This document shows positions 1 through 64,000 of a stretch of 64,000 nucleotides of DNA, one piece after another. Source of the stretch: Dechloromonas sp. H13 (GTDB lineage Bacteria; Pseudomonadota; Gammaproteobacteria; Burkholderiales; Rhodocyclaceae); NCBI RefSeq assembly GCF_009469615.1, contig NZ_SSXX01000006.1, positions 62,001 to 126,000 on the forward strand. The letters are read 5' to 3'. Under the pieces are notes generated by a model, which was not told where the DNA came from, ran no database searches, and was given only the letters and a program-made list of their open reading frames with translations. A program made the position numbers and the translations under genes. Numbering within the stretch: the stretch's first letter is position 1; each line of letters opens with the position of its first letter.

Positions 1-3144
<3,144 letters not shown>

Positions 3145-3148
<4 letters not shown>

Positions 3149-4014
3149 TCCAGCCCTACGAATTACCCAGCCCGTTCGAAGTCGAAAAGGGCATCGTCCT
3201 GCTGCTCGAACCGCCCTGGGCCAGGGCCGGCGAGCTGCGCGCCCGGTTGCTTGACGAGAGCTACCCGAAACCTTTCGTCATCGACGACGGCAAATCGCGC
3301 TTCCTCTATTTCAGCGTCCGCCTGATGCAGAGCGAAATGTCGCTCAAGGCGCCGAACGACCTGGCCTTGCGCTACACGCAGAAGATGATGGCCTTCCTGC
3401 TCTTCCATCCGCGCCCGAAACGCATCGTGCTGATCGGCCTCGGCGGCGGCTCGCTGGTCCGGTTCTGCCACCATCGTCTGCCCGGCGCCCACATGACCGC
3501 CGTCGAACTCGACCCCGACGTCATCGCCTGGCGCGACACCTTCATGCTGCCGCCCGACGGCCCGCGCCTGCAAATCCTGCAGGGCGATGGCGCCGAATAC
3601 CTCGAACAGGCCGCAAAGGGCATCGACGTCCTGCTCGTCGATGCCTTCGACAAGACCGGCTTCGCGCCCGGCCTGGCCAACCGCGAATTCTTCGAAAACG
3701 CCTACGCCAGGCTGGCCGGCAACGGCGTCCTGGTCATCAACCTGGCCGGCGACCGGGAAAGCTACGCCGGCGTCATCGGCGAGGCCATGCACGCCTTCGA
3801 CGACCAGGTCATCGTGATTTCGGTACCCGACGACGGCAACCACGTCCTCTACGCCTTCAAGGAACGCTGGTTCGAGCCGCGCTGGCGCTGGCTGCACAGC
3901 TTCGCGAAGGAACTGCGCGCCAACTACGGCCTCGATTTCGCGGCCTTCGCGCAAAAGATGGAGCGCGCGACCAAACTCGGACTCGCCCGCCGCGAAGCCC
4001 TGCGCGGTCGCTGA
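3145..4014 (+). CDS. Spermidine synthase-fold protein, probably not an aminopropyltransferase
   Basis: 289 aa protein with a SpeE-like methyltransferase fold. The nucleotide-binding loop reads LIGLGGGSLVRF, the ribose-binding acidic residue is in AVELDPDV, and GDGAEYL and DVLLVDAFDKTG follow. True spermidine synthases carry GGGDGG and a D-S-T-D-P-type catalytic loop; both are replaced here, so polyamine synthesis should not be assumed. The start is TTG at 3145, overlapping the prmB stop (TTGA). I chose it because no ATG lies nearby before the conserved core, and upstream genes in the run use the same coupling. It ends 3 bp from the convergent lipoprotein gene. Role unknown. Confidence 0.75.
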
Positions 4015-4017
4015 AGC

Positions 4018-4221
4018 CTACTTGTCGCCGCCGGCCTGCTCGGCCCGCTGCTGGACTTGCAGATTAGCCTGATCGATTTTCTGCTGCATCTGGTCCATCG
4101 TTTTCCGGCCCTGTTCCAGTTCCTGCTTCTTGAGCGCCGCCCCGGTCGCCGCCGTGCTTGCGGTTTCCACGCCGCAAGCGCTCAAGGCCGCTATGGCAAT
4201 CCATCCCAGCCATGCTTTCAT
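4018..4221 (-). CDS. Small lipoprotein with coiled-coil tail
   Basis: 67 aa. The N-terminus MKAWLGWIAIAALSAC is a lipoprotein signal with a lipobox (L-S-A-C), so the mature protein would begin at that Cys and be lipid-anchored. The rest is polar and helical (KKQELEQGRKTMDQMQQKI, then Gln-rich), suggesting a short coiled coil in the periplasm. An ATG nine bases upstream (4230) is possible, but GGGAG is correctly spaced only for the ATG at 4221. It lies 27 bp after pepD on the same strand and is probably co-transcribed. Function unknown. Confidence 0.7.
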   Translation of the reverse strand: MKAWLGWIAIAALSACGVETASTAATGAALKKQELEQGRKTMDQMQQKIDQANLQVQQRAEQAGGDK

Positions 4222-4248
4222 CGTCGGCATCTCCCGTTATCGTTCCGT

Positions 4249-5715
4249 TCAGCTTACCGCAGCCAGGATGGCCCGCAGAAGGTGCCAGCTGCGGTCGACC
4301 GACGAAATATCCACGGATTCCCCCGGCGCATGCGCCCCCCGGATGGTCGGGCCGAAGGAGACGATGTCCAGCCCCGGGTACTTGGCACCGATGATCCCGC
4401 ACTCCAGGCCGGCGTGGATGACCTGTACCTTCGATTCGGCACCGAACTCCCGGCGATAGACCGACTGGCACAGGGCCAGCAGCGGGGAATCCGGATTCGG
4501 CGCCCAGCCCGGGTAATACCCCGCCAGCGTGGCCGACGTGCCGCTCAGCGCGAAAAGGCTGACGATCTCCTCGGCCAGCGCCAGGCTGCCGCTGTCGAGC
4601 AGTGAACGCACCATGAAGTTGCACGATCCCCCATTCGGGTGCAGATCGACCATGCCGAGATTGTTCGAGGTTTCGACGACGCCGGGCACCCGCCGGCTCA
4701 TCCGCCGCACGCCATGCGGCGCCGCATGCAGTGACGCCAGCCAGGCCGCCTGGTCGGCCGGCGCCATCACCCGGGCCACGTCGCAACGCGTCACCTGCAG
4801 CGCCACGGCGTCGTCGACGCCGCCCAGTTCGTCGCGCAGCGCGGACTCCGCCCGATTCAGCAGATCCGGCACCCGGGCCAGCTCGGCGGCCGGCACGGCA
4901 ATGGTCGCCTCCGCCTCCCGCGGCAGCGCGTTGCGCGCCGAGCCGCCGCGCAGCTCGGCGAGGCGCAGCGGCATCGCCCTTTCCAGCTCGCGCAGGACGC
5001 GGACCAGCAGCTTGATGGCATTGCCGCGTTGTTCGTGGATATCGACACCGGAATGTCCGCCGCGCAGGCCGCGCAAGCTGACACGACAGGTGGCGAAACC
5101 GTCGGGCACCGCTACGCCAGCGCCCGGACGTGCGACATTGACGTCCAGCCCGCCGGCGCAACCCAGGTAGAACTCCCCCCATTCCTCGGTATCGAGATTC
5201 AGCATCAGGCGCCCCTGCAGCCGATCCGCCGCCAAGCCGCGCGCGCCGCCCATGCCCGCCTCCTCATCGACCGTGAACAGCGCCTCGATCGGTCCGTGCT
5301 GCAACTGGTCATCCTCGAGCACGGCCAGCATCAGCGCCACGCCGATGCCGTTGTCGGCGCCCAGCGTCGTACCCTCGGCCGCCAGCCAGCCGTCGCGGCG
5401 CACCGGGCGAATCGGATCGCGCGAGAAATCGTGCGGCGTATCGGCGTTGTTCTGGCACACCATGTCCAGGTGCGCCTGCAGGACGACGCCCGGCAGATGT
5501 GCCCGCCCGGCGCTGGCCGCCTTGCGGACAAGCAGGTTGCCGGCGGCATCGACCGTCGCCGTCAGGCCGCGGGCGGCGGCCCAGTCCTGCAGATGCTGCC
5601 GCAACCGCCCTTCTTCCTTGGAGGCCCGTGGAATTTCACAGAGGGTCGCGAAGTGCTTCCAGACGATCGCCGGCGCGAGGCCGGAAAACACGGATTGCGG
5701 CGACAAATCGGACAT
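4249..5715 (-). CDS. pepD: Aminoacyl-histidine dipeptidase (peptidase D, M20C)
   Basis: Zinc peptidase that cleaves Xaa-His dipeptides in the cytoplasm. 488 aa, the usual PepD length. Metal and catalytic residues are visible: H82/D84 in QAHLDMV, bridging D121 in TLGADNGIGVA, catalytic E151 and metal E152 in VDEEAGMGGA, D175 in LNLDTEEWGE, and a C-terminal His in IHAGLECGIIG. A lid/dimerisation domain lies between about residues 190 and 400. The frame extends upstream across the terminator and tRNA-His; the ATG at 5715 gives the family N-terminus (SPQSVFSGLAPAIVWKHF). Transcription probably starts near the tRNA or from a weak internal site; no clear promoter is visible. Confidence 0.95.
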   Translation of the reverse strand: MSDLSPQSVFSGLAPAIVWKHFATLCEIPRASKEEGRLRQHLQDWAAARGLTATVDAAGNLLVRKAASAGRAHLPGVVLQAHLDMVCQNNADTPHDFSRDPIRPVRRDGWLAAEGTTLGADNGIGVALMLAVLEDDQLQHGPIEALFTVDEEAGMGGARGLAADRLQGRLMLNLDTEEWGEFYLGCAGGLDVNVARPGAGVAVPDGFATCRVSLRGLRGGHSGVDIHEQRGNAIKLLVRVLRELERAMPLRLAELRGGSARNALPREAEATIAVPAAELARVPDLLNRAESALRDELGGVDDAVALQVTRCDVARVMAPADQAAWLASLHAAPHGVRRMSRRVPGVVETSNNLGMVDLHPNGGSCNFMVRSLLDSGSLALAEEIVSLFALSGTSATLAGYYPGWAPNPDSPLLALCQSVYRREFGAESKVQVIHAGLECGIIGAKYPGLDIVSFGPTIRGAHAPGESVDISSVDRSWHLLRAILAAVS

Positions 5716-5732
5716 GGCGTGGCTCCAAAGAG

Positions 5733-5767
5733 AAAACCCCCGCCAACCTTGCGGGTTGCGGGGGTTT
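5733..5767 (-). terminator. Intrinsic terminator after tRNA-His
   Basis: A 10-bp outer stem (5734-5743 with 5758-5767) continues as a 4-bp inner stem with one bulged C and a TTGC loop. On the minus strand it is followed by TTTTCTC. It sits directly downstream of tRNA-His and just upstream of pepD, so it should end the tRNA transcript. Confidence 0.8.
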
Positions 5768-5772
5768 GAATC

Positions 5773-5849
5773 TGGGGCGACTGATGGGGCTCGAACCCAC
5801 GACAACCGGAATCACAATCCGGGACTCTACCAACTGAGCTACAGCCGCC
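5773..5849 (-). tRNA. tRNA-His(GTG)
   Basis: Minus-strand cloverleaf of 77 nt including an encoded CCA. The extra G at -1 pairs with C73, a tRNA-His hallmark. D arm AGCTCAGTTGGTAGAG, anticodon loop TTGTGAT with anticodon GTG, T arm GTGGGTTCGAGCCCCAT. The acceptor stem has one G-U pair. Single tRNA with its own promoter and terminator. Confidence 0.97.
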
Positions 5850-5865
5850 GTCGAAGAAGGCGCGC

Positions 5866-5895
5866 ATTGTAGCGAACATTTCCCGGCTCTGTCTA
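5866..5895 (-). promoter_or_regulatory. Sigma70-type promoter of tRNA-His
   Basis: Minus strand: TAGACA (5895-5890), 18 nt spacer, TACAAT (5871-5866), about 16 bases before the tRNA 5' end. Both hexamers are one mismatch from consensus. Confidence 0.6.
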
Positions 5896-5919
5896 TACAT
5901 CCTTGAATCCGCCAAGGCA

Positions 5920-5946
5920 TTGCCGCCGCCGGCACCGTGATAGAAT
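5920..5946 (+). promoter_or_regulatory. Possible promoter of tig
   Basis: TAGAAT at 5941-5946 is a good -10 hexamer 40 bases before tig. The best -35 candidate, TTGCCG at 5920-5925, has a short 15-nt spacer, so the -35 assignment is weak. Confidence 0.35.
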
Positions 5947-5986
5947 TACCAGCTTTATTTTTCGCCCAGCGCCACAAGGAAATCTC

Positions 5987-7291
5987 ATGGAAGCAACCAC
6001 CGCTCAAGCCAACGAACTGGAACGCCGCATCGACCTGTCCATCGCCATCGCCGATGTCGAGAAAGAGATGGAACAGCGCCTGAAGCGGATGGGTAAAAAC
6101 ATCAAGATGGCCGGCTTCCGTCCGGGCAAGGTGCCGTTCAGCATCATCAAGCAGCAGCATGGCGACCAGGCGCGCCACGAAGTGCTGTCCGAAGCGCTCG
6201 ACCGCGTCTTCGGCGAAACCGTCACCGAACAGAAAATGCGCGTCGCCGGCTATCCACGCATCGAGCCGAAGACCAGCGACAGCACCACCCACCTCGAGTT
6301 TCATGCGATCTTCGAGGTCTACCCGGATTTCACCCCCGCCGACATGTCGACCGCGGAAATCGAGCGCCCGGTGCTCGAAGTCACCGCTGCCGAAGTGGAC
6401 AAGACCGTCGACATCCTGCGCCAGCAGCGTGTTTCCTATGAGGACGCCGACCGCGCTGCCGCCAAGGGCGACCGCGTCGTCATCGACTTCCTCGGCAAGA
6501 AGGATGGCGAGCCGTTCCAGGGCGGCCAGGCCAGCGATTACCCGTTCGTGCTCGGCCAGGGCCAGATGCTGCCCGACTTCGAAAACGCCGTCGAAGGCAG
6601 CAAGGCTGGCGAGGCCAAGACTTTCGACCTGACCTTCCCGGCTGACTATTTCGCCAAGGATCTTGCCGGCCAGACCGTCCAGTTCGACATCACCGTCAAG
6701 CAGGTCCAGGCACCGAAACTGCCCGAGGTCGACGCCGAATTCGCCCAGGGCATGGGCATCGCCGACGGCGACGTGGCCAAGATGCGCGCCGAGATCGAAG
6801 CCAACCTGAAACGCGAAGTGAAGCGCCGCATCGAAGGCAAGGTCAAGGACCAGGTCATGGAAGCCCTGATCAAGGCCAACCAGATCGCGATCCCGAACGC
6901 CCTGGTCGAGATGGAAATCCAGCGCCTGATGCAGGCTGCCCGCCAGGACATGGAGCAGCGCGGCATGAAGGTCAAGGACATGCCGATCCAGCCCGAGTGG
7001 TTCGCCGACCAAGCCAAGCGCCGCGTCACACTTGGTCTGATTCTTGCTGAACTGGTCAAGACCGAAAAGCTGCAGGCCAAGCCGGAACAGATTCGCGCGA
7101 TGGTCGAGGAAACCGCGCAGAGCTACGAGCAGCCCGAGGAAGTCATCCGCTGGTACTACGCCCAACCGCAGCGCCTGGGCGAAGTCGAAGGGGTGGCGAT
7201 CGAGAACAACGTGGTCGACTGGGTCCTGGGCAAGGCCAAGGTGACTGACAAGGCGGCAGTTTTTGATGAATTGATGGGCCAAAAGCAGTAA
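5987..7291 (+). CDS. tig: Trigger factor (ribosome-associated chaperone, PPIase)
   Basis: 434 aa. It docks at the ribosomal exit tunnel and shields nascent chains. The N-terminal ribosome-binding signature GFRPGKVP is at about residues 43-50. An FKBP-type prolyl isomerase domain (starting near [16 protein letters not shown]) spans about 155-240, followed by the long helical C-terminal cradle. The ATG at 5987 has AAGGA eight bases upstream and gives the family N-terminus; the longer frame upstream is non-coding. It heads the tig-clpP-clpX protein-quality block, 67 bp before clpP. Confidence 0.97.
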
Positions 7292-7299
7292 TCTGGACC

Positions 7300-7317
7300 T
7301 TGTCGCAAAAACGACAA
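7300..7317. other. Inverted repeat between tig and clpP
   Basis: TTGTCG-CAAAAA-CGACAA, a perfect 6-bp stem with a 6-nt loop. No U-tract follows, so it is more likely an mRNA processing or pausing hairpin than a terminator. Confidence 0.4.
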
Positions 7318-7358
7318 ACGTCTCGAATGTAACGAAACCGCAACACACAAGGGCTGAC

Positions 7359-7988
<630 letters not shown>

Positions 7989-8002
7989 GCAAGGAGATCC
8001 AG

Positions 8003-9265
<1,263 letters not shown>

Positions 9266-9272
9266 GCCGGGG

Positions 9273-9300
9273 CTTGAATTGCGGTTTCCCGCCCCCACGT
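9273..9300 (+). promoter_or_regulatory. Sigma32-like heat-shock promoter of lon, overlapping a hairpin
   Basis: CTTGAA (9273-9278), 14 nt, then CCCCACGT (9293-9300), close to the RpoH consensus CTTGAA-N11-16-CCCCATnT. It lies 31 bases before lon. The same bases form a hairpin, GCCCCC-ACGTA-GGGGGC at 9291-9307, which could also weakly terminate clpX mRNA. Confidence 0.6.
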
Positions 9301-9331
9301 AGGGGGCACATACCTATTTCAAAGGCATCTA

Positions 9332-11746
9332 ATGTCGAACCCCAACACGCTCCCGGAAACCGTTGAACTGCCGCTGCTGCCATTGCGCGATGTCGTCGTG
9401 TTCCCGCACATGGTCATCCCGCTCTTCGTCGGCCGTCCGAAATCGATCAAGGCCCTCGAAATGGCCATGGAGGCCGGCAAGAACATCCTGTTGCTGGCCC
9501 AGAAATCGGCTGCCAAGGACGAACCTGAGCCGGACGACCTCTACCGCATCGGCTGCATGGCCAACATCCTGCAGATGCTCAAGCTGCCCGACGGCACCGT
9601 CAAGGTGCTGGTCGAGGGCACGCAGCGCGCGCGCGTCGAAGCCATCGAGGTACAGTCCTCGGTGTTCATGGCGACCGCCGTTCCGTTGCCGCAGCCCGGA
9701 GTCGAGGATCACGAGATCGAGGCCATGCGGCGCGCCGTCGTCGCCCAGTTCGACCAGTTCGTCAAGCTGAACAAGAAGATTCCACCGGAAGTGCTCTCGT
9801 CCATCGCCGGGATCGAAGATGCCGGCCGCCTGGCCGACACCATTGCCGCCCACCTGCCGCTCAAATTGGAGCAGAAGCAGGAAGTGCTGGAAATGGAAAG
9901 CGTGCGCGACCGCATCGACCGCCTGTTGTCGCAACTCGAATCGGAAATCGACATCCTGCAGGTCGAAAAACGCATCCGCGGTCGCGTCAAGCGCCAGATG
10001 GAGAAGAGCCAGCGCGAGTACTACCTGAACGAGCAGGTCAAGGCGATCCAGAAGGAGCTCGGCGAAGGCGAGGAAGGCGCCGACCTCGAGGAGCTGGACA
10101 AGAAGATCAAGGCGGCCGGCATGAGCAAGGAAGGCCTGGCCAAGGCCCAGGGCGAGCTGAAGAAGCTGCGCCTGATGTCGCCGATGTCGGCCGAAGCCAC
10201 CGTCGTCCGCAACTTCATCGAAACCCTGATCGGCCTGCCGTGGCGCAAGAAGACGCGGATCAGCAAGGATCTGCGTGAAGCCGAGAAAATTCTCGACGCC
10301 GACCACTTCGGCCTGGATAAGGTCAAGGAACGCATCGTCGAATATCTCGCCGTGCAGCAGCGCGTGGACAAGGTCAAGGCGCCGATCCTCTGTCTCGTCG
10401 GCCCCCCGGGCGTCGGCAAGACCTCGCTCGGCCAGTCGATCGCCAAGGCGACCAACCGCAAGTTCGTCCGCATGGCGCTCGGCGGCGTCCGCGATGAGGC
10501 GGAAATCCGCGGCCATCGCCGCACCTACATCGGCTCGATGCCGGGCAAGATCCTCTCCAGCCTGACCAAGGTCGGGGTACGCAACCCGCTGTTCCTGCTC
10601 GACGAAGTCGACAAGCTCGGCCAGGATTTCCGCGGCGACCCGTCTTCCGCCCTGCTCGAAGTGCTCGACCCGGAACAGAACCACACCTTCCAGGACCACT
10701 ACGTCGAGGTCGATTTCGATCTCTCCGACGTGATGTTCGTGGCCACCGCCAACACCCTGAACATCCCTGCCCCGCTGCTCGACCGCATGGAAGTCATCCG
10801 TCTCTCCGGCTATACGGAAGACGAGAAGGTCAACATCGCGATGCGCTACCTGCTGCCCAAGCAGATGAAGAACAACGGCCTCAAGAAGACCGAGATCGCC
10901 GTTGCCGACAGCGCCATCCGCGATATCGTCCGCTACTACACCCGCGAGGCGGGCGTCCGGGCGCTGGAACGGGAAATCTCCAAGATCTGCCGCAAAGTGG
11001 TCAAAACCCTGGTGCTCAAGAAGCGTGACGGCAAGGTTGCGGTCAACGCCCGCAATCTCGACAAATTCCTCGGCGTGCGCCGCTACACCTTCGGCATGGC
11101 CGAGAAGGAAAACCAGGTCGGCCAGGTCACCGGCCTCGCCTGGACCGAGGTTGGCGGCGAACTGCTGACCATCGAATGCGCCAACATGCCGGGCAAGGGA
11201 AACATCATCCGCACCGGCTCGCTGGGCGACGTCATGAAGGAATCGGTCGAGGCGGCGCGCTCCGTCGTGCGCGCCCGCGCCCGCCGGCTGGGGATCAAGG
11301 ACGAGGCGTTCGAGAAGACAGACATCCACATCCACGTGCCGGAAGGGGCGACGCCGAAGGATGGTCCGTCGGCCGGCATCGCCATGACGACCGCCCTGGT
11401 CTCGTCCTACACGGGCATCCCGGTCCGTTGCGACGTCTGCATGACCGGCGAAATCACGCTGCGCGGCGAAGTGCTGGCCATTGGTGGGCTCAAGGAAAAG
11501 CTGCTGGCGGCCGTTCGCGGCGGTCTGAAGACGGCCCTGATCCCGGAAGAAAACGTCAAGGATCTGACCGAAATCACCGACAACATCAAGAACCGGATCG
11601 AGATCGTACCGGTGAAGTGGATCGACCAAGTTCTCGAGCGCGCACTGGAGCGCAAACCGGAATCCCTGCCGGAGCAATCCGAGCAAAACGCAGGCGTCAC
11701 GGCCAACGCCGAGAACGCACCTGCACAAGTCCTTCTTACCCATTGA
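9332..11746 (+). CDS. lon: ATP-dependent Lon protease
   Basis: 804 aa homohexameric AAA+ serine protease that degrades misfolded and regulatory proteins. The N-terminal substrate-binding domain is followed by a coiled coil (about 185-270), Walker [10 protein letters not shown] with K363, and the C-terminal protease domain with the catalytic dyad S680 (DGPSAGI) and K723 (GGLKEKLL). Length and spacing are standard. It follows clpX by 66 bp but has its own heat-shock-like promoter. The last 25 residues are Asn/Ala/Glu-rich and poorly conserved. Confidence 0.98.
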
Positions 11747-11758
11747 TTTAGAAGGAAA

Positions 11759-11786
11759 GCATGCCGACGTATTAGCGGCGGCATGC
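11759..11786 (+). terminator. Hairpin after lon, probable terminator
   Basis: GCATGCCG (11759-11766) pairs perfectly with CGGCATGC (11779-11786) across a 12-nt loop. The following bases (TTCGCCCCCTT) form only a poor U-tract, so termination may be partial. Confidence 0.45.
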
Positions 11787-11828
11787 TTCGCCCCCTTGGC
11801 GAGCACGGGTAAACCTCCGAGAATCCGC

Positions 11829-11858
11829 TTGACACAAGGATTTCAGCAGAGATATAAA
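11829..11858 (+). promoter_or_regulatory. Strong sigma70 promoter of hupB
   Basis: A consensus TTGACA (11829-11834), 18 nt spacer, then TATAAA (11853-11858), 52 bases before the hupB ATG. It is the best sigma70 match in the window, fitting the abundance of HU. Confidence 0.8.
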
Positions 11859-11910
11859 TCCGTCCTCAACAAAATTTAGTCATCTTTTCTTTCCACCCAA
11901 GGGGGATCCA

Positions 11911-12183
11911 ATGAACAAAACCGACCTGATCGAATCGATCGCCACTTCCGCCGAAATCTCCAAGTCAGCCGCCGCCCGTGCGCTCGATGCGACCGTCGAA
12001 GCCGTCAAGGCTGCCCTCAAGGCCGGCGACAGCGTGAGCCTGGTGGGCTTCGGTACTTTTGCCGTCGGCGAGCGTGCCGCCCGTACCGGCCGCAACCCCC
12101 GTACCGGCAAGACCCTGAACATCAAGGCCGCCAAGGTCCCGAAGTTCCGTCCGGGCAAGGCGCTCAAGGATGCCGTCAATTAA
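11911..12183 (+). CDS. hupB: DNA-binding protein HU-beta
   Basis: 90 aa nucleoid protein that bends and compacts DNA. The family signature [18 protein letters not shown] forms the beta arm, followed by the C-terminal helix ([13 protein letters not shown]). AAGGGGGA precedes the ATG. Position after lon is the usual proteobacterial order. The coding sequence stops 8 bases before tRNA-Val, so one transcript may carry both. Confidence 0.98.
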
Positions 12184-12191
12184 TTGACTGC

Positions 12192-12267
12192 GGGTGCTTA
12201 GCTCAGCTGGTAGAGCGTCGCCCTTACAAGGCGAATGTCGGGGGTTCGAGCCCCTCAGCACCCACCA
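12192..12267 (+). tRNA. tRNA-Val(TAC)
   Basis: 76 nt cloverleaf with encoded CCA. The acceptor GGGTGCT pairs with AGCACCC, the discriminator is A, the anticodon loop is CTTACAA (anticodon TAC), and the T arm is GGGGGTTCGAGCCCCTC. It is 8 bp after hupB and followed by a terminator. Confidence 0.97.
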
Positions 12268-12280
12268 GACGTAATATCGC

Positions 12281-12311
12281 AGAGCCCCGATTATCGGGGC
12301 TCTATTCTTTT
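12281..12311 (+). terminator. Intrinsic terminator after tRNA-Val
   Basis: Perfect 10-bp stem (12281-12290 with 12294-12303), TTA loop, then ATTCTTTT. It ends the hupB/tRNA-Val unit before convergent trmJ. Confidence 0.88.
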
Positions 12312-12336
12312 GTGCGGACGGTTAACCGGCTTCGCA

Positions 12337-13092
12337 TCAGCGCCCATGCCCTGTCCGCACCCGGGTCGCTGCCAGAATGCCGCGCAGGATATTGACCTCG
12401 TCCTTCTCCAAGCGTGCACGCCCGAACAGGCGGCGCAATTTCGGCATCAGGCGTCCCGGCTGTGCCGGATTGAGAAAGCCGGTTTCGGTCATCACCGATT
12501 CCAGGTGGCCGTACAAACCCTCGACTTCGTCATGCGTCGCCAGCGGCGACGAGAACGGCGTCACCAGCGGATCGTGCGCCGGCGGCAACCCGCTGTAGGC
12601 AGCGACGCGCAGCTCGTAACAGAGCACCTGCACCGCCGCCCCCAGGTTGAGGGAACTGAACGCCGGGTTGGCGGGAATCGTCACCGCGGCCTGGCAGCAC
12701 TGAATCTCCTCGTTGCTCAGGCCGACGGTTTCATTGCCGAACACCAGGGCCACCTCGCCGTGCCTCGCGTGCGCCAGCAGTTCCGCCGCCATTTCCCGTG
12801 GCTGCCCGAGCGGCGGCCCGAGGTCACGATGCCTGGCCGACAGGGCGATCGCCAGTACCGAACCGGCGAGCGCTTCGTGCAGCGTGTCGTGGATTTTTGC
12901 CCTTTCCAGCAGGTCGACCGCACCCGTCGCCCGCGCGTCGGCTTCCGGATCGGGAAAGGCCCGTGGCGCGACCAGGCGCAGGTCCGACAACCCCATGGTC
13001 TTCATGGCGCGCGCGGCTGCCCCGATATTGCCGGGATGGCTGGGCCGGCACAGCACGACGCGGATACGGGACAGCAGGAGTTCCGGGTTCAT
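12337..13092 (-). CDS. trmJ: tRNA (cytidine/uridine-2'-O-)-methyltransferase TrmJ
   Basis: 251 aa SPOUT-class enzyme that 2'-O-methylates position 32 in the tRNA anticodon loop. Visible: N-terminal VVLCRPSHPGNIGAAARAMK, the SAM knot motifs VALVFGNETVGLSNEE and IPANPAFSSLNLGAAVQV, and a helical C-terminal extension containing ARLEKDEVNILRGIL. The ATG at 13092 gives the normal start; a TTG 21 bases upstream (13113) is the alternative and has poorer support. Divergent from suhB, with 62 bp between starts. Confidence 0.92.
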   Translation of the reverse strand: MNPELLLSRIRVVLCRPSHPGNIGAAARAMKTMGLSDLRLVAPRAFPDPEADARATGAVDLLERAKIHDTLHEALAGSVLAIALSARHRDLGPPLGQPREMAAELLAHARHGEVALVFGNETVGLSNEEIQCCQAAVTIPANPAFSSLNLGAAVQVLCYELRVAAYSGLPPAHDPLVTPFSSPLATHDEVEGLYGHLESVMTETGFLNPAQPGRLMPKLRRLFGRARLEKDEVNILRGILAATRVRTGHGR

Positions 13093-13120
13093 AGTAAAAT
13101 GCGTTCTTTCCAAATAAATC

Positions 13121-13138
13121 GGGTGGCCCGCGCCACCC
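13121..13138. promoter_or_regulatory. Hairpin in the trmJ/suhB divergent promoter region
   Basis: GGGTGGC-CCGC-GCCACCC, a perfect 7-bp stem, 16 bases before suhB. It could be a 5' UTR hairpin of suhB or a protein-binding dyad. TAAAAT at 13095-13100 is a possible suhB -10. Confidence 0.45.
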
Positions 13139-13154
13139 GTTAGTTCTTTAATCC

Positions 13155-13967
13155 ATGCATCCAGCCCTGAACATTGCCATCAAGGCGGCGCGCCGCGCCG
13201 GCCAGATCATCAACCGCGCCTCGAACGATCTCGACCTGCTGAAGGTAACCGCCAAGCAACCGAACGACTTCGTGACCGAGGTGGACAAGGCAGCGGAGGC
13301 GGCGATCATCGAGATGCTGCAGGAAGCCTATCCGCATTACGGGATTCTAGCAGAGGAGTCCGGCGAGACTGCCGGTGCCGGAAGCCGCGACACGGAATAC
13401 CAATGGATCATCGACCCGCTCGACGGCACCACCAATTTCATTCACGGTATGCCGCAATATGCCGTTTCGATCGCCCTGGCCAGAGCCGGCGTGGTCGAAC
13501 AGGCGGTCATCTTCGACCCCAACCGCAATGAGTTGTTCACGGCCAGCAAGGGCGGCGGCGCCTTCCTGAACGAACGCCGCATCCGCGTCTCGCGCCGCCT
13601 GAAGTTGCAGGATTCGCTGATCGGCACCGGCTTTCCCTATCGCGCCTTCGATCTGGTCGACACCTATCTGGCGATCTTCAAGGAACTGACCCAGAAGACC
13701 GCCGGCCAGCGACGCCCCGGCGCCGCCTCGCTGGACCTGGCCTATGTCGCCTGCGGGCGCTACGACGGCTTCTGGGAATTCGGCCTCGCCCCGTGGGACA
13801 TGGCGGCCGGTGCCTTGCTGATCTCCGAGGCCGGTGGCCTGGTCAGCGACCTGCGCGGCGAAGCAAGTTATCTGACGAGCGGCAACATCGTCGCCGGCAC
13901 GCCGAAGGTCTTCGCCCCGCTGCTCAACATCATTCAGGAAAAATTGCCGGATTCGCTCCGCGGCTGA
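13155..13967 (+). CDS. suhB: Inositol-1-monophosphatase / Nus-factor SuhB
   Basis: 270 aa magnesium-dependent phosphatase of the IMPase family; bacterial SuhB also acts in rRNA transcription antitermination complexes. Metal ligands are visible: E67 in [10 protein letters not shown]87 and D90 in [12 protein letters not shown], and the C-terminal Asp in [12 protein letters not shown]. Expected length and start. Divergent from trmJ and convergent with phaR. Confidence 0.95.
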
Positions 13968-13980
13968 CCCGGCTTCCGGA

Positions 13981-14027
13981 GCCCGGGGCGTGCCCCCGGG
14001 CAATCTGCCCTGCCGTGCAGGCAGGGC
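13981..14027. terminator. Two tandem hairpins between convergent suhB and phaR
   Basis: Hairpin one: GCCCGGGG (13981-13988) with CCCCGGGC (13994-14001). Hairpin two: GCCCTGCC (14007-14014) with GGCAGGGC (14020-14027). Both have perfect 8-bp stems and 5-nt loops. Neither has a U-tract, so they may act as a two-way barrier or as mRNA 3'-end protection. Confidence 0.5.
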
Positions 14028-14036
14028 GTGCCGTGA

Positions 14037-14594
14037 TTACTTCTCGGCCTTGTCGGACGAATCGTTGTTGTACTTGAAGCCGGTGAACATGTTGCGCGTC
14101 TGGCTTTGCAACTGGTCCTGCATCTGCTGGAACATCTTCTTCGACTGGTCCATGTAGGCCGTCATCATGCTCTGCATCGCCGGTTGCTGGAAATTCAGGA
14201 ACTGCGCCCAGAAATCCGCCTGCAGATGGCTGTTGTCGCCGCCATACATGGAACGCGACTGCTCCTGCAGCTTTTGCTGGAAGTCGACGAAGGTCTTCAT
14301 GTTGTTTTCCAGGTACTTGCCGAGCATGCCTTGCATGGCGCTGCCGTAGAAGCGGATGAAGCCCGACAGCAGTTCGCTGGAAAAGAGCGGCGCACCGCCG
14401 GTTTCCTCTTCGAGAATGATCTGCAGGAGGATGCTGCGCGTCAGGTCTTCGCTCGTCTTGGCATCGAGCACCTTGAAGGCTTCGAACTTGAGGACCAGAT
14501 CCTTCACATCACCGAGCGTGATGTATGCACTCGTCTTGGTGTCGTAGAGACGGCGATTGGGATACTTCTTGATCAGGCGTACTTGTTCAGACAT
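14037..14594 (-). CDS. phaR: Polyhydroxyalkanoate synthesis repressor PhaR
   Basis: 185 aa. PhaR binds DNA and PHB granules; it represses phasin genes and itself until granules titrate it away. The N-terminal DNA-binding domain (about residues 5-65) contains RLIKKYPNRRLYDTKTSAYI. Two PHB-accumulation regulatory repeats follow (about 67-150), then a Gln/Met-rich helical C-terminus. The ATG at 14594 gives the family start; the frame extends upstream without meaning. It lies last in the pha cluster but has its own -10 element just beyond the phaB terminator. Confidence 0.95.
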   Translation of the reverse strand: MSEQVRLIKKYPNRRLYDTKTSAYITLGDVKDLVLKFEAFKVLDAKTSEDLTRSILLQIILEEETGGAPLFSSELLSGFIRFYGSAMQGMLGKYLENNMKTFVDFQQKLQEQSRSMYGGDNSHLQADFWAQFLNFQQPAMQSMMTAYMDQSKKMFQQMQDQLQSQTRNMFTGFKYNNDSSDKAEK

Positions 14595-14630
14595 CCAGCG
14601 ACCCTCGAACGAGTTTGTGTGCAGCGCACC

Positions 14631-14636
14631 ATTATA
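14631..14636 (-). promoter_or_regulatory. -10 element of phaR
   Basis: Minus-strand TATAAT, 37 bases before the phaR ATG and immediately downstream of the U-tract of the phaB terminator. No convincing -35 hexamer; the region upstream is the terminator hairpin itself. Confidence 0.5.
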
Positions 14637-14640
14637 GCTC

Positions 14641-14668
14641 AAAAAAACAGGCACCCTGAGGTGCCTGT
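14641..14668 (-). terminator. Intrinsic terminator of the phaC-phaB-phaB operon
   Basis: Minus strand: perfect 9-bp stem ACAGGCACC/GGTGCCTGT (14668-14660 with 14655-14647), a TCAG loop, then seven T. A textbook terminator that separates the operon from phaR. Confidence 0.9.
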
Positions 14669-14697
14669 TGTTGATGCAGCGCAAAAACCCTGCAAAA

Positions 14698-15441
<744 letters not shown>

Positions 15442-15491
15442 AGTCTTTCCTTCCTTTGTTGATATATACAGCGGGTAAAAAAATACGCCGG

Positions 15492-16232
15492 TCAGTACAT
15501 GTGCTGGCCGCCGTTGATGGAAATATTGGCCCCGGTGACGAACGCCGCTTCATCCGAAGCGAGGTAGGCGACGAGGCCGGCGATCTCTTCCGGCTTGCCC
15601 AGCCGATTGACCGGGATCTGCGGCAGGATCTTCGAATCGAGGATTTCCTGCGGGATGGCGGTCACCATCTTGGTGCCGATGTAGCCCGGGGAAATGGTAT
15701 TGACCGTAACCCCCTGCTTTGCCACCTCGAGGGCCAGCGCCTTGGTGAAACCGTGCATGCCGGCCTTGGCCGCCGAATAGTTGGTCTGGCCGAACGCCCC
15801 CTTTTGCCCGTTGACCGAGGAGACATTGATGACGCGCCCCCACTTGCGCTCGGTCATGCCGTCGAGCACCTGCTTCGTCATGTTGAAGACCGAGTCGAGA
15901 TTGGTGTGGATGACCGCGTCCCAGTCGGCCTTGGTCATGCGCTTGAAGGTCATGTCGCGCGTGATGCCGGCATTGTTGACCAGCACGTCGACCGGCCCGA
16001 CCTCGCGGGTCACCGTCTCGACGCAGGCGCGCGCTGAATCGAAGTCGGTGACGTCGCAGGGATAGGCCTTGAAGCCGAAGCCCATGTTGTTCATGCTCTT
16101 CAGCCACCCCTCGGCCTTGTCGTTGCCGGGAGAATAGGTCGTAACGACCTTGTAGCCGAGCGCCGCCAGCTTGATGCAGACCGCCTCGCCGAGGCCGCCC
16201 ATGCCGCCGGTGACCAACGCAACTCTCGTCAT
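15492..16232 (-). CDS. phaB: Acetoacetyl-CoA reductase (copy 2)
   Basis: 246 aa paralogue of the adjacent reductase, clearly similar but diverged along its whole length. Cofactor loop TGGMGGLG, NNAGITRD, catalytic NYSAAKAG, and C-terminus GANISINGGQHMY. It lies directly after phaC (27 bp) with a strong GGAGGAGGGGG ribosome binding site. Tandem phaB genes suggest a local duplication with possible differences in NADH/NADPH use; this cannot be read from the sequence. Confidence 0.93.
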   Translation of the reverse strand: MTRVALVTGGMGGLGEAVCIKLAALGYKVVTTYSPGNDKAEGWLKSMNNMGFGFKAYPCDVTDFDSARACVETVTREVGPVDVLVNNAGITRDMTFKRMTKADWDAVIHTNLDSVFNMTKQVLDGMTERKWGRVINVSSVNGQKGAFGQTNYSAAKAGMHGFTKALALEVAKQGVTVNTISPGYIGTKMVTAIPQEILDSKILPQIPVNRLGKPEEIAGLVAYLASDEAAFVTGANISINGGQHMY

Positions 16233-16259
16233 CTTGCCCCCTCCTCCGGAGTTTTTCCG

Positions 16260-17990
16260 TTAAACCGCGCGTTCCTTGACGTAACGCCCGGGCGCCGGTT
16301 CGATCGGCTTGTATTTTGCATTGCCCGGTTTGCGCGGCGCCCGCGGTTCGCCGGCCAGCGGCTTGAGCCAGGCCGCCCAGTCCGGCCACCAGCTGCCCTT
16401 CCGCTCCTCTGCTGCGGTCAACCACCCGGCAGCATCGATTTTCACGTCATCGTTGACCCAGTAGCTGCGCTTGTTCTTGCCGGCCGGGTTGATGACCCCG
16501 GCGATATGCCCGGAAGCGCCGAGCACGAAGCGCACCTTGCCGCCGAGAATGCGCGTGCTCTGGTAGGCGGAATGCCAGGGAACGATATGATCCTCGCGGG
16601 TCGCCAGCAAATAGACCGGCATGTCGAGGCTGCCGAGGTCGACCTTGACGCCGCACATTTCCAGCTTGCCCGGCACGCGCAGATTGTTGTCGTGGTAGAG
16701 GTTGCGCATGTACCAGCAGGCGAACGGTCCCGGCAGGTTGGTCGAATCGCCGTTCCAGTAGAGCAGATCGAAGGCCTGCGGCTTCTGACCCTTCAGGTAG
16801 TTGCCGGTAACGTAGTTCCAGACCAGGTCGTTGGCGCGCAGGAAGGAAAACGTGTTCTGCAGATCGCGCGCCGGCAGCAGGCCGCCCTTGCCGATGGTCG
16901 ACTCGCGCGCCATCAGGCCGTTTTCGTCGATGAAGAGGCCGATCTCGCCGGTATCGGTAAAGTCGAGGAGCGTCGTCAGCAGTGTCAGCGACGAGACGAT
17001 ATCCTCGCCACGCCCCTTGAGCACCGCCAGCGCCGAGGTCAGGATGGTGCCACCGACGCAGAAGCCGAGGGCGTTGACCTGCTTGACCTTACAGATATCC
17101 CGGACCACGAGCAGCGCGGCGATCGGGCCGTGCTCGAGGTAGTCGTCCCACTGCAGGTGCCCCTGGGCCTCGGTCGGATTGCGCCAGGAAACCAGAAAGA
17201 CCGTGTTGCCTTGCTCGACCATGTAGCGGATCAGCGAATTGTCCGGCTGCAGGTCCATGATGTAGAACTTGTTGATGCACGGCGGCACGACCAGCAGGGG
17301 GCGGGTACCGACCTTGGGCGTCAGCGGCGCGTACTGGATCAGCTGCATCAGCTCATTTTCGTACACCACGGCGCCTTCGGTCGTCGCGATATTCCTGCCG
17401 ACCTCGAACACCGATTCGTCGGTCATCGAGATGCGGCCCTTCTCGAAATCCTTGAGCAGGTTGTTGATGCCGTCGGTGATGCTCTGGCCCTTGGTGTCCA
17501 GCGCCAGCTTGATGAATTCCGGATTGGTCGCGGCGTAGTTCGAGGGCGCCATCGCATCGGCGATCTGGCGCGCCAGGAAGCGCATGCGATTGCGCGCCTT
17601 GTCGTCGGCCGCCGGGATCAGCTCGACCATTTCGTTGACGTATTTCGTGTTGAGAAGGTAGGCCTGATGCAGATAGTCGTAGATCGGGCTTTCGCGCCAC
17701 TCAGGCGCCGCGAAGCGGCGGTCGCCCGACTCCGGACTGACCTTGAAGGCCGGCTCCTTGCCCTGCTGGCTGGCCAGCACCGACTGCCACAGCGACATCT
17801 GCTGATCCATGAACTGCTTCTGCAGGGCGGTCAGCGCCTGCGGATCGGGCGCCGGCGCGATCGCCGCCTGGGGATTGCCGGCCTTGCCGATGAATTCCAT
17901 GAACTGCTGCGCCATGTTCTGGCCAGCCTGCATGAACTGCATGGCCGAACCCATGAAAGCGTCGTTATTGCCTGATCCCTGCTGCGTCAT
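16260..17990 (-). CDS. phaC: Class I poly(3-hydroxyalkanoate) synthase
   Basis: 576 aa enzyme polymerising (R)-3-hydroxyacyl-CoA into PHA at the granule surface. The alpha/beta-hydrolase core carries the lipase-like box GFCVGG with nucleophile C311, D467 (TREDHIVPW) and H495 (GASGHIAGVINP). The variable N-terminal ~100 residues are Gln/Met-rich. Length and single-gene organisation (no phaE or phaR subunit) indicate class I, specific for short-chain monomers. It leads the operon phaC-phaB-phaB from its own promoter. No phaA lies here; a thiolase occurs at 55-56 kb. Confidence 0.97.
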   Translation of the reverse strand: MTQQGSGNNDAFMGSAMQFMQAGQNMAQQFMEFIGKAGNPQAAIAPAPDPQALTALQKQFMDQQMSLWQSVLASQQGKEPAFKVSPESGDRRFAAPEWRESPIYDYLHQAYLLNTKYVNEMVELIPAADDKARNRMRFLARQIADAMAPSNYAATNPEFIKLALDTKGQSITDGINNLLKDFEKGRISMTDESVFEVGRNIATTEGAVVYENELMQLIQYAPLTPKVGTRPLLVVPPCINKFYIMDLQPDNSLIRYMVEQGNTVFLVSWRNPTEAQGHLQWDDYLEHGPIAALLVVRDICKVKQVNALGFCVGGTILTSALAVLKGRGEDIVSSLTLLTTLLDFTDTGEIGLFIDENGLMARESTIGKGGLLPARDLQNTFSFLRANDLVWNYVTGNYLKGQKPQAFDLLYWNGDSTNLPGPFACWYMRNLYHDNNLRVPGKLEMCGVKVDLGSLDMPVYLLATREDHIVPWHSAYQSTRILGGKVRFVLGASGHIAGVINPAGKNKRSYWVNDDVKIDAAGWLTAAEERKGSWWPDWAAWLKPLAGEPRAPRKPGNAKYKPIEPAPGRYVKERAV

Positions 17991-18034
17991 GGCCAGTCTC
18001 GTGTCTGTTTATGAATCGGGGGTTGAGCCTTTGG

Positions 18035-18063
18035 ATTCTCCATACCCGTCCGAGGACTGTCAA
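18035..18063 (-). promoter_or_regulatory. Sigma70-type promoter of phaC operon
   Basis: Minus strand: perfect TTGACA (18063-18058), 17 nt spacer, then GAGAAT (18040-18035). About 45 bases before the phaC start. Confidence 0.6.
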
Positions 18064-18088
18064 TGGATTTGCATGCATAATTACCGGA

Positions 18089-18319
18089 ATGTACATCGTC
18101 GCCATCGGCTGGCTTTACGTGACCGTTCTCGTTGCATTCAACGAGCCCACCATCGCCGCCGGCCTCATCTCCTTCCTCTTCTACGGGCTGCTGCCCTGCG
18201 GGCTGCTACTGTGGCTGGCCGGCAGCAAGGCGCGCCGGCAACGCCGGCGGCACTTGGAATCACTCGCCGACCAGCGCACGCACGACGACGATCGACGCCA
18301 CGCCGAGGCCGATCAGTAG
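18089..18319 (+). CDS. Small two-helix membrane protein, unknown
   Basis: 76 aa. Two hydrophobic segments (about residues 3-20 and 26-48) are followed by a basic tail (KARRQRRRHLE) and a charged, Asp/Arg/His-rich end. The C-terminal 60 bases overlap the 3' end of the convergent ZIP transporter gene. The ATG at 18089 has only GGA next to it, so the start is uncertain; CATAAT lies 14 bases upstream as a possible -10. No family recognised, and it may not be expressed. Confidence 0.5.
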   Translation: MYIVAIGWLYVTVLVAFNEPTIAAGLISFLFYGLLPCGLLLWLAGSKARRQRRRHLESLADQRTHDDDRRHAEADQ

Positions 18320-19027
18320 CACCTGTTGCAGGGTGGCCTTCAGTTCGGTCCGCTTGTGCAGACCGGGAATCAGGTCGGCGACCGCGACATAGATCATGCT
18401 GGCCGCAGCCAGGCCGAGCAGGGTGGGAATCCATTCGGTGAGATGCGACAGCGCGAGGTAGGCGAGCATCGCGCCGACCAGCGTCGCCAGGCTCGACAGC
18501 AGGTTGAACGCCAGGGCCTTGACGCGGCTGTAGCCGGAATGGAGCAGAATCAGGTAATCGCCGACTTCCTGCGGAATTTCGTGGGCGATGATGGCAAGCG
18601 CCGTGACGATCCCGAGTTGGGTGCTTTCCAGGAACGCCGCGGCGATCAGGATGCCATCGACGAAATTGTGGAAGGTGTCGCCGACCAGGATCAGTAACCC
18701 CGAGCGCCCGTGATCGTGCGCGGGCGCCTGAGCGTCGTGCGCTTCGCAGTGGTCGTGATGGCAGTGCCGCCACAGCACCAGCTTCTCCAGCACGAAGAAG
18801 GCCAGGATGCCGAACAGCACGGTCGCCGCCATCCGGTGCGGCTCCCCGTGCTCCAGGGCATGCGGCAGTATTTCCAGGAAGGCCGCCCCGAGCAGCGCAC
18901 CGATGGCATAGGAGATCAGCACATTGACGCGATGCGTGCCGACCGCGAAGGTCAGGGCGGCGGCTGCCGTCACGCTCAGGAGGCCGCCGGCCAGCGCAAC
19001 GGCAATGATCCAGGAAAGGGTACTCAC
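18260..19027 (-). CDS. ZIP-family divalent metal transporter
   Basis: 255 aa inner-membrane protein with about eight helices. The family's metal-site helices are present: HNFVDGILIAAAF (TM4) and AHEIPQEVGDYLILL (TM5). A His-rich cytoplasmic loop (HCHHDHCEAHD, then HDHG) lies between TM3 and TM4. Zinc or iron uptake is likely. A GTG at 19027 is chosen, since the reading frame upstream has no transporter character and overlaps pgeF. It is third in a probable rluD-pgeF-ZIP operon, 29 bp after pgeF. Confidence 0.87.
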   Translation of the reverse strand: MSTLSWIIAVALAGGLLSVTAAAALTFAVGTHRVNVLISYAIGALLGAAFLEILPHALEHGEPHRMAATVLFGILAFFVLEKLVLWRHCHHDHCEAHDAQAPAHDHGRSGLLILVGDTFHNFVDGILIAAAFLESTQLGIVTALAIIAHEIPQEVGDYLILLHSGYSRVKALAFNLLSSLATLVGAMLAYLALSHLTEWIPTLLGLAAASMIYVAVADLIPGLHKRTELKATLQQVLLIGLGVASIVVVRALVGE

Positions 19028-19056
19028 GGGAAACCAGGTTTGCGGGAAGGCGCGGA

Positions 19057-19792
19057 TTATACGCCCGAAGCCGGGTGCGCCAGCCAGATCAGGCTCGCCA
19101 TGCGCCCGGTGACGCCGTCGCGGCGATAGGAATAGTAACGGTCGGCCTCGGTCACGGTGCACGATCCGCCGCCGCCGATCATCGTGACGCCCAGCCGCTG
19201 CAGGCGCTGGCGGGCCAGCAAATAAAGGTCGCACAGCCACTTACCCGGGCCCTGCGCAACGAAACCGGCACTCGCTGCCGGATCCCCGGTGACGAAGGCA
19301 TCTCGCACCTCTTCGCCGACCTCGAAGCAGCGCGGGCCGATTGCCGGCCCTAGCCAGGCCAGCAAATCGCCAGGCGGCACCTTCATGGCGCCAACCGTGG
19401 TCTCCAGCACCCCGGCGTGCAGGCCGCGCCAGCCGGCGTGGGCGGCAGCGACGACCGTACCCCGGCGGTCGCACATGAGTACCGGCAGGCAGTCGGCGGT
19501 CATCACCGCGCAGACGTTGCCCGTCTGCCGCGCGACGGCGGCGTCGGCCTCCCAGGATTTCGGCCCCTGATCGACGTCGACCGCAACCGTGCCGTGCACC
19601 TGGGTCAACCAGAACGGTTCGCCCGGCAGGCGGGCGGCCAGGGCGGCGCGGTTGGCGGTCACCGCCGCCGCGTCGTCGCCGACGTGGTCGCCGAGGTTGA
19701 AACCTGCCCACGGCCCGCGACTGACGCCGCCATGGCGCGTCGTCTGCAAGACCCGGACATTTGCCGGAACGGCCCAGTCCGGCACGTAGCAC

Positions 19793-19800
<8 letters not shown>
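19057..19800 (-). CDS. pgeF: Peptidoglycan editing factor / purine nucleoside phosphorylase PgeF (YfiH)
   Basis: 247 aa protein of the former DUF152 'multicopper polyphenol oxidase' family. Members act on purine nucleosides and remove misincorporated serine from peptidoglycan precursors. Metal-site residues are H69 (TQVHGT), C104 (TADCLPVL) and H121 (HAGWRG). The ATG at 19800 overlaps the rluD stop (ATGAATGA), which supports this start and translational coupling. Confidence 0.92.
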
Positions 19801-20747
<947 letters not shown>

Positions 20748-20749
<2 letters not shown>

Positions 20750-21566
20750 GATGCGAAGTGTACCCGCATTCACTCCCTTCTTTCGCCTCCTGACGGCACT
20801 CCTGATCGCAGCGCTTGCCGCCGGTTGCAGCCTCTTTCCCGAGTCGAAGGACGAAACCGCCGGCTGGTCGGCCAACAAGCTGTACGCCGCCGCCAAGGAA
20901 GCGCAGTCCGACGGCGCCTGGGACAAGGCCGCCAAGTATTACGAAAAGCTGGAAGCCCGCTACCCCTATGGCCGCTTCGCCCAGCAGGCGCAGCTCGAAC
21001 TGGGCTATGTTTACTGGAAGGCCGGCGAAACCGGCTCGGCGCTCGCCGCCACCGACCGCTTCATCAAGCTGCACCCGACCCATCCGGCGGTCGACTACGC
21101 CTACTACCTGAAGGGGCTGATCAACTTCAACGAGGACATGGGCTGGGCCGGCTACATCAGCACCCAGGACCCGACCGAGCGCGATCCCAAGGCCGCCCGC
21201 GAATCATTCGACGCCTTCCGCGAACTGGCGACCCGCTTTCCCGACAGCAAATACACGCCGGATGCCATCCAGCGCATGAACTACCTGGTCAACGCGATGG
21301 CCTCGCACGAAGTCCACGTGGCGCGCTACTACTACAATCGCGGTGCCTACGTCGCCGCCGCCAACCGTGCGCAATCCGCCATCAAGACCTATCCTTCGGC
21401 CCCCGCCATTGAGGAAGCGATGTACATCCTGGTCCTGTCCTACGACCGCCTCGGCATGACCGACCTGCGCGACGACGCCGACCGCGTGATGCGCAAGAAC
21501 TTCCCGAACAGCGAATACTATGTCGTCGGGCTGGGCAGCAAGAAGAAGTGGTGGCATCTCTGGTAA
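20748..21566 (+). CDS. bamD: Outer membrane assembly lipoprotein BamD (ComL)
   Basis: 272 aa essential lipoprotein of the BAM complex that folds beta-barrels into the outer membrane. The signal peptide ends in lipobox L-A-A-G-C with C27 as lipidated residue. Five TPR-like repeats follow (first near KLYAAAKEAQSDGAWDKAAK). Start at 20748 (ATGATG; the second ATG is also possible); AAAGGA is 8 bases upstream. Divergent from rluD with overlapping start codons. Confidence 0.95.
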
Positions 21567-21605
21567 CGACCAGGTGATGCCGCGCGGCGGCCGGGGCTGC
21601 CTGGC

Positions 21606-22040
21606 CTAGGGGGTCGTCGCCGCACCGATCCAGACAAGTTCCGGCACGCCGTCGTCGCCACCGCAAACGATGGCGTTCTGCCCGTACTTCTCCCCCAGCG
21701 CCAGCGCCTCGGGCAGCGAAATGTCGGCGACGAAACAGCTTTCCTCGTCCATCCAGGTTTGGTCGTCGGCCACGTTCTCGCCGGCATAGGGCTCGTAGCC
21801 CGCTTCCAGCAGATCGCATTCCAGTTGCGCCTGGCGTGCCGCATTGTGCGCGGCGTCGACCGGCCGCGAGCCCGGATTGTGCGCCGTCAGGACCGCGAAG
21901 CGGCTCGCCCCGGCAGTCTCCAGCCAGCAGCGCAGGGTCTCCGACGCGACGCCGGGGCGCAGGTCGCAGACGGCGCCGGGCAGGAAGACGCGATAGGTCG
22001 TCGCGCAGTAGGCGGCTTCGAGTTCAGTCGTCTTCGCCAT
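21606..22040 (-). CDS. DUF3293 domain protein
   Basis: 144 aa cytoplasmic protein of uncharacterised family DUF3293. Recognised by the N-terminal half (RFAVLTAHNPGSRP) and the C-terminal GEKYGQNAIVCGGDDGVPELVW, the latter usually written with Gln-Asn-Ala. Its start overlaps the end of rmuC by 17 bases, so it is translated from the same message. Function unknown. Confidence 0.78.
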   Translation of the reverse strand: MAKTTELEAAYCATTYRVFLPGAVCDLRPGVASETLRCWLETAGASRFAVLTAHNPGSRPVDAAHNAARQAQLECDLLEAGYEPYAGENVADDQTWMDEESCFVADISLPEALALGEKYGQNAIVCGGDDGVPELVWIGAATTP

Positions 22041-23358
22041 CGAATTCCGTCGTGCCGATCAGTTGTTCCGCCTCGCCGGCCGGCAAGGCCTCGACCTCGC
22101 GCAGCTTGCGCGACAACTGGCGGGTCCGCGTCTCGGCCTTGCTGATGCTGTTGCTCGCCTCGTCGAGTTTCTTCTTGGTGTGGGCCAGCGCCTCGCCGAA
22201 CTTGCCGAATTCGGTCTTGACCGCCCCGAGCACCGCCCAGACCTCGGCCGAACGCTGCTCGATGGCCAGCGTGCGGAAGCCCATCTGCAGGCTGTTGAGC
22301 ATGGCCGCCAGCGTCGTCGGCCCGGCCAGGCTGACCCGCCAGTCGCGCTGCAGCGTATCGGCCAGACCGGGGCGGCGCAGGGCCTCGGCATACAGCCCTT
22401 CGGTCGGCAGGTAGAGCAGCGCGAAATCGGTGGTGTGCGGCGGCGCGACGTACTTCTCGCGAATGCTGCGGGCCTCGTTCTTCAGCCGCAGTTCGATCGC
22501 CCGCCCCGCCTCCTCGACCAGCGCCGGCTCGCCCTTTTCCTGGGCATCCATCAGGCGCTGGTAATCCTCGATCGGGAACTTGGCGTCGATCGGCAACCAG
22601 ACCACGGCGCCATCGCCCTTGCCCGGCAGGCGGATGGCGAAATCGACCCGCTCGCCGCTGCCCGGGCGCGTCGCCACGTTGGCGGAAAACTGGTCGGCCG
22701 TCAGCAGTTGTTCGAGCAGCGCCGACAACTGGACTTCGCCCCAGGTGCCGCGCGTTTTGACGTTACTCAGCACGCGCTTGAGGTCGCCGACGCCGGCGGC
22801 CAGCGACTGCATTTCGCCGAGCCCGCGATGCACCTGCTCCAGGCGCTCGCTGACCAGCTTGAAAGATTCGCCGAGACGCTGCTCCAGCGTCGCGTGCAGC
22901 TTTTCATCGACGGTCCGCCGCATCTCCTCGAGCTTGCCGGCATTGTCGGTCTGGATTGCGGTCAACCGCCCTTCGACGGTCATTTTCAGACGCTCGAAGC
23001 GTTCGTCGAGGCCGAGCGAAAAACGGTTCAGCTCGCGGGCGAAGGCTTCCAGCCGTTCCGCCTGCAGGGTGCCGAACTGGCCGACCTGCGTCGTCACCGC
23101 CTGCCCGAGAAGGGTCGCCGACTGCGCGCGCTCCTCGCGGTCGCGGAAAGCCTCCTCGGCATCCTCGCGCCGGCTACGCGCCAGTTCCTCGCGCAACTCG
23201 CGTTCCAGCCGTTCGAGCCCCTTTTCCTGCGCCTCCTGCAGGGCGCGCAGGCGCATCTCGTCGTCGCCGCGCCGCTGGCCGCGCAACAGGACGACCACCT
23301 GCAACACGATGACGAGGACGATCCCGGCCAGCAGGATCATGGTCAATGCCTCGCTCAT
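22024..23358 (-). CDS. rmuC: DNA recombination protein RmuC
   Basis: 444 aa. RmuC limits inversions at repeats; the fold is related to restriction-type nucleases. One N-terminal membrane helix (about residues 5-26) is followed by a long charged coiled coil (30-190) and the RmuC domain with KTRGTWGEVQLSALLEQ and WLPIDAKFPIEDYQ, the latter resembling a PD-(D/E)XK core. GAGG precedes the ATG at 23358. It starts 3 bp after the DUF748 gene. Confidence 0.93.
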   Translation of the reverse strand: MSEALTMILLAGIVLVIVLQVVVLLRGQRRGDDEMRLRALQEAQEKGLERLERELREELARSRREDAEEAFRDREERAQSATLLGQAVTTQVGQFGTLQAERLEAFARELNRFSLGLDERFERLKMTVEGRLTAIQTDNAGKLEEMRRTVDEKLHATLEQRLGESFKLVSERLEQVHRGLGEMQSLAAGVGDLKRVLSNVKTRGTWGEVQLSALLEQLLTADQFSANVATRPGSGERVDFAIRLPGKGDGAVVWLPIDAKFPIEDYQRLMDAQEKGEPALVEEAGRAIELRLKNEARSIREKYVAPPHTTDFALLYLPTEGLYAEALRRPGLADTLQRDWRVSLAGPTTLAAMLNSLQMGFRTLAIEQRSAEVWAVLGAVKTEFGKFGEALAHTKKKLDEASNSISKAETRTRQLSRKLREVEALPAGEAEQLIGTTEFDGEDD

Positions 23359-23361
23359 CAC

Positions 23362-26300
23362 CTACCTCAACGAGAAATCGACACGGCTGCCCTTGTCCTT
23401 GTCGCCGGCCTCGGCCTTCGGCTCGACCAGGAATACGCGCTCGGGCGGAACCTTGCCTTCGTCGATCAACCAGCTCTGGACATTTTCCGCTCGGCGCAAG
23501 GCCAGTTGCTGGACATCCTCGTCGGTCGCCGGCAGGTTGGTCAGCATCAGCTTCTCCATTTCCTCGACCGGCAGATCCTTCTGCATGCCGATGAGGTTGC
23601 GCGGCTTGGGGAACTTCGCTTCCTTGTAGGCCCGCTGCAGATAGACCGGATATTCGGCGGAAGTGACTTCGATCGAGTCGACCGAGGCACCCTCGCCGCC
23701 CTTCTTCAGCTGGTCCTTGAGTTTTTCGGCCTTGACCGCGCGCTCGATCGCCACCCGCTTGATCCCCTCCTTGTCAGCTTCCGGATCGGCGCGGCCGGTG
23801 ATTTCGAGCTTCAGCGATTCGCGTTCGTTGAGCGCCTTGGCCAGCGCTTCGAGACGTTTGCGCGCGGCGTCGTCGAAGGTCGCGCGCCCTGGTCCGAATT
23901 CGATGTTGGAAAGTTCCTCGCCTCCGCCGAACATCGAGCCAAGCAGCGCGAACGGCGACGTGACCGCCTTGACGAAGAGATTGACGATGACCTTGATGAT
24001 CAGTCCGCCGACCGAGAAGTCCGGATCGTCGAGCGAACCGGAAATCGGCAGGTTGAGGTCGATCTCGCCGCGGTTGTTCTTGAGCAGCGCGATGGCGAGA
24101 TTGACCGGCAGCGTCGTGGCGTCGGGGCTTTCCACCTTGTCGCCGAAGGTCAGCTGGTCGATGAACAGGCGGTTGTCGGCCGACAGCTGGTTGTTCTCCA
24201 GCTTGTAGGCGACGTTGAGCGAGAGCTTTCCCTTGTCGATGTTGTAGCCGGCGTACTTGCCGGAGTACGGCGAGAAGGCCACCAGATCGACTCCCTTCAC
24301 GTCGGCCTTGATGTCGAGGAAGGACTTCGCGGCCAGCGGATTGAGCTTGCCCACCACCTGCACAGGTGCCGAATTGGCGTAGCTGCCGCGCAATTCGAGG
24401 TCGGCAACCGTATCGGCGGTGGACGACAGGCCGCTGACGCGCCCGGCCACCTTCGTCACATTCACCGTGTAGTTGGGCTTGACGAAGAAGTCCGAGAAAT
24501 TGACCGTGCCGCCCTGCAGGGTGATCTTGCCGATCCGGATCGGCACCGCTGCCGGCTTCGCGGCGGGCGCTGGCTCGGTCGCCTTGGGCGGTGCGGCCGG
24601 CGGTACCGGCTCGGCGCCCTTGGCGGCGGCAGGTGCCGCCGCGGTCCGCACGATGTCCTGGAGGTTCAGGCGGCCCTCCTTGCTGAGAATCAGGCGCGAA
24701 TAGAAGTCACTCAGCGCCACCTCGCCGACAGTGACCGCCATCGGTTGCAGGCGGACGTCGATGCCGCCGAGGAACAGCGATTTCCACTTCAGGAAATCGG
24801 CATTGTTTACCTTGTCGACCGCAATCAGGTCGCCCAGCGTCAGCGATCCCTTGTAACTGCCGGCCAGGCCATCCTTGCCGAATTCGATCGCCACCTCGCC
24901 GCTGTTGGAAACCTGGCCGCGCGTCAGTTCGATGTTCAGGAACTCGGTGAAATACGGCTGCAGCGGCAGGACCGGGATCGTCTGCGTATCCACCTTGAGC
25001 GAAGTCAAGAACGGCGCCAGCTGCACGCTGCCATCAACCTTGAGGCTGCCTTTCTGGTTGATCCGGCTCTTCAGCGAAATGCTCCCTTTCTTGCCAGGCT
25101 CGGTCGACAGGTTCTCCCCGACCAAGCTGACGGCATCGATGACCTGCACTGCCGCCGGCCGGGTCATCTGGTCCTCAAGGCGCAGGGTCAGGTCGTCGAC
25201 CGTCGCCTTGCCGATGTTGGCAATCCACGGGCGCTCGTCGGACAGTTCTTCCTTGGCGGCGCGCAGGGTCTTCACGACCGGCGAGCTGATCCATTCGATC
25301 TTGCCTTCCTTGTTGCGCACCAGCAGGGCGCGAACCGCCTGCGCGCCAGCCTCGGTAACATCGACGCGGTGACTGTGAAGATCGAGCCGCACGCCTTTCA
25401 CCGTCATGTGTCCGATCTGCCAGCGTTCCCCAAGATCGACCCGGTACGACGCCTCGCTGACCTCAATCGGCTCGGCAAGCTTTCCGTCCACCTTGCCAAT
25501 TAGCGCATTGATGTCCAGCACATCGCCCACCGTCGGCCGCAGCGTGGACTCGTCCTGCCAGTGCATCTTGCCGTTGCTCAGGCGAATTTCCTCGATCACC
25601 CATTCGGGCGCCTTGGCCGGCGCTGCGGCCGGTGCCTTGTCGTCCGCCGGCACCGCGGCGATCTGCTCCAGCACGCGCACCCAGTTCATTTCGCCCTGCT
25701 TGCTGACCGCCACATAAGCGTCCATACCATTGAGCAGCACGTGCTGGATGGCAAACCGCCGGTTGATCAGATCGGCATTGGCGACATCGACATCCAGCCG
25801 CTTCCAGCCCAGCAGCGGCGCGCCGCTCGCCTCCGCGAGCGCGAAATCGGAGATATGCGCGCTACCGACGACAGTCAGCGAAAAAACCTTCTCCGACAAT
25901 TCCTTGAACACCACCCGGAGTTCGGTATCGAGCAACCCGCCTTTCAGGCGCAGCGGCAAAGAACTGGGCACATAAGGCTGGAAGCCCGCCAGATCGAGGC
26001 GGTCGAGATCGATGTTGAGCTCGCTTTCCAGCTTTCCCTCGAAGATTTCCTTGCTTTTGCCCTTGAGCGCGAACGGCGCACCGTCCACGGTGGCCGAGAA
26101 ACTCGGCTCGACCAGCCGCTCGGCCTGGTACGACAGGCTGGAAATGAAGGGCAGCGACAGGTTGATGTCGCTGACGGTATGGACCTTGCCCAGCGGCTGG
26201 TCGTCGAAGACCGCCTTGCCGCCGACGATCTGGATATTGTTGATCGAAAAGCGCGGAGTCGGCGACGGCTCGGAAGGCTTCAGCCATTTTTCGAGCAGGT

Positions 26301-26724
26301 CGGAGATGTCGTATTGGCCCTCGCCGGTCCGCGCCACGGCGACGCGCGGCCCCTGCAGGCGAATCTCGTCGACCACGGCGCCGTACTGGAACAGCGAGAA
26401 CGATGAGAGGTTGACGAACAGTTCGTCGAAACCGGCGACTTCCCGGCCGCCCTCCGCCTTGACCGAGACGCCGGCCACCCGGGCCGAGAGGGCGTACGGA
26501 TTGATGTCGATCTTCTCGATGCTGACTTCGCGCTGCAGTTCGGTCGACAACTGCCTGACCAGCAGCCATTTCATCAGCGGCGGCCCGGCGAAATAGCCGA
26601 GCACGCCGAAAGCCAGCAGCACGCCCACGAGCCAGAGCCCTATGCGACGGGCGCGCGGCCCCTTGAACGCCGCGATGGCCTTGCTCGATTTGCTGGAAGT
26701 GTTGTCGTCAGGCTGCGCTGTCAT
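23362..26724 (-). CDS. DUF748 protein, AsmA-like with OmpA-like C-terminus
   Basis: 1120 aa. An N-terminal signal-anchor helix (about residues 27-48) is followed by a very large periplasmic region of AsmA/TamB-like character (DUF748), and a C-terminal part with OmpA-like features (RKRLEALAKALNERESLKLEITGRADPEADKEG...). A Pro/Ala-rich linker (AAPAAAKGAEPVPPAAPPKA) lies near residue 700. Such proteins are thought to bridge the inner and outer membrane and may carry phospholipids; that is a family inference. Operon with rmuC and the DUF3293 gene. Confidence 0.85.
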   Translation of the reverse strand: MTAQPDDNTSSKSSKAIAAFKGPRARRIGLWLVGVLLAFGVLGYFAGPPLMKWLLVRQLSTELQREVSIEKIDINPYALSARVAGVSVKAEGGREVAGFDELFVNLSSFSLFQYGAVVDEIRLQGPRVAVARTGEGQYDISDLLEKWLKPSEPSPTPRFSINNIQIVGGKAVFDDQPLGKVHTVSDINLSLPFISSLSYQAERLVEPSFSATVDGAPFALKGKSKEIFEGKLESELNIDLDRLDLAGFQPYVPSSLPLRLKGGLLDTELRVVFKELSEKVFSLTVVGSAHISDFALAEASGAPLLGWKRLDVDVANADLINRRFAIQHVLLNGMDAYVAVSKQGEMNWVRVLEQIAAVPADDKAPAAAPAKAPEWVIEEIRLSNGKMHWQDESTLRPTVGDVLDINALIGKVDGKLAEPIEVSEASYRVDLGERWQIGHMTVKGVRLDLHSHRVDVTEAGAQAVRALLVRNKEGKIEWISSPVVKTLRAAKEELSDERPWIANIGKATVDDLTLRLEDQMTRPAAVQVIDAVSLVGENLSTEPGKKGSISLKSRINQKGSLKVDGSVQLAPFLTSLKVDTQTIPVLPLQPYFTEFLNIELTRGQVSNSGEVAIEFGKDGLAGSYKGSLTLGDLIAVDKVNNADFLKWKSLFLGGIDVRLQPMAVTVGEVALSDFYSRLILSKEGRLNLQDIVRTAAAPAAAKGAEPVPPAAPPKATEPAPAAKPAAVPIRIGKITLQGGTVNFSDFFVKPNYTVNVTKVAGRVSGLSSTADTVADLELRGSYANSAPVQVVGKLNPLAAKSFLDIKADVKGVDLVAFSPYSGKYAGYNIDKGKLSLNVAYKLENNQLSADNRLFIDQLTFGDKVESPDATTLPVNLAIALLKNNRGEIDLNLPISGSLDDPDFSVGGLIIKVIVNLFVKAVTSPFALLGSMFGGGEELSNIEFGPGRATFDDAARKRLEALAKALNERESLKLEITGRADPEADKEGIKRVAIERAVKAEKLKDQLKKGGEGASVDSIEVTSAEYPVYLQRAYKEAKFPKPRNLIGMQKDLPVEEMEKLMLTNLPATDEDVQQLALRRAENVQSWLIDEGKVPPERVFLVEPKAEAGDKDKGSRVDFSLR

Positions 26725-26748
26725 GATTTTTCTGCGGCTGGTTCTGTA

Positions 26749-26780
26749 TCAGGTCGAATTTAGCATATCGTCGGACCTGA
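26749..26780. promoter_or_regulatory. Dyad upstream of the DUF748 gene
   Basis: TCAGGTC (26749-26755) and GACCTGA (26774-26780), inverted, with an AT-rich centre. It lies 25-56 bases before the DUF748 start, so it could be an operator or a weak terminator for an upstream transcript. Confidence 0.35.
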
Positions 26781-26820
26781 ATTAGCCTTGCCGACGGCAT
26801 GCGACGCTATCGGCTGCTGC

Positions 26821-27576
26821 TCAGAAGTCGTTGCGCCAACGGCGGATCGCCGCGAAAACGACCACCGGCGAGGCGTCGACCGCAGCATGTTCGAGCGCGG
26901 CCGCAACCACGGCCGGCTCGCTGCAACGCAGGAAGGGATTGGTTGCCTTTTCTTCGCGCAGCGTCGAGGGAACGGAGGAATGCCCGGCGGCACGCAGCGC
27001 CGCCACCCGCTCGACCCGTTCGCGCACTGCCGCGTTGCGCGGCTCGACCGCCAGCGCGAAGCGCAGGTTGGCTTCGGTGTATTCGTGCGCGCAATAGATC
27101 AGGGTGTCGTCAGGCAAGGCGGCAAGGCGGCCGAGCGAGGCGCTCATCTGCGCCGGCGTGCCCTCGAAAAGACGACCGCAGCCGGCGCCGAACAGCGTGT
27201 CGCCGCAGAAAACCGCACCGGGAACGCAATAGGCGATATGCCCGCGGGTATGCCCGCCGACCGGCAACACCGTTACGCGCTGCCCCAGCACTTCGATCGT
27301 TTCACCCCCCGCCAGAGGGTCCGTGCAGCCTGTGATAGACTCCTCAGCCGGTCCGAAGACACGGGGCTGCCAGCGCGCTACGAGTTCGGCAACGCCGCCC
27401 TGATGGTCGGCGTGATGGTGGGTGATCAGGATGGTTTCGAGGTGCAGCCCCGTACCTTCCAGGCGGGCGATAACCGGTCCGGCGTCGCCTGGATCGACCA
27501 CCGCTGCCCGTCCGTCGCGGACCAGCAGCCAGATGTAATTGTCCTTGAATGCGGGAATGAGCAGGATTTCGAACAT
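26821..27576 (-). CDS. gloB: Hydroxyacylglutathione hydrolase (glyoxalase II)
   Basis: 251 aa metallo-beta-lactamase-fold enzyme that hydrolyses S-lactoylglutathione to lactate in methylglyoxal detoxification. Metal motif THHHADH with H53, H55, D57 and H58, later GGHTRGHI, CGDTLF and CAHEYT. Length and C-terminal half (STLREEKATNPFLR) are standard. The ATG shares bases with an upstream ATG of the divergent methyltransferase frame. Confidence 0.95.
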   Translation of the reverse strand: MFEILLIPAFKDNYIWLLVRDGRAAVVDPGDAGPVIARLEGTGLHLETILITHHHADHQGGVAELVARWQPRVFGPAEESITGCTDPLAGGETIEVLGQRVTVLPVGGHTRGHIAYCVPGAVFCGDTLFGAGCGRLFEGTPAQMSASLGRLAALPDDTLIYCAHEYTEANLRFALAVEPRNAAVRERVERVAALRAAGHSSVPSTLREEKATNPFLRCSEPAVVAAALEHAAVDASPVVVFAAIRRWRNDF

Positions 27577-27604
27577 GCCGGAACTATCGAGCGAAGGGCA
27601 GCGG

Positions 27605-28321
27605 ATGTCAATTCCGGGCCTCGAGGGCTGGCTGGAATCCGCCCAGGGGCGCTATGTGCTGGGCTGGGAGTCGTCCCGGGTCGACGCCGCCGTCGCCGAC
27701 ATTTTCGGCTTCAACGCCCTGCAGCTCGGCATGCCTTGCCACGACTTCCTCCGCGCCAACCGCATCCCGCTGCGCCAGAAGGCCGGCGACGCCGGCCCGG
27801 TCGACGCGCTGTGTGAACTCACCGCCCTGCCCTTTGCCGCCCACAGCACCGACCTGGTGGTGCTGCCGCACGTGCTCGAATTCAGCCAGGACGCCCACCA
27901 GATCCTGCGCGAAATCGAGCGCATCCTGATCCCCGAGGGCCAGCTGATCGTGCTCGGCTTCAACCCGGTTTCGCTGTGGGGCCTGCGCAATCGCCTGGAT
28001 CGCAGCGGCAGCTTTCCGTGGCATGGCGCCTACATCTCGCTGCCGCGCCTCAAGGACTGGCTGAAGCTGCTCGGTTTCGAGGTCGACCGCGGCATCGCCG
28101 GTTGCCGGGTACCGCCCTGCGAGCGGCAGGCCTGGCTGCGCCGCTGGCGCTTCATGGAAACCGCCGACGAACACTGGTGGGGGTTTCCCGGCGGCGTCTA
28201 CATGCTGCGGGCGATCAAGCGCACCCATGCCATGCGCCTGATCACCCCGGCCTGGCGCAAGAATGCGGTCGCCGGCAAGGCCTTGCGGCCGATCGCCCAG
28301 AAGGAAAATCATGGTCACTGA
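27605..28321 (+). CDS. SAM-dependent methyltransferase (type 11)
   Basis: 238 aa class I methyltransferase-like protein. The SAM loop near the N-terminus is degenerate ([17 protein letters not shown]), followed by [19 protein letters not shown] and [22 protein letters not shown], which match motifs II-III of Methyltransf_11. The gloB-methyltransferase-rnhA-dnaQ order is conserved in betaproteobacteria, but the substrate is unknown. The start at 27605 has AAGGGCAGCGG upstream; an ATG at 27575 is possible but would overlap the gloB start. The end overlaps rnhA by 11 bases. Confidence 0.85.
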
Positions 28322-28769
28322 AGACAATGTGGAAATCTTTACCGACGGCGCCTGCCGCGGCAATCCCGGCCCCGGCGGCTGGGGCGCCATCCTGCGCCTG
28401 GGGCGCCACGAGAAGGAATTGTGGGGCGGCGAGCGCGAAACGACCAACAACCGCATGGAGCTGATCGCCGCCATTCGCGCCCTGGAAGCGCTGAAGCGGC
28501 CGGTCGCCGGGCGCGTCCATACCGATTCGCAATATGTGCTCAAGGGCATCAGCGAATGGATCCACGGCTGGAAGCGCAACGGCTGGAAGACCGCCGCGAA
28601 GCAGCCGGTGAAGAACGCCGACCTCTGGCAGCAGCTCGACGCCCTGCGCCAGCCGCACCGGCTGGAATGGATCTGGGTCAAGGGCCATGCCGGCCACCCG
28701 GAAAACGAACGCGCCGACGCCCTGGCCAACCGCGGCATCGACGAACTGAACAACAAGGACGCCGCATGA
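28311..28769 (+). CDS. rnhA: Ribonuclease HI
   Basis: 152 aa nuclease removing RNA from RNA/DNA hybrids. The catalytic acids are D12 (FTDGAC), E50 (NNRMEL), D72 (TDSQYV) and D136 (RADALAN), with the basic handle ([16 protein letters not shown]) of type HI. AAGGA is 6 bases before the ATG. Overlaps the methyltransferase before it and dnaQ after it. Confidence 0.97.
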
Positions 28770-29485
28770 GACAGATCGTTCTCGATACCGAAACCACCGG
28801 CCTCGACCCCCGCCACGGCCACCGCATCATCGAAGTCGCCTGCATCGAGATGGAGAACCGCCGGCTGACCGGCCGCCACCTGCACAAGTACGTCAATCCG
28901 GAACGCGAGATCGACGAAGGCGCGCAGGCGGTGCATGGCATCAGCCTCGAATTCCTCGCCGACAAGCCCAAGTTCGCGGACATCGCCGATGAATTCCTCG
29001 AATTCATCAACGGTGCCGAGCTGGTCATCCACAACGCACCGTTCGACCTCGGCTTCCTCAACGCCGAGCTGTCCCGCCTCGACCGCGTGCCGGTCGAGAC
29101 GATCTGCAACGGCGTCACCGACACCCTGCGCATGGCCAAGGACCTCCACCCCGGCAAGCGCAACAGCCTGGATGCCCTGTGCGAGCGCTACGAGATCGAC
29201 AACTCGCAGCGCACCCTGCACGGCGCGCTGCTCGATACCGAACTGCTGGCTGAAGTCTTCCTGGCGATGACACGCGGCCAGAACACGTTGATGATCGAAC
29301 CGGACGCCGCCCCCCGCGCCCAGGCAGGCGCCGGCGGCCGCCGCGGCGAACGCAAGCCGCTGCTCGTGCGCCGGCCAACGGATGACGAGCTGGCCGACCA
29401 CCAGCGGGTACTGGCCGCCATCGACAAGGAAACCAAGGGCGCCTGCATCTGGCTGGCCGGCGCACACCCGGGATCGGCTTCGTAG
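28766..29485 (+). CDS. dnaQ: DNA polymerase III epsilon subunit (3'-5' proofreading exonuclease)
   Basis: 239 aa. DEDDh exonuclease: D7/E9 in [19 protein letters not shown], and [13 protein letters not shown] with catalytic His and Asp. The C-terminal tail after about residue 185 would contact the alpha subunit. The start ATG overlaps the rnhA stop (ATGA). Confidence 0.96.
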
Positions 29486-29490
29486 GCGAG

Positions 29491-29523
29491 CCGCCCGCCG
29501 GGAGGAGTCCCGGCACCGGGCGG
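29491..29523. terminator. Two-way hairpin between dnaQ and the yeiH-like gene
   Basis: Outer stem CCGCCCG/CGGGCGG (29491-29497 with 29517-29523) and inner stem CCGGGA/TCCCGG with a GGAG loop. 13 bp with one 3-nt bulge, no U-tract. The rest of the 100-bp gap shows nothing further. Confidence 0.55.
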
Positions 29524-29586
29524 GAGCAGCAGTGAGCGACCTGCGAACGGGTGCTGGCCGGATGCCCCCCTGGCAGCCCGGTGCGT

Positions 29587-30588
29587 TCAGCGCAATATCA
29601 GCAGGCCGCCAAGGATCAGACCAGCCAGAAACACCGTGTCGACCGCCAGCATCAGTACCGGGCGCCAGCCGAGGCTGGCCAGTTGCTGCAGCGAGGTCTT
29701 GACCCCGAGCGCGGCAATCGCCACGACGAGGCACCAGCGCGACAGGTGGGACGCGGCATCGGTCACCGGCTTGGGAATGATGCCGAGGCTGTTGATCACG
29801 ACCAGAACGGCGAAGCCGATCAGGAAGCCGGGCAGCAGCGGCGGGCGGGCACCGCCCTCGCCGCGCGTGCGGAAGACCAGCGAGAAGACGAGCACGACCG
29901 GCAGCAGCATGGCGACGCGCAGCAGCTTGACAAAGGTGGCGCCATCGCCGACTTCCGGCGAGATCATGTAGCCGGCGGCGACGACCTGGGCGACGTCGTG
30001 GATGGTTCCGCCGAGAAAGACCGACGCCGCGCCGGGATCGAGATCCAGGGCGCGAGCGATAGCCGGGTAGGCGATCATCGCCACCGTCGACAGGGTCGTC
30101 ACGCCGACCACGGTGAACAGCGTGAAACGCTGGTTTTCCTCGTTCTTCGGCATCACCGCGGAGATCGCCAGCGCCGCCGAGGCGCCGCAGATGGCGACGG
30201 CGCCACCGGTGAGCAGGCCCTCGGTCTTCGGCCGGCCAAGCAGGCGGCCGACCAGCGCACCGAAGAGGATGGTCAGCACGACGCCGCCAATCACCATCAT
30301 GATCGGCACGGCACCCAGCCCCGAGATCTGCTCGGCGGTGATGCGGGCGCCGAGCAGCGCGACGCCGAAGCGCAGGATCTGGCGCGACGCGAATTCGATG
30401 CCGGCCTTGACCTTCTCGCCGTTGGCGGCAAAGTTGAACGCCATCCCGAAGAACAGGGCATAGAGCAGCTGTGGCCCGCCCTGGTGTTCGGCGATGAAGG
30501 TCGCGGCCAGCGCAATGGTGATCGCGGTCAGCACGCCCGGCCAGATCACCGGCCAGGCGGGCAGCTGCAGGGCATGGGCGAGTCTCAT
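29587..30588 (-). CDS. YeiH/UPF0324-family membrane protein, putative anion exporter
   Basis: 333 aa with about ten membrane helices. The family cores GGAVAICGASAALAISAV and GGTIHDVAQVVAAGY are clear. Family members have been proposed to export sulfate or sulfonate products; this is weakly established. It starts 9 bp after the MMPL permease gene with GAGGGG upstream, so it looks like the last gene of the DUF1302 operon. That partnership is unusual to me and may be incidental. Confidence 0.85.
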   Translation of the reverse strand: MRLAHALQLPAWPVIWPGVLTAITIALAATFIAEHQGGPQLLYALFFGMAFNFAANGEKVKAGIEFASRQILRFGVALLGARITAEQISGLGAVPIMMVIGGVVLTILFGALVGRLLGRPKTEGLLTGGAVAICGASAALAISAVMPKNEENQRFTLFTVVGVTTLSTVAMIAYPAIARALDLDPGAASVFLGGTIHDVAQVVAAGYMISPEVGDGATFVKLLRVAMLLPVVLVFSLVFRTRGEGGARPPLLPGFLIGFAVLVVINSLGIIPKPVTDAASHLSRWCLVVAIAALGVKTSLQQLASLGWRPVLMLAVDTVFLAGLILGGLLILR

Positions 30589-30597
30589 GCCAGCCCC

Positions 30598-33033
30598 TCA
30601 GCGGCCGAAGCCGCGGGCCTGCGCCGGCGTCTTCAGCAGGAAGTGGGAAAGCGCCGGGATCAGGATCAGCGCGCCGATCATGTTCCACAGGAACATGAAG
30701 GTGAGCAGGATGCCCATGTCGGCCTGGAACTTGATCGGCGACCAGGCCCAGGTGACGACGCCGGCCGCCAGGGTCACGCCAACCAGGGCGACGACCTTGC
30801 CGACGAACTGGATCGAGCGCTTGTAGGCGACGGCCAGCGATGCCCCAGCGCGCTGCTGCGCCAACTGGATGCTCAACAGATAGAGGGCGTAATCGACGCC
30901 GATGCCGACCCCCAGCGCGATGACCGGCAGGGTCGCCACCTTGACACCGATGCCGAGCATCACCATCAGCGCTTCGCAGAGGATGGACGTCAGGATCAGC
31001 GGCACGATGGCGACGACGACCGCGCGCCAGTTGCGGAAGGTGATGAAGCAGAGAGCGATGACCGCGAGATAGACATAGACCAGCATCTCGGTCCAAGCCT
31101 TCTTGACGACGATGTTGGTCGCCGCCTCGATCCCGGCGTTGCCGGCGGCGAGCAGGAACTGGCGCTCCGGCGTCGAGTGCTCCTCGGCGAAGCGGGCCGA
31201 CTCGGCGACCACGCGGCTCAGGGTTTCCGCCCGGTGGTCGCTCAGGTAGGCGATCACCGGCATCACCGAACAGTCGTTGTTGAACAGGTCGGGATTGTTG
31301 ACCGACGCCTGCTGCGCGCCGTAGTTCAGGATGTCCTGGTTGCGCGCCAGCGTCAGCCACTTCGGGCTACCCTCGTTGGAGCCGGCGGTGATCTGGCGCA
31401 CCGCGTTGCCGAGGAAGACCGTCGTCTGGACGCCAGGTAACTGCTGCAGGCCCCAAGCCAGGCGGTCGGCCTCGACCAGGGTCTGGTAGTTGAGGCAACC
31501 TTCGGCCGCCGTCTTGACGATGACCGCGAACTGGTCGCTCGACAGCGAGTAGCTGCCGGAAATATAGGCATTGTCGCGGTTGTAGCGCGAGTCGGCGCGC
31601 AGTTCCGGCGCCCCCTGTTCGAGATCGCCGATCTTGAGCTGCAGGCTGACGATGAAGCCGGCGACCGCCAGAACCAAGGCCACGATGATGGCGCCCAGCG
31701 CCCAGCGCCGTTCGGTGAAACGCTCGAGTCCGCGCCACAGTGCGGCGAAGCCGCCGCGGCCGTCATCCGATTCGGCGCGCAGGCTGCGCTCGGCCGCCGC
31801 CGTGCTGACGCCAGTATAGGAAAGGAGGACCGGCAGCAGGATCAGGTTGGTGAAGATCAGCACTGCGACGCCGAGGCTGGCGGTCAGCGCCAGATCCTTG
31901 ATGACCGGAATGTCGATCACCATCAGCACGGCGAAACCGACGGCATCGGCAAGCAGCGCCGTCATGCCGGCGAGGAACAGGCGGCGGAAGGTATAGCGGG
32001 CGGCGACCAGGCGGTGCGTGCCGCGGCCGATGTCCTGCATGATGCCGTTCATCTTCTGCGCCCCGTGCGAAACGCCGATGGCGAAGATCAGGAAGGGAAC
32101 GAGGATCGAGAACGGGTCGAGCTCGAAGCCGAACAGCGCGACCAGGCCGAGCTGCCAGACGACGGCGACCACCGAGCAGGCGACGACCAGCGCCGTGCTG
32201 CGCAGGCAGCGGGTGTAGAGATAGATGATGGCGATGGCGATGGCGGCGGCGATGGCGAAGAAAGTCATCACCTTGGCCAGACCGTCGATCAGGTCGCCGA
32301 CCAGCTTGGCGAAGCCGATCATGTGGATGCGCACGCCCGGCGCACCGTCCTTGGCGGCACGTTCGAAGCGGTCGCGGATGTTCTCCTCGAGGGCGGCGGA
32401 CAGCGCACGGTAGTCGATCGCCTCGCCGGTCGTCGGATCCTTGTCGAGCAGCGGGACGACGAGCATGCTCGACTTGAAGTCGTTGCCGACAAAGCGGCCG
32501 ACGATGCCGGAGCGGGCGATGTTGAGGCGCAGCTGCTCGGTGGCCTTGGGCGAGCCGTCGTACGAATCGGGCATCACCGGGCCGCCCTGGAAGCCCTCCT
32601 CGGTGATCTCGGTCCAGCGTACCGACGGGGTCCACAGCGATTTCAGCCAGGCGCGGTCGACCCCCGGGGTGAGGAACAATTCGTCGTTGATCTTGCGCAG
32701 CGTCTCCTGGTACTTCGGATCGAAGATGTCGCCGTCGGTGTTCTCGACGACGATGCGCAGCACGTTGCCGAGACCGCGCAACTCGGCGCGGTTGTCGAGG
32801 TAATTCTTGATGTAGGGCTGGCCCTGCGGAATCATCTTCTCGAAGCTGGCATTCAGCGTCAGCCGGGTGGCCGCCCCGAACAGGAGCACCAGGGTGACCA
32901 GTACGCAGACGATGACGACGGCCAGGCGGTTGTTGAAAATCGCCCGTTCGAGGGCAGTCCCCGAGTTGGGGTTGAAGTCGGTCAGGGTTCGCACGATCGG
33001 CATGCGATCCATGAGGTCTGTGGCTACGGCCAT
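30598..33033 (-). CDS. MMPL-type RND transporter permease
   Basis: 811 aa inner-membrane permease of the resistance-nodulation-division superfamily, MMPL branch. Two repeats each have one helix, a large periplasmic domain and about five helices; the second repeat starts near residue 440 (RRWALGAIIVALVLAV). The motif GVGIGVDYALYLLS in the second helix bundle is typical of proton-coupled MMPL/HpnN-like transporters, which move lipids and other hydrophobic molecules. No adaptor or TolC partner is nearby; the DUF1302 and DUF1329 proteins may supply the outer parts. Confidence 0.9.
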   Translation of the reverse strand: MAVATDLMDRMPIVRTLTDFNPNSGTALERAIFNNRLAVVIVCVLVTLVLLFGAATRLTLNASFEKMIPQGQPYIKNYLDNRAELRGLGNVLRIVVENTDGDIFDPKYQETLRKINDELFLTPGVDRAWLKSLWTPSVRWTEITEEGFQGGPVMPDSYDGSPKATEQLRLNIARSGIVGRFVGNDFKSSMLVVPLLDKDPTTGEAIDYRALSAALEENIRDRFERAAKDGAPGVRIHMIGFAKLVGDLIDGLAKVMTFFAIAAAIAIAIIYLYTRCLRSTALVVACSVVAVVWQLGLVALFGFELDPFSILVPFLIFAIGVSHGAQKMNGIMQDIGRGTHRLVAARYTFRRLFLAGMTALLADAVGFAVLMVIDIPVIKDLALTASLGVAVLIFTNLILLPVLLSYTGVSTAAAERSLRAESDDGRGGFAALWRGLERFTERRWALGAIIVALVLAVAGFIVSLQLKIGDLEQGAPELRADSRYNRDNAYISGSYSLSSDQFAVIVKTAAEGCLNYQTLVEADRLAWGLQQLPGVQTTVFLGNAVRQITAGSNEGSPKWLTLARNQDILNYGAQQASVNNPDLFNNDCSVMPVIAYLSDHRAETLSRVVAESARFAEEHSTPERQFLLAAGNAGIEAATNIVVKKAWTEMLVYVYLAVIALCFITFRNWRAVVVAIVPLILTSILCEALMVMLGIGVKVATLPVIALGVGIGVDYALYLLSIQLAQQRAGASLAVAYKRSIQFVGKVVALVGVTLAAGVVTWAWSPIKFQADMGILLTFMFLWNMIGALILIPALSHFLLKTPAQARGFGR

Positions 33034-33080
33034 CGCTGGGTTCTCCTGTCTCTGCTTTTTGGTATGGGTGTTCTGCTTGC

Positions 33081-34157
33081 TTACTGGATGGCCTGGGTGC
33101 GCACGCCGCGGGCGCCGACCATCACTGTGCCTTCGCGACCGAGGCAGGCGACCGCCGAGGCCGGGCTGGCCTGCTCGACCTTGACCGGGCGGAAGCTGGC
33201 GCCGGCATCGTCGCTGACCAGCACACGTCCGGCCTGGCTGACGAGGACGAGGCGCTTGTCGCCGCAGCTGGTGGCGCCGGTGATGCCGTCCTGCAGGCCG
33301 GTCTCGACCTTTTTCCAGGTCTTGCCGCCATCGCTGCTGCGGAAGGCGTGGCCGCGCAGGCCATGCACCAGGACCGCGCCATCACCGCCGGCAAGGCCGA
33401 AGAAACTGCCCTTGTAGCCGGTGTCGAGCGCGACGAAACGGTTGCCGCCGGCATCGAGCTTCAGCACGGTGCCCTGCTCGCCGGCGATGTAGAGCGCGCC
33501 GCCAACCTGGCGGATGGCGTAGAGGTGCAGGCGGGACGGGTTCTCGGTGCGGTGGAACCACGGTTCCCAGGTCTTGCCTCCATCGGCGGTGCGAAAGATC
33601 TGGTTGAATGCGCCAACGATGAAGCCGTTGTTCTCATCGGCGAACCAGACGTCGAGAAAGGCGTTCTCGGCCCCCTGGGCGCCGATGCGCTTCGTTTCGT
33701 CGACCAGTGCCGCGGCGCGGTCGGCCGGGCCAAGGGAACCCTTCGCGGCCTCGGCCGCGTAGAAGTTGGCCATCAATTCGCCGGCGCTGCGCCCGTCGAG
33801 CTGGCGTGTCCAGGTGGCGCCGCTGTCGGCGCTGTGCAACACGACGCCGTCGTGGCCGACCGCCCAGCCCTTGGCCGTCGTCGGGAAATATACCGCCACG
33901 AGATCGGAGCTGACCGGCACCTTCGCCTGCGTCCAGGTCTTGCCACCGTCGTCGGAAAGAACAATGTGGCCGCGCTGGCCGACGGCGACGATGCGCTGCC
34001 CGGCATTGGCGACGCCGTTGAGCAGCGACTTCGCCGCGAAGGCGCTGTCGCGCGCCGGGGTGTCGAGGACGTCGCGGTAGCTCGCGGCGGCGGAGGCTAC
34101 CAGGGGCAGCGTCAGAACGAACGCAAGGAGCGGAGGAACGATCTTCCGGAAAGTCAT
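33081..34157 (-). CDS. Periplasmic YCF48/BNR-type beta-propeller protein
   Basis: 358 aa with a Sec signal peptide (MTFRKIVPPLLAFVLTLPLVASAAA). The mature part is a beta-propeller made of sialidase-like Asp-box repeats: SDDGGKTWTQ, SADSGATWTR, TADGGKTWEP, SSDGGKTWKK and SDDAGASFRP. Related to Ycf48, a photosystem assembly factor, but here in a transporter cluster, so probably an assembly or docking factor. It lies 47 bp before the MMPL gene. An internal terminator-like hairpin precedes it. Confidence 0.85.
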   Translation of the reverse strand: MTFRKIVPPLLAFVLTLPLVASAAASYRDVLDTPARDSAFAAKSLLNGVANAGQRIVAVGQRGHIVLSDDGGKTWTQAKVPVSSDLVAVYFPTTAKGWAVGHDGVVLHSADSGATWTRQLDGRSAGELMANFYAAEAAKGSLGPADRAAALVDETKRIGAQGAENAFLDVWFADENNGFIVGAFNQIFRTADGGKTWEPWFHRTENPSRLHLYAIRQVGGALYIAGEQGTVLKLDAGGNRFVALDTGYKGSFFGLAGGDGAVLVHGLRGHAFRSSDGGKTWKKVETGLQDGITGATSCGDKRLVLVSQAGRVLVSDDAGASFRPVKVEQASPASAVACLGREGTVMVGARGVRTQAIQ

Positions 34158-34171
34158 GGCTTGCCTTGTCG

Positions 34172-34208
34172 AAAAAGGGGCCGGTTGCGGGGTCGACCGC
34201 AACCGGCC
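34172..34208 (-). terminator. Internal terminator/attenuator hairpin between DUF1329 and YCF48 genes
   Basis: Minus strand: perfect 12-bp stem (34208-34197 with 34190-34179), a 6-nt loop, then CCTTTTTC. It has the form of a strong intrinsic terminator inside the operon, 14 bases after the DUF1329 stop. Some read-through or a second promoter is needed for the three downstream genes. Confidence 0.8.
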
Positions 34209-34221
34209 TGGTGGGGAGGAA

Positions 34222-35568
34222 TTACCGGATGCCGGCGCCGGCCAGCGCGTCGGGTGACCAGTCGCGTTCCGACGCCGGCTTGCCCTGGCGGACGCCGCCG
34301 GTTTCAGCGGTGTAGCCGGACAGCGAGTAGGAACCGGCGATCAGGTCGTACAGGCCATGCATGTCGGCCCACGGCGCCGACGCCTCGTAACTCGGGGTCT
34401 GGTAGGCGAAGCCGGCACGGAACAACTGGCCGCGCGCGTCGTACTGGTCGGAGGCCAGGATGGTCCAGGAATCCTCATCGATGTAGAAGGTGCGCTTGCT
34501 GTAGATGTGGCGCTTGCCCTCGCGCAGCTTGGCCTCGACGACCCAGACGCGGTGCAGTTCCCAGCGGACTTGATCCGGATTGATGAACTTCGGCTTCAGG
34601 AGGTCATCCTTGTTGGAGGCGAAGGCCATGCGGTAGGTGTTGTACGGGACGTACATTTCCTTCTTGCCGACCAGATTGAAGTCGAAGCGGTCCATCGAGC
34701 CGAGGAACAGGAAGACGTCGTCGAAGGTCGAGGTGCCGCCGGTGCCCGGGTTCGGGGTGTCGAAGGCGAAATCCGGGGCGATCTTGACGCGACGCTGACC
34801 GGGCAGGTACTGCCAGGCACGGCGGTCGCTGGTTGCGTAGTCGAGCGGATCGATGATCATCATCGCCTCGCCGGCACGGCGGGCCGGACCGGTATAGGTG
34901 ATGCGCTGCTTGTAGGAAACGCCCGAATCGGCCTTGCCGCTATCCCAGTACGGATATTCCTGGACGATCGAACCTTCGGTCGACACGGACGGACGGCCCG
35001 ATGCGTCGATGTTCCAGTTGCGGTACTTGACGTTGTAGGCGACGCCCTGGAAACGGACGAGGTGGTTCCACATCACTTCGTAGCCGGTCTTGGGGATCGG
35101 GAACGGGATGCCGGCATGACAGCCTTCCATCGAGCGGCCGCCGTTCGTGGTCTTGGCCGACGTCGCGCACTTGGCCGTATTGTCGGCAACCCACTTGGGA
35201 TAGGCGACGCTGCGCTGGGTCGGGTAGACGTCGATCCGGTAATCCGGATTCTTCTTCATCAGCGCCTTGGTGCCTTCGGTCAGCTTGTCAGCGTATTTGT
35301 CCATGTTCTTGGCGTCGACTGCGAACAACGGCTTGTCGGCGGCGAACGGGTCGGGACGCAGGCCGTCGCCGGCCTTGAATTCGGCCGGGGCCTTGGTCAG
35401 GCCGCCGGCGTAGGCCGGAATCGAGCCGTCCTTGTTACCGGCCTTCTCGGCGCCGGTGGCGGTCAGGGTGGTGCCGAGCTGCTTGGCTTCTTCGGCGCTG
35501 ACGCCGGCCAGGGCGGCGCCCGAAACGGACGTCAGCGCAGCAATCAGAAGGGTTTTTTGAAATCGCAT
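34222..35568 (-). CDS. DUF1329 periplasmic protein (LolA/LolB-like fold family)
   Basis: 448 aa with a clear signal peptide (MRFQKTLLIAALTSVSGAALA). Members of DUF1329 are predicted to have a lipoprotein-carrier-like fold able to hold a hydrophobic molecule; this is family-level inference. Visible conserved segments: GKDGSIPAY-like GNKDGSIPAYAGGL near the N-terminus, RRAWQYLPGQRRVK and WELHRVWVVEAKLREGKRHIYSKR in the second half. Eleven bp downstream of DUF1302, its constant partner. Confidence 0.85.
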   Translation of the reverse strand: MRFQKTLLIAALTSVSGAALAGVSAEEAKQLGTTLTATGAEKAGNKDGSIPAYAGGLTKAPAEFKAGDGLRPDPFAADKPLFAVDAKNMDKYADKLTEGTKALMKKNPDYRIDVYPTQRSVAYPKWVADNTAKCATSAKTTNGGRSMEGCHAGIPFPIPKTGYEVMWNHLVRFQGVAYNVKYRNWNIDASGRPSVSTEGSIVQEYPYWDSGKADSGVSYKQRITYTGPARRAGEAMMIIDPLDYATSDRRAWQYLPGQRRVKIAPDFAFDTPNPGTGGTSTFDDVFLFLGSMDRFDFNLVGKKEMYVPYNTYRMAFASNKDDLLKPKFINPDQVRWELHRVWVVEAKLREGKRHIYSKRTFYIDEDSWTILASDQYDARGQLFRAGFAYQTPSYEASAPWADMHGLYDLIAGSYSLSGYTAETGGVRQGKPASERDWSPDALAGAGIR

Positions 35569-35579
35569 GAGTTGTCTCC

Positions 35580-37355
35580 TCAGAACGTGGTTTTAAGGGT
35601 CAGGCTGATGAAGTCACGATCCTTCAGCAGCGAGGTGAAGCCGTTTTGCGTGATGTTCTCGGCGCCCAGCGCACCGCTGGCACCGTAGTCGTTGATGCGG
35701 CCGAAGTAGCCGATGTACTTGAGATCGACGCGGTGCTTCTGGAAGATGTCGAAGCCGAGGCCGACGCTGAAGTTGCCGTTGCCCTGGTTGCCGCCAAAGG
35801 TCGTCGCCGCGTTGCCGCTCAGACCAATCGAAAAGGTCATCGGCGCCGACATGTCGACCCCGGGCATGACCTGGTACCAGGTCGGCGTGAAGCTGGCGCC
35901 CATGCCGACGTAGTTCTTCGTCGCGCAGCCGTCCCACTTGTCGCCGGCCTGGGCCGTCGGCTTGTTGAAGGTACAGCCCTTGTAGCCGACCGCCTGGAAG
36001 GTTTCGGCGCCGCTGGTGACGTCGAGCCACTGGCTCCACACCAGTTCGAGCGCCCAGGTGGCGGCATCGAAGACCGGCGTGTCGGGCAGGATGCCGACCG
36101 CGTTGACCAAACCGTGCATCGTGTTGCCGCGCGGACCGGTCGTCTCGCCTTCGCTCGGCGCCGGCACGTTGAACGGGTTGGTGCCCGGCACGCCGAGGAT
36201 CTTGGCCAGCAGCGGGGTGTTGTGGCGATACGAGAGTTCGCCGCCGAAGCTGATGCCGCCGATGTTCTTGGCCAGGCTGATGCCGTAGAGGTCGACGCCG
36301 TCCGCGTAGATCAGGTTGTACTGGCTGGCGCTGGCGACCGGCACGAACTGCCCGTTGGGCAGGCGCACCAGCCGCTGGCTGGTGACCAGGCCCTGCGGCA
36401 GCTTGTCGGCAAAGCGGCGGTAGTAGACACCGACGGTGCCGTCGAGCGCGTCCGGCGACCAGCGGGCGTTGAGGCCGAATTCGCCGTTGCGCTGGGCCGG
36501 CTCGAACGCATTGCCGCGGGTATAGCCGACGCCGGGCGCCAGCAGGATGCGCTCGGGGCCGTTGAAGGCGAAGTCGACTGGACCGAGGTAGGTGCCGCCT
36601 TCCGGGAAGCGGTACGGTTCCCATTCCAGGAAATACTGGGCCGCCAGCGAGAGGTTGTCGGTCACCTGCACCTGGCCGGACACCTGGTTCAGGGGACGGA
36701 ACAGTTCCTTGGCCTCGACACCCGGCGTCGCGAAGCCCTTCTGCAGGTCGAGCGGCATCTGCGAATAGGAAATGCCGTGCAGGGCGCCGCCGAGGAACAG
36801 GGACTCGCCCCAGAACACGGTGTGGCGGCCGGCGCGCACCTTGGTGGGCACGTCGCCCACATCGAAGTTGGCGAAGACGAAGGCGTCGAGGATCTCGCCG
36901 GACGGGCCGCGATAATACTGTTCGACGTAGGGGCTGAACACCTGGTTCGGGTAGCTGGAAATGCCGGCCCGGGCGAACTTGGGATTGGCGCCGCTGGCCG
37001 TGCCGTAGGCACCATCGCCCCAGGCCGCGCCGCTGACGCGGAAGCCGAGCATCTTCTTCCAGGCGAAGTCGAACTCCGAGAAGAGGTCGAGACGGTTGGT
37101 GACGAGATCGCCCTTGTCGAACAGGTAGGTGCCTTCGTCCGAAGCGATGTTGTTGCCGATCAGGTTGCTGCGGTTCTTGACGCGCACAGCGGCGTTGTAG
37201 CGGACGGTGGTGTCCAGGCGCATTTCGATATCGTCGTTGCCGACGTCGATGTTGAATGCCAGGGCGTTGCCGCCGGCGCCGAACATGGTCGCCAGCGCGA
37301 ATGCGATCGGGCGGATCTGCTTCCAGCCTTGGCCTTGTCTCTCCATGGTGGTCAT
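35580..37355 (-). CDS. DUF1302 outer-membrane beta-barrel protein
   Basis: 591 aa with signal peptide ending in GGNALA before FNIDVGNDDIEMRLDTTVRYN. Alternating polar/hydrophobic strands, GRHTVFWGES, and a C-terminal strand ending in Phe (SLTLKTTF) as in BAM substrates. DUF1302 proteins are porin-like and accompany DUF1329 in degraders of hydrophobic compounds. First gene of the operon; AAGGAAGGAAGAC precedes the ATG at 37355. Substrate unknown. Confidence 0.85.
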   Translation of the reverse strand: MTTMERQGQGWKQIRPIAFALATMFGAGGNALAFNIDVGNDDIEMRLDTTVRYNAAVRVKNRSNLIGNNIASDEGTYLFDKGDLVTNRLDLFSEFDFAWKKMLGFRVSGAAWGDGAYGTASGANPKFARAGISSYPNQVFSPYVEQYYRGPSGEILDAFVFANFDVGDVPTKVRAGRHTVFWGESLFLGGALHGISYSQMPLDLQKGFATPGVEAKELFRPLNQVSGQVQVTDNLSLAAQYFLEWEPYRFPEGGTYLGPVDFAFNGPERILLAPGVGYTRGNAFEPAQRNGEFGLNARWSPDALDGTVGVYYRRFADKLPQGLVTSQRLVRLPNGQFVPVASASQYNLIYADGVDLYGISLAKNIGGISFGGELSYRHNTPLLAKILGVPGTNPFNVPAPSEGETTGPRGNTMHGLVNAVGILPDTPVFDAATWALELVWSQWLDVTSGAETFQAVGYKGCTFNKPTAQAGDKWDGCATKNYVGMGASFTPTWYQVMPGVDMSAPMTFSIGLSGNAATTFGGNQGNGNFSVGLGFDIFQKHRVDLKYIGYFGRINDYGASGALGAENITQNGFTSLLKDRDFISLTLKTTF

Positions 37356-37424
37356 TACTTTGTCTTCCTTCCTTATTTGATGAATTACTGAAAGAGATGC
37401 GTCTTCCGACTGCTTCGGGAATGG

Positions 37425-37496
37425 ATTATCCGGAGGCTGTTCACCAGCACCCCCCCCAAAAAGCGGGGGATGGGGAGTTGCACGGGGGGGATGCGC
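37425..37496 (-). promoter_or_regulatory. Putative activator-dependent promoter with two MalT-box-like repeats
   Basis: Minus-strand GATAAT (37430-37425) lies about 70 bases before DUF1302 and lacks a -35 hexamer. Upstream, read on the plus strand, are GGGGATGGGG (37466-37475) and GGGGATGCGC (37487-37496), starting 21 bp apart. The known MalT box is GGGGA(T/G)GAGG. A C-run/A5/G-run hairpin (37451-37469) overlaps the first box. Confidence 0.5.
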
Positions 37497-37629
37497 GGTC
37501 GCGCAAATGGGGGCCTTGGGGGGCGCTGGAGACCGGCCGGGAAACCGTCAGACGAGGAGGCGCGCCAGCCGCCGAACCCGCCTTTCAGCCGATCCGGGCC
37601 GCGCGCTCTCCGGCCGCCATGCGGCAGAT

Positions 37630-37664
37630 CAGGGCATTTTTGCCCTGAAAAAGCGGTCGACCGC
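37630..37664 (-). terminator. Dyads after the MalT-type regulator gene
   Basis: Minus strand: palindrome GCGGTCGACCGC (37664-37653) followed by TTTTT, then the hairpin CAGGGCA-AAAA-TGCCCTG (37647-37630). The first could end the regulator transcript; the second may be an operator. The rest of 37497-37806 is GC-rich non-coding sequence with no convincing gene. Confidence 0.45.
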
Positions 37665-37806
37665 AGCGATCGGTGCGGAAACGAAAATGTGCTGAACCGG
37701 CGTCGGCTGCCGGCCTGTCGCCGGCTGACGGGCGCTACCGCCGACCCGCGCGGGCCGGCACCGGGACGTTCAGCGCGCGCGGATCAGGCGCCGGCGTCGG
37801 GCGCAC

Positions 37807-40509
37807 TCAGTCGCTGCCTTCGAGGAGGCCGAGCAGTTGCGCGCGGCGCACAGCGTGCTTGCGCGTGCCGGCGTCGAGTTTGCCGAACAGGTTTTTCAGG
37901 TGCCATTTGATCGTCTCCTCGCCAACCGACATCGCCTGGGCGATTTCCTTGTTGGAAAGGTTGCGGGCGAGGAACTCGAGCACCTCGCGCTCCTTGGGGG
38001 TCAGGACCATGCTCGGCACCGCCCGCGGCGCGCCGGCCTCGCGCGCCGGACGCGGCCGCACGGCGCGCGGCACCTGGACGGCACCCGGCGCCCCGCTGCC
38101 GCCCCCCTCCTCGTCGACCAGGCGACGCATCAGGTCGGCGATGATCGGGTGGGCATCGACGAAGGTCCGCGCCAGCCCGAAGGTCTGCGCCAGGTTCATC
38201 GCCTCCAGCATCAACGGACGCCCGTTCTCGCCCTGGCGTTCGAGGGCAAAGGCGCGCAGGGCCATGACCTCGATACGCAGGCGCCCGAGCTTCATCGTGT
38301 CGGCCAGCGCCACTGCCGGCGCCAGGCGGTTGAGGGCCGCCTGCCAGTCCTGGGCGGCGATCGCCACGTTGGCATGGGAGATGATCTGCAGCAGCGCCAC
38401 CGAGCGATGCCACAGCGAACCTTCCGGATGGCCGCTCTGCGCGATGATCTCGTCGATGCGATCGGCCAGCACCCGGCAGGTTTCGCTGCGGAACTTGCCG
38501 GCATGGATGCGCACCTGGTCGGCCAGGCTGGCGACGATCAGCCGCGGCAGATGACGTTCGACACCGACGGCGCCGAGCGCTTCGAGCAGGTCGATGGCGC
38601 GATGCTCGATGCCCTGGGCGGCGGCGATGCGCGCCACCGTGCGGTAGGCGAACAGCGCCGTCTCGGGGGCACCGAATCGTTCGAGGACGTCCAGCCGGTT
38701 GGCCAGCAGCGCGGCCGCCTCGTCCAGCCGGTCGCGCTCGTAGACGGCGACGGCGAGCAGCGCCGCCAGCATGCAGGCCTGCGGGTGGCGGCGGCCGAGT
38801 TCGGACTCGGCACGCGTCAGCGCCGGCCGCAGCGTTTCCTCGCCGAGCAGCACCTGGCCTTCCCAGATGTAGCTGAGTCCGGTGACGAACTCCCCCCAGC
38901 GGCCCGCATAGACGTGGCTCTTGCCGAGATTTCCGCGCGGAACATGCTGCAGGCAGCGCCGCGCCTGCGCCGGGTCGCCCTTGAGGATGGAGAGGATCGC
39001 CTGGCGATTGGCGTGCATCTGGAGCAGGCGCGACTCGCGCGACGGTGGCGCGTCGGCCCACGGCTCGAAGAGGGTGGCGCAGCGGTCCGGCTCGTCGGCG
39101 AAGTAGGCGGCGCCGCTGAGGATCAGGGCGCACTCGTAGCGCAGGTGGCTGTCGACATCCGGATTTTCAAGAATGCGGGCGACCAGCCGCCCTGCTTCCT
39201 CCTGCCGCTCGCTGAGGGCCAGCGCCCAGGCCGCGGCCAGGCGCAATTGCGGGCGGCTGTCGAGATCGGCCTCGGGCAGATCGTCGAGCCATTCGAGCAC
39301 GGTGCCGTGGTAACCCTGGGTCACCGCGTCGTACATGCAGCGCTCGGCCATGTCGTAAGCCTGCTGGCGCTGCCCGGCAGCATGCGCATGGCGCGCCGCC
39401 TCCTGGAGCATGCCGCGTCCGGACAGCCATTCCATGGCTCGCAGGTGCAGGTCGGCCAGCTCCGCTTCCGGCAAACCGGCGAGCCGCTGGCGCAGGGCAT
39501 CGCGCGCCAGGGCGTGCAGGCGGAACCATTCGCCATCATCGCCGACCATGAAGATCGGCGTGTCGCCCGCCAGGCGGGCAAGTTGCTCCGGCGCATCGGC
39601 GCGCCCGAGCAGGGCGCAGCACAGGTCGGGATGCAGCATGTCGACCACCGAGACGCGGACGAGAAAGTCGACGTCCCCGGGGGCAAGATGGTCGAGCAGG
39701 CCGCCGACCAGCTGCTCGCTGCGCCCTTCGTTGCGCGCCAGCATGATGTTGATGGCGACCCCCGGATCGCCCCACCCCTCGACCGCGGCCAGCGCCAGCT
39801 GCAGGCCGAGCGGCCAGCCCTCGGTGATCTCGTGCAGCCGCGCGCAGGCGTCGGCATCCACATTGGGGCCGAAACGGTTGCGCATGAAGGCGATCGTTTC
39901 GTCGAGACTGAAGCGCAGGATCTCCGGCCCCACCGAAACGCAATCACCGTAGGCAGTCAGATCGGCCAGGGCGTCGTACATGTCGCCGCGCCCGGCGATG
40001 ATCGCGCGCAGATTGGGTGGCAGGTTGTGCAGCAGGTAGACCAGCGTCGCGAAGTTGCGGGATGGAAGACGTTCCGCCTCGTCGACGATGAGCACCATGT
40101 CGAGCGAGGTCTGCGCCACCTCGGCCAGCCACGCGGTAATGCCCTCCAGCTCGCCCCCCGGGGCGCCCCCGCCTTCAAGAAAATAGCGTCCAAAGGCCGG
40201 TCGACCGCAACCGACACGCACTGCGAGGGTCAGGGCGTGCAGGAAATGCTGCGGGTCCTCGTGATCGTCGGCGGAAATCCAGGCCACCGCCGCCCCGCGC
40301 GCCAGATGCTCGCGCCGCCACTGGCCGAGCAGCGAAGTCTTGCCGAACCCCGCCGGCGCCTGCACCACCAGGACCGGTCGATCGCGGAACTGCTCGGCGT
40401 CGAGGCCGAGGCGCGGCCGCAACAACTGGTGCCGCGGCGCCCTTGGCGGCGTGGTGCGGAGAACGAGTCCGGACGTCATGGCGCCGGCCTGGCGGAGTGC
40501 GGTGGTCAT
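37807..40509 (-). CDS. MalT-type LuxR-family transcriptional regulator (STAND ATPase)
   Basis: 900 aa. An N-terminal nucleotide-binding domain has Walker A QAPAGFGKTSLLGQW near residue 50 and a Walker B-like MVLIVDEAERL near 140. A long helical TPR-type sensor follows (about 370-800), then a Pro/Arg linker and a C-terminal LuxR helix-turn-helix (LTPKEREVLEFLARNLSNKE). This is the MalT architecture: an inducer and ATP drive oligomerisation and promoter activation. It lies upstream of, and on the same strand as, the DUF1302 operon, its likely target. An ATG at 40479 is an alternative start. Confidence 0.9.
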   Translation of the reverse strand: MTTALRQAGAMTSGLVLRTTPPRAPRHQLLRPRLGLDAEQFRDRPVLVVQAPAGFGKTSLLGQWRREHLARGAAVAWISADDHEDPQHFLHALTLAVRVGCGRPAFGRYFLEGGGAPGGELEGITAWLAEVAQTSLDMVLIVDEAERLPSRNFATLVYLLHNLPPNLRAIIAGRGDMYDALADLTAYGDCVSVGPEILRFSLDETIAFMRNRFGPNVDADACARLHEITEGWPLGLQLALAAVEGWGDPGVAINIMLARNEGRSEQLVGGLLDHLAPGDVDFLVRVSVVDMLHPDLCCALLGRADAPEQLARLAGDTPIFMVGDDGEWFRLHALARDALRQRLAGLPEAELADLHLRAMEWLSGRGMLQEAARHAHAAGQRQQAYDMAERCMYDAVTQGYHGTVLEWLDDLPEADLDSRPQLRLAAAWALALSERQEEAGRLVARILENPDVDSHLRYECALILSGAAYFADEPDRCATLFEPWADAPPSRESRLLQMHANRQAILSILKGDPAQARRCLQHVPRGNLGKSHVYAGRWGEFVTGLSYIWEGQVLLGEETLRPALTRAESELGRRHPQACMLAALLAVAVYERDRLDEAAALLANRLDVLERFGAPETALFAYRTVARIAAAQGIEHRAIDLLEALGAVGVERHLPRLIVASLADQVRIHAGKFRSETCRVLADRIDEIIAQSGHPEGSLWHRSVALLQIISHANVAIAAQDWQAALNRLAPAVALADTMKLGRLRIEVMALRAFALERQGENGRPLMLEAMNLAQTFGLARTFVDAHPIIADLMRRLVDEEGGGSGAPGAVQVPRAVRPRPAREAGAPRAVPSMVLTPKEREVLEFLARNLSNKEIAQAMSVGEETIKWHLKNLFGKLDAGTRKHAVRRAQLLGLLEGSD

Positions 40510-40658
40510 CGGTATGCCCGCTGTTCATGCCTGGCTCGCGCCAGTTGTTGGAGGATTCCAGCGGTGGCTGCGGCCGGAAGCCCCTGCGACGACGGCCCCG
40601 CACCACCCCGAATTGGTTGGCAAATTTAAACACAGGCCGCGATTTTCCGACAACCTAT

Positions 40659-40687
40659 CCCCCCCTTTTTCGAGGGGGGAAAAAGGC
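40659..40687. promoter_or_regulatory. Competing hairpins between the regulator and Rieske genes
   Basis: A C7-T5-CGA-G6-A5-GG run. CCCCCC can pair with GGGGGG, or CCTTTTT can pair with AAAAAGG; the two are mutually exclusive. It lies 54 bases before the Rieske gene. The other part of the 231-bp gap shows nothing definite. Confidence 0.45.
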
Positions 40688-40740
40688 CTTCGGACCTCCT
40701 ACCATGCGCTCCATACCAATTCGTCCGGGAAGCACCAGTC

Positions 40741-41049
40741 ATGAAACTTGTCGATGTCTGCGCAGTGGAAGAGATCCCGCCGGGCAAGTCACGCGCGGTG
40801 CGTGCCGAAGGCCGGGATATCGCCCTGTTCAACGTCGACAGTCGCGTCTACGCCATCGAGAACAGCTGCCTGCACCAGGGCGCCGCGCTGAGCGGCGGCC
40901 AGCTGTGCGGCCACACGGTGACGTGCCGGGCGCACGGCTGGCGTTTCGACGTGACGACCGGGAAGCTCGGTAGTTCGCAGTGTCTGGGCGTCGCGTCCTT
41001 CCCGGTCGAGATTTCCGGTGACAGGGTCCTCGTCACCATCGGCAACTGA
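40741..41049 (+). CDS. Rieske [2Fe-2S] ferredoxin-like protein
   Basis: 102 aa soluble single-domain Rieske protein. Cluster ligands C43 and H45 (CLHQGA) and C62 and H65 (CRAHGW) are complete. No signal peptide, so cytoplasmic; it probably donates electrons to an oxygenase, or resembles the small subunit of nitrite reductase. First gene of the ten-gene plus-strand run, 34 bp before the UspA-hemerythrin gene. Confidence 0.88.
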   Translation: MKLVDVCAVEEIPPGKSRAVRAEGRDIALFNVDSRVYAIENSCLHQGAALSGGQLCGHTVTCRAHGWRFDVTTGKLGSSQCLGVASFPVEISGDRVLVTIGN

Positions 41050-41083
41050 ACCCGGTATCGCGCCACTCATTACAGGAATCGCC

Positions 41084-42106
41084 ATGTATCGACATCTGCT
41101 GGTCCCCATCGAAAACTCCGATCTGTCCACCGTGACCATCGGCCGCGCCGTCGAGTTCGCCCTGGCGCTCGGCGCCCGGATCACCTTCTTCCACGCCAGC
41201 GCCGATCACTCGGCGTCGATCACCGGCGACGCCGAGATCGTCCGCATGACGGCGCCGGAAGATTACGCCTACAACTTCGCCGGCCGCGCCCGCGAACTGC
41301 TGACCAAGGCCGAATCGGCGGCGCGCGCCCGCGGCGTGCCCTGTTCGTCGGCGAGCACGGTCAGCGATTCGCCTTACACCGCGATCGTAGCCGCAGCGCG
41401 CGCCGCCGGCTGCGACCTCATCTTCATGGCGTCGCACGGCCGGCGCAGCACGCTCGGCATGATGCTCGGCTCGCAGACGCTGAAGGTCCTCACCCATTCC
41501 GAAATCCCGGTCCTCGTCTCGGCGATGGCCGAACCGCCGGTTCCGGCCCAGGCCATCGGCATCATCCGCGACGAGCACCGTTCGCTGGCCGCCGTCCTGC
41601 ATGCCTGGCAGCACCTGTTCAAGGATGCGCAGGGCAAGGGCGTCCAGCCCGATGCGGCGCTGATGCAGGCGATGGTCCATTACATCCAGGCCTTCCCGGT
41701 CGCCCTGCACCACCCGAAGGAAGACGACTACCTGTTCCGCAAGCTGCGCGAGCGCACCGCCGAGGCCAACCCGGAACTCGACGAACTCGAGCGCCAGCAC
41801 GTTCGCGACGAACAGCAGGTCATCGAACTGGCAGCGCTGGTCGACCGCTACGCCAGCGGCGCGGCGACCGTCGCCGAAGTCGAACAGGCGGTCTCGCACT
41901 ACTCGCAGGCGATCTGGGAACACATGGGCCGCGAGGAAGGCGTGATCCTGCCGCTGGCACAACGCTACCTGACGGTGGAGGACTGGACGGAAATCAACGA
42001 GGCCTTCCAGAAGAACATGGACCCGCGTTTCGGCGGCGACACCGACGCCGAATTCAAGCGGCTGTTCTCGCGCATCGTCAATCTGGCCCCGTCATCCGCG
42101 AACTGA
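41084..42106 (+). CDS. UspA - hemerythrin HHE fusion protein
   Basis: 340 aa with two domains. Residues 1-150 are a universal stress protein with the nucleotide-binding motif ASHGRRSTLGMMLGSQT. Residues about 160-310 form a hemerythrin-like HHE helical bundle with iron-ligand candidates in IRDEHRSL, ALHHPKEDDYLF, ERQHVRDEQQ and EHMGREEGVILP. It could sense or scavenge oxygen or NO and link this to stress control; inference only. ACAGGAAT precedes the ATG at 41084. Operon member. Confidence 0.85.
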   Translation: MYRHLLVPIENSDLSTVTIGRAVEFALALGARITFFHASADHSASITGDAEIVRMTAPEDYAYNFAGRARELLTKAESAARARGVPCSSASTVSDSPYTAIVAAARAAGCDLIFMASHGRRSTLGMMLGSQTLKVLTHSEIPVLVSAMAEPPVPAQAIGIIRDEHRSLAAVLHAWQHLFKDAQGKGVQPDAALMQAMVHYIQAFPVALHHPKEDDYLFRKLRERTAEANPELDELERQHVRDEQQVIELAALVDRYASGAATVAEVEQAVSHYSQAIWEHMGREEGVILPLAQRYLTVEDWTEINEAFQKNMDPRFGGDTDAEFKRLFSRIVNLAPSSAN

Positions 42107-42153
42107 CGCGCTGTACCGCACAAATATACATAGACCATAAACAGGAGAACACC

Positions 42154-43134
42154 TTGGAAAAAGCAATACGCTTCCATCAGACCGGCGGCCCGGAAGTCCT
42201 CAAGCTCGAAGAGGTCAGCGTCGGCGAGCCGGGACCGGGCGAAGTCCGCCTGCGCCACGTCGCGGTCGGCCTCAACTTCGCCGACACCTACTTCCGCAAC
42301 GGCACCTACCCGATCCCCCTGCCCGCCGGCATGGGCGTCGAGGCGGCCGGCGTGGTCGAAGCCGTCGGCCCGGGCGTGAGCAACGTCGCCGTCGGCGACA
42401 AGGTGACCTACACCGGCTTCCTCAACACCCTGGGCGCCTACAGCACCTCCCGCATCATCGCCGCCGCGCCGCTGATCCGCCTGCCGGAAGGCATCAGCTG
42501 CGAAACCGCTGCCGCCATGACCATGCGCGGCCTGACCTCGGCCTACCTGATGCGCCGCATCCACGACTTCAAGGCCGGCGACACCATCCTGCTGCACGCC
42601 GCCGCCGGCGGCGTCGGCCTGATCGTCTCGCAATGGGCCAAGCTGCTCGGCCTGCGCGTCATCGGCACCGTGTCCACCGAGGAGAAGGCAGCCGTTGCCC
42701 GCGCCCACGGCTGCGACGAGATCATCAACTACAGCCACGAGGATGTGGCGAAGCGCGCCCGCGAATTGACCGACGGCGTCGGCGTCAATGTCGTCTTCGA
42801 CAGCGTCGGCAAGAGCACCTTCATGGCCTCGCTCGATTCACTCAAGCGGCGCGGCCTGCTGGTCTGCGTCGGCACCGCCTCGGGCCCGATTGACGCCTTC
42901 AACCCGCAACTGCTGGCGATGAAGGGTTCGCTCTACCTGACCCGCCCGGCGCTCGCCGACTACATCGCCGACCCAGCCGAGAAGGCCGAGCTGGCCGGCG
43001 AGATCTTCGGCCACGTCGCAGCCGGGCGCATCAAGATCGAGATCAACCAGCGCTACGCGCTGGAAGACGCCGTGCAAGCCCATCGTGACCTCGAATCGCG
43101 CAAGACGACCGGGTCATCAATTTTCGTAATTTAA
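42154..43134 (+). CDS. NADPH:quinone oxidoreductase (zinc-free MDR family)
   Basis: 326 aa medium-chain reductase of the QOR type, starting EKAIRFHQTGGPEVLKLEEV. Cofactor loop HAAAGGVGLIVSQWAK near residue 150; no structural zinc Cys cluster. Reduces quinones or alpha,beta-unsaturated carbonyls with NADPH. The start is TTG at 42154 behind a good CAGGAG site, with no ATG available; this may limit expression. 20 bp before tauD-like gene. Confidence 0.88.
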   Translation: MEKAIRFHQTGGPEVLKLEEVSVGEPGPGEVRLRHVAVGLNFADTYFRNGTYPIPLPAGMGVEAAGVVEAVGPGVSNVAVGDKVTYTGFLNTLGAYSTSRIIAAAPLIRLPEGISCETAAAMTMRGLTSAYLMRRIHDFKAGDTILLHAAAGGVGLIVSQWAKLLGLRVIGTVSTEEKAAVARAHGCDEIINYSHEDVAKRARELTDGVGVNVVFDSVGKSTFMASLDSLKRRGLLVCVGTASGPIDAFNPQLLAMKGSLYLTRPALADYIADPAEKAELAGEIFGHVAAGRIKIEINQRYALEDAVQAHRDLESRKTTGSSIFVI

Positions 43135-43154
43135 GGACGAGGAGACAACACACA

Positions 43155-44012
43155 ATGAGAATCGAACAACTGACCTGCGCCGTCGGCGCCGAACTGATCG
43201 ACGTCAATCTCGGCGATGCCGTGCGCGACGACGGCCTGTTCAACGAGATCTACGCCGCGCTGCTCAAGCACAAGGTACTGTTCCTGCGCGACCAGACGCT
43301 GGACAGGCTGTCGCGCGTCGATCACATGGCCTTCGCCCAGCGCCTCGGCGAACTCGAAACGCACCCGATGGCCCCGAGCCATCCGGAGGCACCCGGCCTC
43401 GTCCAGATCTACAAGAATCCGGACAGCCCGATGGACCGCTACGAGAACGCCTGGCACACCGACGGCACCTGGCGCGAGACGCCGGCGCTCGGCTGCGTGC
43501 TGCGCTGCATCGAGTGCCCGCCGGTCGGCGGCGACACGATGTGGGCCAACATGGTGCTGGCCTACGAGAAGCTGCCGGAATCGGTCAAGCAGGAAATCGA
43601 CGGCCTGATCGCCAGCCACAGCTTCAATTCCTCCTTCGCCGCCGCGATGCCGCAGGACAAGCGCCTGGCGATGAAGGCCCAGTATCCGGATGCCGAACAT
43701 CCGGTCGTGCGCACCCACCCCGAGACCGGCGAGAAGGTCCTCTTCGTCAATGCCTTCACGACGCACTTCGTCAATTACCACACCCCAAAGCGCGTCCGTT
43801 TCGGCCAGGACTACAACAAGAGCGGTTCCGACCTGATGCAGTACCTGATCAGCCAGGCCTACAACCCCGAGTACCAGGTGCGCTGGCGCTGGAAGCCATA
43901 CAGCATGGCGATCTGGGACAACCGCTCGACGCAGCACTACGCGGTCATGGACTACCCGCCGTGCCACCGCAAGATGGAACGCGCCGCCATCATCGGCGAC
44001 AAGCCCTTCTAA
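43155..44012 (+). CDS. TauD/TfdA-family Fe(II)/2-oxoglutarate dioxygenase
   Basis: 285 aa. Iron triad H101/D103 (AWHTDGTW) and H261 (STQHYAVMDY); R276 (HRKMERAAI) would bind 2-oxoglutarate. TauD/TfdA enzymes hydroxylate sulfonates, phenoxyacetates, carnitine precursors and other small acids; the substrate here is not readable. Placement before a BKACE suggests it prepares a beta-hydroxy or keto acid. 80 bp gap to the next gene. Confidence 0.9.
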   Translation: MRIEQLTCAVGAELIDVNLGDAVRDDGLFNEIYAALLKHKVLFLRDQTLDRLSRVDHMAFAQRLGELETHPMAPSHPEAPGLVQIYKNPDSPMDRYENAWHTDGTWRETPALGCVLRCIECPPVGGDTMWANMVLAYEKLPESVKQEIDGLIASHSFNSSFAAAMPQDKRLAMKAQYPDAEHPVVRTHPETGEKVLFVNAFTTHFVNYHTPKRVRFGQDYNKSGSDLMQYLISQAYNPEYQVRWRWKPYSMAIWDNRSTQHYAVMDYPPCHRKMERAAIIGDKPF

Positions 44013-44092
44013 ACAGACACCCGGGCCGGCTGTTGCGGTCGACCCGGCAAAACCACCCAAATCCATATCAAGATCATCTCAAGGAGCAACAC

Positions 44093-45157
44093 ATGAATTT
44101 CCTCGACGGTTCCCTCTTCCCCGAAAACCAGCAAAAGCTCGTCATCACCTGCGCCCCCTACGGGCCGGAGTGGATGCCTTCCGATTTCCCGGAGGACATC
44201 CCGGTCACCATGGAAGAGCAGATCCAGAAGGCGGTTGATTGCTACAACGCCGGCGCCACCGTGCTGCACGTGCATTGCCGCGAACTCGACGGCAAGGGCT
44301 CGAAGCGCCTGTCCATGTTCAACGAACTGCTGGCCGGCATCCGTGCCCGCGTGCCGGACATGATCCTGCAGGTCGGCGGCTCCATCTCCTTCGCGCCGGA
44401 AAGCGACGGCGAGGCCGCCAAGTGGCTGTCCGACGACACTCGCCACATGCTGGCCGAGCTGACTCCGACGCCGGACCAGGTCACCATCGCCATCAACAGC
44501 AACCAGATGAACGTCGTCGAGCAGATGTGCGAAGCCGACGTCGCCGGCACCTCGCTGGGCGAACCGGAGATGTACCGCGCCTACCGCGAGATGACCATCC
44601 CGGCCGGTCCGGAGTGGGTCGAGGAGCATATCCGCCGCCTCTCCGCCAAGGGCATCCAGACGCACTTCCAGTTGGCCAACATCACCCAGTTGGAAACCGT
44701 CGAGCGCATGATGCGCCGCAATGTCTGCAACGTGCCGCTGATCCTGACCTGGGTCGCCATCGGCGGCGGTTTCGATGCCCCGAACATCTACAACCTGGCC
44801 AACTTCGTCCGCGCCTGTCCGGACGGCTCGGTGCTGACGCTCGAAACCTCGATGCTCAACGTCCTGCCGATCAACATGATGGCGATCGCCATGGGCCTGC
44901 ACGTCCGTTGCGGCATCGAGGACAACATCTGGACCCAGGACCGTTCGCGCAAGATGACCACGGTCGAGCAGATCGAGCAACTGGTGCGCATCGCGAAGGA
45001 ATTCGGCCGTCCGGTCGCCAACGGCAAGGAAGCCCGCGAAATCTACAAGATCGGCACCTTCTACAAGGACGCCGACGAGACCCTGGCGGCCAACGGCTTC
45101 GCGCCGAACCGCAAGCCGGGTCAGATTGGCTTCACGCACTACGCCAAGGCCGCCTGA
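44093..45157 (+). CDS. BKACE (DUF849) beta-keto acid cleavage enzyme
   Basis: 354 aa zinc-dependent Claisen-type enzyme: a beta-keto acid plus acetyl-CoA gives acetoacetate plus a new acyl-CoA. Metal ligands H59 and H61 (VLHVHCRE) and the C-terminal GIEDNIWTQDRSRKMTTVEQIEQL segment are typical. It is longer than the usual 275-310 aa, with an extended middle (NITQLETVERMMRRNVCNVP). Strong AAGGAG site before ATG 44093. The substrate class cannot be assigned by eye. Acetoacetate formed could be used by the AACS encoded five genes downstream. Confidence 0.85.
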   Translation: MNFLDGSLFPENQQKLVITCAPYGPEWMPSDFPEDIPVTMEEQIQKAVDCYNAGATVLHVHCRELDGKGSKRLSMFNELLAGIRARVPDMILQVGGSISFAPESDGEAAKWLSDDTRHMLAELTPTPDQVTIAINSNQMNVVEQMCEADVAGTSLGEPEMYRAYREMTIPAGPEWVEEHIRRLSAKGIQTHFQLANITQLETVERMMRRNVCNVPLILTWVAIGGGFDAPNIYNLANFVRACPDGSVLTLETSMLNVLPINMMAIAMGLHVRCGIEDNIWTQDRSRKMTTVEQIEQLVRIAKEFGRPVANGKEAREIYKIGTFYKDADETLAANGFAPNRKPGQIGFTHYAKAA

Positions 45158-45170
45158 GCGGCATCCCCTC

Positions 45171-45198
45171 GGGACGGGCAGCGAACACTGCCCGTCCC
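45171..45198 (+). terminator. Hairpin between BKACE and MFS genes
   Basis: Perfect 11-bp stem GGGACGGGCAG/CTGCCCGTCCC with a 6-nt loop, 13 bases after the BKACE stop. No U-tract, so probably partial termination or 3'-end stabilisation. Confidence 0.5.
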
Positions 45199-45281
45199 GC
45201 AACCAGACATAACTAAAATGGCCCAGGCCAGCCGCTGACGCGGCCGGCCGGTGCCTGACCAAAGAATTCGAGGAGATCGCA

Positions 45282-46598
45282 GTGGCCATCCATGTCGCCG
45301 ATGCCGGCATCGACATCCGATATACACCGAAGGTGTCACGCACCTTCGCCTGGATCGTCTTCGCCCTCACCTTTGGCCTGCTGCTCTCCGACTACATGTC
45401 ACGGCAGGTCCTCAACGCCGTGTTCCCGGTGCTCAAGGCCGAATGGGGCCTCAGCGACACGCAGCTCGGCTCGCTGAACAGCATCGTCTCGCTGCTCGTC
45501 GGGCTGCTCACCTTTCCACTTTCCCTGCTCGCCGACCGCTGGGGCCGCGTGCGCAGCATCGTCCTGATGGCCGCGCTATGGAGCCTGGCCACCGCCGCCT
45601 GCGCTGTCGCCGAGAACTATGGGCAGATGTTTGCCGCGCGCTTCTTCGTCGGTGTCGGCGAAGCCGCCTACGGCAGCGTCGGCATTGCCGTCATCATCGC
45701 CGTCTTCCCGCCGCACATGCGCTCGACGCTGAGCGGCGCTTTTCTGGCCGGCGGCGCCTTCGGCTCGGTGCTCGGCATGGCGCTGGGCGGCGTCATCGGC
45801 GCCCAGTTCGGCTGGCGCTGGGCCTTCGGTGCCATGGCGCTGTTCGGCGTGGCACTGGTCATCCTCTACGCGCTGGTCGTGACCGAGAAGCGGCTCAATC
45901 CGGACGGCCCTGCCCGGCCGGGCGGAAAAGCCGGCAACGCCCGTTTCCCTTCGCTGCGCGGACTGCTCGCCGGCCTGTTTTCCTCGATCTCGGTCTGCTG
46001 CGCCTATGTCGGCAGCGGCCTGCAGCTGTTCATGATGGGTTCGATGATGGCCTGGCTGCCCAGCTTCGCTAACCGCTACTACGAGCTGCCGGCGGACCGT
46101 GCCGGCCTGTTCGCCGCCGTCTTCGTCCTCGTGGGCGCCGTCGGGATGACCAGCTGCGGCATCATCACCGACCGCCTGAGCCGCGACTTCGCGACGCGCA
46201 AGTGGTCCGTTGCCATGGCCTATTCGCTGATTTCGTCGATCGCCCTTTTCGTCGGCTTCCATCTGCCCAACGGCCCGGCCCAGCTGGCCCTGCTCGCCGT
46301 CGGCATGTTCTTCGTCGCCGGCACCACCGGACCGGTCGGCGCCATGGTCGCCAATTTGACCCATCCGGCCATCCATGCCACGGCCTTCGCCACCTGGTCG
46401 CTAGCCAACAACCTGATCGGCATGGCGCCGGGGCCATTCCTGACCGGTGCCCTCGCCGATCGCATCGGGCTGCTCGGCGCCCTGCAGTGGATGCCGCTGG
46501 TCGGCCTCACCGCCGCCGCCGTCTTCGCCCTCGGCCGTCGTAACTACGCCAGCGACCTGGCGCGCATCCGCGCCCAGCAGGCGCAGGAAAATCAATAG
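45282..46598 (+). CDS. MFS transporter, organic acid type
   Basis: 438 aa with 12 predicted helices. The loop 2-3 motif LADRWGRVRS is present, and GVGEAAYGS in helix 4 is common in Spinster/ACS-like anion transporters. Likely imports the compound acted on by the TauD-BKACE genes. The start is GTG at 45282 behind GAGGAGATC. 17 bp before the hydrolase gene. Confidence 0.85.
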   Translation: MAIHVADAGIDIRYTPKVSRTFAWIVFALTFGLLLSDYMSRQVLNAVFPVLKAEWGLSDTQLGSLNSIVSLLVGLLTFPLSLLADRWGRVRSIVLMAALWSLATAACAVAENYGQMFAARFFVGVGEAAYGSVGIAVIIAVFPPHMRSTLSGAFLAGGAFGSVLGMALGGVIGAQFGWRWAFGAMALFGVALVILYALVVTEKRLNPDGPARPGGKAGNARFPSLRGLLAGLFSSISVCCAYVGSGLQLFMMGSMMAWLPSFANRYYELPADRAGLFAAVFVLVGAVGMTSCGIITDRLSRDFATRKWSVAMAYSLISSIALFVGFHLPNGPAQLALLAVGMFFVAGTTGPVGAMVANLTHPAIHATAFATWSLANNLIGMAPGPFLTGALADRIGLLGALQWMPLVGLTAAAVFALGRRNYASDLARIRAQQAQENQ

Positions 46599-46615
46599 AC
46601 CTCAACGGAGTTCCC

Positions 46616-47179
46616 ATGTCCCGATCCCCCACCCCGACCGTCCTTTTCGTCCCCGGCCTGCGCGACCACGTCGATGACCACTGGCAGACCCACGCCCAGA
46701 AAAAGATCCCCGGCGCCCGCTGCGTCGCCCCGCTCGAACACGACAAGCTGTCGCGTGACGCCCGCGTCGAGGCGCTGCAGGTGGCGCTGGCCGACATCGA
46801 CGGGCCTGTCGTCCTCGCTGCCCATAGCGCCGGCTGCATGATCGTCGTCCAGTGGGCGCAGAAATACCGCCGCGCCGACATCATCGGCGCCCTGCTCGCC
46901 GCCCCGGCCGATGTCGAATCGCCGATGCCCGCCGGCTACCCGAGCGTCGACCAGCTCGCCGCTGCCGGCTGGACCCCGATCCCGCGCCGGCCGCTGCCTT
47001 TCCCGAGCATCGTCGCCGCCTCGACCAACGATCCGTTGTGCAGTTTCGCCCGCGCCGAGGATTTCGCCCGCGCCTGGGGCAGCCGCTTGCTCGATGTCGG
47101 CGCCGTCGGCCACATCAATCCGCCGGCCGGTTTCGGCCCGTGGGCGCAGGGCGAAGACCTGATCCGCGAACTGAGCTGA
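46616..47179 (+). CDS. RBBP9/YdeN-family alpha/beta hydrolase
   Basis: 187 aa small serine hydrolase. Catalytic triad candidates S71 (AAHSAGCM), D139 (STNDPLC) and H166 (VGHINPP). The family is known structurally but mostly without defined substrates. In this operon it may release the dioxygenase or BKACE substrate from an ester. No signal peptide. Confidence 0.85.
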   Translation: MSRSPTPTVLFVPGLRDHVDDHWQTHAQKKIPGARCVAPLEHDKLSRDARVEALQVALADIDGPVVLAAHSAGCMIVVQWAQKYRRADIIGALLAAPADVESPMPAGYPSVDQLAAAGWTPIPRRPLPFPSIVAASTNDPLCSFARAEDFARAWGSRLLDVGAVGHINPPAGFGPWAQGEDLIRELS

Positions 47180-47199
47180 ACGCCGCCCGGAATCCACCC

Positions 47200-48402
47200 G
47201 TGAAAACGCTCTCTCCAGTGGCGTTGACCGCGCTGCTGGCGGTGATCGGCCTCCTGAACTCCATCTGTTCCGACATGGTGATCCCGGCCCTGCCCTCGCT
47301 GCGCGACGACCTGCAAGTCAGCAACTGGCAGGCGCAGCAGACCATTTCGTTCTTCTTCGGCTCCTGCGCCTTCATGTCCCTGTGGTATGGGGCGCTGGCC
47401 GACGCCTGGGGTCGCCGTGCCGTCACCCTCGGCGCCCTGCTGGTGGTCGCCGTCACCGCGCTCGGCTGCCTCGCCGTCCGTCAGATCGAGCACCTGTGGG
47501 CGCTGCGGACCCTGCAGGGCATGGCCTCGGGCGCCGGCCTGGTGATCAGCCGCACCGTCGTGCGCGACCTGCACATCGGCCCCACGGCGCAGAAACTGCT
47601 GAGCAACATCATGATGGTGCAGACGCTGTCGCTGGTCGCGACGCCGGTGATCGGCGTGCTGCTGGCCGCAGCCTGGGGCTGGCGCGCCGTCTTCGGCGTC
47701 ATCGCCGGCCTCATGCTGGCGCTGGCGTTCGTATGCTGGCGCTGGCTGCCGGAAACGCTCCCGGCCGCGCAGCGTCGCCCGCTGCGCCCGGCCGCCCTCT
47801 GGCACGCCTACGCCGGCGTGGCGCGCAACGGCAGCTTTCTGCGGCTGTCGACGGCCCACGTCGCCAACTGGGTAGCGATGGCAATGTACGCCTTCTCGGC
47901 CCCCGCCATCGTCATCCACCATCTCGGACGCGCAACGACCGATGTCTGGATGGTGTTCGTGCCGATCACCGGCGGGCTGGTTTCCGGCTTCATCCATTTC
48001 CCGCGCCTGGCAAAACGCCTCGCGGGAGCCGCCCTTCTCGGGCGCGCCTACCGGATCCTGGCGCTGGCCGTCGCGCTCAATCTCGTCCTTTGCGGCCTGC
48101 TGCCGCCCAGCCCGCTCCAGCTGTTCCCCCTGATCGTCTTTTCCTACGGCATGGCGCTGGCCCTGCCGATCCTGATCGACCGCGCGCTGGCGCCGGTGCA
48201 CGAACACGCCGGGGTCGCCGCCTCGTGCCAGACCTTCATGCAGTTCGCCGTGATGGCCTTCGGCGCCGGCGTCCTCGCCCCGCTGTTGTGGGACTCGCTG
48301 TTCCTGCTGGCGCTCGGCACCGGCACCCTTACCGCCATCGGCGCCGGATGCGTGCTCTACGAGGCACGCCGCCGCCCCGCCCACCCCTGCCCGACTACCT
48401 GA
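47200..48402 (+). CDS. MFS drug/metabolite exporter, Bcr/CflA type
   Basis: 400 aa with 12 helices. The N-terminal VIPALPSLRDDLQVSNWQAQQTIS, LADAWGRRAV and the helix-5 region VISRTVVRDLHIG are Bcr/CflA-like. Starts at GTG 47200; the site CGGA is weak. The second MFS gene of the operon, perhaps export of a toxic by-product. Confidence 0.85.
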   Translation: MKTLSPVALTALLAVIGLLNSICSDMVIPALPSLRDDLQVSNWQAQQTISFFFGSCAFMSLWYGALADAWGRRAVTLGALLVVAVTALGCLAVRQIEHLWALRTLQGMASGAGLVISRTVVRDLHIGPTAQKLLSNIMMVQTLSLVATPVIGVLLAAAWGWRAVFGVIAGLMLALAFVCWRWLPETLPAAQRRPLRPAALWHAYAGVARNGSFLRLSTAHVANWVAMAMYAFSAPAIVIHHLGRATTDVWMVFVPITGGLVSGFIHFPRLAKRLAGAALLGRAYRILALAVALNLVLCGLLPPSPLQLFPLIVFSYGMALALPILIDRALAPVHEHAGVAASCQTFMQFAVMAFGAGVLAPLLWDSLFLLALGTGTLTAIGAGCVLYEARRRPAHPCPTT

Positions 48403-48412
48403 CCGCCACGCC

Positions 48413-49087
48413 ATGTCCATCACCCTCGCCATCGACGTCCATTTCGACCTGATCTGCCCCTGGTGCCTGATCGGCAAGCGCCACCTGCGCACCGCCATCG
48501 AGCAGTTCCGCGCCTTGCACCCGGACGTGGAAATCACGGTCGCCTGGCGCTCGCACCAGCTGCTGCCCGACATTCCTGCCGCCGGCATCCCCTACCAGGT
48601 ATTCTACGAACGGCGCCTCGGCGGCCCGACGGCCGTCGCCGCACGCCGCGCCCAGGTCCAGGCCGCCGCCCGGACAGCCGGCATCGAGTTCGCCTTCGAG
48701 CGCATCGCGTTGATGCCCAACACGCAGCTGGCGCACCGGCTGATCGACTGCGCCGGCGAATTCGGCGGCCCCGAACAGGTGGCCTACCTCATCGAGCGCC
48801 TGTTCGCCACCTACTTTCTGGAAGGACGCAACATCGGCGCCCTCCCGGTTCTGCTCGCGATCGCTGCCGAAGCGGGCTTCCCGGCCGCCGCCATCGAGGC
48901 CCGCCTGGCCACGCCGGAAGCCGGCGACCGCTTCCGCGCCCGGCTCGCCACCGACAGCGGCATTTCCGGCGTCCCGTTCTTCGTCTTCAACAACCGCCTC
49001 ACAGTTTCCGGCGCCCACCCACCGGCCTCATTGCTGGCGGCGATGGAACAGGCGCTGCTGCCGACCGCCACCGCCCACCCCGTTTAA
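48413..49087 (+). CDS. DsbA-family oxidoreductase, FrnE type
   Basis: 224 aa cytoplasmic thioredoxin-fold protein with CPWC at residues 15-18 and cis-Pro in GISGVPFFVF. FrnE-like proteins are found with polyketide and stress genes; some relatives isomerise carboxylate substrates (HCCA isomerase relatives). No signal peptide, so not a periplasmic DsbA. 10 bp after the MFS gene. Confidence 0.86.
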   Translation: MSITLAIDVHFDLICPWCLIGKRHLRTAIEQFRALHPDVEITVAWRSHQLLPDIPAAGIPYQVFYERRLGGPTAVAARRAQVQAAARTAGIEFAFERIALMPNTQLAHRLIDCAGEFGGPEQVAYLIERLFATYFLEGRNIGALPVLLAIAAEAGFPAAAIEARLATPEAGDRFRARLATDSGISGVPFFVFNNRLTVSGAHPPASLLAAMEQALLPTATAHPV

Positions 49088-49141
49088 CCGAATCAGCCGC
49101 CCACCCCGAGACGGCGCCATCAATATCAAAGGAGAACACTC

Positions 49142-51115
49142 ATGGAAAACCCCGTCGCCGCCTGGACCCCTTCGCCGCAAACGATCGCCGACGCCAAGGT
49201 CACCGCCTTCATCGACTGGCTCGGCCGCGAGCGCGGCATCGCGCTCGCCGACTACGACGCCTTGTGGCGCTGGTCGGTGACCGACATCGACGCCTTCTGG
49301 GGCGCTGTGTGGGATTACTTCGCCATCCCGTCGGCGACGCCGCGCGGCCAGGCCCTGGCCGATGCCCGCATGCCCGGCGCGGTGTGGTTCCCCGGCGTTG
49401 AACTGAACTACATCGAGCAGGTCTTCCGCCATGCGACCGACGCGCGGCCGGCCATCGTCTTCCGCGACGAGTCGGGCGCCGAGCGCGACGTGTCGTGGGC
49501 CGAACTGCAGCGCCAGGTCGGCGCCCTGGCCGCGACGCTGCGCGCGCAGGGCATCGGCCGTGGCGACCGCGTCGTCGCCTTCATGCCCAACATTCCCGAG
49601 TCGGTCATTGCCTTCCTCGCCGTCGCCAGCCTCGGCGCCATCTGGTCGGTATGCTCGCCGGACATGGGCCGTGTCGCCGTCCTCGACCGCTTCCGCCAGA
49701 TCGAGCCGAAGGTCATGATCGCCGTCGACGGCTACCGATATGGCGGCAAGGCGCACGACCGCCGCGCGCTGGTCGGCGAACTGCTGGGCGAACTGCCGAG
49801 CGTCGAGCACCTGATCCTACTGTCCCAGCTCGACCCTGCCGCCGGCACCACCGGCTTCGCCAACGCCACAACCTGGGCCGACGCCACTGCCGGCAATGCC
49901 CCGCTGGCGCCCGAACACGTGCCCTTCGACCATCCGCTTTGGGTTGTGTACTCGTCCGGCACCACCGGCCTGCCCAAGCCCATCGTGCATTCGCAGGGCG
50001 GCGTCGTCATCGAGCACCTGAAGGCGATCACCTTCCACCTCGATCTCGGCCCCGGCGACCGCTATCACTGGTATTCGACCACCGGCTGGATGATGTGGAA
50101 CTTCCAGGTCGGCGGCCTGCTGGCCGGCTGCACCATCTGCCTGTTCGACGGCAACCCCGGCACCCCCGACCTCAACGCCCTCTGGCGCTTCGTCGCCGAG
50201 CAGCGGATCGACTTCTTCGGCGCCGGCGCCGCCTTCTACGCCTCGTGCCAGAAGGCCGGCATCGAGCCGACGCAGGCCGGCGACCTCTCCCGCCTGCGCG
50301 GCCTCGGCTCGACCGGCTCGCCACTGTCGCCGGAAAACTACCGCTGGCTGCTCGACCACGTGCGCAACGACCTGTGGATCAACCCGATCTCCGGCGGCAC
50401 CGATCTGGTCAGCGCCTTCATCGGCGGCGTCCCGACATTGCCGATGTATCCCGGCGAAATGCAGTGCCGCTGTCTCGGCGCGAAGATCGAAGCCTTCGAC
50501 GAAGCCGGTCAGCCGCTGACCGACGCCGTCGGCGAACTGGTGTGCTGTGCCCCGATGCCGTCGATGCCGCTCTATTTCTGGAACGACAGGGACAACCTGC
50601 GCTACATCGACAGCTACTTCGACACCTACCCCGGCATCTGGCGCCACGGCGACTGGCTGCGCATCACCCCGCGCGGCGGCGCCATCATCTACGGCCGCTC
50701 CGACGCGACGATCAACCGCCACGGCATCCGCATGGGCACCAGCGAGTTGTACCGTGCGGTCGAGGATCTGCCGGAAGTACTCGACAGCATGGTCGTCGAC
50801 CTCGAATACCTGGGCAAGGAATCCTACATGCCGCTGTTCGTGGTTTTGCGCCCCGGCGAGACGTTGACCGCAACACTCACCGCGACCATCCGCGAACGCA
50901 TCAAGGTTGCCCTCTCGGCCCGCCACGTGCCGAACGATATCTTCCAGGTGCCCGCCATCCCGCGCACGCTGACCGGCAAGAAGCTGGAACTGCCGATCAA
51001 GAAGCTGCTGCTCGGCCAGCCGCTGGAAAAGGTCGTCAACCCGGACACCCTGGCCAACCCGGAATGCCTCGCCTGGTACGGCGAGTTCGCTGCTCACCGG
51101 CAGCAGGCAGCCTGA
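49142..51115 (+). CDS. Acetoacetyl-CoA synthetase (acetoacetate-CoA ligase)
   Basis: 657 aa adenylate-forming enzyme: acetoacetate, ATP and CoA give acetoacetyl-CoA, AMP and PPi. Core motif YSSGTTGLPK at 270-279, then the A8-region IIYGRSDATINRHGIRMG and the acylation/lysine motif IPRTLTGKKLELP. The N-terminal cap (AFIDWLGRERGIALADYDALWRWSV) is diagnostic for AACS over acetyl-CoA synthetase. Last of the ten-gene run; its substrate is the product of the BKACE upstream. Confidence 0.93.
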   Translation: MENPVAAWTPSPQTIADAKVTAFIDWLGRERGIALADYDALWRWSVTDIDAFWGAVWDYFAIPSATPRGQALADARMPGAVWFPGVELNYIEQVFRHATDARPAIVFRDESGAERDVSWAELQRQVGALAATLRAQGIGRGDRVVAFMPNIPESVIAFLAVASLGAIWSVCSPDMGRVAVLDRFRQIEPKVMIAVDGYRYGGKAHDRRALVGELLGELPSVEHLILLSQLDPAAGTTGFANATTWADATAGNAPLAPEHVPFDHPLWVVYSSGTTGLPKPIVHSQGGVVIEHLKAITFHLDLGPGDRYHWYSTTGWMMWNFQVGGLLAGCTICLFDGNPGTPDLNALWRFVAEQRIDFFGAGAAFYASCQKAGIEPTQAGDLSRLRGLGSTGSPLSPENYRWLLDHVRNDLWINPISGGTDLVSAFIGGVPTLPMYPGEMQCRCLGAKIEAFDEAGQPLTDAVGELVCCAPMPSMPLYFWNDRDNLRYIDSYFDTYPGIWRHGDWLRITPRGGAIIYGRSDATINRHGIRMGTSELYRAVEDLPEVLDSMVVDLEYLGKESYMPLFVVLRPGETLTATLTATIRERIKVALSARHVPNDIFQVPAIPRTLTGKKLELPIKKLLLGQPLEKVVNPDTLANPECLAWYGEFAAHRQQAA

Positions 51116-51123
51116 TTCGACAA

Positions 51124-51151
51124 TGTCGTTTCCGGTTCGCCGGGAACGACA
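51124..51151 (+). terminator. UUCG-tetraloop terminator-like hairpin after AACS
   Basis: A 12-bp stem (51124-51135 with 51140-51151, one G-U pair) closed by a TTCG tetraloop, 8 bases after the AACS stop. The downstream tract CTTGCCTT is only weakly U-rich. Confidence 0.6.
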
Positions 51152-51618
51152 CTTGCCTTGGCCGAGAAAATTCGGATTTGTCCGGGCGATACCTGACCCG
51201 GACAGGTGTCACCGGGTGGTATCGACCTACAAGAGACATCCATCGTCTCGATGATCCAGGGGCAGGTTACTGGGAAAAGCAGTCGTTTTGTGTCTAGACA
51301 AACCGTGGCGATTCATTCCGCTGGAAAAGCAAAACGGCCAACCCGAAGGTTGAGCATGTACAGAATTTTGTGCAAACAGCTTTTCGTCCTTCATCCGGTT
51401 GCCGGCTAACACCAGTCATTCAAATGAAATGGTGCAGATAGCGGTAAATTTGTCCGACTGCTCCCGCCGGCCATCAGACAGGTTTCCGAGTAGAGCTGCC
51501 CATTGACTGAAAGCTATTCGGCGAGGCCGAACTTCCGCTCATGGCCGATTGCACCAGTTGCCCGAACTGAGAAGTTGCATCAAACAACGGTCTTCAGTTG
51601 AAGCCATGGCCTCTTGGC
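51152..51618. other. Non-coding spacer, less GC-rich than its surroundings
   Basis: About 470 bases without a convincing gene. The only open frames (67 aa plus, 61 aa minus) overlap each other and lack a ribosome binding site. Base composition is noticeably less GC-rich than the flanks, and the codon bias of the neighbours is absent. It may be decayed coding or repeat DNA, or the promoter region of an unseen small RNA. Confidence 0.5.
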
Positions 51619-52254
51619 TTAACTATCAGTCAGCCCGTGCCGCAGCGCGTAGCGCAGCAGGTCGGCGTTGTTCTCGACGCCAAGTTTTTCCAGCAGGCGG
51701 GTGCGGTAGGTGCTGACCGTCTTGACACTGAGGAAGAGGCGCTTGCCGATCTCGGTCAGCGATACGCCCTGGATGATCAGGTGCAGGATTTCCAGTTCGC
51801 GCGGCGTCAGCTTGTAGTGCGGCGGCTGGCTGCCTTCCTTGCGCAGCTTGACGAAGATGTTGCCGGCGGCGGCCGGCGAGAGGTAGTAGCCGCCGCCGGC
51901 GGCGATGCGGATCGCCTGCACCAGCTCGCGGGCGTCGCAGTCCTTGGAGAGGTAGCCGTTGGCGCCGGCGTCGAGCGCCATCGCGGCGTACTGCTCGTGC
52001 GGATACATCGACAGCATCAGCACCGGCTGCTCGTGCCAGCGGGCGCGGATGCGCTTGAGCGTGTCGAGGCCGCTGCGCCCGGTCATGTTGATGTCGAGCA
52101 GGATCACCGACCAGGTACCGGCCTGCAGCATGTCGAGCGCTTCCTGCCCGTTCCCCGCCTCGCCGGTCACCCGCATGTCCGCCTCGTCCGCCAGCAGGCG
52201 TTTCAGGCCGCTGCGGAAGATGGCGTGGTCGTCGACGACCAGGACGTCGATCAT
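51619..52254 (-). CDS. NarL/FixJ-type response regulator
   Basis: 211 aa. The receiver domain has acidic pocket D8/D9, phosphoacceptor D54 (VILLDINM) and K104 (YLSKDC). The C-terminal LuxR helix-turn-helix reads LTPRELEILHLIIQGVSLTE. The ATG overlaps the kinase TGA (ATGA), so the pair is translationally coupled. Targets unknown. Confidence 0.93.
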   Translation of the reverse strand: MIDVLVVDDHAIFRSGLKRLLADEADMRVTGEAGNGQEALDMLQAGTWSVILLDINMTGRSGLDTLKRIRARWHEQPVLMLSMYPHEQYAAMALDAGANGYLSKDCDARELVQAIRIAAGGGYYLSPAAAGNIFVKLRKEGSQPPHYKLTPRELEILHLIIQGVSLTEIGKRLFLSVKTVSTYRTRLLEKLGVENNADLLRYALRHGLTDS

Positions 52255-53291
52255 GGCTGCTCCTCCAGAGGGACGCGCAGGGACAGCAGGGTGCCGCCGC
52301 CCGGCGCGTCGCCGATCGTCAGCGTGCCGCCAAGTTCGCGTGCCCGCTCGCTCATGCCGACCAGGCCGATGCTCTTGCCGGTCGTCGTCCGCCGCGAGAC
52401 GCCACGCCCGTTGTCGCGGATCTCCAGCACGAGATCGGCGCCGTCGCGGGCCAGGCTGACGGTGACCTGGGTGGCGCCGGCGTGGCGGGCGATGTTGGTC
52501 AGGGCTTCCTGGCAGATGCGGTAGATGGTCGTCGCGCGCTGCTGCAGCAGGTCGAGGTCGAAGTCGTCCGGAGTCAGCGTGCAGGCGATCTCGGTGCGCC
52601 GCGCGAATTCCTGCAGCGCCGAGCGCAGCGCGGCGAAGAGCCCGAGGTGGTCGAGCACCCCCGGGCGCAGGTCCTCGGATATCTGGCGCACGGCGCCGAT
52701 GCTTTCCTGAACGAGGAATAGCAGGTCGGCGACGATGGCCTTGACGTCGGCGTCGTCGCTGCGCCGGTCGATGCGCTGGATGTCGATCTTCATCGAGGTC
52801 AACAGGCCGCCGACGACGTCGTGCAGCTCGCGGGCGATGCGCGAACGCTGCTCCTCGCGCACGGTGTTGATGTAGCTGGCCAGCTCGCGCAGCCGTTCGC
52901 GCGAAGCGCGCAGCTCCTCCTGCTGGCGCACCTGTTCGGTGATGTTGATGCCGACCCCGACCACCGCCGGCCGGCCTCGATACAGCAGGCGCGAGCCATG
53001 CACTTCGAGGTCGACGAAGCTGCCATCTTTGTGGATGCCCTTGGTGAAGAAGCGGATGCTCGCCACCTCGCCGCTGATCCGCCGGCGGTAATTGGCGAGC
53101 TGCGCGTCGCGCACGTCAGGCGCCACCAGCTCGCTCAGGTTCTTCCCGATCAGTTCCTCGGGCGTGTAGCCCATCATCCCGGCGAAGGTCGCGTTGGCGT
53201 ACTGGAACACCTCGTCCTGGATGACGTAGATGCCGGCGAGCGACTGCTCGACGATGCCGCGGAAGGGAATGTCCAGCGAAGGATGGGCCAT
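52251..53291 (-). CDS. PAS-domain sensor histidine kinase (NarX/HisKA_3 type, soluble)
   Basis: 346 aa. PAS domain with PAC (about residues 8-122), HisKA_3 dimerisation helix with H157 (RIARELHDVVGG), and HATPase domain (EALTNIARHAGA, DNGRGV, GLVGMSERARELGG). No membrane helix, so it senses a cytoplasmic signal such as redox, oxygen or a ligand bound by the PAS domain. It partners the downstream regulator. A terminator separates the pair from the beta-oxidation operon. Confidence 0.92.
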   Translation of the reverse strand: MAHPSLDIPFRGIVEQSLAGIYVIQDEVFQYANATFAGMMGYTPEELIGKNLSELVAPDVRDAQLANYRRRISGEVASIRFFTKGIHKDGSFVDLEVHGSRLLYRGRPAVVGVGINITEQVRQQEELRASRERLRELASYINTVREEQRSRIARELHDVVGGLLTSMKIDIQRIDRRSDDADVKAIVADLLFLVQESIGAVRQISEDLRPGVLDHLGLFAALRSALQEFARRTEIACTLTPDDFDLDLLQQRATTIYRICQEALTNIARHAGATQVTVSLARDGADLVLEIRDNGRGVSRRTTTGKSIGLVGMSERARELGGTLTIGDAPGGGTLLSLRVPLEEQP

Positions 53292-53367
53292 GGTCTACGG
53301 GCGGTTGGTGGGCGGATCAGGACGGCGTGCCCTGCTCCGCCATTCTACGGCCGCTGGGGCGGGAGAT

Positions 53368-53393
53368 AAAAAAAGCGGAGCCCGCAGGCTCCG
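53368..53393 (-). terminator. Intrinsic terminator of the beta-oxidation operon
   Basis: Minus strand: CGGAGCC-TGCG-GGCTCCG, 7-bp perfect stem, then C and seven T. It lies 62 bases after the acyl-CoA dehydrogenase stop. Confidence 0.88.
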
Positions 53394-53454
53394 GAAAAGA
53401 CGGGGTAGCGATGCATGAAACCGCGCCCCGTCCGCAGAGGACGTTGGCAACCGC

Positions 53455-55248
53455 CTACAGCATGTCGTCGGTGACTGCGACCAGCGCCGCATCGCCGGCC
53501 ATGATGGTTGCCGTTTTGCCCGGCGCGAGCGGCAGCATCTGGTCGGCGTAGAACTGGGCGGTGGCGATCTTGCCGCGGTAGAAGCTCTGGTCGCCCGCGC
53601 CGCGCTCGAGATGGCCGGCCGCCGCCAGCGCCGCCCTGCCCATCAGCCAGGCGCCGGTCACGATCACCGAAAGCTCGAGGTAAGGCATCGCTGCGGTCAA
53701 CGCCCCGGAAACGGCCGTTTTCGCGTGGGCCAGCAACCATTCGGTCGCCTCCTCCCACGCCGCGAGGCCGGCGTCGAGGCGCTGGCCGATGGCCTGCAGT
53801 TCGGGGCGGCCGGCTTCGTTGAGGGCGCGGGCGGTGGCCGCCACTTCGCCGAAGACGACGCGCGCGGTGGCGCCCTGGTCGCGCATCAGCTTGCGGAAGA
53901 TCAGGTCGTTGGCCTGGATGCCGGTCGTCCCTTCATAGATGGTGGTGATGCGCGCATCGCGCCAGTGCTGGGCGGCGCCGGTTTCCTCGATGTAGCCCAT
54001 GCCGCCGTAAATCTGGATGCCGAGCGAGGTGACCTCGATGCCCATCTCGGTGCCGCCGCCCTTGACGATGGGAATCAGGAATTCGGCCAGATACAGGTCG
54101 CGCTTTTTCTGCTCGGGATCGCTGCCGGCGTGGGCGCGGTCGAGCAGGCCGGCGGCGTAGTAGGTCGTCGTGCGGCTGGCTTCGACGCGCGACTTCATCG
54201 CCATCAGCATGCGCCGGATGTCGGGATGGTGGTCGATGGTGACCAGCGCCTCGCCGGTCACCGCGTCGCGGCCCTGTTTGCGCTCGCGGGCATAGCCCAA
54301 CGCCTGCTGGTAGGCGCGCTCGCCGAGCGCCACCCCTTGCAGACCGACGCCCATGCGCGCCTCGTTCATCATCACGAACATGTACTCGAGGCCGCGGTTC
54401 GGCTCGCCGAGCAGGTAGCCGACGGCGCCGCCATTGTCACCAAAGGCGAGCACGCAGGTCGGGCTGGCGTGGATGCCGAGCTTGTGCTCGATCGACACGC
54501 AATGCGCGTCGTTGCGCGCGCCGAGGCTGCCGTCGGCGTTGACCAGGAACTTGGGCACGAGGAACAGCGAGATGCCGCGCACGCCGGCTGGCGCATCGGG
54601 CAGGCGGGCGAGCACCAGATGGACGATGTTGTCCGTCATGTCGTGGTCGCCGTAGGTGATGAAGATCTTCTGGCCGAACACCTTGAAGCTGCCGTCGGCC
54701 TGCGGCTCGGCACGGCTGCGGACCAGCGCGAGGTCCGAACCGGCCTGCGGCTCGGTCAGGTTCATCGTGCCGGTCCACTCGCCGGTGATCATCTTTTCCA
54801 GATAGGTGGCCTTGAGTTCATCGCTGGCGCAGGTGAGCAGCGCCTGGATGGCGCCGCCGGTCAGCATCGGGCACAGCGAGAAGGCCATGTTGGCCGAGGC
54901 GCTCATTTCCTTGACGGCGATGCCGAGGGTTTCGGGCAGCCCCTGGCCGCCGAACTCGACCGGCATCGCCAGACCGTTCCAGCCGCTTTCGCAGAAGGCC
55001 TTGTACGCTTCCTTCCAGCCGTCCGGCGTGGTCACGCCGTCGGGACCGAGCTGGCAGCCCTGCTGGTCGCCGCTGCGGTTCAACGGGGCGAGAACGCCCC
55101 CGGTAAATTTGGCCGCCTCCTCGAGGATGGCGTCGGCCATGTCGGGCGTTGCCTCTTCGTAGCCGGGCAGTTGCGCGATCTCGGCCAAGCCGACGATCTC
55201 GTCCATGATGAAACGCATGTCCTTGACGGGTGCGCGGTAGTCACTCAT
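53455..55248 (-). CDS. Acyl-CoA dehydrogenase (DmdC-like, ~600 aa type)
   Basis: 597 aa FAD enzyme introducing the trans-2 double bond into acyl-CoA. The N-terminal extra segment precedes the usual alpha, beta (MNLTEPQAGSDLALVRSRA) and second alpha domains (GIQIYGGMGYIEETGAAQHWRDARI), and a C-terminal extension of about 120 residues ends the protein. This long form includes 3-methylthiopropionyl-CoA dehydrogenases (DmdC) and fatty acyl-CoA dehydrogenases; the substrate chain cannot be decided. AGGAG precedes the ATG at 55248. Last gene of the operon. Confidence 0.9.
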   Translation of the reverse strand: MSDYRAPVKDMRFIMDEIVGLAEIAQLPGYEEATPDMADAILEEAAKFTGGVLAPLNRSGDQQGCQLGPDGVTTPDGWKEAYKAFCESGWNGLAMPVEFGGQGLPETLGIAVKEMSASANMAFSLCPMLTGGAIQALLTCASDELKATYLEKMITGEWTGTMNLTEPQAGSDLALVRSRAEPQADGSFKVFGQKIFITYGDHDMTDNIVHLVLARLPDAPAGVRGISLFLVPKFLVNADGSLGARNDAHCVSIEHKLGIHASPTCVLAFGDNGGAVGYLLGEPNRGLEYMFVMMNEARMGVGLQGVALGERAYQQALGYARERKQGRDAVTGEALVTIDHHPDIRRMLMAMKSRVEASRTTTYYAAGLLDRAHAGSDPEQKKRDLYLAEFLIPIVKGGGTEMGIEVTSLGIQIYGGMGYIEETGAAQHWRDARITTIYEGTTGIQANDLIFRKLMRDQGATARVVFGEVAATARALNEAGRPELQAIGQRLDAGLAAWEEATEWLLAHAKTAVSGALTAAMPYLELSVIVTGAWLMGRAALAAAGHLERGAGDQSFYRGKIATAQFYADQMLPLAPGKTATIMAGDAALVAVTDDML

Positions 55249-55271
55249 TTGCTGTCTCCTGTTTGAATTGT

Positions 55272-56468
55272 TTAAACGCGCTCGAAGATGCCGGCGGCGC
55301 CCATGCCGGTGCCGATGCACATGCTGACCATGCCGTAGCGGCCGCCGGTACGCTGCAGGCCATGCACCAGGGTCGCGGTGCGGATGGCGCCGGTGGCGCC
55401 GAGCGGATGGCCGAGGGCGATGGCGCCGCCGAGCGGGTTGATGCGGTCCGGATTGAGGCCGAGGTCACGGGTCACCGCCAGTGCCTGCGCGGCGAAGGCT
55501 TCGTTCAACTCGATCCAGTCGAGGTCGTCCTGGCGGATGCCAGTCTGCTGCAGCACCCTGGGAATCGCGGCGACCGGGCCGATGCCCATGATCTCCGGCG
55601 CGACGCCGCCGACCGCGTAACCGGCGAAGCGGGCCAGCGGGGTCAGGTTGTGTTCCCTGAGCATCTTCTCCGACACCAGCATCACGGCGGCGGCGCCGTC
55701 GGACATCTGCGAGGCGTTGCCGGCTGTGACCGAGCCCCTGGCGCGGAAGACCGGGCGCAGCTTGGCAAGCTTTTCCAGCGAAATGTCGGGACGGGCGCCT
55801 TCGTCGTTCTCGACGACGCGGCGGCGCTCCCTGATCTGGCCGCTCGCCAGGTCGGGCAGGCGGTCGCAGACGGCGTAGGGCGAGGTCTCGGCATTGAAAT
55901 GGCCGGCGGCGATCGCCGCACAGGCCTTCTGGTGCGAGACGAGCGCGAAGGCATCCTGCGCGTCGCGGCTGATCTGCCACCTGCTGGCGACTTCCTCGGC
56001 GGTGAGGCCCATGCCGTAGGCGATGCCGAGGTTCTCGTCGCTGAAGATGGCCGGGTTGGGCATCACCTTGTCGCCCATGATCTGCGGCATCACGCTCATC
56101 GACTCGGTGCCGGCGGCGATCATCACATCGGCCAGGCCGAGGCTGATCTGGGCGGCGGCATCGGCGACGGCCTGCAGGCCCGACGAGCAGAAGCGGTTGA
56201 TGGTGTAGCCCGGCACCGTGTTCGGCAGGCCGGCCAGCAGCACGCCGATGCGGGCGATGTTCATGCCCTGCTCGGCCTCGGGGATGGCGCAGCCGACGAT
56301 GACGTCGCCGATGCGCGCCGGGTCGACGGCGGGCACCTGGGCGACGACGGACCGGATGGCGTGCGCCAGCAGATCGTCCGGACGGACGTGCTTGAACAGG
56401 CCGTTGCGCTTGGCGACCGGCGTCCGGGTCGCGGCAACGATGTAGGCATCCTGAATCTGTTTGCTCAT
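55272..56468 (-). CDS. fadA: Acetyl-CoA C-acyltransferase (3-ketoacyl-CoA thiolase)
   Basis: 398 aa. Catalytic C94 ([11 protein letters not shown]), the His in [10 protein letters not shown] and the second Cys in [11 protein letters not shown] are complete. Cleaves 3-ketoacyl-CoA; may also handle acetoacetyl-CoA and so feed or drain the PHB pathway, since no phaA is in the window. 23 bp before the acyl-CoA dehydrogenase gene and 21 bp after the fadB-like gene. Confidence 0.94.
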
Positions 56469-56489
56469 TTCTTTCTCTCCTCTGCCCGC

Positions 56490-58889
56490 TCAGTTGCGCA
56501 AGGGCTTGCCGGTGTCCAGCATGTGCTTGATCCGGGCCTGGGTTTCGGGGTTCTTCAGCAGGGCGACGAACTGCTCACGTTCGATGCGCAGCAGCCAGGC
56601 TTCGTCGACCAGGCTGCCGCCTTCGATCTCGCCGCCACAGAGGGCGACGGCCGCGGCGCGGGCGACCCGGTAGTCGTAGGCGGAGATGAATCCGCCGTCG
56701 CGCATGTTGACCAGCGTCATCTCGAGTGCCGCGATGCCGGCGCGGCCGGCGACCGGGATGCCGCGGGCGCGCGGTTGTGGCGCGTAGCCGGCATCGGCCA
56801 GGGCGCGGGCTTCCTTGATCGCAACATGGAGCAGCTCATCCGCGTTGAACAGGATGGTGTCCGTGGCGCGGGCGAAGCCGTAGCCGATCGCCTCGTGCGC
56901 GCTCTTCGAAACCTTGGCGGTCGCGATGTTCATGAAGGTCGGCTGGATGAAGGCGAGCACTTCGTTCGGGGTCGCCGTGGGCGCCGCCCAGGCCGCCGCC
57001 TGCAGGGCAAACTCCTTGCAGCCGCCACCGGCCGGGATCAGCCCGACGCCGGCCTCGACCAGGCCCATGTAGCTTTCCAGCGCCAGCACTCGCCGGGCGG
57101 CGTGCATCGCGAATTCGCAGCCACCGCCCAGGCCCATGCCCTGCACCGCCGCGACGACCGGCACCTGCGCATACTTGATCGCCATCGTCGCGTTCTGGAA
57201 CTCGGCGACGAAGCGGTCGACCTTGGCGAAATCACCGGTCGCGCAGACGTCGGCCACCTGCGCCAGGTTGGCACCGACGGCGAAGGGCGCTTCGTGCCAG
57301 ATCACCAGGCCGGACAGGCCCGCTTCGGCCCGGGCGACAGCTGCCCTGACGCCTTCAATCACTTCGGCGCCGATCGCATGCATCTTCGACTTGATGGAAA
57401 TGATGCCAATTCCGGCGTCGACCGCAGGCAACGTCCACAGGCGCACGCCGTCGTTCTGGTACAGCGTCTCGCCGGATTGTTCCGGGGTGGCGGAGCCCTC
57501 GCCGAGGACGCACTCGGGAAAGAGCTGGCGCTGGTAGACCGGCAGCGCCGAGCGCGGCGCATAGGCGTTGCGGCGGGCCGAGTACGAGCCTGCCGGCGCA
57601 TGCACGCCGGTGCGCCCGGCTTCCAGCGCCCAAGGCGGCAGCGGCTTGGCGCTCATGGCCTTGCCGGCGGCAATGTCGGCGGCGATGGCCTGCGCGATGT
57701 CGGCCCAGCCGGCGGCCTGCCAGGTCTCGAACGGGCCCTGCGCCCAGCCGAAGCCCCAGCGCATCGCGAAGTCGAGGTCGCGAGCGTTGTCGGCGATGTG
57801 TTCCAGTTGCACTGCGGCGTAGTGGAAGACGTCGCGGAAGATGGCCCACAGGAACTGCGCCTGCGGATCGTTCGCGGCGCGCAGCGCGGCAAAGCGGGTC
57901 GCCAGGTTGCGCTCCTTGAGGATGGCGGCAACTTCGGCGCTCAACTCGCCGGCCGACGGACGGTAGTCCCCGCTCGCCGGATCGAGGACGCAGATGTCCT
58001 TGCCTATCTTCTTGAAGATGCCGCCCCGGGTCTTCTGGCCGAGGGCGCCCTGCTCGATCAGCGCGAACAGGTAGTCCGGCGACTGGAAATGGGCATGCCA
58101 CGGGTCGTTCGGCAGCGTGTCGCGCATCGTCCGGATGACGTGGGCCAGCGTGTCGAGACCGACGACGTCGGCGGTGCGGTAGGTGGCGCTCTTCGGGCGA
58201 CCGATCTTCGGGCCGGTCAGCGCATCGACGACGTCGAAGCCGAGGCCGAAGGCGCGGGTGTGGTGCATGACGGCGAGAATGGAGAAGACGCCGATGCGGT
58301 TGGCGACGAAGTTCGGCGTGTCGAGGGCGCGGATGACGCCCTTGCCGAGGCGCGAGGTGAGCCAGGTTTCGAGGGCATCGAGCGTCGCGGCATCGGTGCC
58401 TTCGGTGGCGATGATTTCAACGAGGCGCATGTAGCGCGGCGGGTTGAAAAAGTGGATGCCGCAGAAGCGCGGCCGCACGGCTGCGGGCAGGCCTTGGGCG
58501 AGCGCATTCATCGACAGACCGGAGGTGTTGGAGGCAACGATTGCGGTCGACGACAAAAACGGGGCGATTTTTGCGTAGAGGTCGTTCTTCCAGTCCATGC
58601 GCTCGGCGATCGCCTCGATCACCAGGTCGCATTCGGCGAGCAACGGCAGGTGCTCGTCGTAGTTGGCGGCGTCGATGTACTTGAGCTTGTCCTTGCTCGA
58701 CAGCGGCGCCGGTTCCAGTTTCTTCAGGCCGTCGAGGGCCTTCCTGACGATGCCGTTGCGATCGCCTTCCCTGGCGGCGAGGTCGAACAGGACCACCGGC
58801 ACGCCGGCATTCGCCAGGTGCGCGGCAATCTGCGCGCCCATCACGCCGGCGCCGAGGACGGCGGCTTTCCTTACATGCAGTTTCTTCAC
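56490..58889 (-). CDS. 3-hydroxyacyl-CoA dehydrogenase / enoyl-CoA hydratase (FadN-like order)
   Basis: 799 aa bifunctional beta-oxidation enzyme. The dehydrogenase lies first (Rossmann loop VLGAGVMGAQIAAHLANAG, residues 11-29; HFFNPPRYMRLVEII), the crotonase part last (QGMGLGGGCEFAMHA; EAGVGLIPAGGGCKEF). This HCDH-then-ECH order differs from E. coli FadB (ECH first) and resembles FadN. Second gene of the operon, 25 bp after the ligase. Confidence 0.92.
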   Translation of the reverse strand: MKKLHVRKAAVLGAGVMGAQIAAHLANAGVPVVLFDLAAREGDRNGIVRKALDGLKKLEPAPLSSKDKLKYIDAANYDEHLPLLAECDLVIEAIAERMDWKNDLYAKIAPFLSSTAIVASNTSGLSMNALAQGLPAAVRPRFCGIHFFNPPRYMRLVEIIATEGTDAATLDALETWLTSRLGKGVIRALDTPNFVANRIGVFSILAVMHHTRAFGLGFDVVDALTGPKIGRPKSATYRTADVVGLDTLAHVIRTMRDTLPNDPWHAHFQSPDYLFALIEQGALGQKTRGGIFKKIGKDICVLDPASGDYRPSAGELSAEVAAILKERNLATRFAALRAANDPQAQFLWAIFRDVFHYAAVQLEHIADNARDLDFAMRWGFGWAQGPFETWQAAGWADIAQAIAADIAAGKAMSAKPLPPWALEAGRTGVHAPAGSYSARRNAYAPRSALPVYQRQLFPECVLGEGSATPEQSGETLYQNDGVRLWTLPAVDAGIGIISIKSKMHAIGAEVIEGVRAAVARAEAGLSGLVIWHEAPFAVGANLAQVADVCATGDFAKVDRFVAEFQNATMAIKYAQVPVVAAVQGMGLGGGCEFAMHAARRVLALESYMGLVEAGVGLIPAGGGCKEFALQAAAWAAPTATPNEVLAFIQPTFMNIATAKVSKSAHEAIGYGFARATDTILFNADELLHVAIKEARALADAGYAPQPRARGIPVAGRAGIAALEMTLVNMRDGGFISAYDYRVARAAAVALCGGEIEGGSLVDEAWLLRIEREQFVALLKNPETQARIKHMLDTGKPLRN

Positions 58890-58914
58890 GATGTTCTCCG
58901 AATGGATGTTCCGG

Positions 58915-60561
58915 TCAGCCGGCGATCTGCTCGCGCATGGCCTTCTTGTTGAGCTTGCCGACGCTGGTCTTGGCCAGCGTCTCGACGAAACGCACCTGGT
59001 CGGGAATGGCGTAGCGGGAAATGTGGCCGGCGTCGGAATACTTCTGGACGTGGCGCCGGATGTCTTCCAGCGTCGCCGACTGCCCTTCCTTCAGCACGAT
59101 CAGAGGCAGCGGACGTTCGCCCCACTTTTCGTCCCGGACGCCGACCACCGCCACTTCGTTGACCGCCGGGTACTCGGAAATGATGCTTTCCAGTTCGAGC
59201 GAGGAAACCCATTCGCCGCCGGTCTTGATGACGTCCTTCAGGCGGTCGGTGACCTGCAGGCAGCCCCTGGCGTCGAAGACGCCGATGTCGCCGGTATGCA
59301 GGTAGCCGCCGGCCCACAGGTCTTCCGACGCGGCCGGGTTGTGCAGGTAGCCCATCGTCAGCCACGGCGAGCGGACGACGATTTCGCCGGCGCTGACGCC
59401 GTCGCGCGGGGTGTCGAGCAGGTCGCCGTCGACCGTGCGCAGGTCGACCAGCGGGATCGGATAGCCGGTGCGGATGCGCTCCACCGACTGGCGCTCGATG
59501 TCGTCGGCGGCCACTTCGGCCGGCACGCGGGCGATGGTCAGGATCGGGCAGGTTTCCGACATGCCGTAGCCGGCGAAGACGTCGATGCCGCGGCCCAGCG
59601 CGCTGGCCGCCAGACCCTTGGGCAGGGCCGAGCCGCCGATGATGACCTTCCAGCCGGAGAAGTCGACGTCCCGGGCGGCCGGGCTGCTCAGCAGCATGTG
59701 CAGGATGGTCGGCACACAGTGCGAGAAGGTCACCTTCTCGTCACGGATGTACTGGGCCAGGGTGTCCGGCGCATAGCGGCCGGGATAGACCTGCTTGACG
59801 CCGAGCAGCGTGGCGACGTAGGGCAGGCCCCAGGCATGGACGTGGAACATCGGGGTGATCGGCATGTAGACGTCGCCGCGATGCAGGCGGCCGTGGTCGG
59901 GCGCGGTGCCGAGATGGGCAGCGACGGCCATGGTATGCAGCACCAGCTGGCGGTGGCTGAAATAGACGCCCTTGGGCAGGCCCGTCGTGCCGGTGGTGTA
60001 GAAGGTCGTGGCGCGGGTGTTTTCGTCGAAATCCGGGAAATCGTAGTGCGCCGAAGAGCTGACGAGCAGCGCCTCGTATTCGCCGACGAACGGGATCTTG
60101 AATGCGGCCATGTCGGCGCCGTCGTCGCTGATCAGGACGAATTTCTTCACCGTCTCCAGCTGGTCCTTGATGATCGCCAGCAGCGGCACGAATTCGGCGT
60201 TGACCAGGACGACGTCGGCCTTGGCGTGATTCAGCGTATAGAGCACCTGCTCCGGCGACAGGCGGACATTGACCGTCTGCAGCACGGCGCCCATCATCGG
60301 CACCCCGAAGAAGCACTCCAGGTAGCGGTGACTGTCCCAGTCCATGACGGCGACCGTGTCGCCCTGGCCGACGCCAAGGCCGGAAAGCGTGTTGGCCAGG
60401 CGGCCGATGCGGCCGAACAGGTCGCGATAAGTCATGCGATGCGTATCGCGATAGACGATTTCCTGATCGGCGGCGGTCGCCATCGGCGTGTGCAGCAACT
60501 GCTTGATCAGCAGCGGATACGCGTAGGCGGACGGGGTGACGGCAATATTCGGGGTGTTCAT
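58915..60561 (-). CDS. Fatty-acid-CoA ligase (AMP-forming, AlkK-like)
   Basis: 548 aa adenylate-forming enzyme activating fatty or aryl acids. P-loop FYTTGTTGLPKGVYFSH near residue 190, A5 motif YGMSET, A7 HTGDIG, A8 RLKDVIKTGGEWVSS, catalytic Lys in TSVGKLNKKAM. Length and pattern resemble medium-chain AlkK enzymes. It leads the operon; GAGGAGAA lies just upstream of the ATG at 60561. Confidence 0.9.
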   Translation of the reverse strand: MNTPNIAVTPSAYAYPLLIKQLLHTPMATAADQEIVYRDTHRMTYRDLFGRIGRLANTLSGLGVGQGDTVAVMDWDSHRYLECFFGVPMMGAVLQTVNVRLSPEQVLYTLNHAKADVVLVNAEFVPLLAIIKDQLETVKKFVLISDDGADMAAFKIPFVGEYEALLVSSSAHYDFPDFDENTRATTFYTTGTTGLPKGVYFSHRQLVLHTMAVAAHLGTAPDHGRLHRGDVYMPITPMFHVHAWGLPYVATLLGVKQVYPGRYAPDTLAQYIRDEKVTFSHCVPTILHMLLSSPAARDVDFSGWKVIIGGSALPKGLAASALGRGIDVFAGYGMSETCPILTIARVPAEVAADDIERQSVERIRTGYPIPLVDLRTVDGDLLDTPRDGVSAGEIVVRSPWLTMGYLHNPAASEDLWAGGYLHTGDIGVFDARGCLQVTDRLKDVIKTGGEWVSSLELESIISEYPAVNEVAVVGVRDEKWGERPLPLIVLKEGQSATLEDIRRHVQKYSDAGHISRYAIPDQVRFVETLAKTSVGKLNKKAMREQIAG

Positions 60562-60652
60562 CGGTGTTCTCCTCGCTAGAGTTCTTGGAATCGAGGATGC
60601 AACGATAGAGACGAAATGACCCGCCGGCAGTCGGAATGTTCTCCTGCCCCTG

Positions 60653-60666
60653 TAGGAAAATTCCTA
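60653..60666. promoter_or_regulatory. Palindromic operator candidate upstream of the ligase operon
   Basis: TAGGAA-AA-TTCCTA, a perfect 6-bp inverted repeat in the 165-bp gap between the ligase start and the end of the next minus-strand gene. Possible repressor site for the beta-oxidation operon. Confidence 0.4.
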
Positions 60667-60726
60667 AACGGTCATTGCGGCACGCTGCCGATGGGTGCCG
60701 GAGCGCATGCCGACTGGCTTGCCAGG

Positions 60727-61455
60727 CTAGTCCGGCAGATCCCGGCCGGCGAACATGGCGGCGGCGATCGCCCGCTCGCGCTCAATGATGGTTTCGAGGA
60801 ACTCGCTGGCGTCGCGCATGCTGCGGAACGCCTCGAAGCCGCGTTCGAGAAAGGCGTGCAGCTCGCCGAGGCCGGCCAGATGGGCCGGACCATGCATCAT
60901 CTTCAGCGCGCCGCGGACGAAGGACTTGCGCGCCAGCGCCTCGAGCGCCTCGCCGGTTTCGCCGATCAGGCGCAGTTGCGTAGTGCGCCCCGCGCGATCG
61001 CCCACCGCGCGGTAGGCTGCGGCGTAGGCGGCTTCGCTCAACTGTTCGTCATCCAGTTGCGCCCCCAGCTTTTCCACCATCGCCGCGTCGAAACGTTCGG
61101 ACAGCGCATCGACCTCGACCGCCAGCAGCAGGGTGCGCAGGCCGGAAACCGGCAGCATGGTGGTCATCAGCGGCAGGATGCGCTCGACTTCGGCATCGCG
61201 CTCGCTGAAATCCTTCGGCCCGTAGAGATCGGAAAGGAAGAAGGTGGCGGCCGTGCCATAGCGCGGGCTGGCCAGCAGGTCGGCATGCGTGCGCGCCAGG
61301 CGCGCCGCCTGCCACTCGCGCAGGCGCTGCCGGCGCCGGCCATGCACCGCGTCGGCCGTCGCCGCACGGCGCAGGTCGCGCGCCTCGGCAAGAAAGGCGG
61401 CCAAGGCCGCCGAGCAGGCCGCCCGGTCGAGATCGGAATGTTCGGAATCGCTCAT
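60727..61455 (-). CDS. Conserved protein of unknown function (FFLSDLYG motif)
   Basis: 242 aa, soluble, mostly helical, Ala/Leu/Arg-rich with no signal or membrane helix. The most distinctive segment is FFLSDLYGPKDFSERDAEVERI (quoted in part: FFLSDLYGPKDF), near residue 72, which I have seen only in uncharacterised proteins. GRTTQLRLIGETGEALEAL and the C-terminal RERAIAAAMFAGRDL follow. It lies upstream of the ligase on the same strand and divergent from the aldehyde dehydrogenase, so it may be part of the lipid/alcohol catabolic unit. No function claimed. Confidence 0.78.
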   Translation of the reverse strand: MSDSEHSDLDRAACSAALAAFLAEARDLRRAATADAVHGRRRQRLREWQAARLARTHADLLASPRYGTAATFFLSDLYGPKDFSERDAEVERILPLMTTMLPVSGLRTLLLAVEVDALSERFDAAMVEKLGAQLDDEQLSEAAYAAAYRAVGDRAGRTTQLRLIGETGEALEALARKSFVRGALKMMHGPAHLAGLGELHAFLERGFEAFRSMRDASEFLETIIERERAIAAAMFAGRDLPD

Positions 61456-61564
61456 AGGTCAATTATGAATAAGCTGCCAAACGGCGTTTAGAAGCATTTG
61501 CCTAACGACCGCCGAGTGCGCCAACTACACTGAAATTGAATATTTTCATGGGAAACCCAGGCCG

Positions 61565-62992
61565 ATGTCCGCTTCAGTTCCGCTGGTCGACGACCAGGTC
61601 CGGCTCAACGATGCGTTTGCCCGCATCCGGCAGGCCAGCCGGGCAGATCCGGCGCCGCCGGTGGGCGAACGTCGACGCCGGCTGGATGCCCTGGCCGCCC
61701 TGCTGCACGACAATATGGACGCGCTGTGCGCGGCGGTCGCTGCCGATTTCGGCCATCGTTCGCAGCATGAAACCCGCCTGCTGGAGATCTTTCCCAGCCT
61801 AGAAGGCATCCGCCACGCCCGCCGTCACCTGGCGCAATGGAGCAAACCGCAACGGCGCGCGGTGTCGCTGTGGTTCCAGCCCGGGCGGGCCGAGGTGCGG
61901 CCGCAGCCGCTCGGCTGCGTCGGCATCATCGCGCCGTGGAATTACCCGGTCTATCTCGCCATCGGCCCCCTGACAGCGGCCTTCGCCGCCGGCAACCGGG
62001 CGCTGGTGAAAATGTCCGAATTCACACCGTCGACCGCAACCGTCCTGGCGGACCTCGCCAGGCGCTATTTCACGGCCGACGAACTGGCGATCGTCGAGGG
62101 CGACCTGGCCGTCGCCGAGGCCTTTTCCCGTCTTCCCTTCGACCACCTGCTGTTCACCGGCTCGACGGCCGTCGGCCGCCATGTCATGCGGGCCGCTGCG
62201 GAAAACCTGACGCCGGTGACCCTCGAGCTCGGCGGCAAGTCGCCGGCCATCATCGCGCCCGGCTACCCGATCGACAAGGCCGCTGCGCGGATACTCGCCG
62301 GCAAGTGCCTGAACGCCGGCCAGACCTGCATCGCGCCCGACTACCTCTTCGTTCCCGCCGGGCAGGAAGAGGCCTTCGTAGACGCCGCGCGCCGCATCGT
62401 CAGCCACAGCTACCCCGACCTCGCCGGCAATGCCGACTACACCGCCGTGGTCAACGCGCGCCATTACGAGCGCCTGACCGGCTATCTGGAAAACGCGCGC
62501 ATGCTGGGCGGCAAGCCGGTCCCGCTCGCCGAGGACTCCCCAGTCGGGCGCAGCCACCGCCGCCTGCCGCCGACCCTGATCCTCAACCCGAACGACAACA
62601 TGCGGGTCATGCGCGACGAGATTTTCGGCCCCCTCCTGCCGGTGCTGACCTACGAGCGTCTCGACGACGCGCTGGACTACATCAACCGCCACGACCGCCC
62701 GCTGGCGCTCTACCTGTTCGACGACGACCGCGCCCGGATCGAGCACGTGCTCGACCACACCGTTTCCGGCGGCGTGACGGTCAACGACACGATCCTGCAC
62801 ATCGCCCAGGACGACCTGCCCTTCGGCGGCGTCGGCCCGAGCGGCATGGGCCATTACCACGGCCGCGAAGGCTTCATGACCTTTTCCAAGCTGAAGCCGG
62901 TGTTCCGCCAGTCGCGGATCAACGCCATCGGCCTCTTCAATCCGCCCTACGGCAAGCGCTTCGAGCGCCTGATCAAGGTTCTGCTGCGATGA
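61565..62992 (+). CDS. Coniferyl-aldehyde-dehydrogenase-like NAD(P)+ aldehyde dehydrogenase
   Basis: 475 aa ALDH-superfamily enzyme oxidising an aldehyde to an acid. General base E221 (LELGGKSP) and catalytic C255 (NAGQTCIAPDY) are present. The PWNYP motif (IIAPWNYPVYLAIGP) and the lack of the long N-terminal arm fit the CalB / fatty-aldehyde class. First of three overlapping genes with a Tat protein and a GMC oxidoreductase, which together oxidise an alcohol to an acid. Confidence 0.9.
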   Translation: MSASVPLVDDQVRLNDAFARIRQASRADPAPPVGERRRRLDALAALLHDNMDALCAAVAADFGHRSQHETRLLEIFPSLEGIRHARRHLAQWSKPQRRAVSLWFQPGRAEVRPQPLGCVGIIAPWNYPVYLAIGPLTAAFAAGNRALVKMSEFTPSTATVLADLARRYFTADELAIVEGDLAVAEAFSRLPFDHLLFTGSTAVGRHVMRAAAENLTPVTLELGGKSPAIIAPGYPIDKAAARILAGKCLNAGQTCIAPDYLFVPAGQEEAFVDAARRIVSHSYPDLAGNADYTAVVNARHYERLTGYLENARMLGGKPVPLAEDSPVGRSHRRLPPTLILNPNDNMRVMRDEIFGPLLPVLTYERLDDALDYINRHDRPLALYLFDDDRARIEHVLDHTVSGGVTVNDTILHIAQDDLPFGGVGPSGMGHYHGREGFMTFSKLKPVFRQSRINAIGLFNPPYGKRFERLIKVLLR

Positions 62993-63474
62993 CGACGCGC
63001 CGCGAATTCCTCAAGACCGGTCTTGCCGGCGGGCTTCTGCTCAATGTCGCCGGCTGCGCCCGCCCCTCCGAGAACGGCGGCCGCACGACGGTGCTGACGG
63101 CGCTGGTACCGGTCATGCTGACCGGCGCGCTGGTCGCCGAGGGCGAGGCGCGGGAGGCCCTGATCGCCCGCACCGTGGCCGGCGTCGACAAGGCGATCGC
63201 CGGCCTGTCGCTCGCCACCCAGCGCGAGGTCGGCGAACTGTTCGACCTCCTCGCCTTCCCACCCACGCGCATGCTGGCCGCCGGCGTCTGGTCGCCGTGG
63301 CCCAAGGCGACGCCGGAAGCGATCGGCAGTTTTCTCGAAAGCTGGCGCCACAGCCGCTTCGACCTCCTCCAGTCCGGCTATGCCGCCCTGCACGACCTGA
63401 TTTTCGGTGCCTGGTACGCGCGACCCGACACCTGGGCCGCCATCGCCTACCCCGGCCCGCCCGAGGTGAAATGA
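62989..63474 (+). CDS. Tat-signal small protein, probable GMC-oxidoreductase partner
   Basis: 161 aa. Twin-arginine signal MTTRREFLKTGLAGGLLLNVAGC; the last part also resembles a lipobox. The mature domain is helical, similar in size and position to the small gamma-type subunits that escort GMC dehydrogenases through the Tat pathway. ATGA overlaps on both sides couple it to its neighbours. Confidence 0.78.
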   Translation: MTTRREFLKTGLAGGLLLNVAGCARPSENGGRTTVLTALVPVMLTGALVAEGEAREALIARTVAGVDKAIAGLSLATQREVGELFDLLAFPPTRMLAAGVWSPWPKATPEAIGSFLESWRHSRFDLLQSGYAALHDLIFGAWYARPDTWAAIAYPGPPEVK

Positions 63475-64000
63475 TGCGCGACCCGTTCCGTGAAGGACTC
63501 GCTGCCGGCTGGAAGCACGTCGATGCCTCCGAACTCGCGGACGATCTGCAATTCGAGGGCGACGTGGTGATCGTCGGCAGCGGTGCCGGTGGCGGCGTGA
63601 CGGCCGAGATCCTGGCGGCCGCCGGCCTCAGGGTTATCCTCGTCGAGGAAGGCCCGCTGCGCACGACCCGCGATTTCAACATGCGCGAAGCGGAAGCCTA
63701 CCCCGACCTGTACCAGGAATCCGCGGCGCGCAAGACCGCCGACAAGGCGATCAACATCCTGCAGGGCCGCTGTGTCGGCGGTTCGACCACGGTCAACTGG
63801 ACCAGCAGTTTCCGCACCCCGCCCAGCACCCTGAACTGGTGGCAGACCGCGCACGGGCTCAAGCGCCTGAGCGTCGACGCCATGGCCCCCTGGTTCGCGG
63901 CGATGGAGCAGCGGCTGCACGTCGGGCTGTGGCCGATACCGCCCAACGAGAACAATGCCGCCCTGGCGCGCGGCGCGGCCAAACTCGGCATTCCGGTCGC
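63471..64000 (+). CDS. GMC-family FAD oxidoreductase (3' end outside window)
   Basis: The first 176 codons are visible. FAD-binding loop VVIVGSGAGGGVTAE (about residues 32-46) and GMC signature GRCVGGSTTVNW (99-110). Related to alcohol/choline dehydrogenases. With no signal of its own it may be exported by the preceding Tat protein. ATG at 63471 overlaps the previous stop (ATGA). Confidence 0.88.
   Translation, partial: MMRDPFREGLAAGWKHVDASELADDLQFEGDVVIVGSGAGGGVTAEILAAAGLRVILVEEGPLRTTRDFNMREAEAYPDLYQESAARKTADKAINILQGRCVGGSTTVNWTSSFRTPPSTLNWWQTAHGLKRLSVDAMAPWFAAMEQRLHVGLWPIPPNENNAALARGAAKLGIPV

Follow-up and report, generated by a model that had tools for sequence, protein, structure and literature searches.

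An AmeABCD-type envelope cassette with a YeiH-family gene, a TauD/BKACE operon and a common inverted repeat in Dechloromonas sp. H13: a possible link to sulfonates or sulfate esters

Background

Proteins of the DUF1302, DUF1329 and YCF48 families recur together with an MMPL permease across Proteobacteria and have been connected to monoterpene and Tween 20 phenotypes, without agreement on substrate class or direction of transport. AmeABCD of Castellaniella defragrans, an HAE3 RND system for monoterpenes, combines the same four families in the same gene order as the locus described here, likewise in the setting of a catabolic island (the likeness being one of family and order), and its deletion leads to a lower monoterpene tolerance and a higher Nile Red accumulation (PMC6394551). 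In Pseudomonas putida, PP_0765, PP_0766, PP_2018 and PP_2019 are required on Tween 20. This set likewise joins DUF1302 and DUF1329 to a periplasmic protein and an RND-type efflux protein, and co-folding points to weak contacts between DUF1329 and each of the two membrane partners; judging by the locus tags it is, however, split over two loci, and the accessible part of the report describes no link to YeiH or TauD (PMC10866462). The 'Nanopod' cluster of the benzene-degrading ORM2 holds porin-like, DUF1329, universal stress, YCF48 and MMPL proteins together, but in an anaerobic benzene context, with neither YeiH nor TauD described in the accessible text (PMC13101534).

The published links of related cassettes comprise monoterpenes (for which export was proposed; PMC6394551), Tween 20 (PMC10866462), phenanthrene, benzene and aromatics, none of them sulfur compounds, as far as the accessible parts of these reports go. 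Within the DUF1302/DUF1329 literature covered, in part as excerpts, no link to organosulfur was found, and titles and abstract openings of the literature combining DUF1302/DUF1329 or BKACE with TauD or sulfonates mention no such cluster.

Gene content of the locus

The window (the whole analysed stretch of 64,000 nucleotides of Dechloromonas sp. H13) contains the six ORFs named by the first-pass annotation, all on the minus strand and all with Pfam matches above the curated cut-off (Table 1), including the MalT-type regulator that had been proposed as linked. The boundary drawn around these genes was too narrow, since the linked genes continue past the regulator to ~ 51.1 kb. Nor does 'uncharacterised' fit, given the deletion phenotypes of AmeABCD (PMC6394551) and the need for the P. 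putida genes on Tween 20 (PMC10866462). The four-gene core (A-D) is a known type; its attachment to a YeiH gene, a TauD/BKACE operon and a MalT-type regulator with an operator-like inverted repeat, all of which set it apart from AmeABCD, is the new part. Among the annotated genes of the window, none for monoterpenes was recognised, which is a further difference from AmeABCD.

Table 1. Features of the locus (positions in the window)
Feature	Position	Strand	Basis
E: YeiH/PSE-family protein, organosulfonate-linked branch, predicted sulfite exporter	29587..30588	-	PF03601 229.5 bits (cut-off 24.5); neighbours of relatives; tree
D: HAE3-like RND/MMPL permease, AmeD-like	30598..33033	-	PF03176 55.3 bits; 12 hydrophobic segments
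C: YCF48/BNR propeller, exported, AmeC-like	33081..34157	-	PF14870 (PSII_BNR/YCF48) 87.1 bits; signal-peptide-like start
B: DUF1329 periplasmic LolA-like protein, AmeB-like	34222..35568	-	PF07044 473.7 bits (LolA_like 35.3); AlphaFold LolA3/4z48 matches
A: DUF1302 outer-membrane porin-type beta-barrel, AmeA-like	35580..37355	-	PF06980 385.1 bits; AlphaFold porin matches
Operator-like inverted repeat (C5-N7-G5), upstream of A-D-YeiH operon	37452..37469	.	
MalT-type STAND/LuxR regulator	37807..40509	-	GerE 54.1, TPR_MalT 50.2 bits
Operator-like inverted repeat between regulator and divergent operon	40661..40678	.	
Rieske [2Fe-2S] protein	40741..41049	+	PF00355 69.9 bits
Universal stress protein fused to hemerythrin HHE	41084..42106	+	PF00582, PF01814
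Quinone-oxidoreductase-like protein	42154..43134	+	NF008024 362.8 bits (above cut-off 348)
TauD-like Fe(II)/2-oxoglutarate dioxygenase, predicted C-S or C-O-S bond cleavage	43155..44012	+	PF02668 205.8 bits
BKACE, beta-keto-acid cleavage enzyme	44093..45157	+	PF05853 212.1 bits (cut-off 24.8)
MFS transporter	45282..46598	+	PF07690 153.5 bits
Small serine (alpha/beta) hydrolase	46616..47179	+	PF06821 154.7 bits
Second MFS transporter, Bcr/CflA-like	47218..48402	+	PF07690 106.9 bits; TIGR00710 144.7 (below cut-off 200.9)
DsbA-like protein	48413..49087	+	PF01323 97.1 bits
Acetoacetate-CoA ligase	49142..51115	+	TIGR01217 819 bits (above cut-off 520.9)
Acyl-CoA ligase, FadB-like, thiolase and acyl-CoA dehydrogenase genes	53455..60561	-	

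The gaps between the genes are short within the transporter operon (A to B 11 nt, B to C 64, C to D 47 and D to YeiH 9), compared to 451 nt between the LuxR-type gene and A. By sequence inspection, A, B and C have signal-peptide-like N-termini, and for the YCF48 gene the start at 34157, which yields such a sequence, is more likely than that at 34202. A ends in Phe, as is the rule for outer-membrane barrels, and its AlphaFold model (pLDDT 82.9) has porins as its top matches (chitoporin, OccK, OmpF; target-normalised TM ~ 0.5–0.56), while that of B (pLDDT 88.5) is LolA-like (9tp6 0.84, 4z48 0.76). Among NCBIfam models D matches TIGR00921 best, although below its cut-off (143.5 versus 351.9 bits), whereas the MMPL match exceeds that of Pfam; its residues D714-Y715 and S322-H323 are unchanged in 110/110 aligned proteins. 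A sequence search of solved structures gave, at the limits used, no match for DUF1302, DUF1329 or YeiH, and for D only HpnN (E 3.8e-5); against the model of the HpnN hopanoid transporter D scores below the cut-off (TIGR03480 69.3 versus 751.85).

Conservation of the cassette

Conservation was surveyed in 140 loci chosen on DUF1329, i.e. the 80 best DUF1329 relatives of the window plus 60 picked among many matches, as a result of which the loci are neither random nor independent. B, C and D were all found in 118 of them and all four genes in 101 (tblastn E <= 1e-15), so that the association of A-D is not due to chance and the four envelope genes form a conserved cassette of outer-membrane, periplasmic and RND parts, as had been supposed. 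Genes outside this BLAST-confirmed core rest on our own codon-usage caller, whose calls may be inaccurate (it overlooked YeiH in locus L160).

A TauD, YeiH or PF00884 sulfatase gene (the sulfatase profile being built from clusters seen in the surveyed loci) lies within ~ 10 kb of 35 of the 69 cassettes whose D is at least 65% identical to that of the window (67 with the coverage filter), versus 0/51 with a D below 65%. The other 34 close cassettes lack all three within that distance, which counts against a sulfur-related reading. Sulfatases and SulP are found repeatedly in the vicinity of related cassettes, and soxC was seen once. On a P. aeruginosa H15 plasmid, A-D-YeiH is accompanied by soxC, sulP and three genes of the TauD/TfdA type. 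The Azoarcus plasmid pAZKH has the order ligase, A-D, PSE and CoA-transferase, together with the regulator and the divergent genes as far as the hydrolase.

In a sample of 150 genomes of the family, YeiH of the window type (at least 71% identity) occurs at six places in five genomes, always directly downstream of D. TauD of the window type (at least 75%) occurs in eight, in six of them within ~ 13 kb of DUF1329, once ~ 22 kb away and once on a 5.2-kb contig. All five YeiH-type genomes are among these eight, the chance of which, ignoring kinship, is 9e-8. In the 140 loci, TauD (15 loci) and YeiH (17) coincide in only five (p = 0.02), which speaks against the best reading, with a count affected by flanks that stop short of TauD in L041, L042 and L045. 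Five Dyella loci have the regulator, B-D, TauD and BKACE, with DUF1302 undetected within the locus and YeiH relatives of only 29–31% in the genomes, and one family genome (G067, locus L014) has the regulator, A-D and TauD with a best YeiH match of 28%; the lack of a close YeiH in these genomes counts against a reading coupled to YeiH.

The YeiH-family gene

The product of E, with eight hydrophobic segments at a lax threshold, is 34% identical to E. coli YeiH and falls below the cut-off of the NCBI YeiH subfamily model TIGR00698 (139.7 versus 232.6 bits). It shares PF03601 with the SuyZ/YeiH putative sulfate (sulfite) exporter family (PSE 2.A.98), but in contrast to members beside a sulfo-lyase it is part of a transporter operon. 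Eleven relatives with 50–61% identity were found in the 150 genomes, of which seven adjoin Xsc (four near full length, two cut at contig ends, one without its middle), one adjoins SuyAB-like genes and one TauD-BKACE-MFS; the other two were not assigned to such neighbours. In the tree the branch of the window YeiH sits next to the SuyAB-linked gene (96/91), so that by tree and neighbours it groups with YeiH genes adjoining sulfite-releasing enzymes. Sulfite resistance in Salmonella is reported to be driven mainly by yeiH (PMC12880088), and sulfite export by SuyZ/YeiH has been argued for (PMC11582611), in both cases according to the accessible portion of the paper. The earlier view of YeiH as one more envelope layer of the machine was rejected on these family relations, its nearest relatives mostly adjoining organosulfonate enzymes.

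The divergent operon

Diverging from the regulator is a conserved operon with the TauD-like dioxygenase, BKACE, MFS carriers and acetoacetate-CoA ligase. The block at 53455..60561, which L169 and L171 also have on the far side of the divergent operon, probably serves downstream beta-oxidation and is more weakly associated. The dioxygenase has the PF02668 fold of TauD/AtsK-type enzymes, the His-Asp-His metal ligands and the Arg residues of the anion site, and scores 475.7 bits against PDB 5vn6 (named taurine dioxygenase). A true taurine dioxygenase was considered and rejected, as the protein scores 255.7 against the NF007104 cut-off of 313 and has Y73 changed. All 21 close copies retain the residues equivalent to E. 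coli H70, H99, D101, T126, H255, R266 and R270 and have another residue in place of Y73; N95 is also replaced in the MAFFT alignment, but position 95 lies in a gapped stretch, so that its E depends on the alignment. The kept residues are not specific to sulfonates, since PlaO1 (a TauD-family protein, 170.6 bits) keeps the H70 and R270 equivalents.

Regulator and inverted repeat

Copies of the regulator (59–89% identical) are present in 14/136 loci. Its architecture is MalT-like only, orthology to MalT being rejected (216.1 versus an equivalog cut-off of 537). A CCCC-N9-GGGG inverted repeat, discovered by k-mer comparison of 12 loci and the window, is present in both promoters. Upstream of the cassette it was found in 14/14 loci with a close regulator versus 1/51 distant cassettes, with 3/8 and 11/46 in the two remaining groups and 2/17 in loci without D or regulator (136 of the 140 loci, four being left out for having no called DUF1329 gene or less than 200 bp upstream). 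The sole distant match, in L146, has a 64-aa fragment of a 61% regulator at the contig edge. All five Dyella loci, which were outside the discovery set, have the repeat. One plasmid copy lacks it, and the misses comprise both L151 regions and the regulator promoters of L014 and L040.

Proposed function and alternatives

From the gene content, its conservation, the family relations and the conserved operator we infer a substrate class, a transport direction, an order of reactions and operator binding. On balance, these sequence-based data favour, by a modest degree of confidence, an AmeABCD-type cassette recruited so that an amphiphilic sulfonate or sulfate ester can be taken up and degraded, YeiH serving to expel the sulfite. 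The anion would enter through A; B (with C) would then pass it to D, from which it would move towards the cytoplasm, perhaps with the help of an MFS protein. The TauD-like dioxygenase would oxidise the sulfur-bearing carbon, releasing sulfite (or sulfate), and YeiH may export the sulfite to the periplasm for oxidation by a SoxC sulfite dehydrogenase; the genome encodes soxC elsewhere (610 bits versus a cut-off of 420), with soxYZAX. The carbon skeleton would pass as a beta-keto acid to BKACE, the acetoacetate expected from this step being activated by acetoacetate-CoA ligase before beta-oxidation, and both operons would be driven by the MalT-type regulator through the CCCC-N9-GGGG operator. 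BKACE itself is not a sulfonate enzyme, which counts against the sulfur reading.

The fatty acid, sterol or lipid suggested by the first-pass annotation fits less well, as the linked genes rather suggest a sulfonate or sulfate ester, which may bear a fatty chain. A fatty acid or sterol was rejected as the default substrate, with no sterol genes recognised among the annotated ones and a YeiH branch that points to sulfur. A less likely reading is plain tolerance or efflux of the AmeABCD type, the catabolic substrate being hydrophobic and free of sulfur (terpenoid, hydrocarbon or fatty acid), in which YeiH would be an accessory anion exporter and the TauD-like protein a sulfur-free hydroxylase. 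Some TauD-family proteins, e.g. PlaO1, indeed use sulfur-free substrates, FadD-like ligases and beta-oxidation genes are close by, the accessible reports connect related cassettes with the metabolism of aromatics or benzene, and deletion of AmeABCD reduces monoterpene tolerance and increases the accumulation of Nile Red (PMC6394551). On the other side, the tie of this YeiH branch to Xsc and SuyAB-like genes, its place directly downstream of D at 6/6 close places, and the sulfatases, SulP and single soxC near related cassettes all count against this reading.

Carnitine metabolism involves BKACE and TauD-fold enzymes, and a BKACE gene is a conserved neighbour of the TauD gene, which brings to mind a quaternary-ammonium or carnitine-like pathway (gamma-butyrobetaine-type hydroxylase and dehydrocarnitine cleavage enzyme). 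It is very improbable and was rejected, no carnitine dehydrogenase being recognised in the conserved set (the FadB-like neighbour in L014 is far below those models); moreover, a hydrophilic substrate would make A-D needless and leave YeiH unexplained. It is also improbable, if slightly less so, that the A-D-YeiH transporter operon and the TauD/BKACE operon are independent neighbours sharing a regulator by accident of position. YeiH does lie apart from D in six Variovorax and Ramlibacter loci, and L153 and L154 have a TauD-type gene with no cassette in the stretch shown, but the arrangement is kept in Azonexus, Dechloromonas and pAZKH and, apart from DUF1302 and YeiH, in Dyella, and the operator is common to both promoters.

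Within the sulfonate or sulfate ester reading, a more specific version can be put forward tentatively, with less than even confidence: a dedicated outer-to-inner-membrane import of anionic amphiphiles (sulfonates or sulfate esters that carry a hydrophobic part, fatty or otherwise), by an inward-working AmeABCD-type RND cassette with a sulfite exporter in the same operon, an adjacent desulfonating TauD-like dioxygenase and a MalT-type regulator acting on CCCC-N9-GGGG at both promoters. The whole close AmeD subfamily would then serve sulfated or sulfonated substrates, which would explain its TauD, YeiH and sulfatase neighbours. One subfamily thereby gains a specific and cheap question, i.e. whether it carries sulfonates or sulfate esters. 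If so, an RND-based envelope system would be linked to how surfactant-like or natural sulfur amphiphiles are broken down, and one YeiH branch and one TauD branch would acquire a function.

The regulator-operator pair could in that case be used to recognise the pathway in other genomes. The operator pattern is not specific by itself, with four matches in the window (two sites, each counted twice) versus 2.49 expected, and five per strand genome-wide versus two for the reversed control. Of the other matches in the genome, one falls within an ORF, one lies where two ORFs converge, and one is flanked by a thiolase gene and a 441-aa reading frame, in what by eye is a phenylacetate-type cluster.

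The cassette and its known counterparts

The six genes that the first-pass annotation had placed on one strand are all present, those from DUF1302 to YeiH being tightly packed (gaps of 9-64 nt), while 451 nt separate the regulator from DUF1302. The assigned envelope positions agree with the signal-peptide-like starts, with the Phe that ends the barrel protein and with the 12 hydrophobic segments counted in the MMPL permease; in the AlphaFold models, DUF1302 is a porin-type barrel and DUF1329 adopts a LolA-like fold. The genome itself (3.66 Mb) holds a single match to each of these two families, and the closest named relatives of its DUF1329 protein are found in Azonexus (98%) and Dechloromonas (92% and 83%).

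The cassette (A, DUF1302; B, DUF1329; C, YCF48 propeller; D, HAE3-like RND/MMPL permease) shares its four families and their order with AmeABCD (DUF1302, DUF1329, COG4447, HAE3 RND), deletion of which decreased monoterpene tolerance and increased Nile Red accumulation, and whose composition and organisation are stated to be conserved throughout the lineage (Puentes-Cala and Harder, PMC6394551). According to the Foldy paper, P. putida requires PP_0765, PP_0766, PP_2018 and PP_2019 on Tween 20, with weak contacts predicted between its DUF1329 protein and both membrane partners (PMC10866462). Two further sources place related gene sets in the benzene degrader ORM2 and within aromatic regulons; growth on phenanthrene is said there to suffer when a Delftia DUF1329 gene is deleted (PMC13101534, PMC6449761). 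Given these published phenotypes, the core cannot be called uncharacterised, as had been proposed. Judged from sequence, the window likely combines an AmeABCD-type cassette with a TauD/BKACE (beta-keto-acid cleavage enzyme) pathway and a protein that probably exports sulfite, under a shared inverted-repeat operator, rather than encoding an unknown machine.

The survey comprised 140 loci: 60 regions chosen by their DUF1329 match among 150 genomes of the order and 150 of the family, plus the 80 best named GTDB loci. B, C and D were jointly detected in 118 of these and the complete cassette in 101; of its four members, A diverges most. The D subfamily is asymmetric between its two halves: an Asp-Tyr pair (714-715) in the second half is invariant in 110/110 aligned proteins, while the apparently corresponding place in the first half is occupied by an invariant Ser-His (322-323) and Gln326.

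Positions of the features discussed
Feature	Sequence	Position	Strand
YeiH gene (PSE family, PF03601)	window	29587-30588	-
Permease gene (D)	window	30598-33033	
CCCC-N9-GGGG inverted repeat, upstream of DUF1302	window	37452-37469	
MalT-type STAND/LuxR regulator gene	window	37807-40509	-
CCCC-N9-GGGG inverted repeat, regulator/divergent-operon intergenic region	window	40661-40678	
TauD-like dioxygenase gene	window	43155-44012	+
PAS histidine kinase and LuxR-type response regulator genes	window	51619-53291	
Acyl-CoA-ligase-like frame, outside the window	own genome (G000), contig C58	162996-164528	
Sox operon (L180)	own genome, contig C36	67000-76000	
C5-N7-G5 repeat	own genome, region L178	6105-6122	
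Xsc gene lacking its middle	genome G261, region L161	8279-9303	

Regulator, operator-like repeat and divergent operon

A regulator of 59-89% identity, followed directly or a few genes on by the cassette, occurs in Azonexus, Dechloromonas, Dyella and a number of family genomes. Dechloromonas hortensis and Azoarcus sp. KH32C are among the carriers of the cluster. Counted over 136 loci (at most 450 bp upstream of A, or of B if A is missing), the inverted repeat was present in all 14 loci with a regulator of at least 58% identity, where shuffles expect 0.6, in 3/8 with a regulator of 35-57%, in 11/46 with a D of at least 65% identity and no such regulator, and in 1/51 with a D below 65%. Besides the window's, 14 of 17 regulator promoters carry it at a looser spacer (5-9). 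The arms are retained and the core is variable; as a bare pattern, CCCC-N9-GGGG is not specific in the own genome. We infer that the regulator binds this repeat. The further C5-N7-G5 repeat in the own genome is flanked by a thiolase gene and a 441-aa reading frame, in surroundings that by eye resemble a phenylacetate-type cluster.

Where the flank extends far enough, the divergent operon is usually present, read away from the regulator, in the order (Rieske), universal-stress/hemerythrin, quinone-oxidoreductase-like, TauD-like, BKACE, MFS and serine hydrolase, to which the window adds a second MFS, a DsbA-like and an acetoacetate-CoA ligase gene. Acetoacetate would be the expected BKACE product, which the ligase could handle in the window, whereas elsewhere CoA-transferase genes beside YeiH could serve. 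Plasmid pAZKH of Azoarcus KH32C has two cassette copies, each with a PSE gene, one of which is accompanied by a ligase gene, CoA-transferase genes and the regulator; its divergent genes run from the universal-stress to the hydrolase gene, and Rieske, DsbA and acetoacetate-CoA ligase genes are missing there. The two copies (L150, L151) sit in different catabolic settings, one having a TauE/SafE gene about 10 kb off and 2-hydroxyacyl-CoA dehydratase genes nearby. In three loci of more distant subfamilies (L063, L064, L065; D ~61%) the universal-stress/hemerythrin fusion gene directly adjoins the cassette, and its product may partner the transporter more generally.

The TauD-like dioxygenase

The window TauD-like protein scores 475.7 bits against PDB 5vn6 (an entry named 'Taurine dioxygenase') and 197.6 bits against E. 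coli TauD, and falls under the taurine dioxygenase cut-off. Among 21 close copies, including that of the window, the equivalents of H70, H99, D101, T126, H255, R266 and R270 are retained in all and those of F159 and F206 in 20, while the S158 position carries S in 19 copies and T in the other two. In place of Y73 there is A, V or L and in place of N95 there is E, the alignment being gapped at 95. We take H70 and R270 of TauD to bind the sulfonate, and Y73 and N95 to shape the rest of the pocket; the anion-site residues are also present in PlaO1. A TauD of the window type (at least 75%) occurs in 8/150 family genomes, with DUF1329 within ~13 kb in six and ~22 kb away in one, the remaining TauD lying on a 5.2-kb contig.

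YeiH and the possible link to sulfur

YeiH of the window type (at least 71% identity) occurs at six places in five of the 150 family genomes, every one directly downstream of D, and all five genomes fall within the eight with TauD (kinship ignored). Of the next 11 relatives fetched (50-61%), seven adjoin Xsc (sulfoacetaldehyde acetyltransferase), one TauD-BKACE-MFS, and one (61%) a galactarate/altronate-dehydratase-type protein with a 93-aa partner without Pfam match, presumably a SuyAB-like pair; two were left unclassed (L160, and L164, which starts at a contig edge). Dehydrogenase genes also lie near the SuyAB-like pair (L-sulfolactate dehydrogenase model 218, under the cut-off of 500). The Xsc of L156 scores 1087 bits (cut-off 676); of the other six (tblastn), three are near full length, two are cut by contig ends and that of L161 lacks the region matching L156 residues 103-400, so that from its sequence it looks broken although the adjoining YeiH is kept. 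In the YeiH tree, the window's branch joins the SuyAB-linked gene (96/91) and then the Xsc group (100/100), with long branches including the SuyAB row, while cassette-linked YeiH of Pseudomonas and Comamonadaceae fall outside.

The window YeiH is 34% identical to that of E. coli and is likely a sulfite exporter. According to published work, Salmonella owes its sulfite resistance mainly to yeiH (PMC12880088), and SuyZ/YeiH is argued to send sulfite into the periplasm (PMC11582611). The exported sulfite could be oxidised by SoxC sulfite dehydrogenase (610 bits, cut-off 420), which is part of the Sox operon of the own genome (soxC, soxY, soxZ, soxA, soxX); this enzyme is 74% identical to that on the P. 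aeruginosa H15 plasmid.

Across the subfamily, TauD, YeiH or a PF00884 sulfatase lies within ~10 kb in 35/69 loci with a D of at least 65% versus 0/51 below it (Fisher 2.6e-11, kinship uncorrected; 20 loci without a D match, two of them with sulfatases, were excluded). Pseudomonas and a few further genomes have sulfatases flanking cassettes, at some loci together with genes for GMC oxidoreductase, aldehyde dehydrogenase and CoA-transferase, and the H15 plasmid carries a cassette with YeiH, sulP, soxC, cytochrome c, a sulfurtransferase and three TauD/TfdA genes. Against a link to sulfur, half of the close cassettes have none of the three genes within reach, and the published links of related cassettes considered here are to non-sulfur substrates. 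Neither YeiH nor DUF1302 was found within the five Dyella loci, the best YeiH relatives in those genomes being just 29-31%, and the genome of L014 (G067) has cassette and TauD with a YeiH match of only 28%. Three further loci with TauD and no adjacent YeiH (L073, L121, L138) have a YeiH of 54-57% elsewhere in the genome, two of these genomes also having SoxC, which exceeded the cut-off in 5/15 cluster-bearing genomes searched.

The Dyella loci (L074, L075, L076, L077, L081) retain B-D and the TauD operon, with no DUF1302 detected beside DUF1329. On the contig of the window, the match to the acyl-CoA-ligase-like frame is interrupted by one internal stop. The PAS kinase/response regulator pair lies between the acetoacetate-CoA ligase and beta-oxidation genes, and adjoins the same beta-oxidation block in L169.
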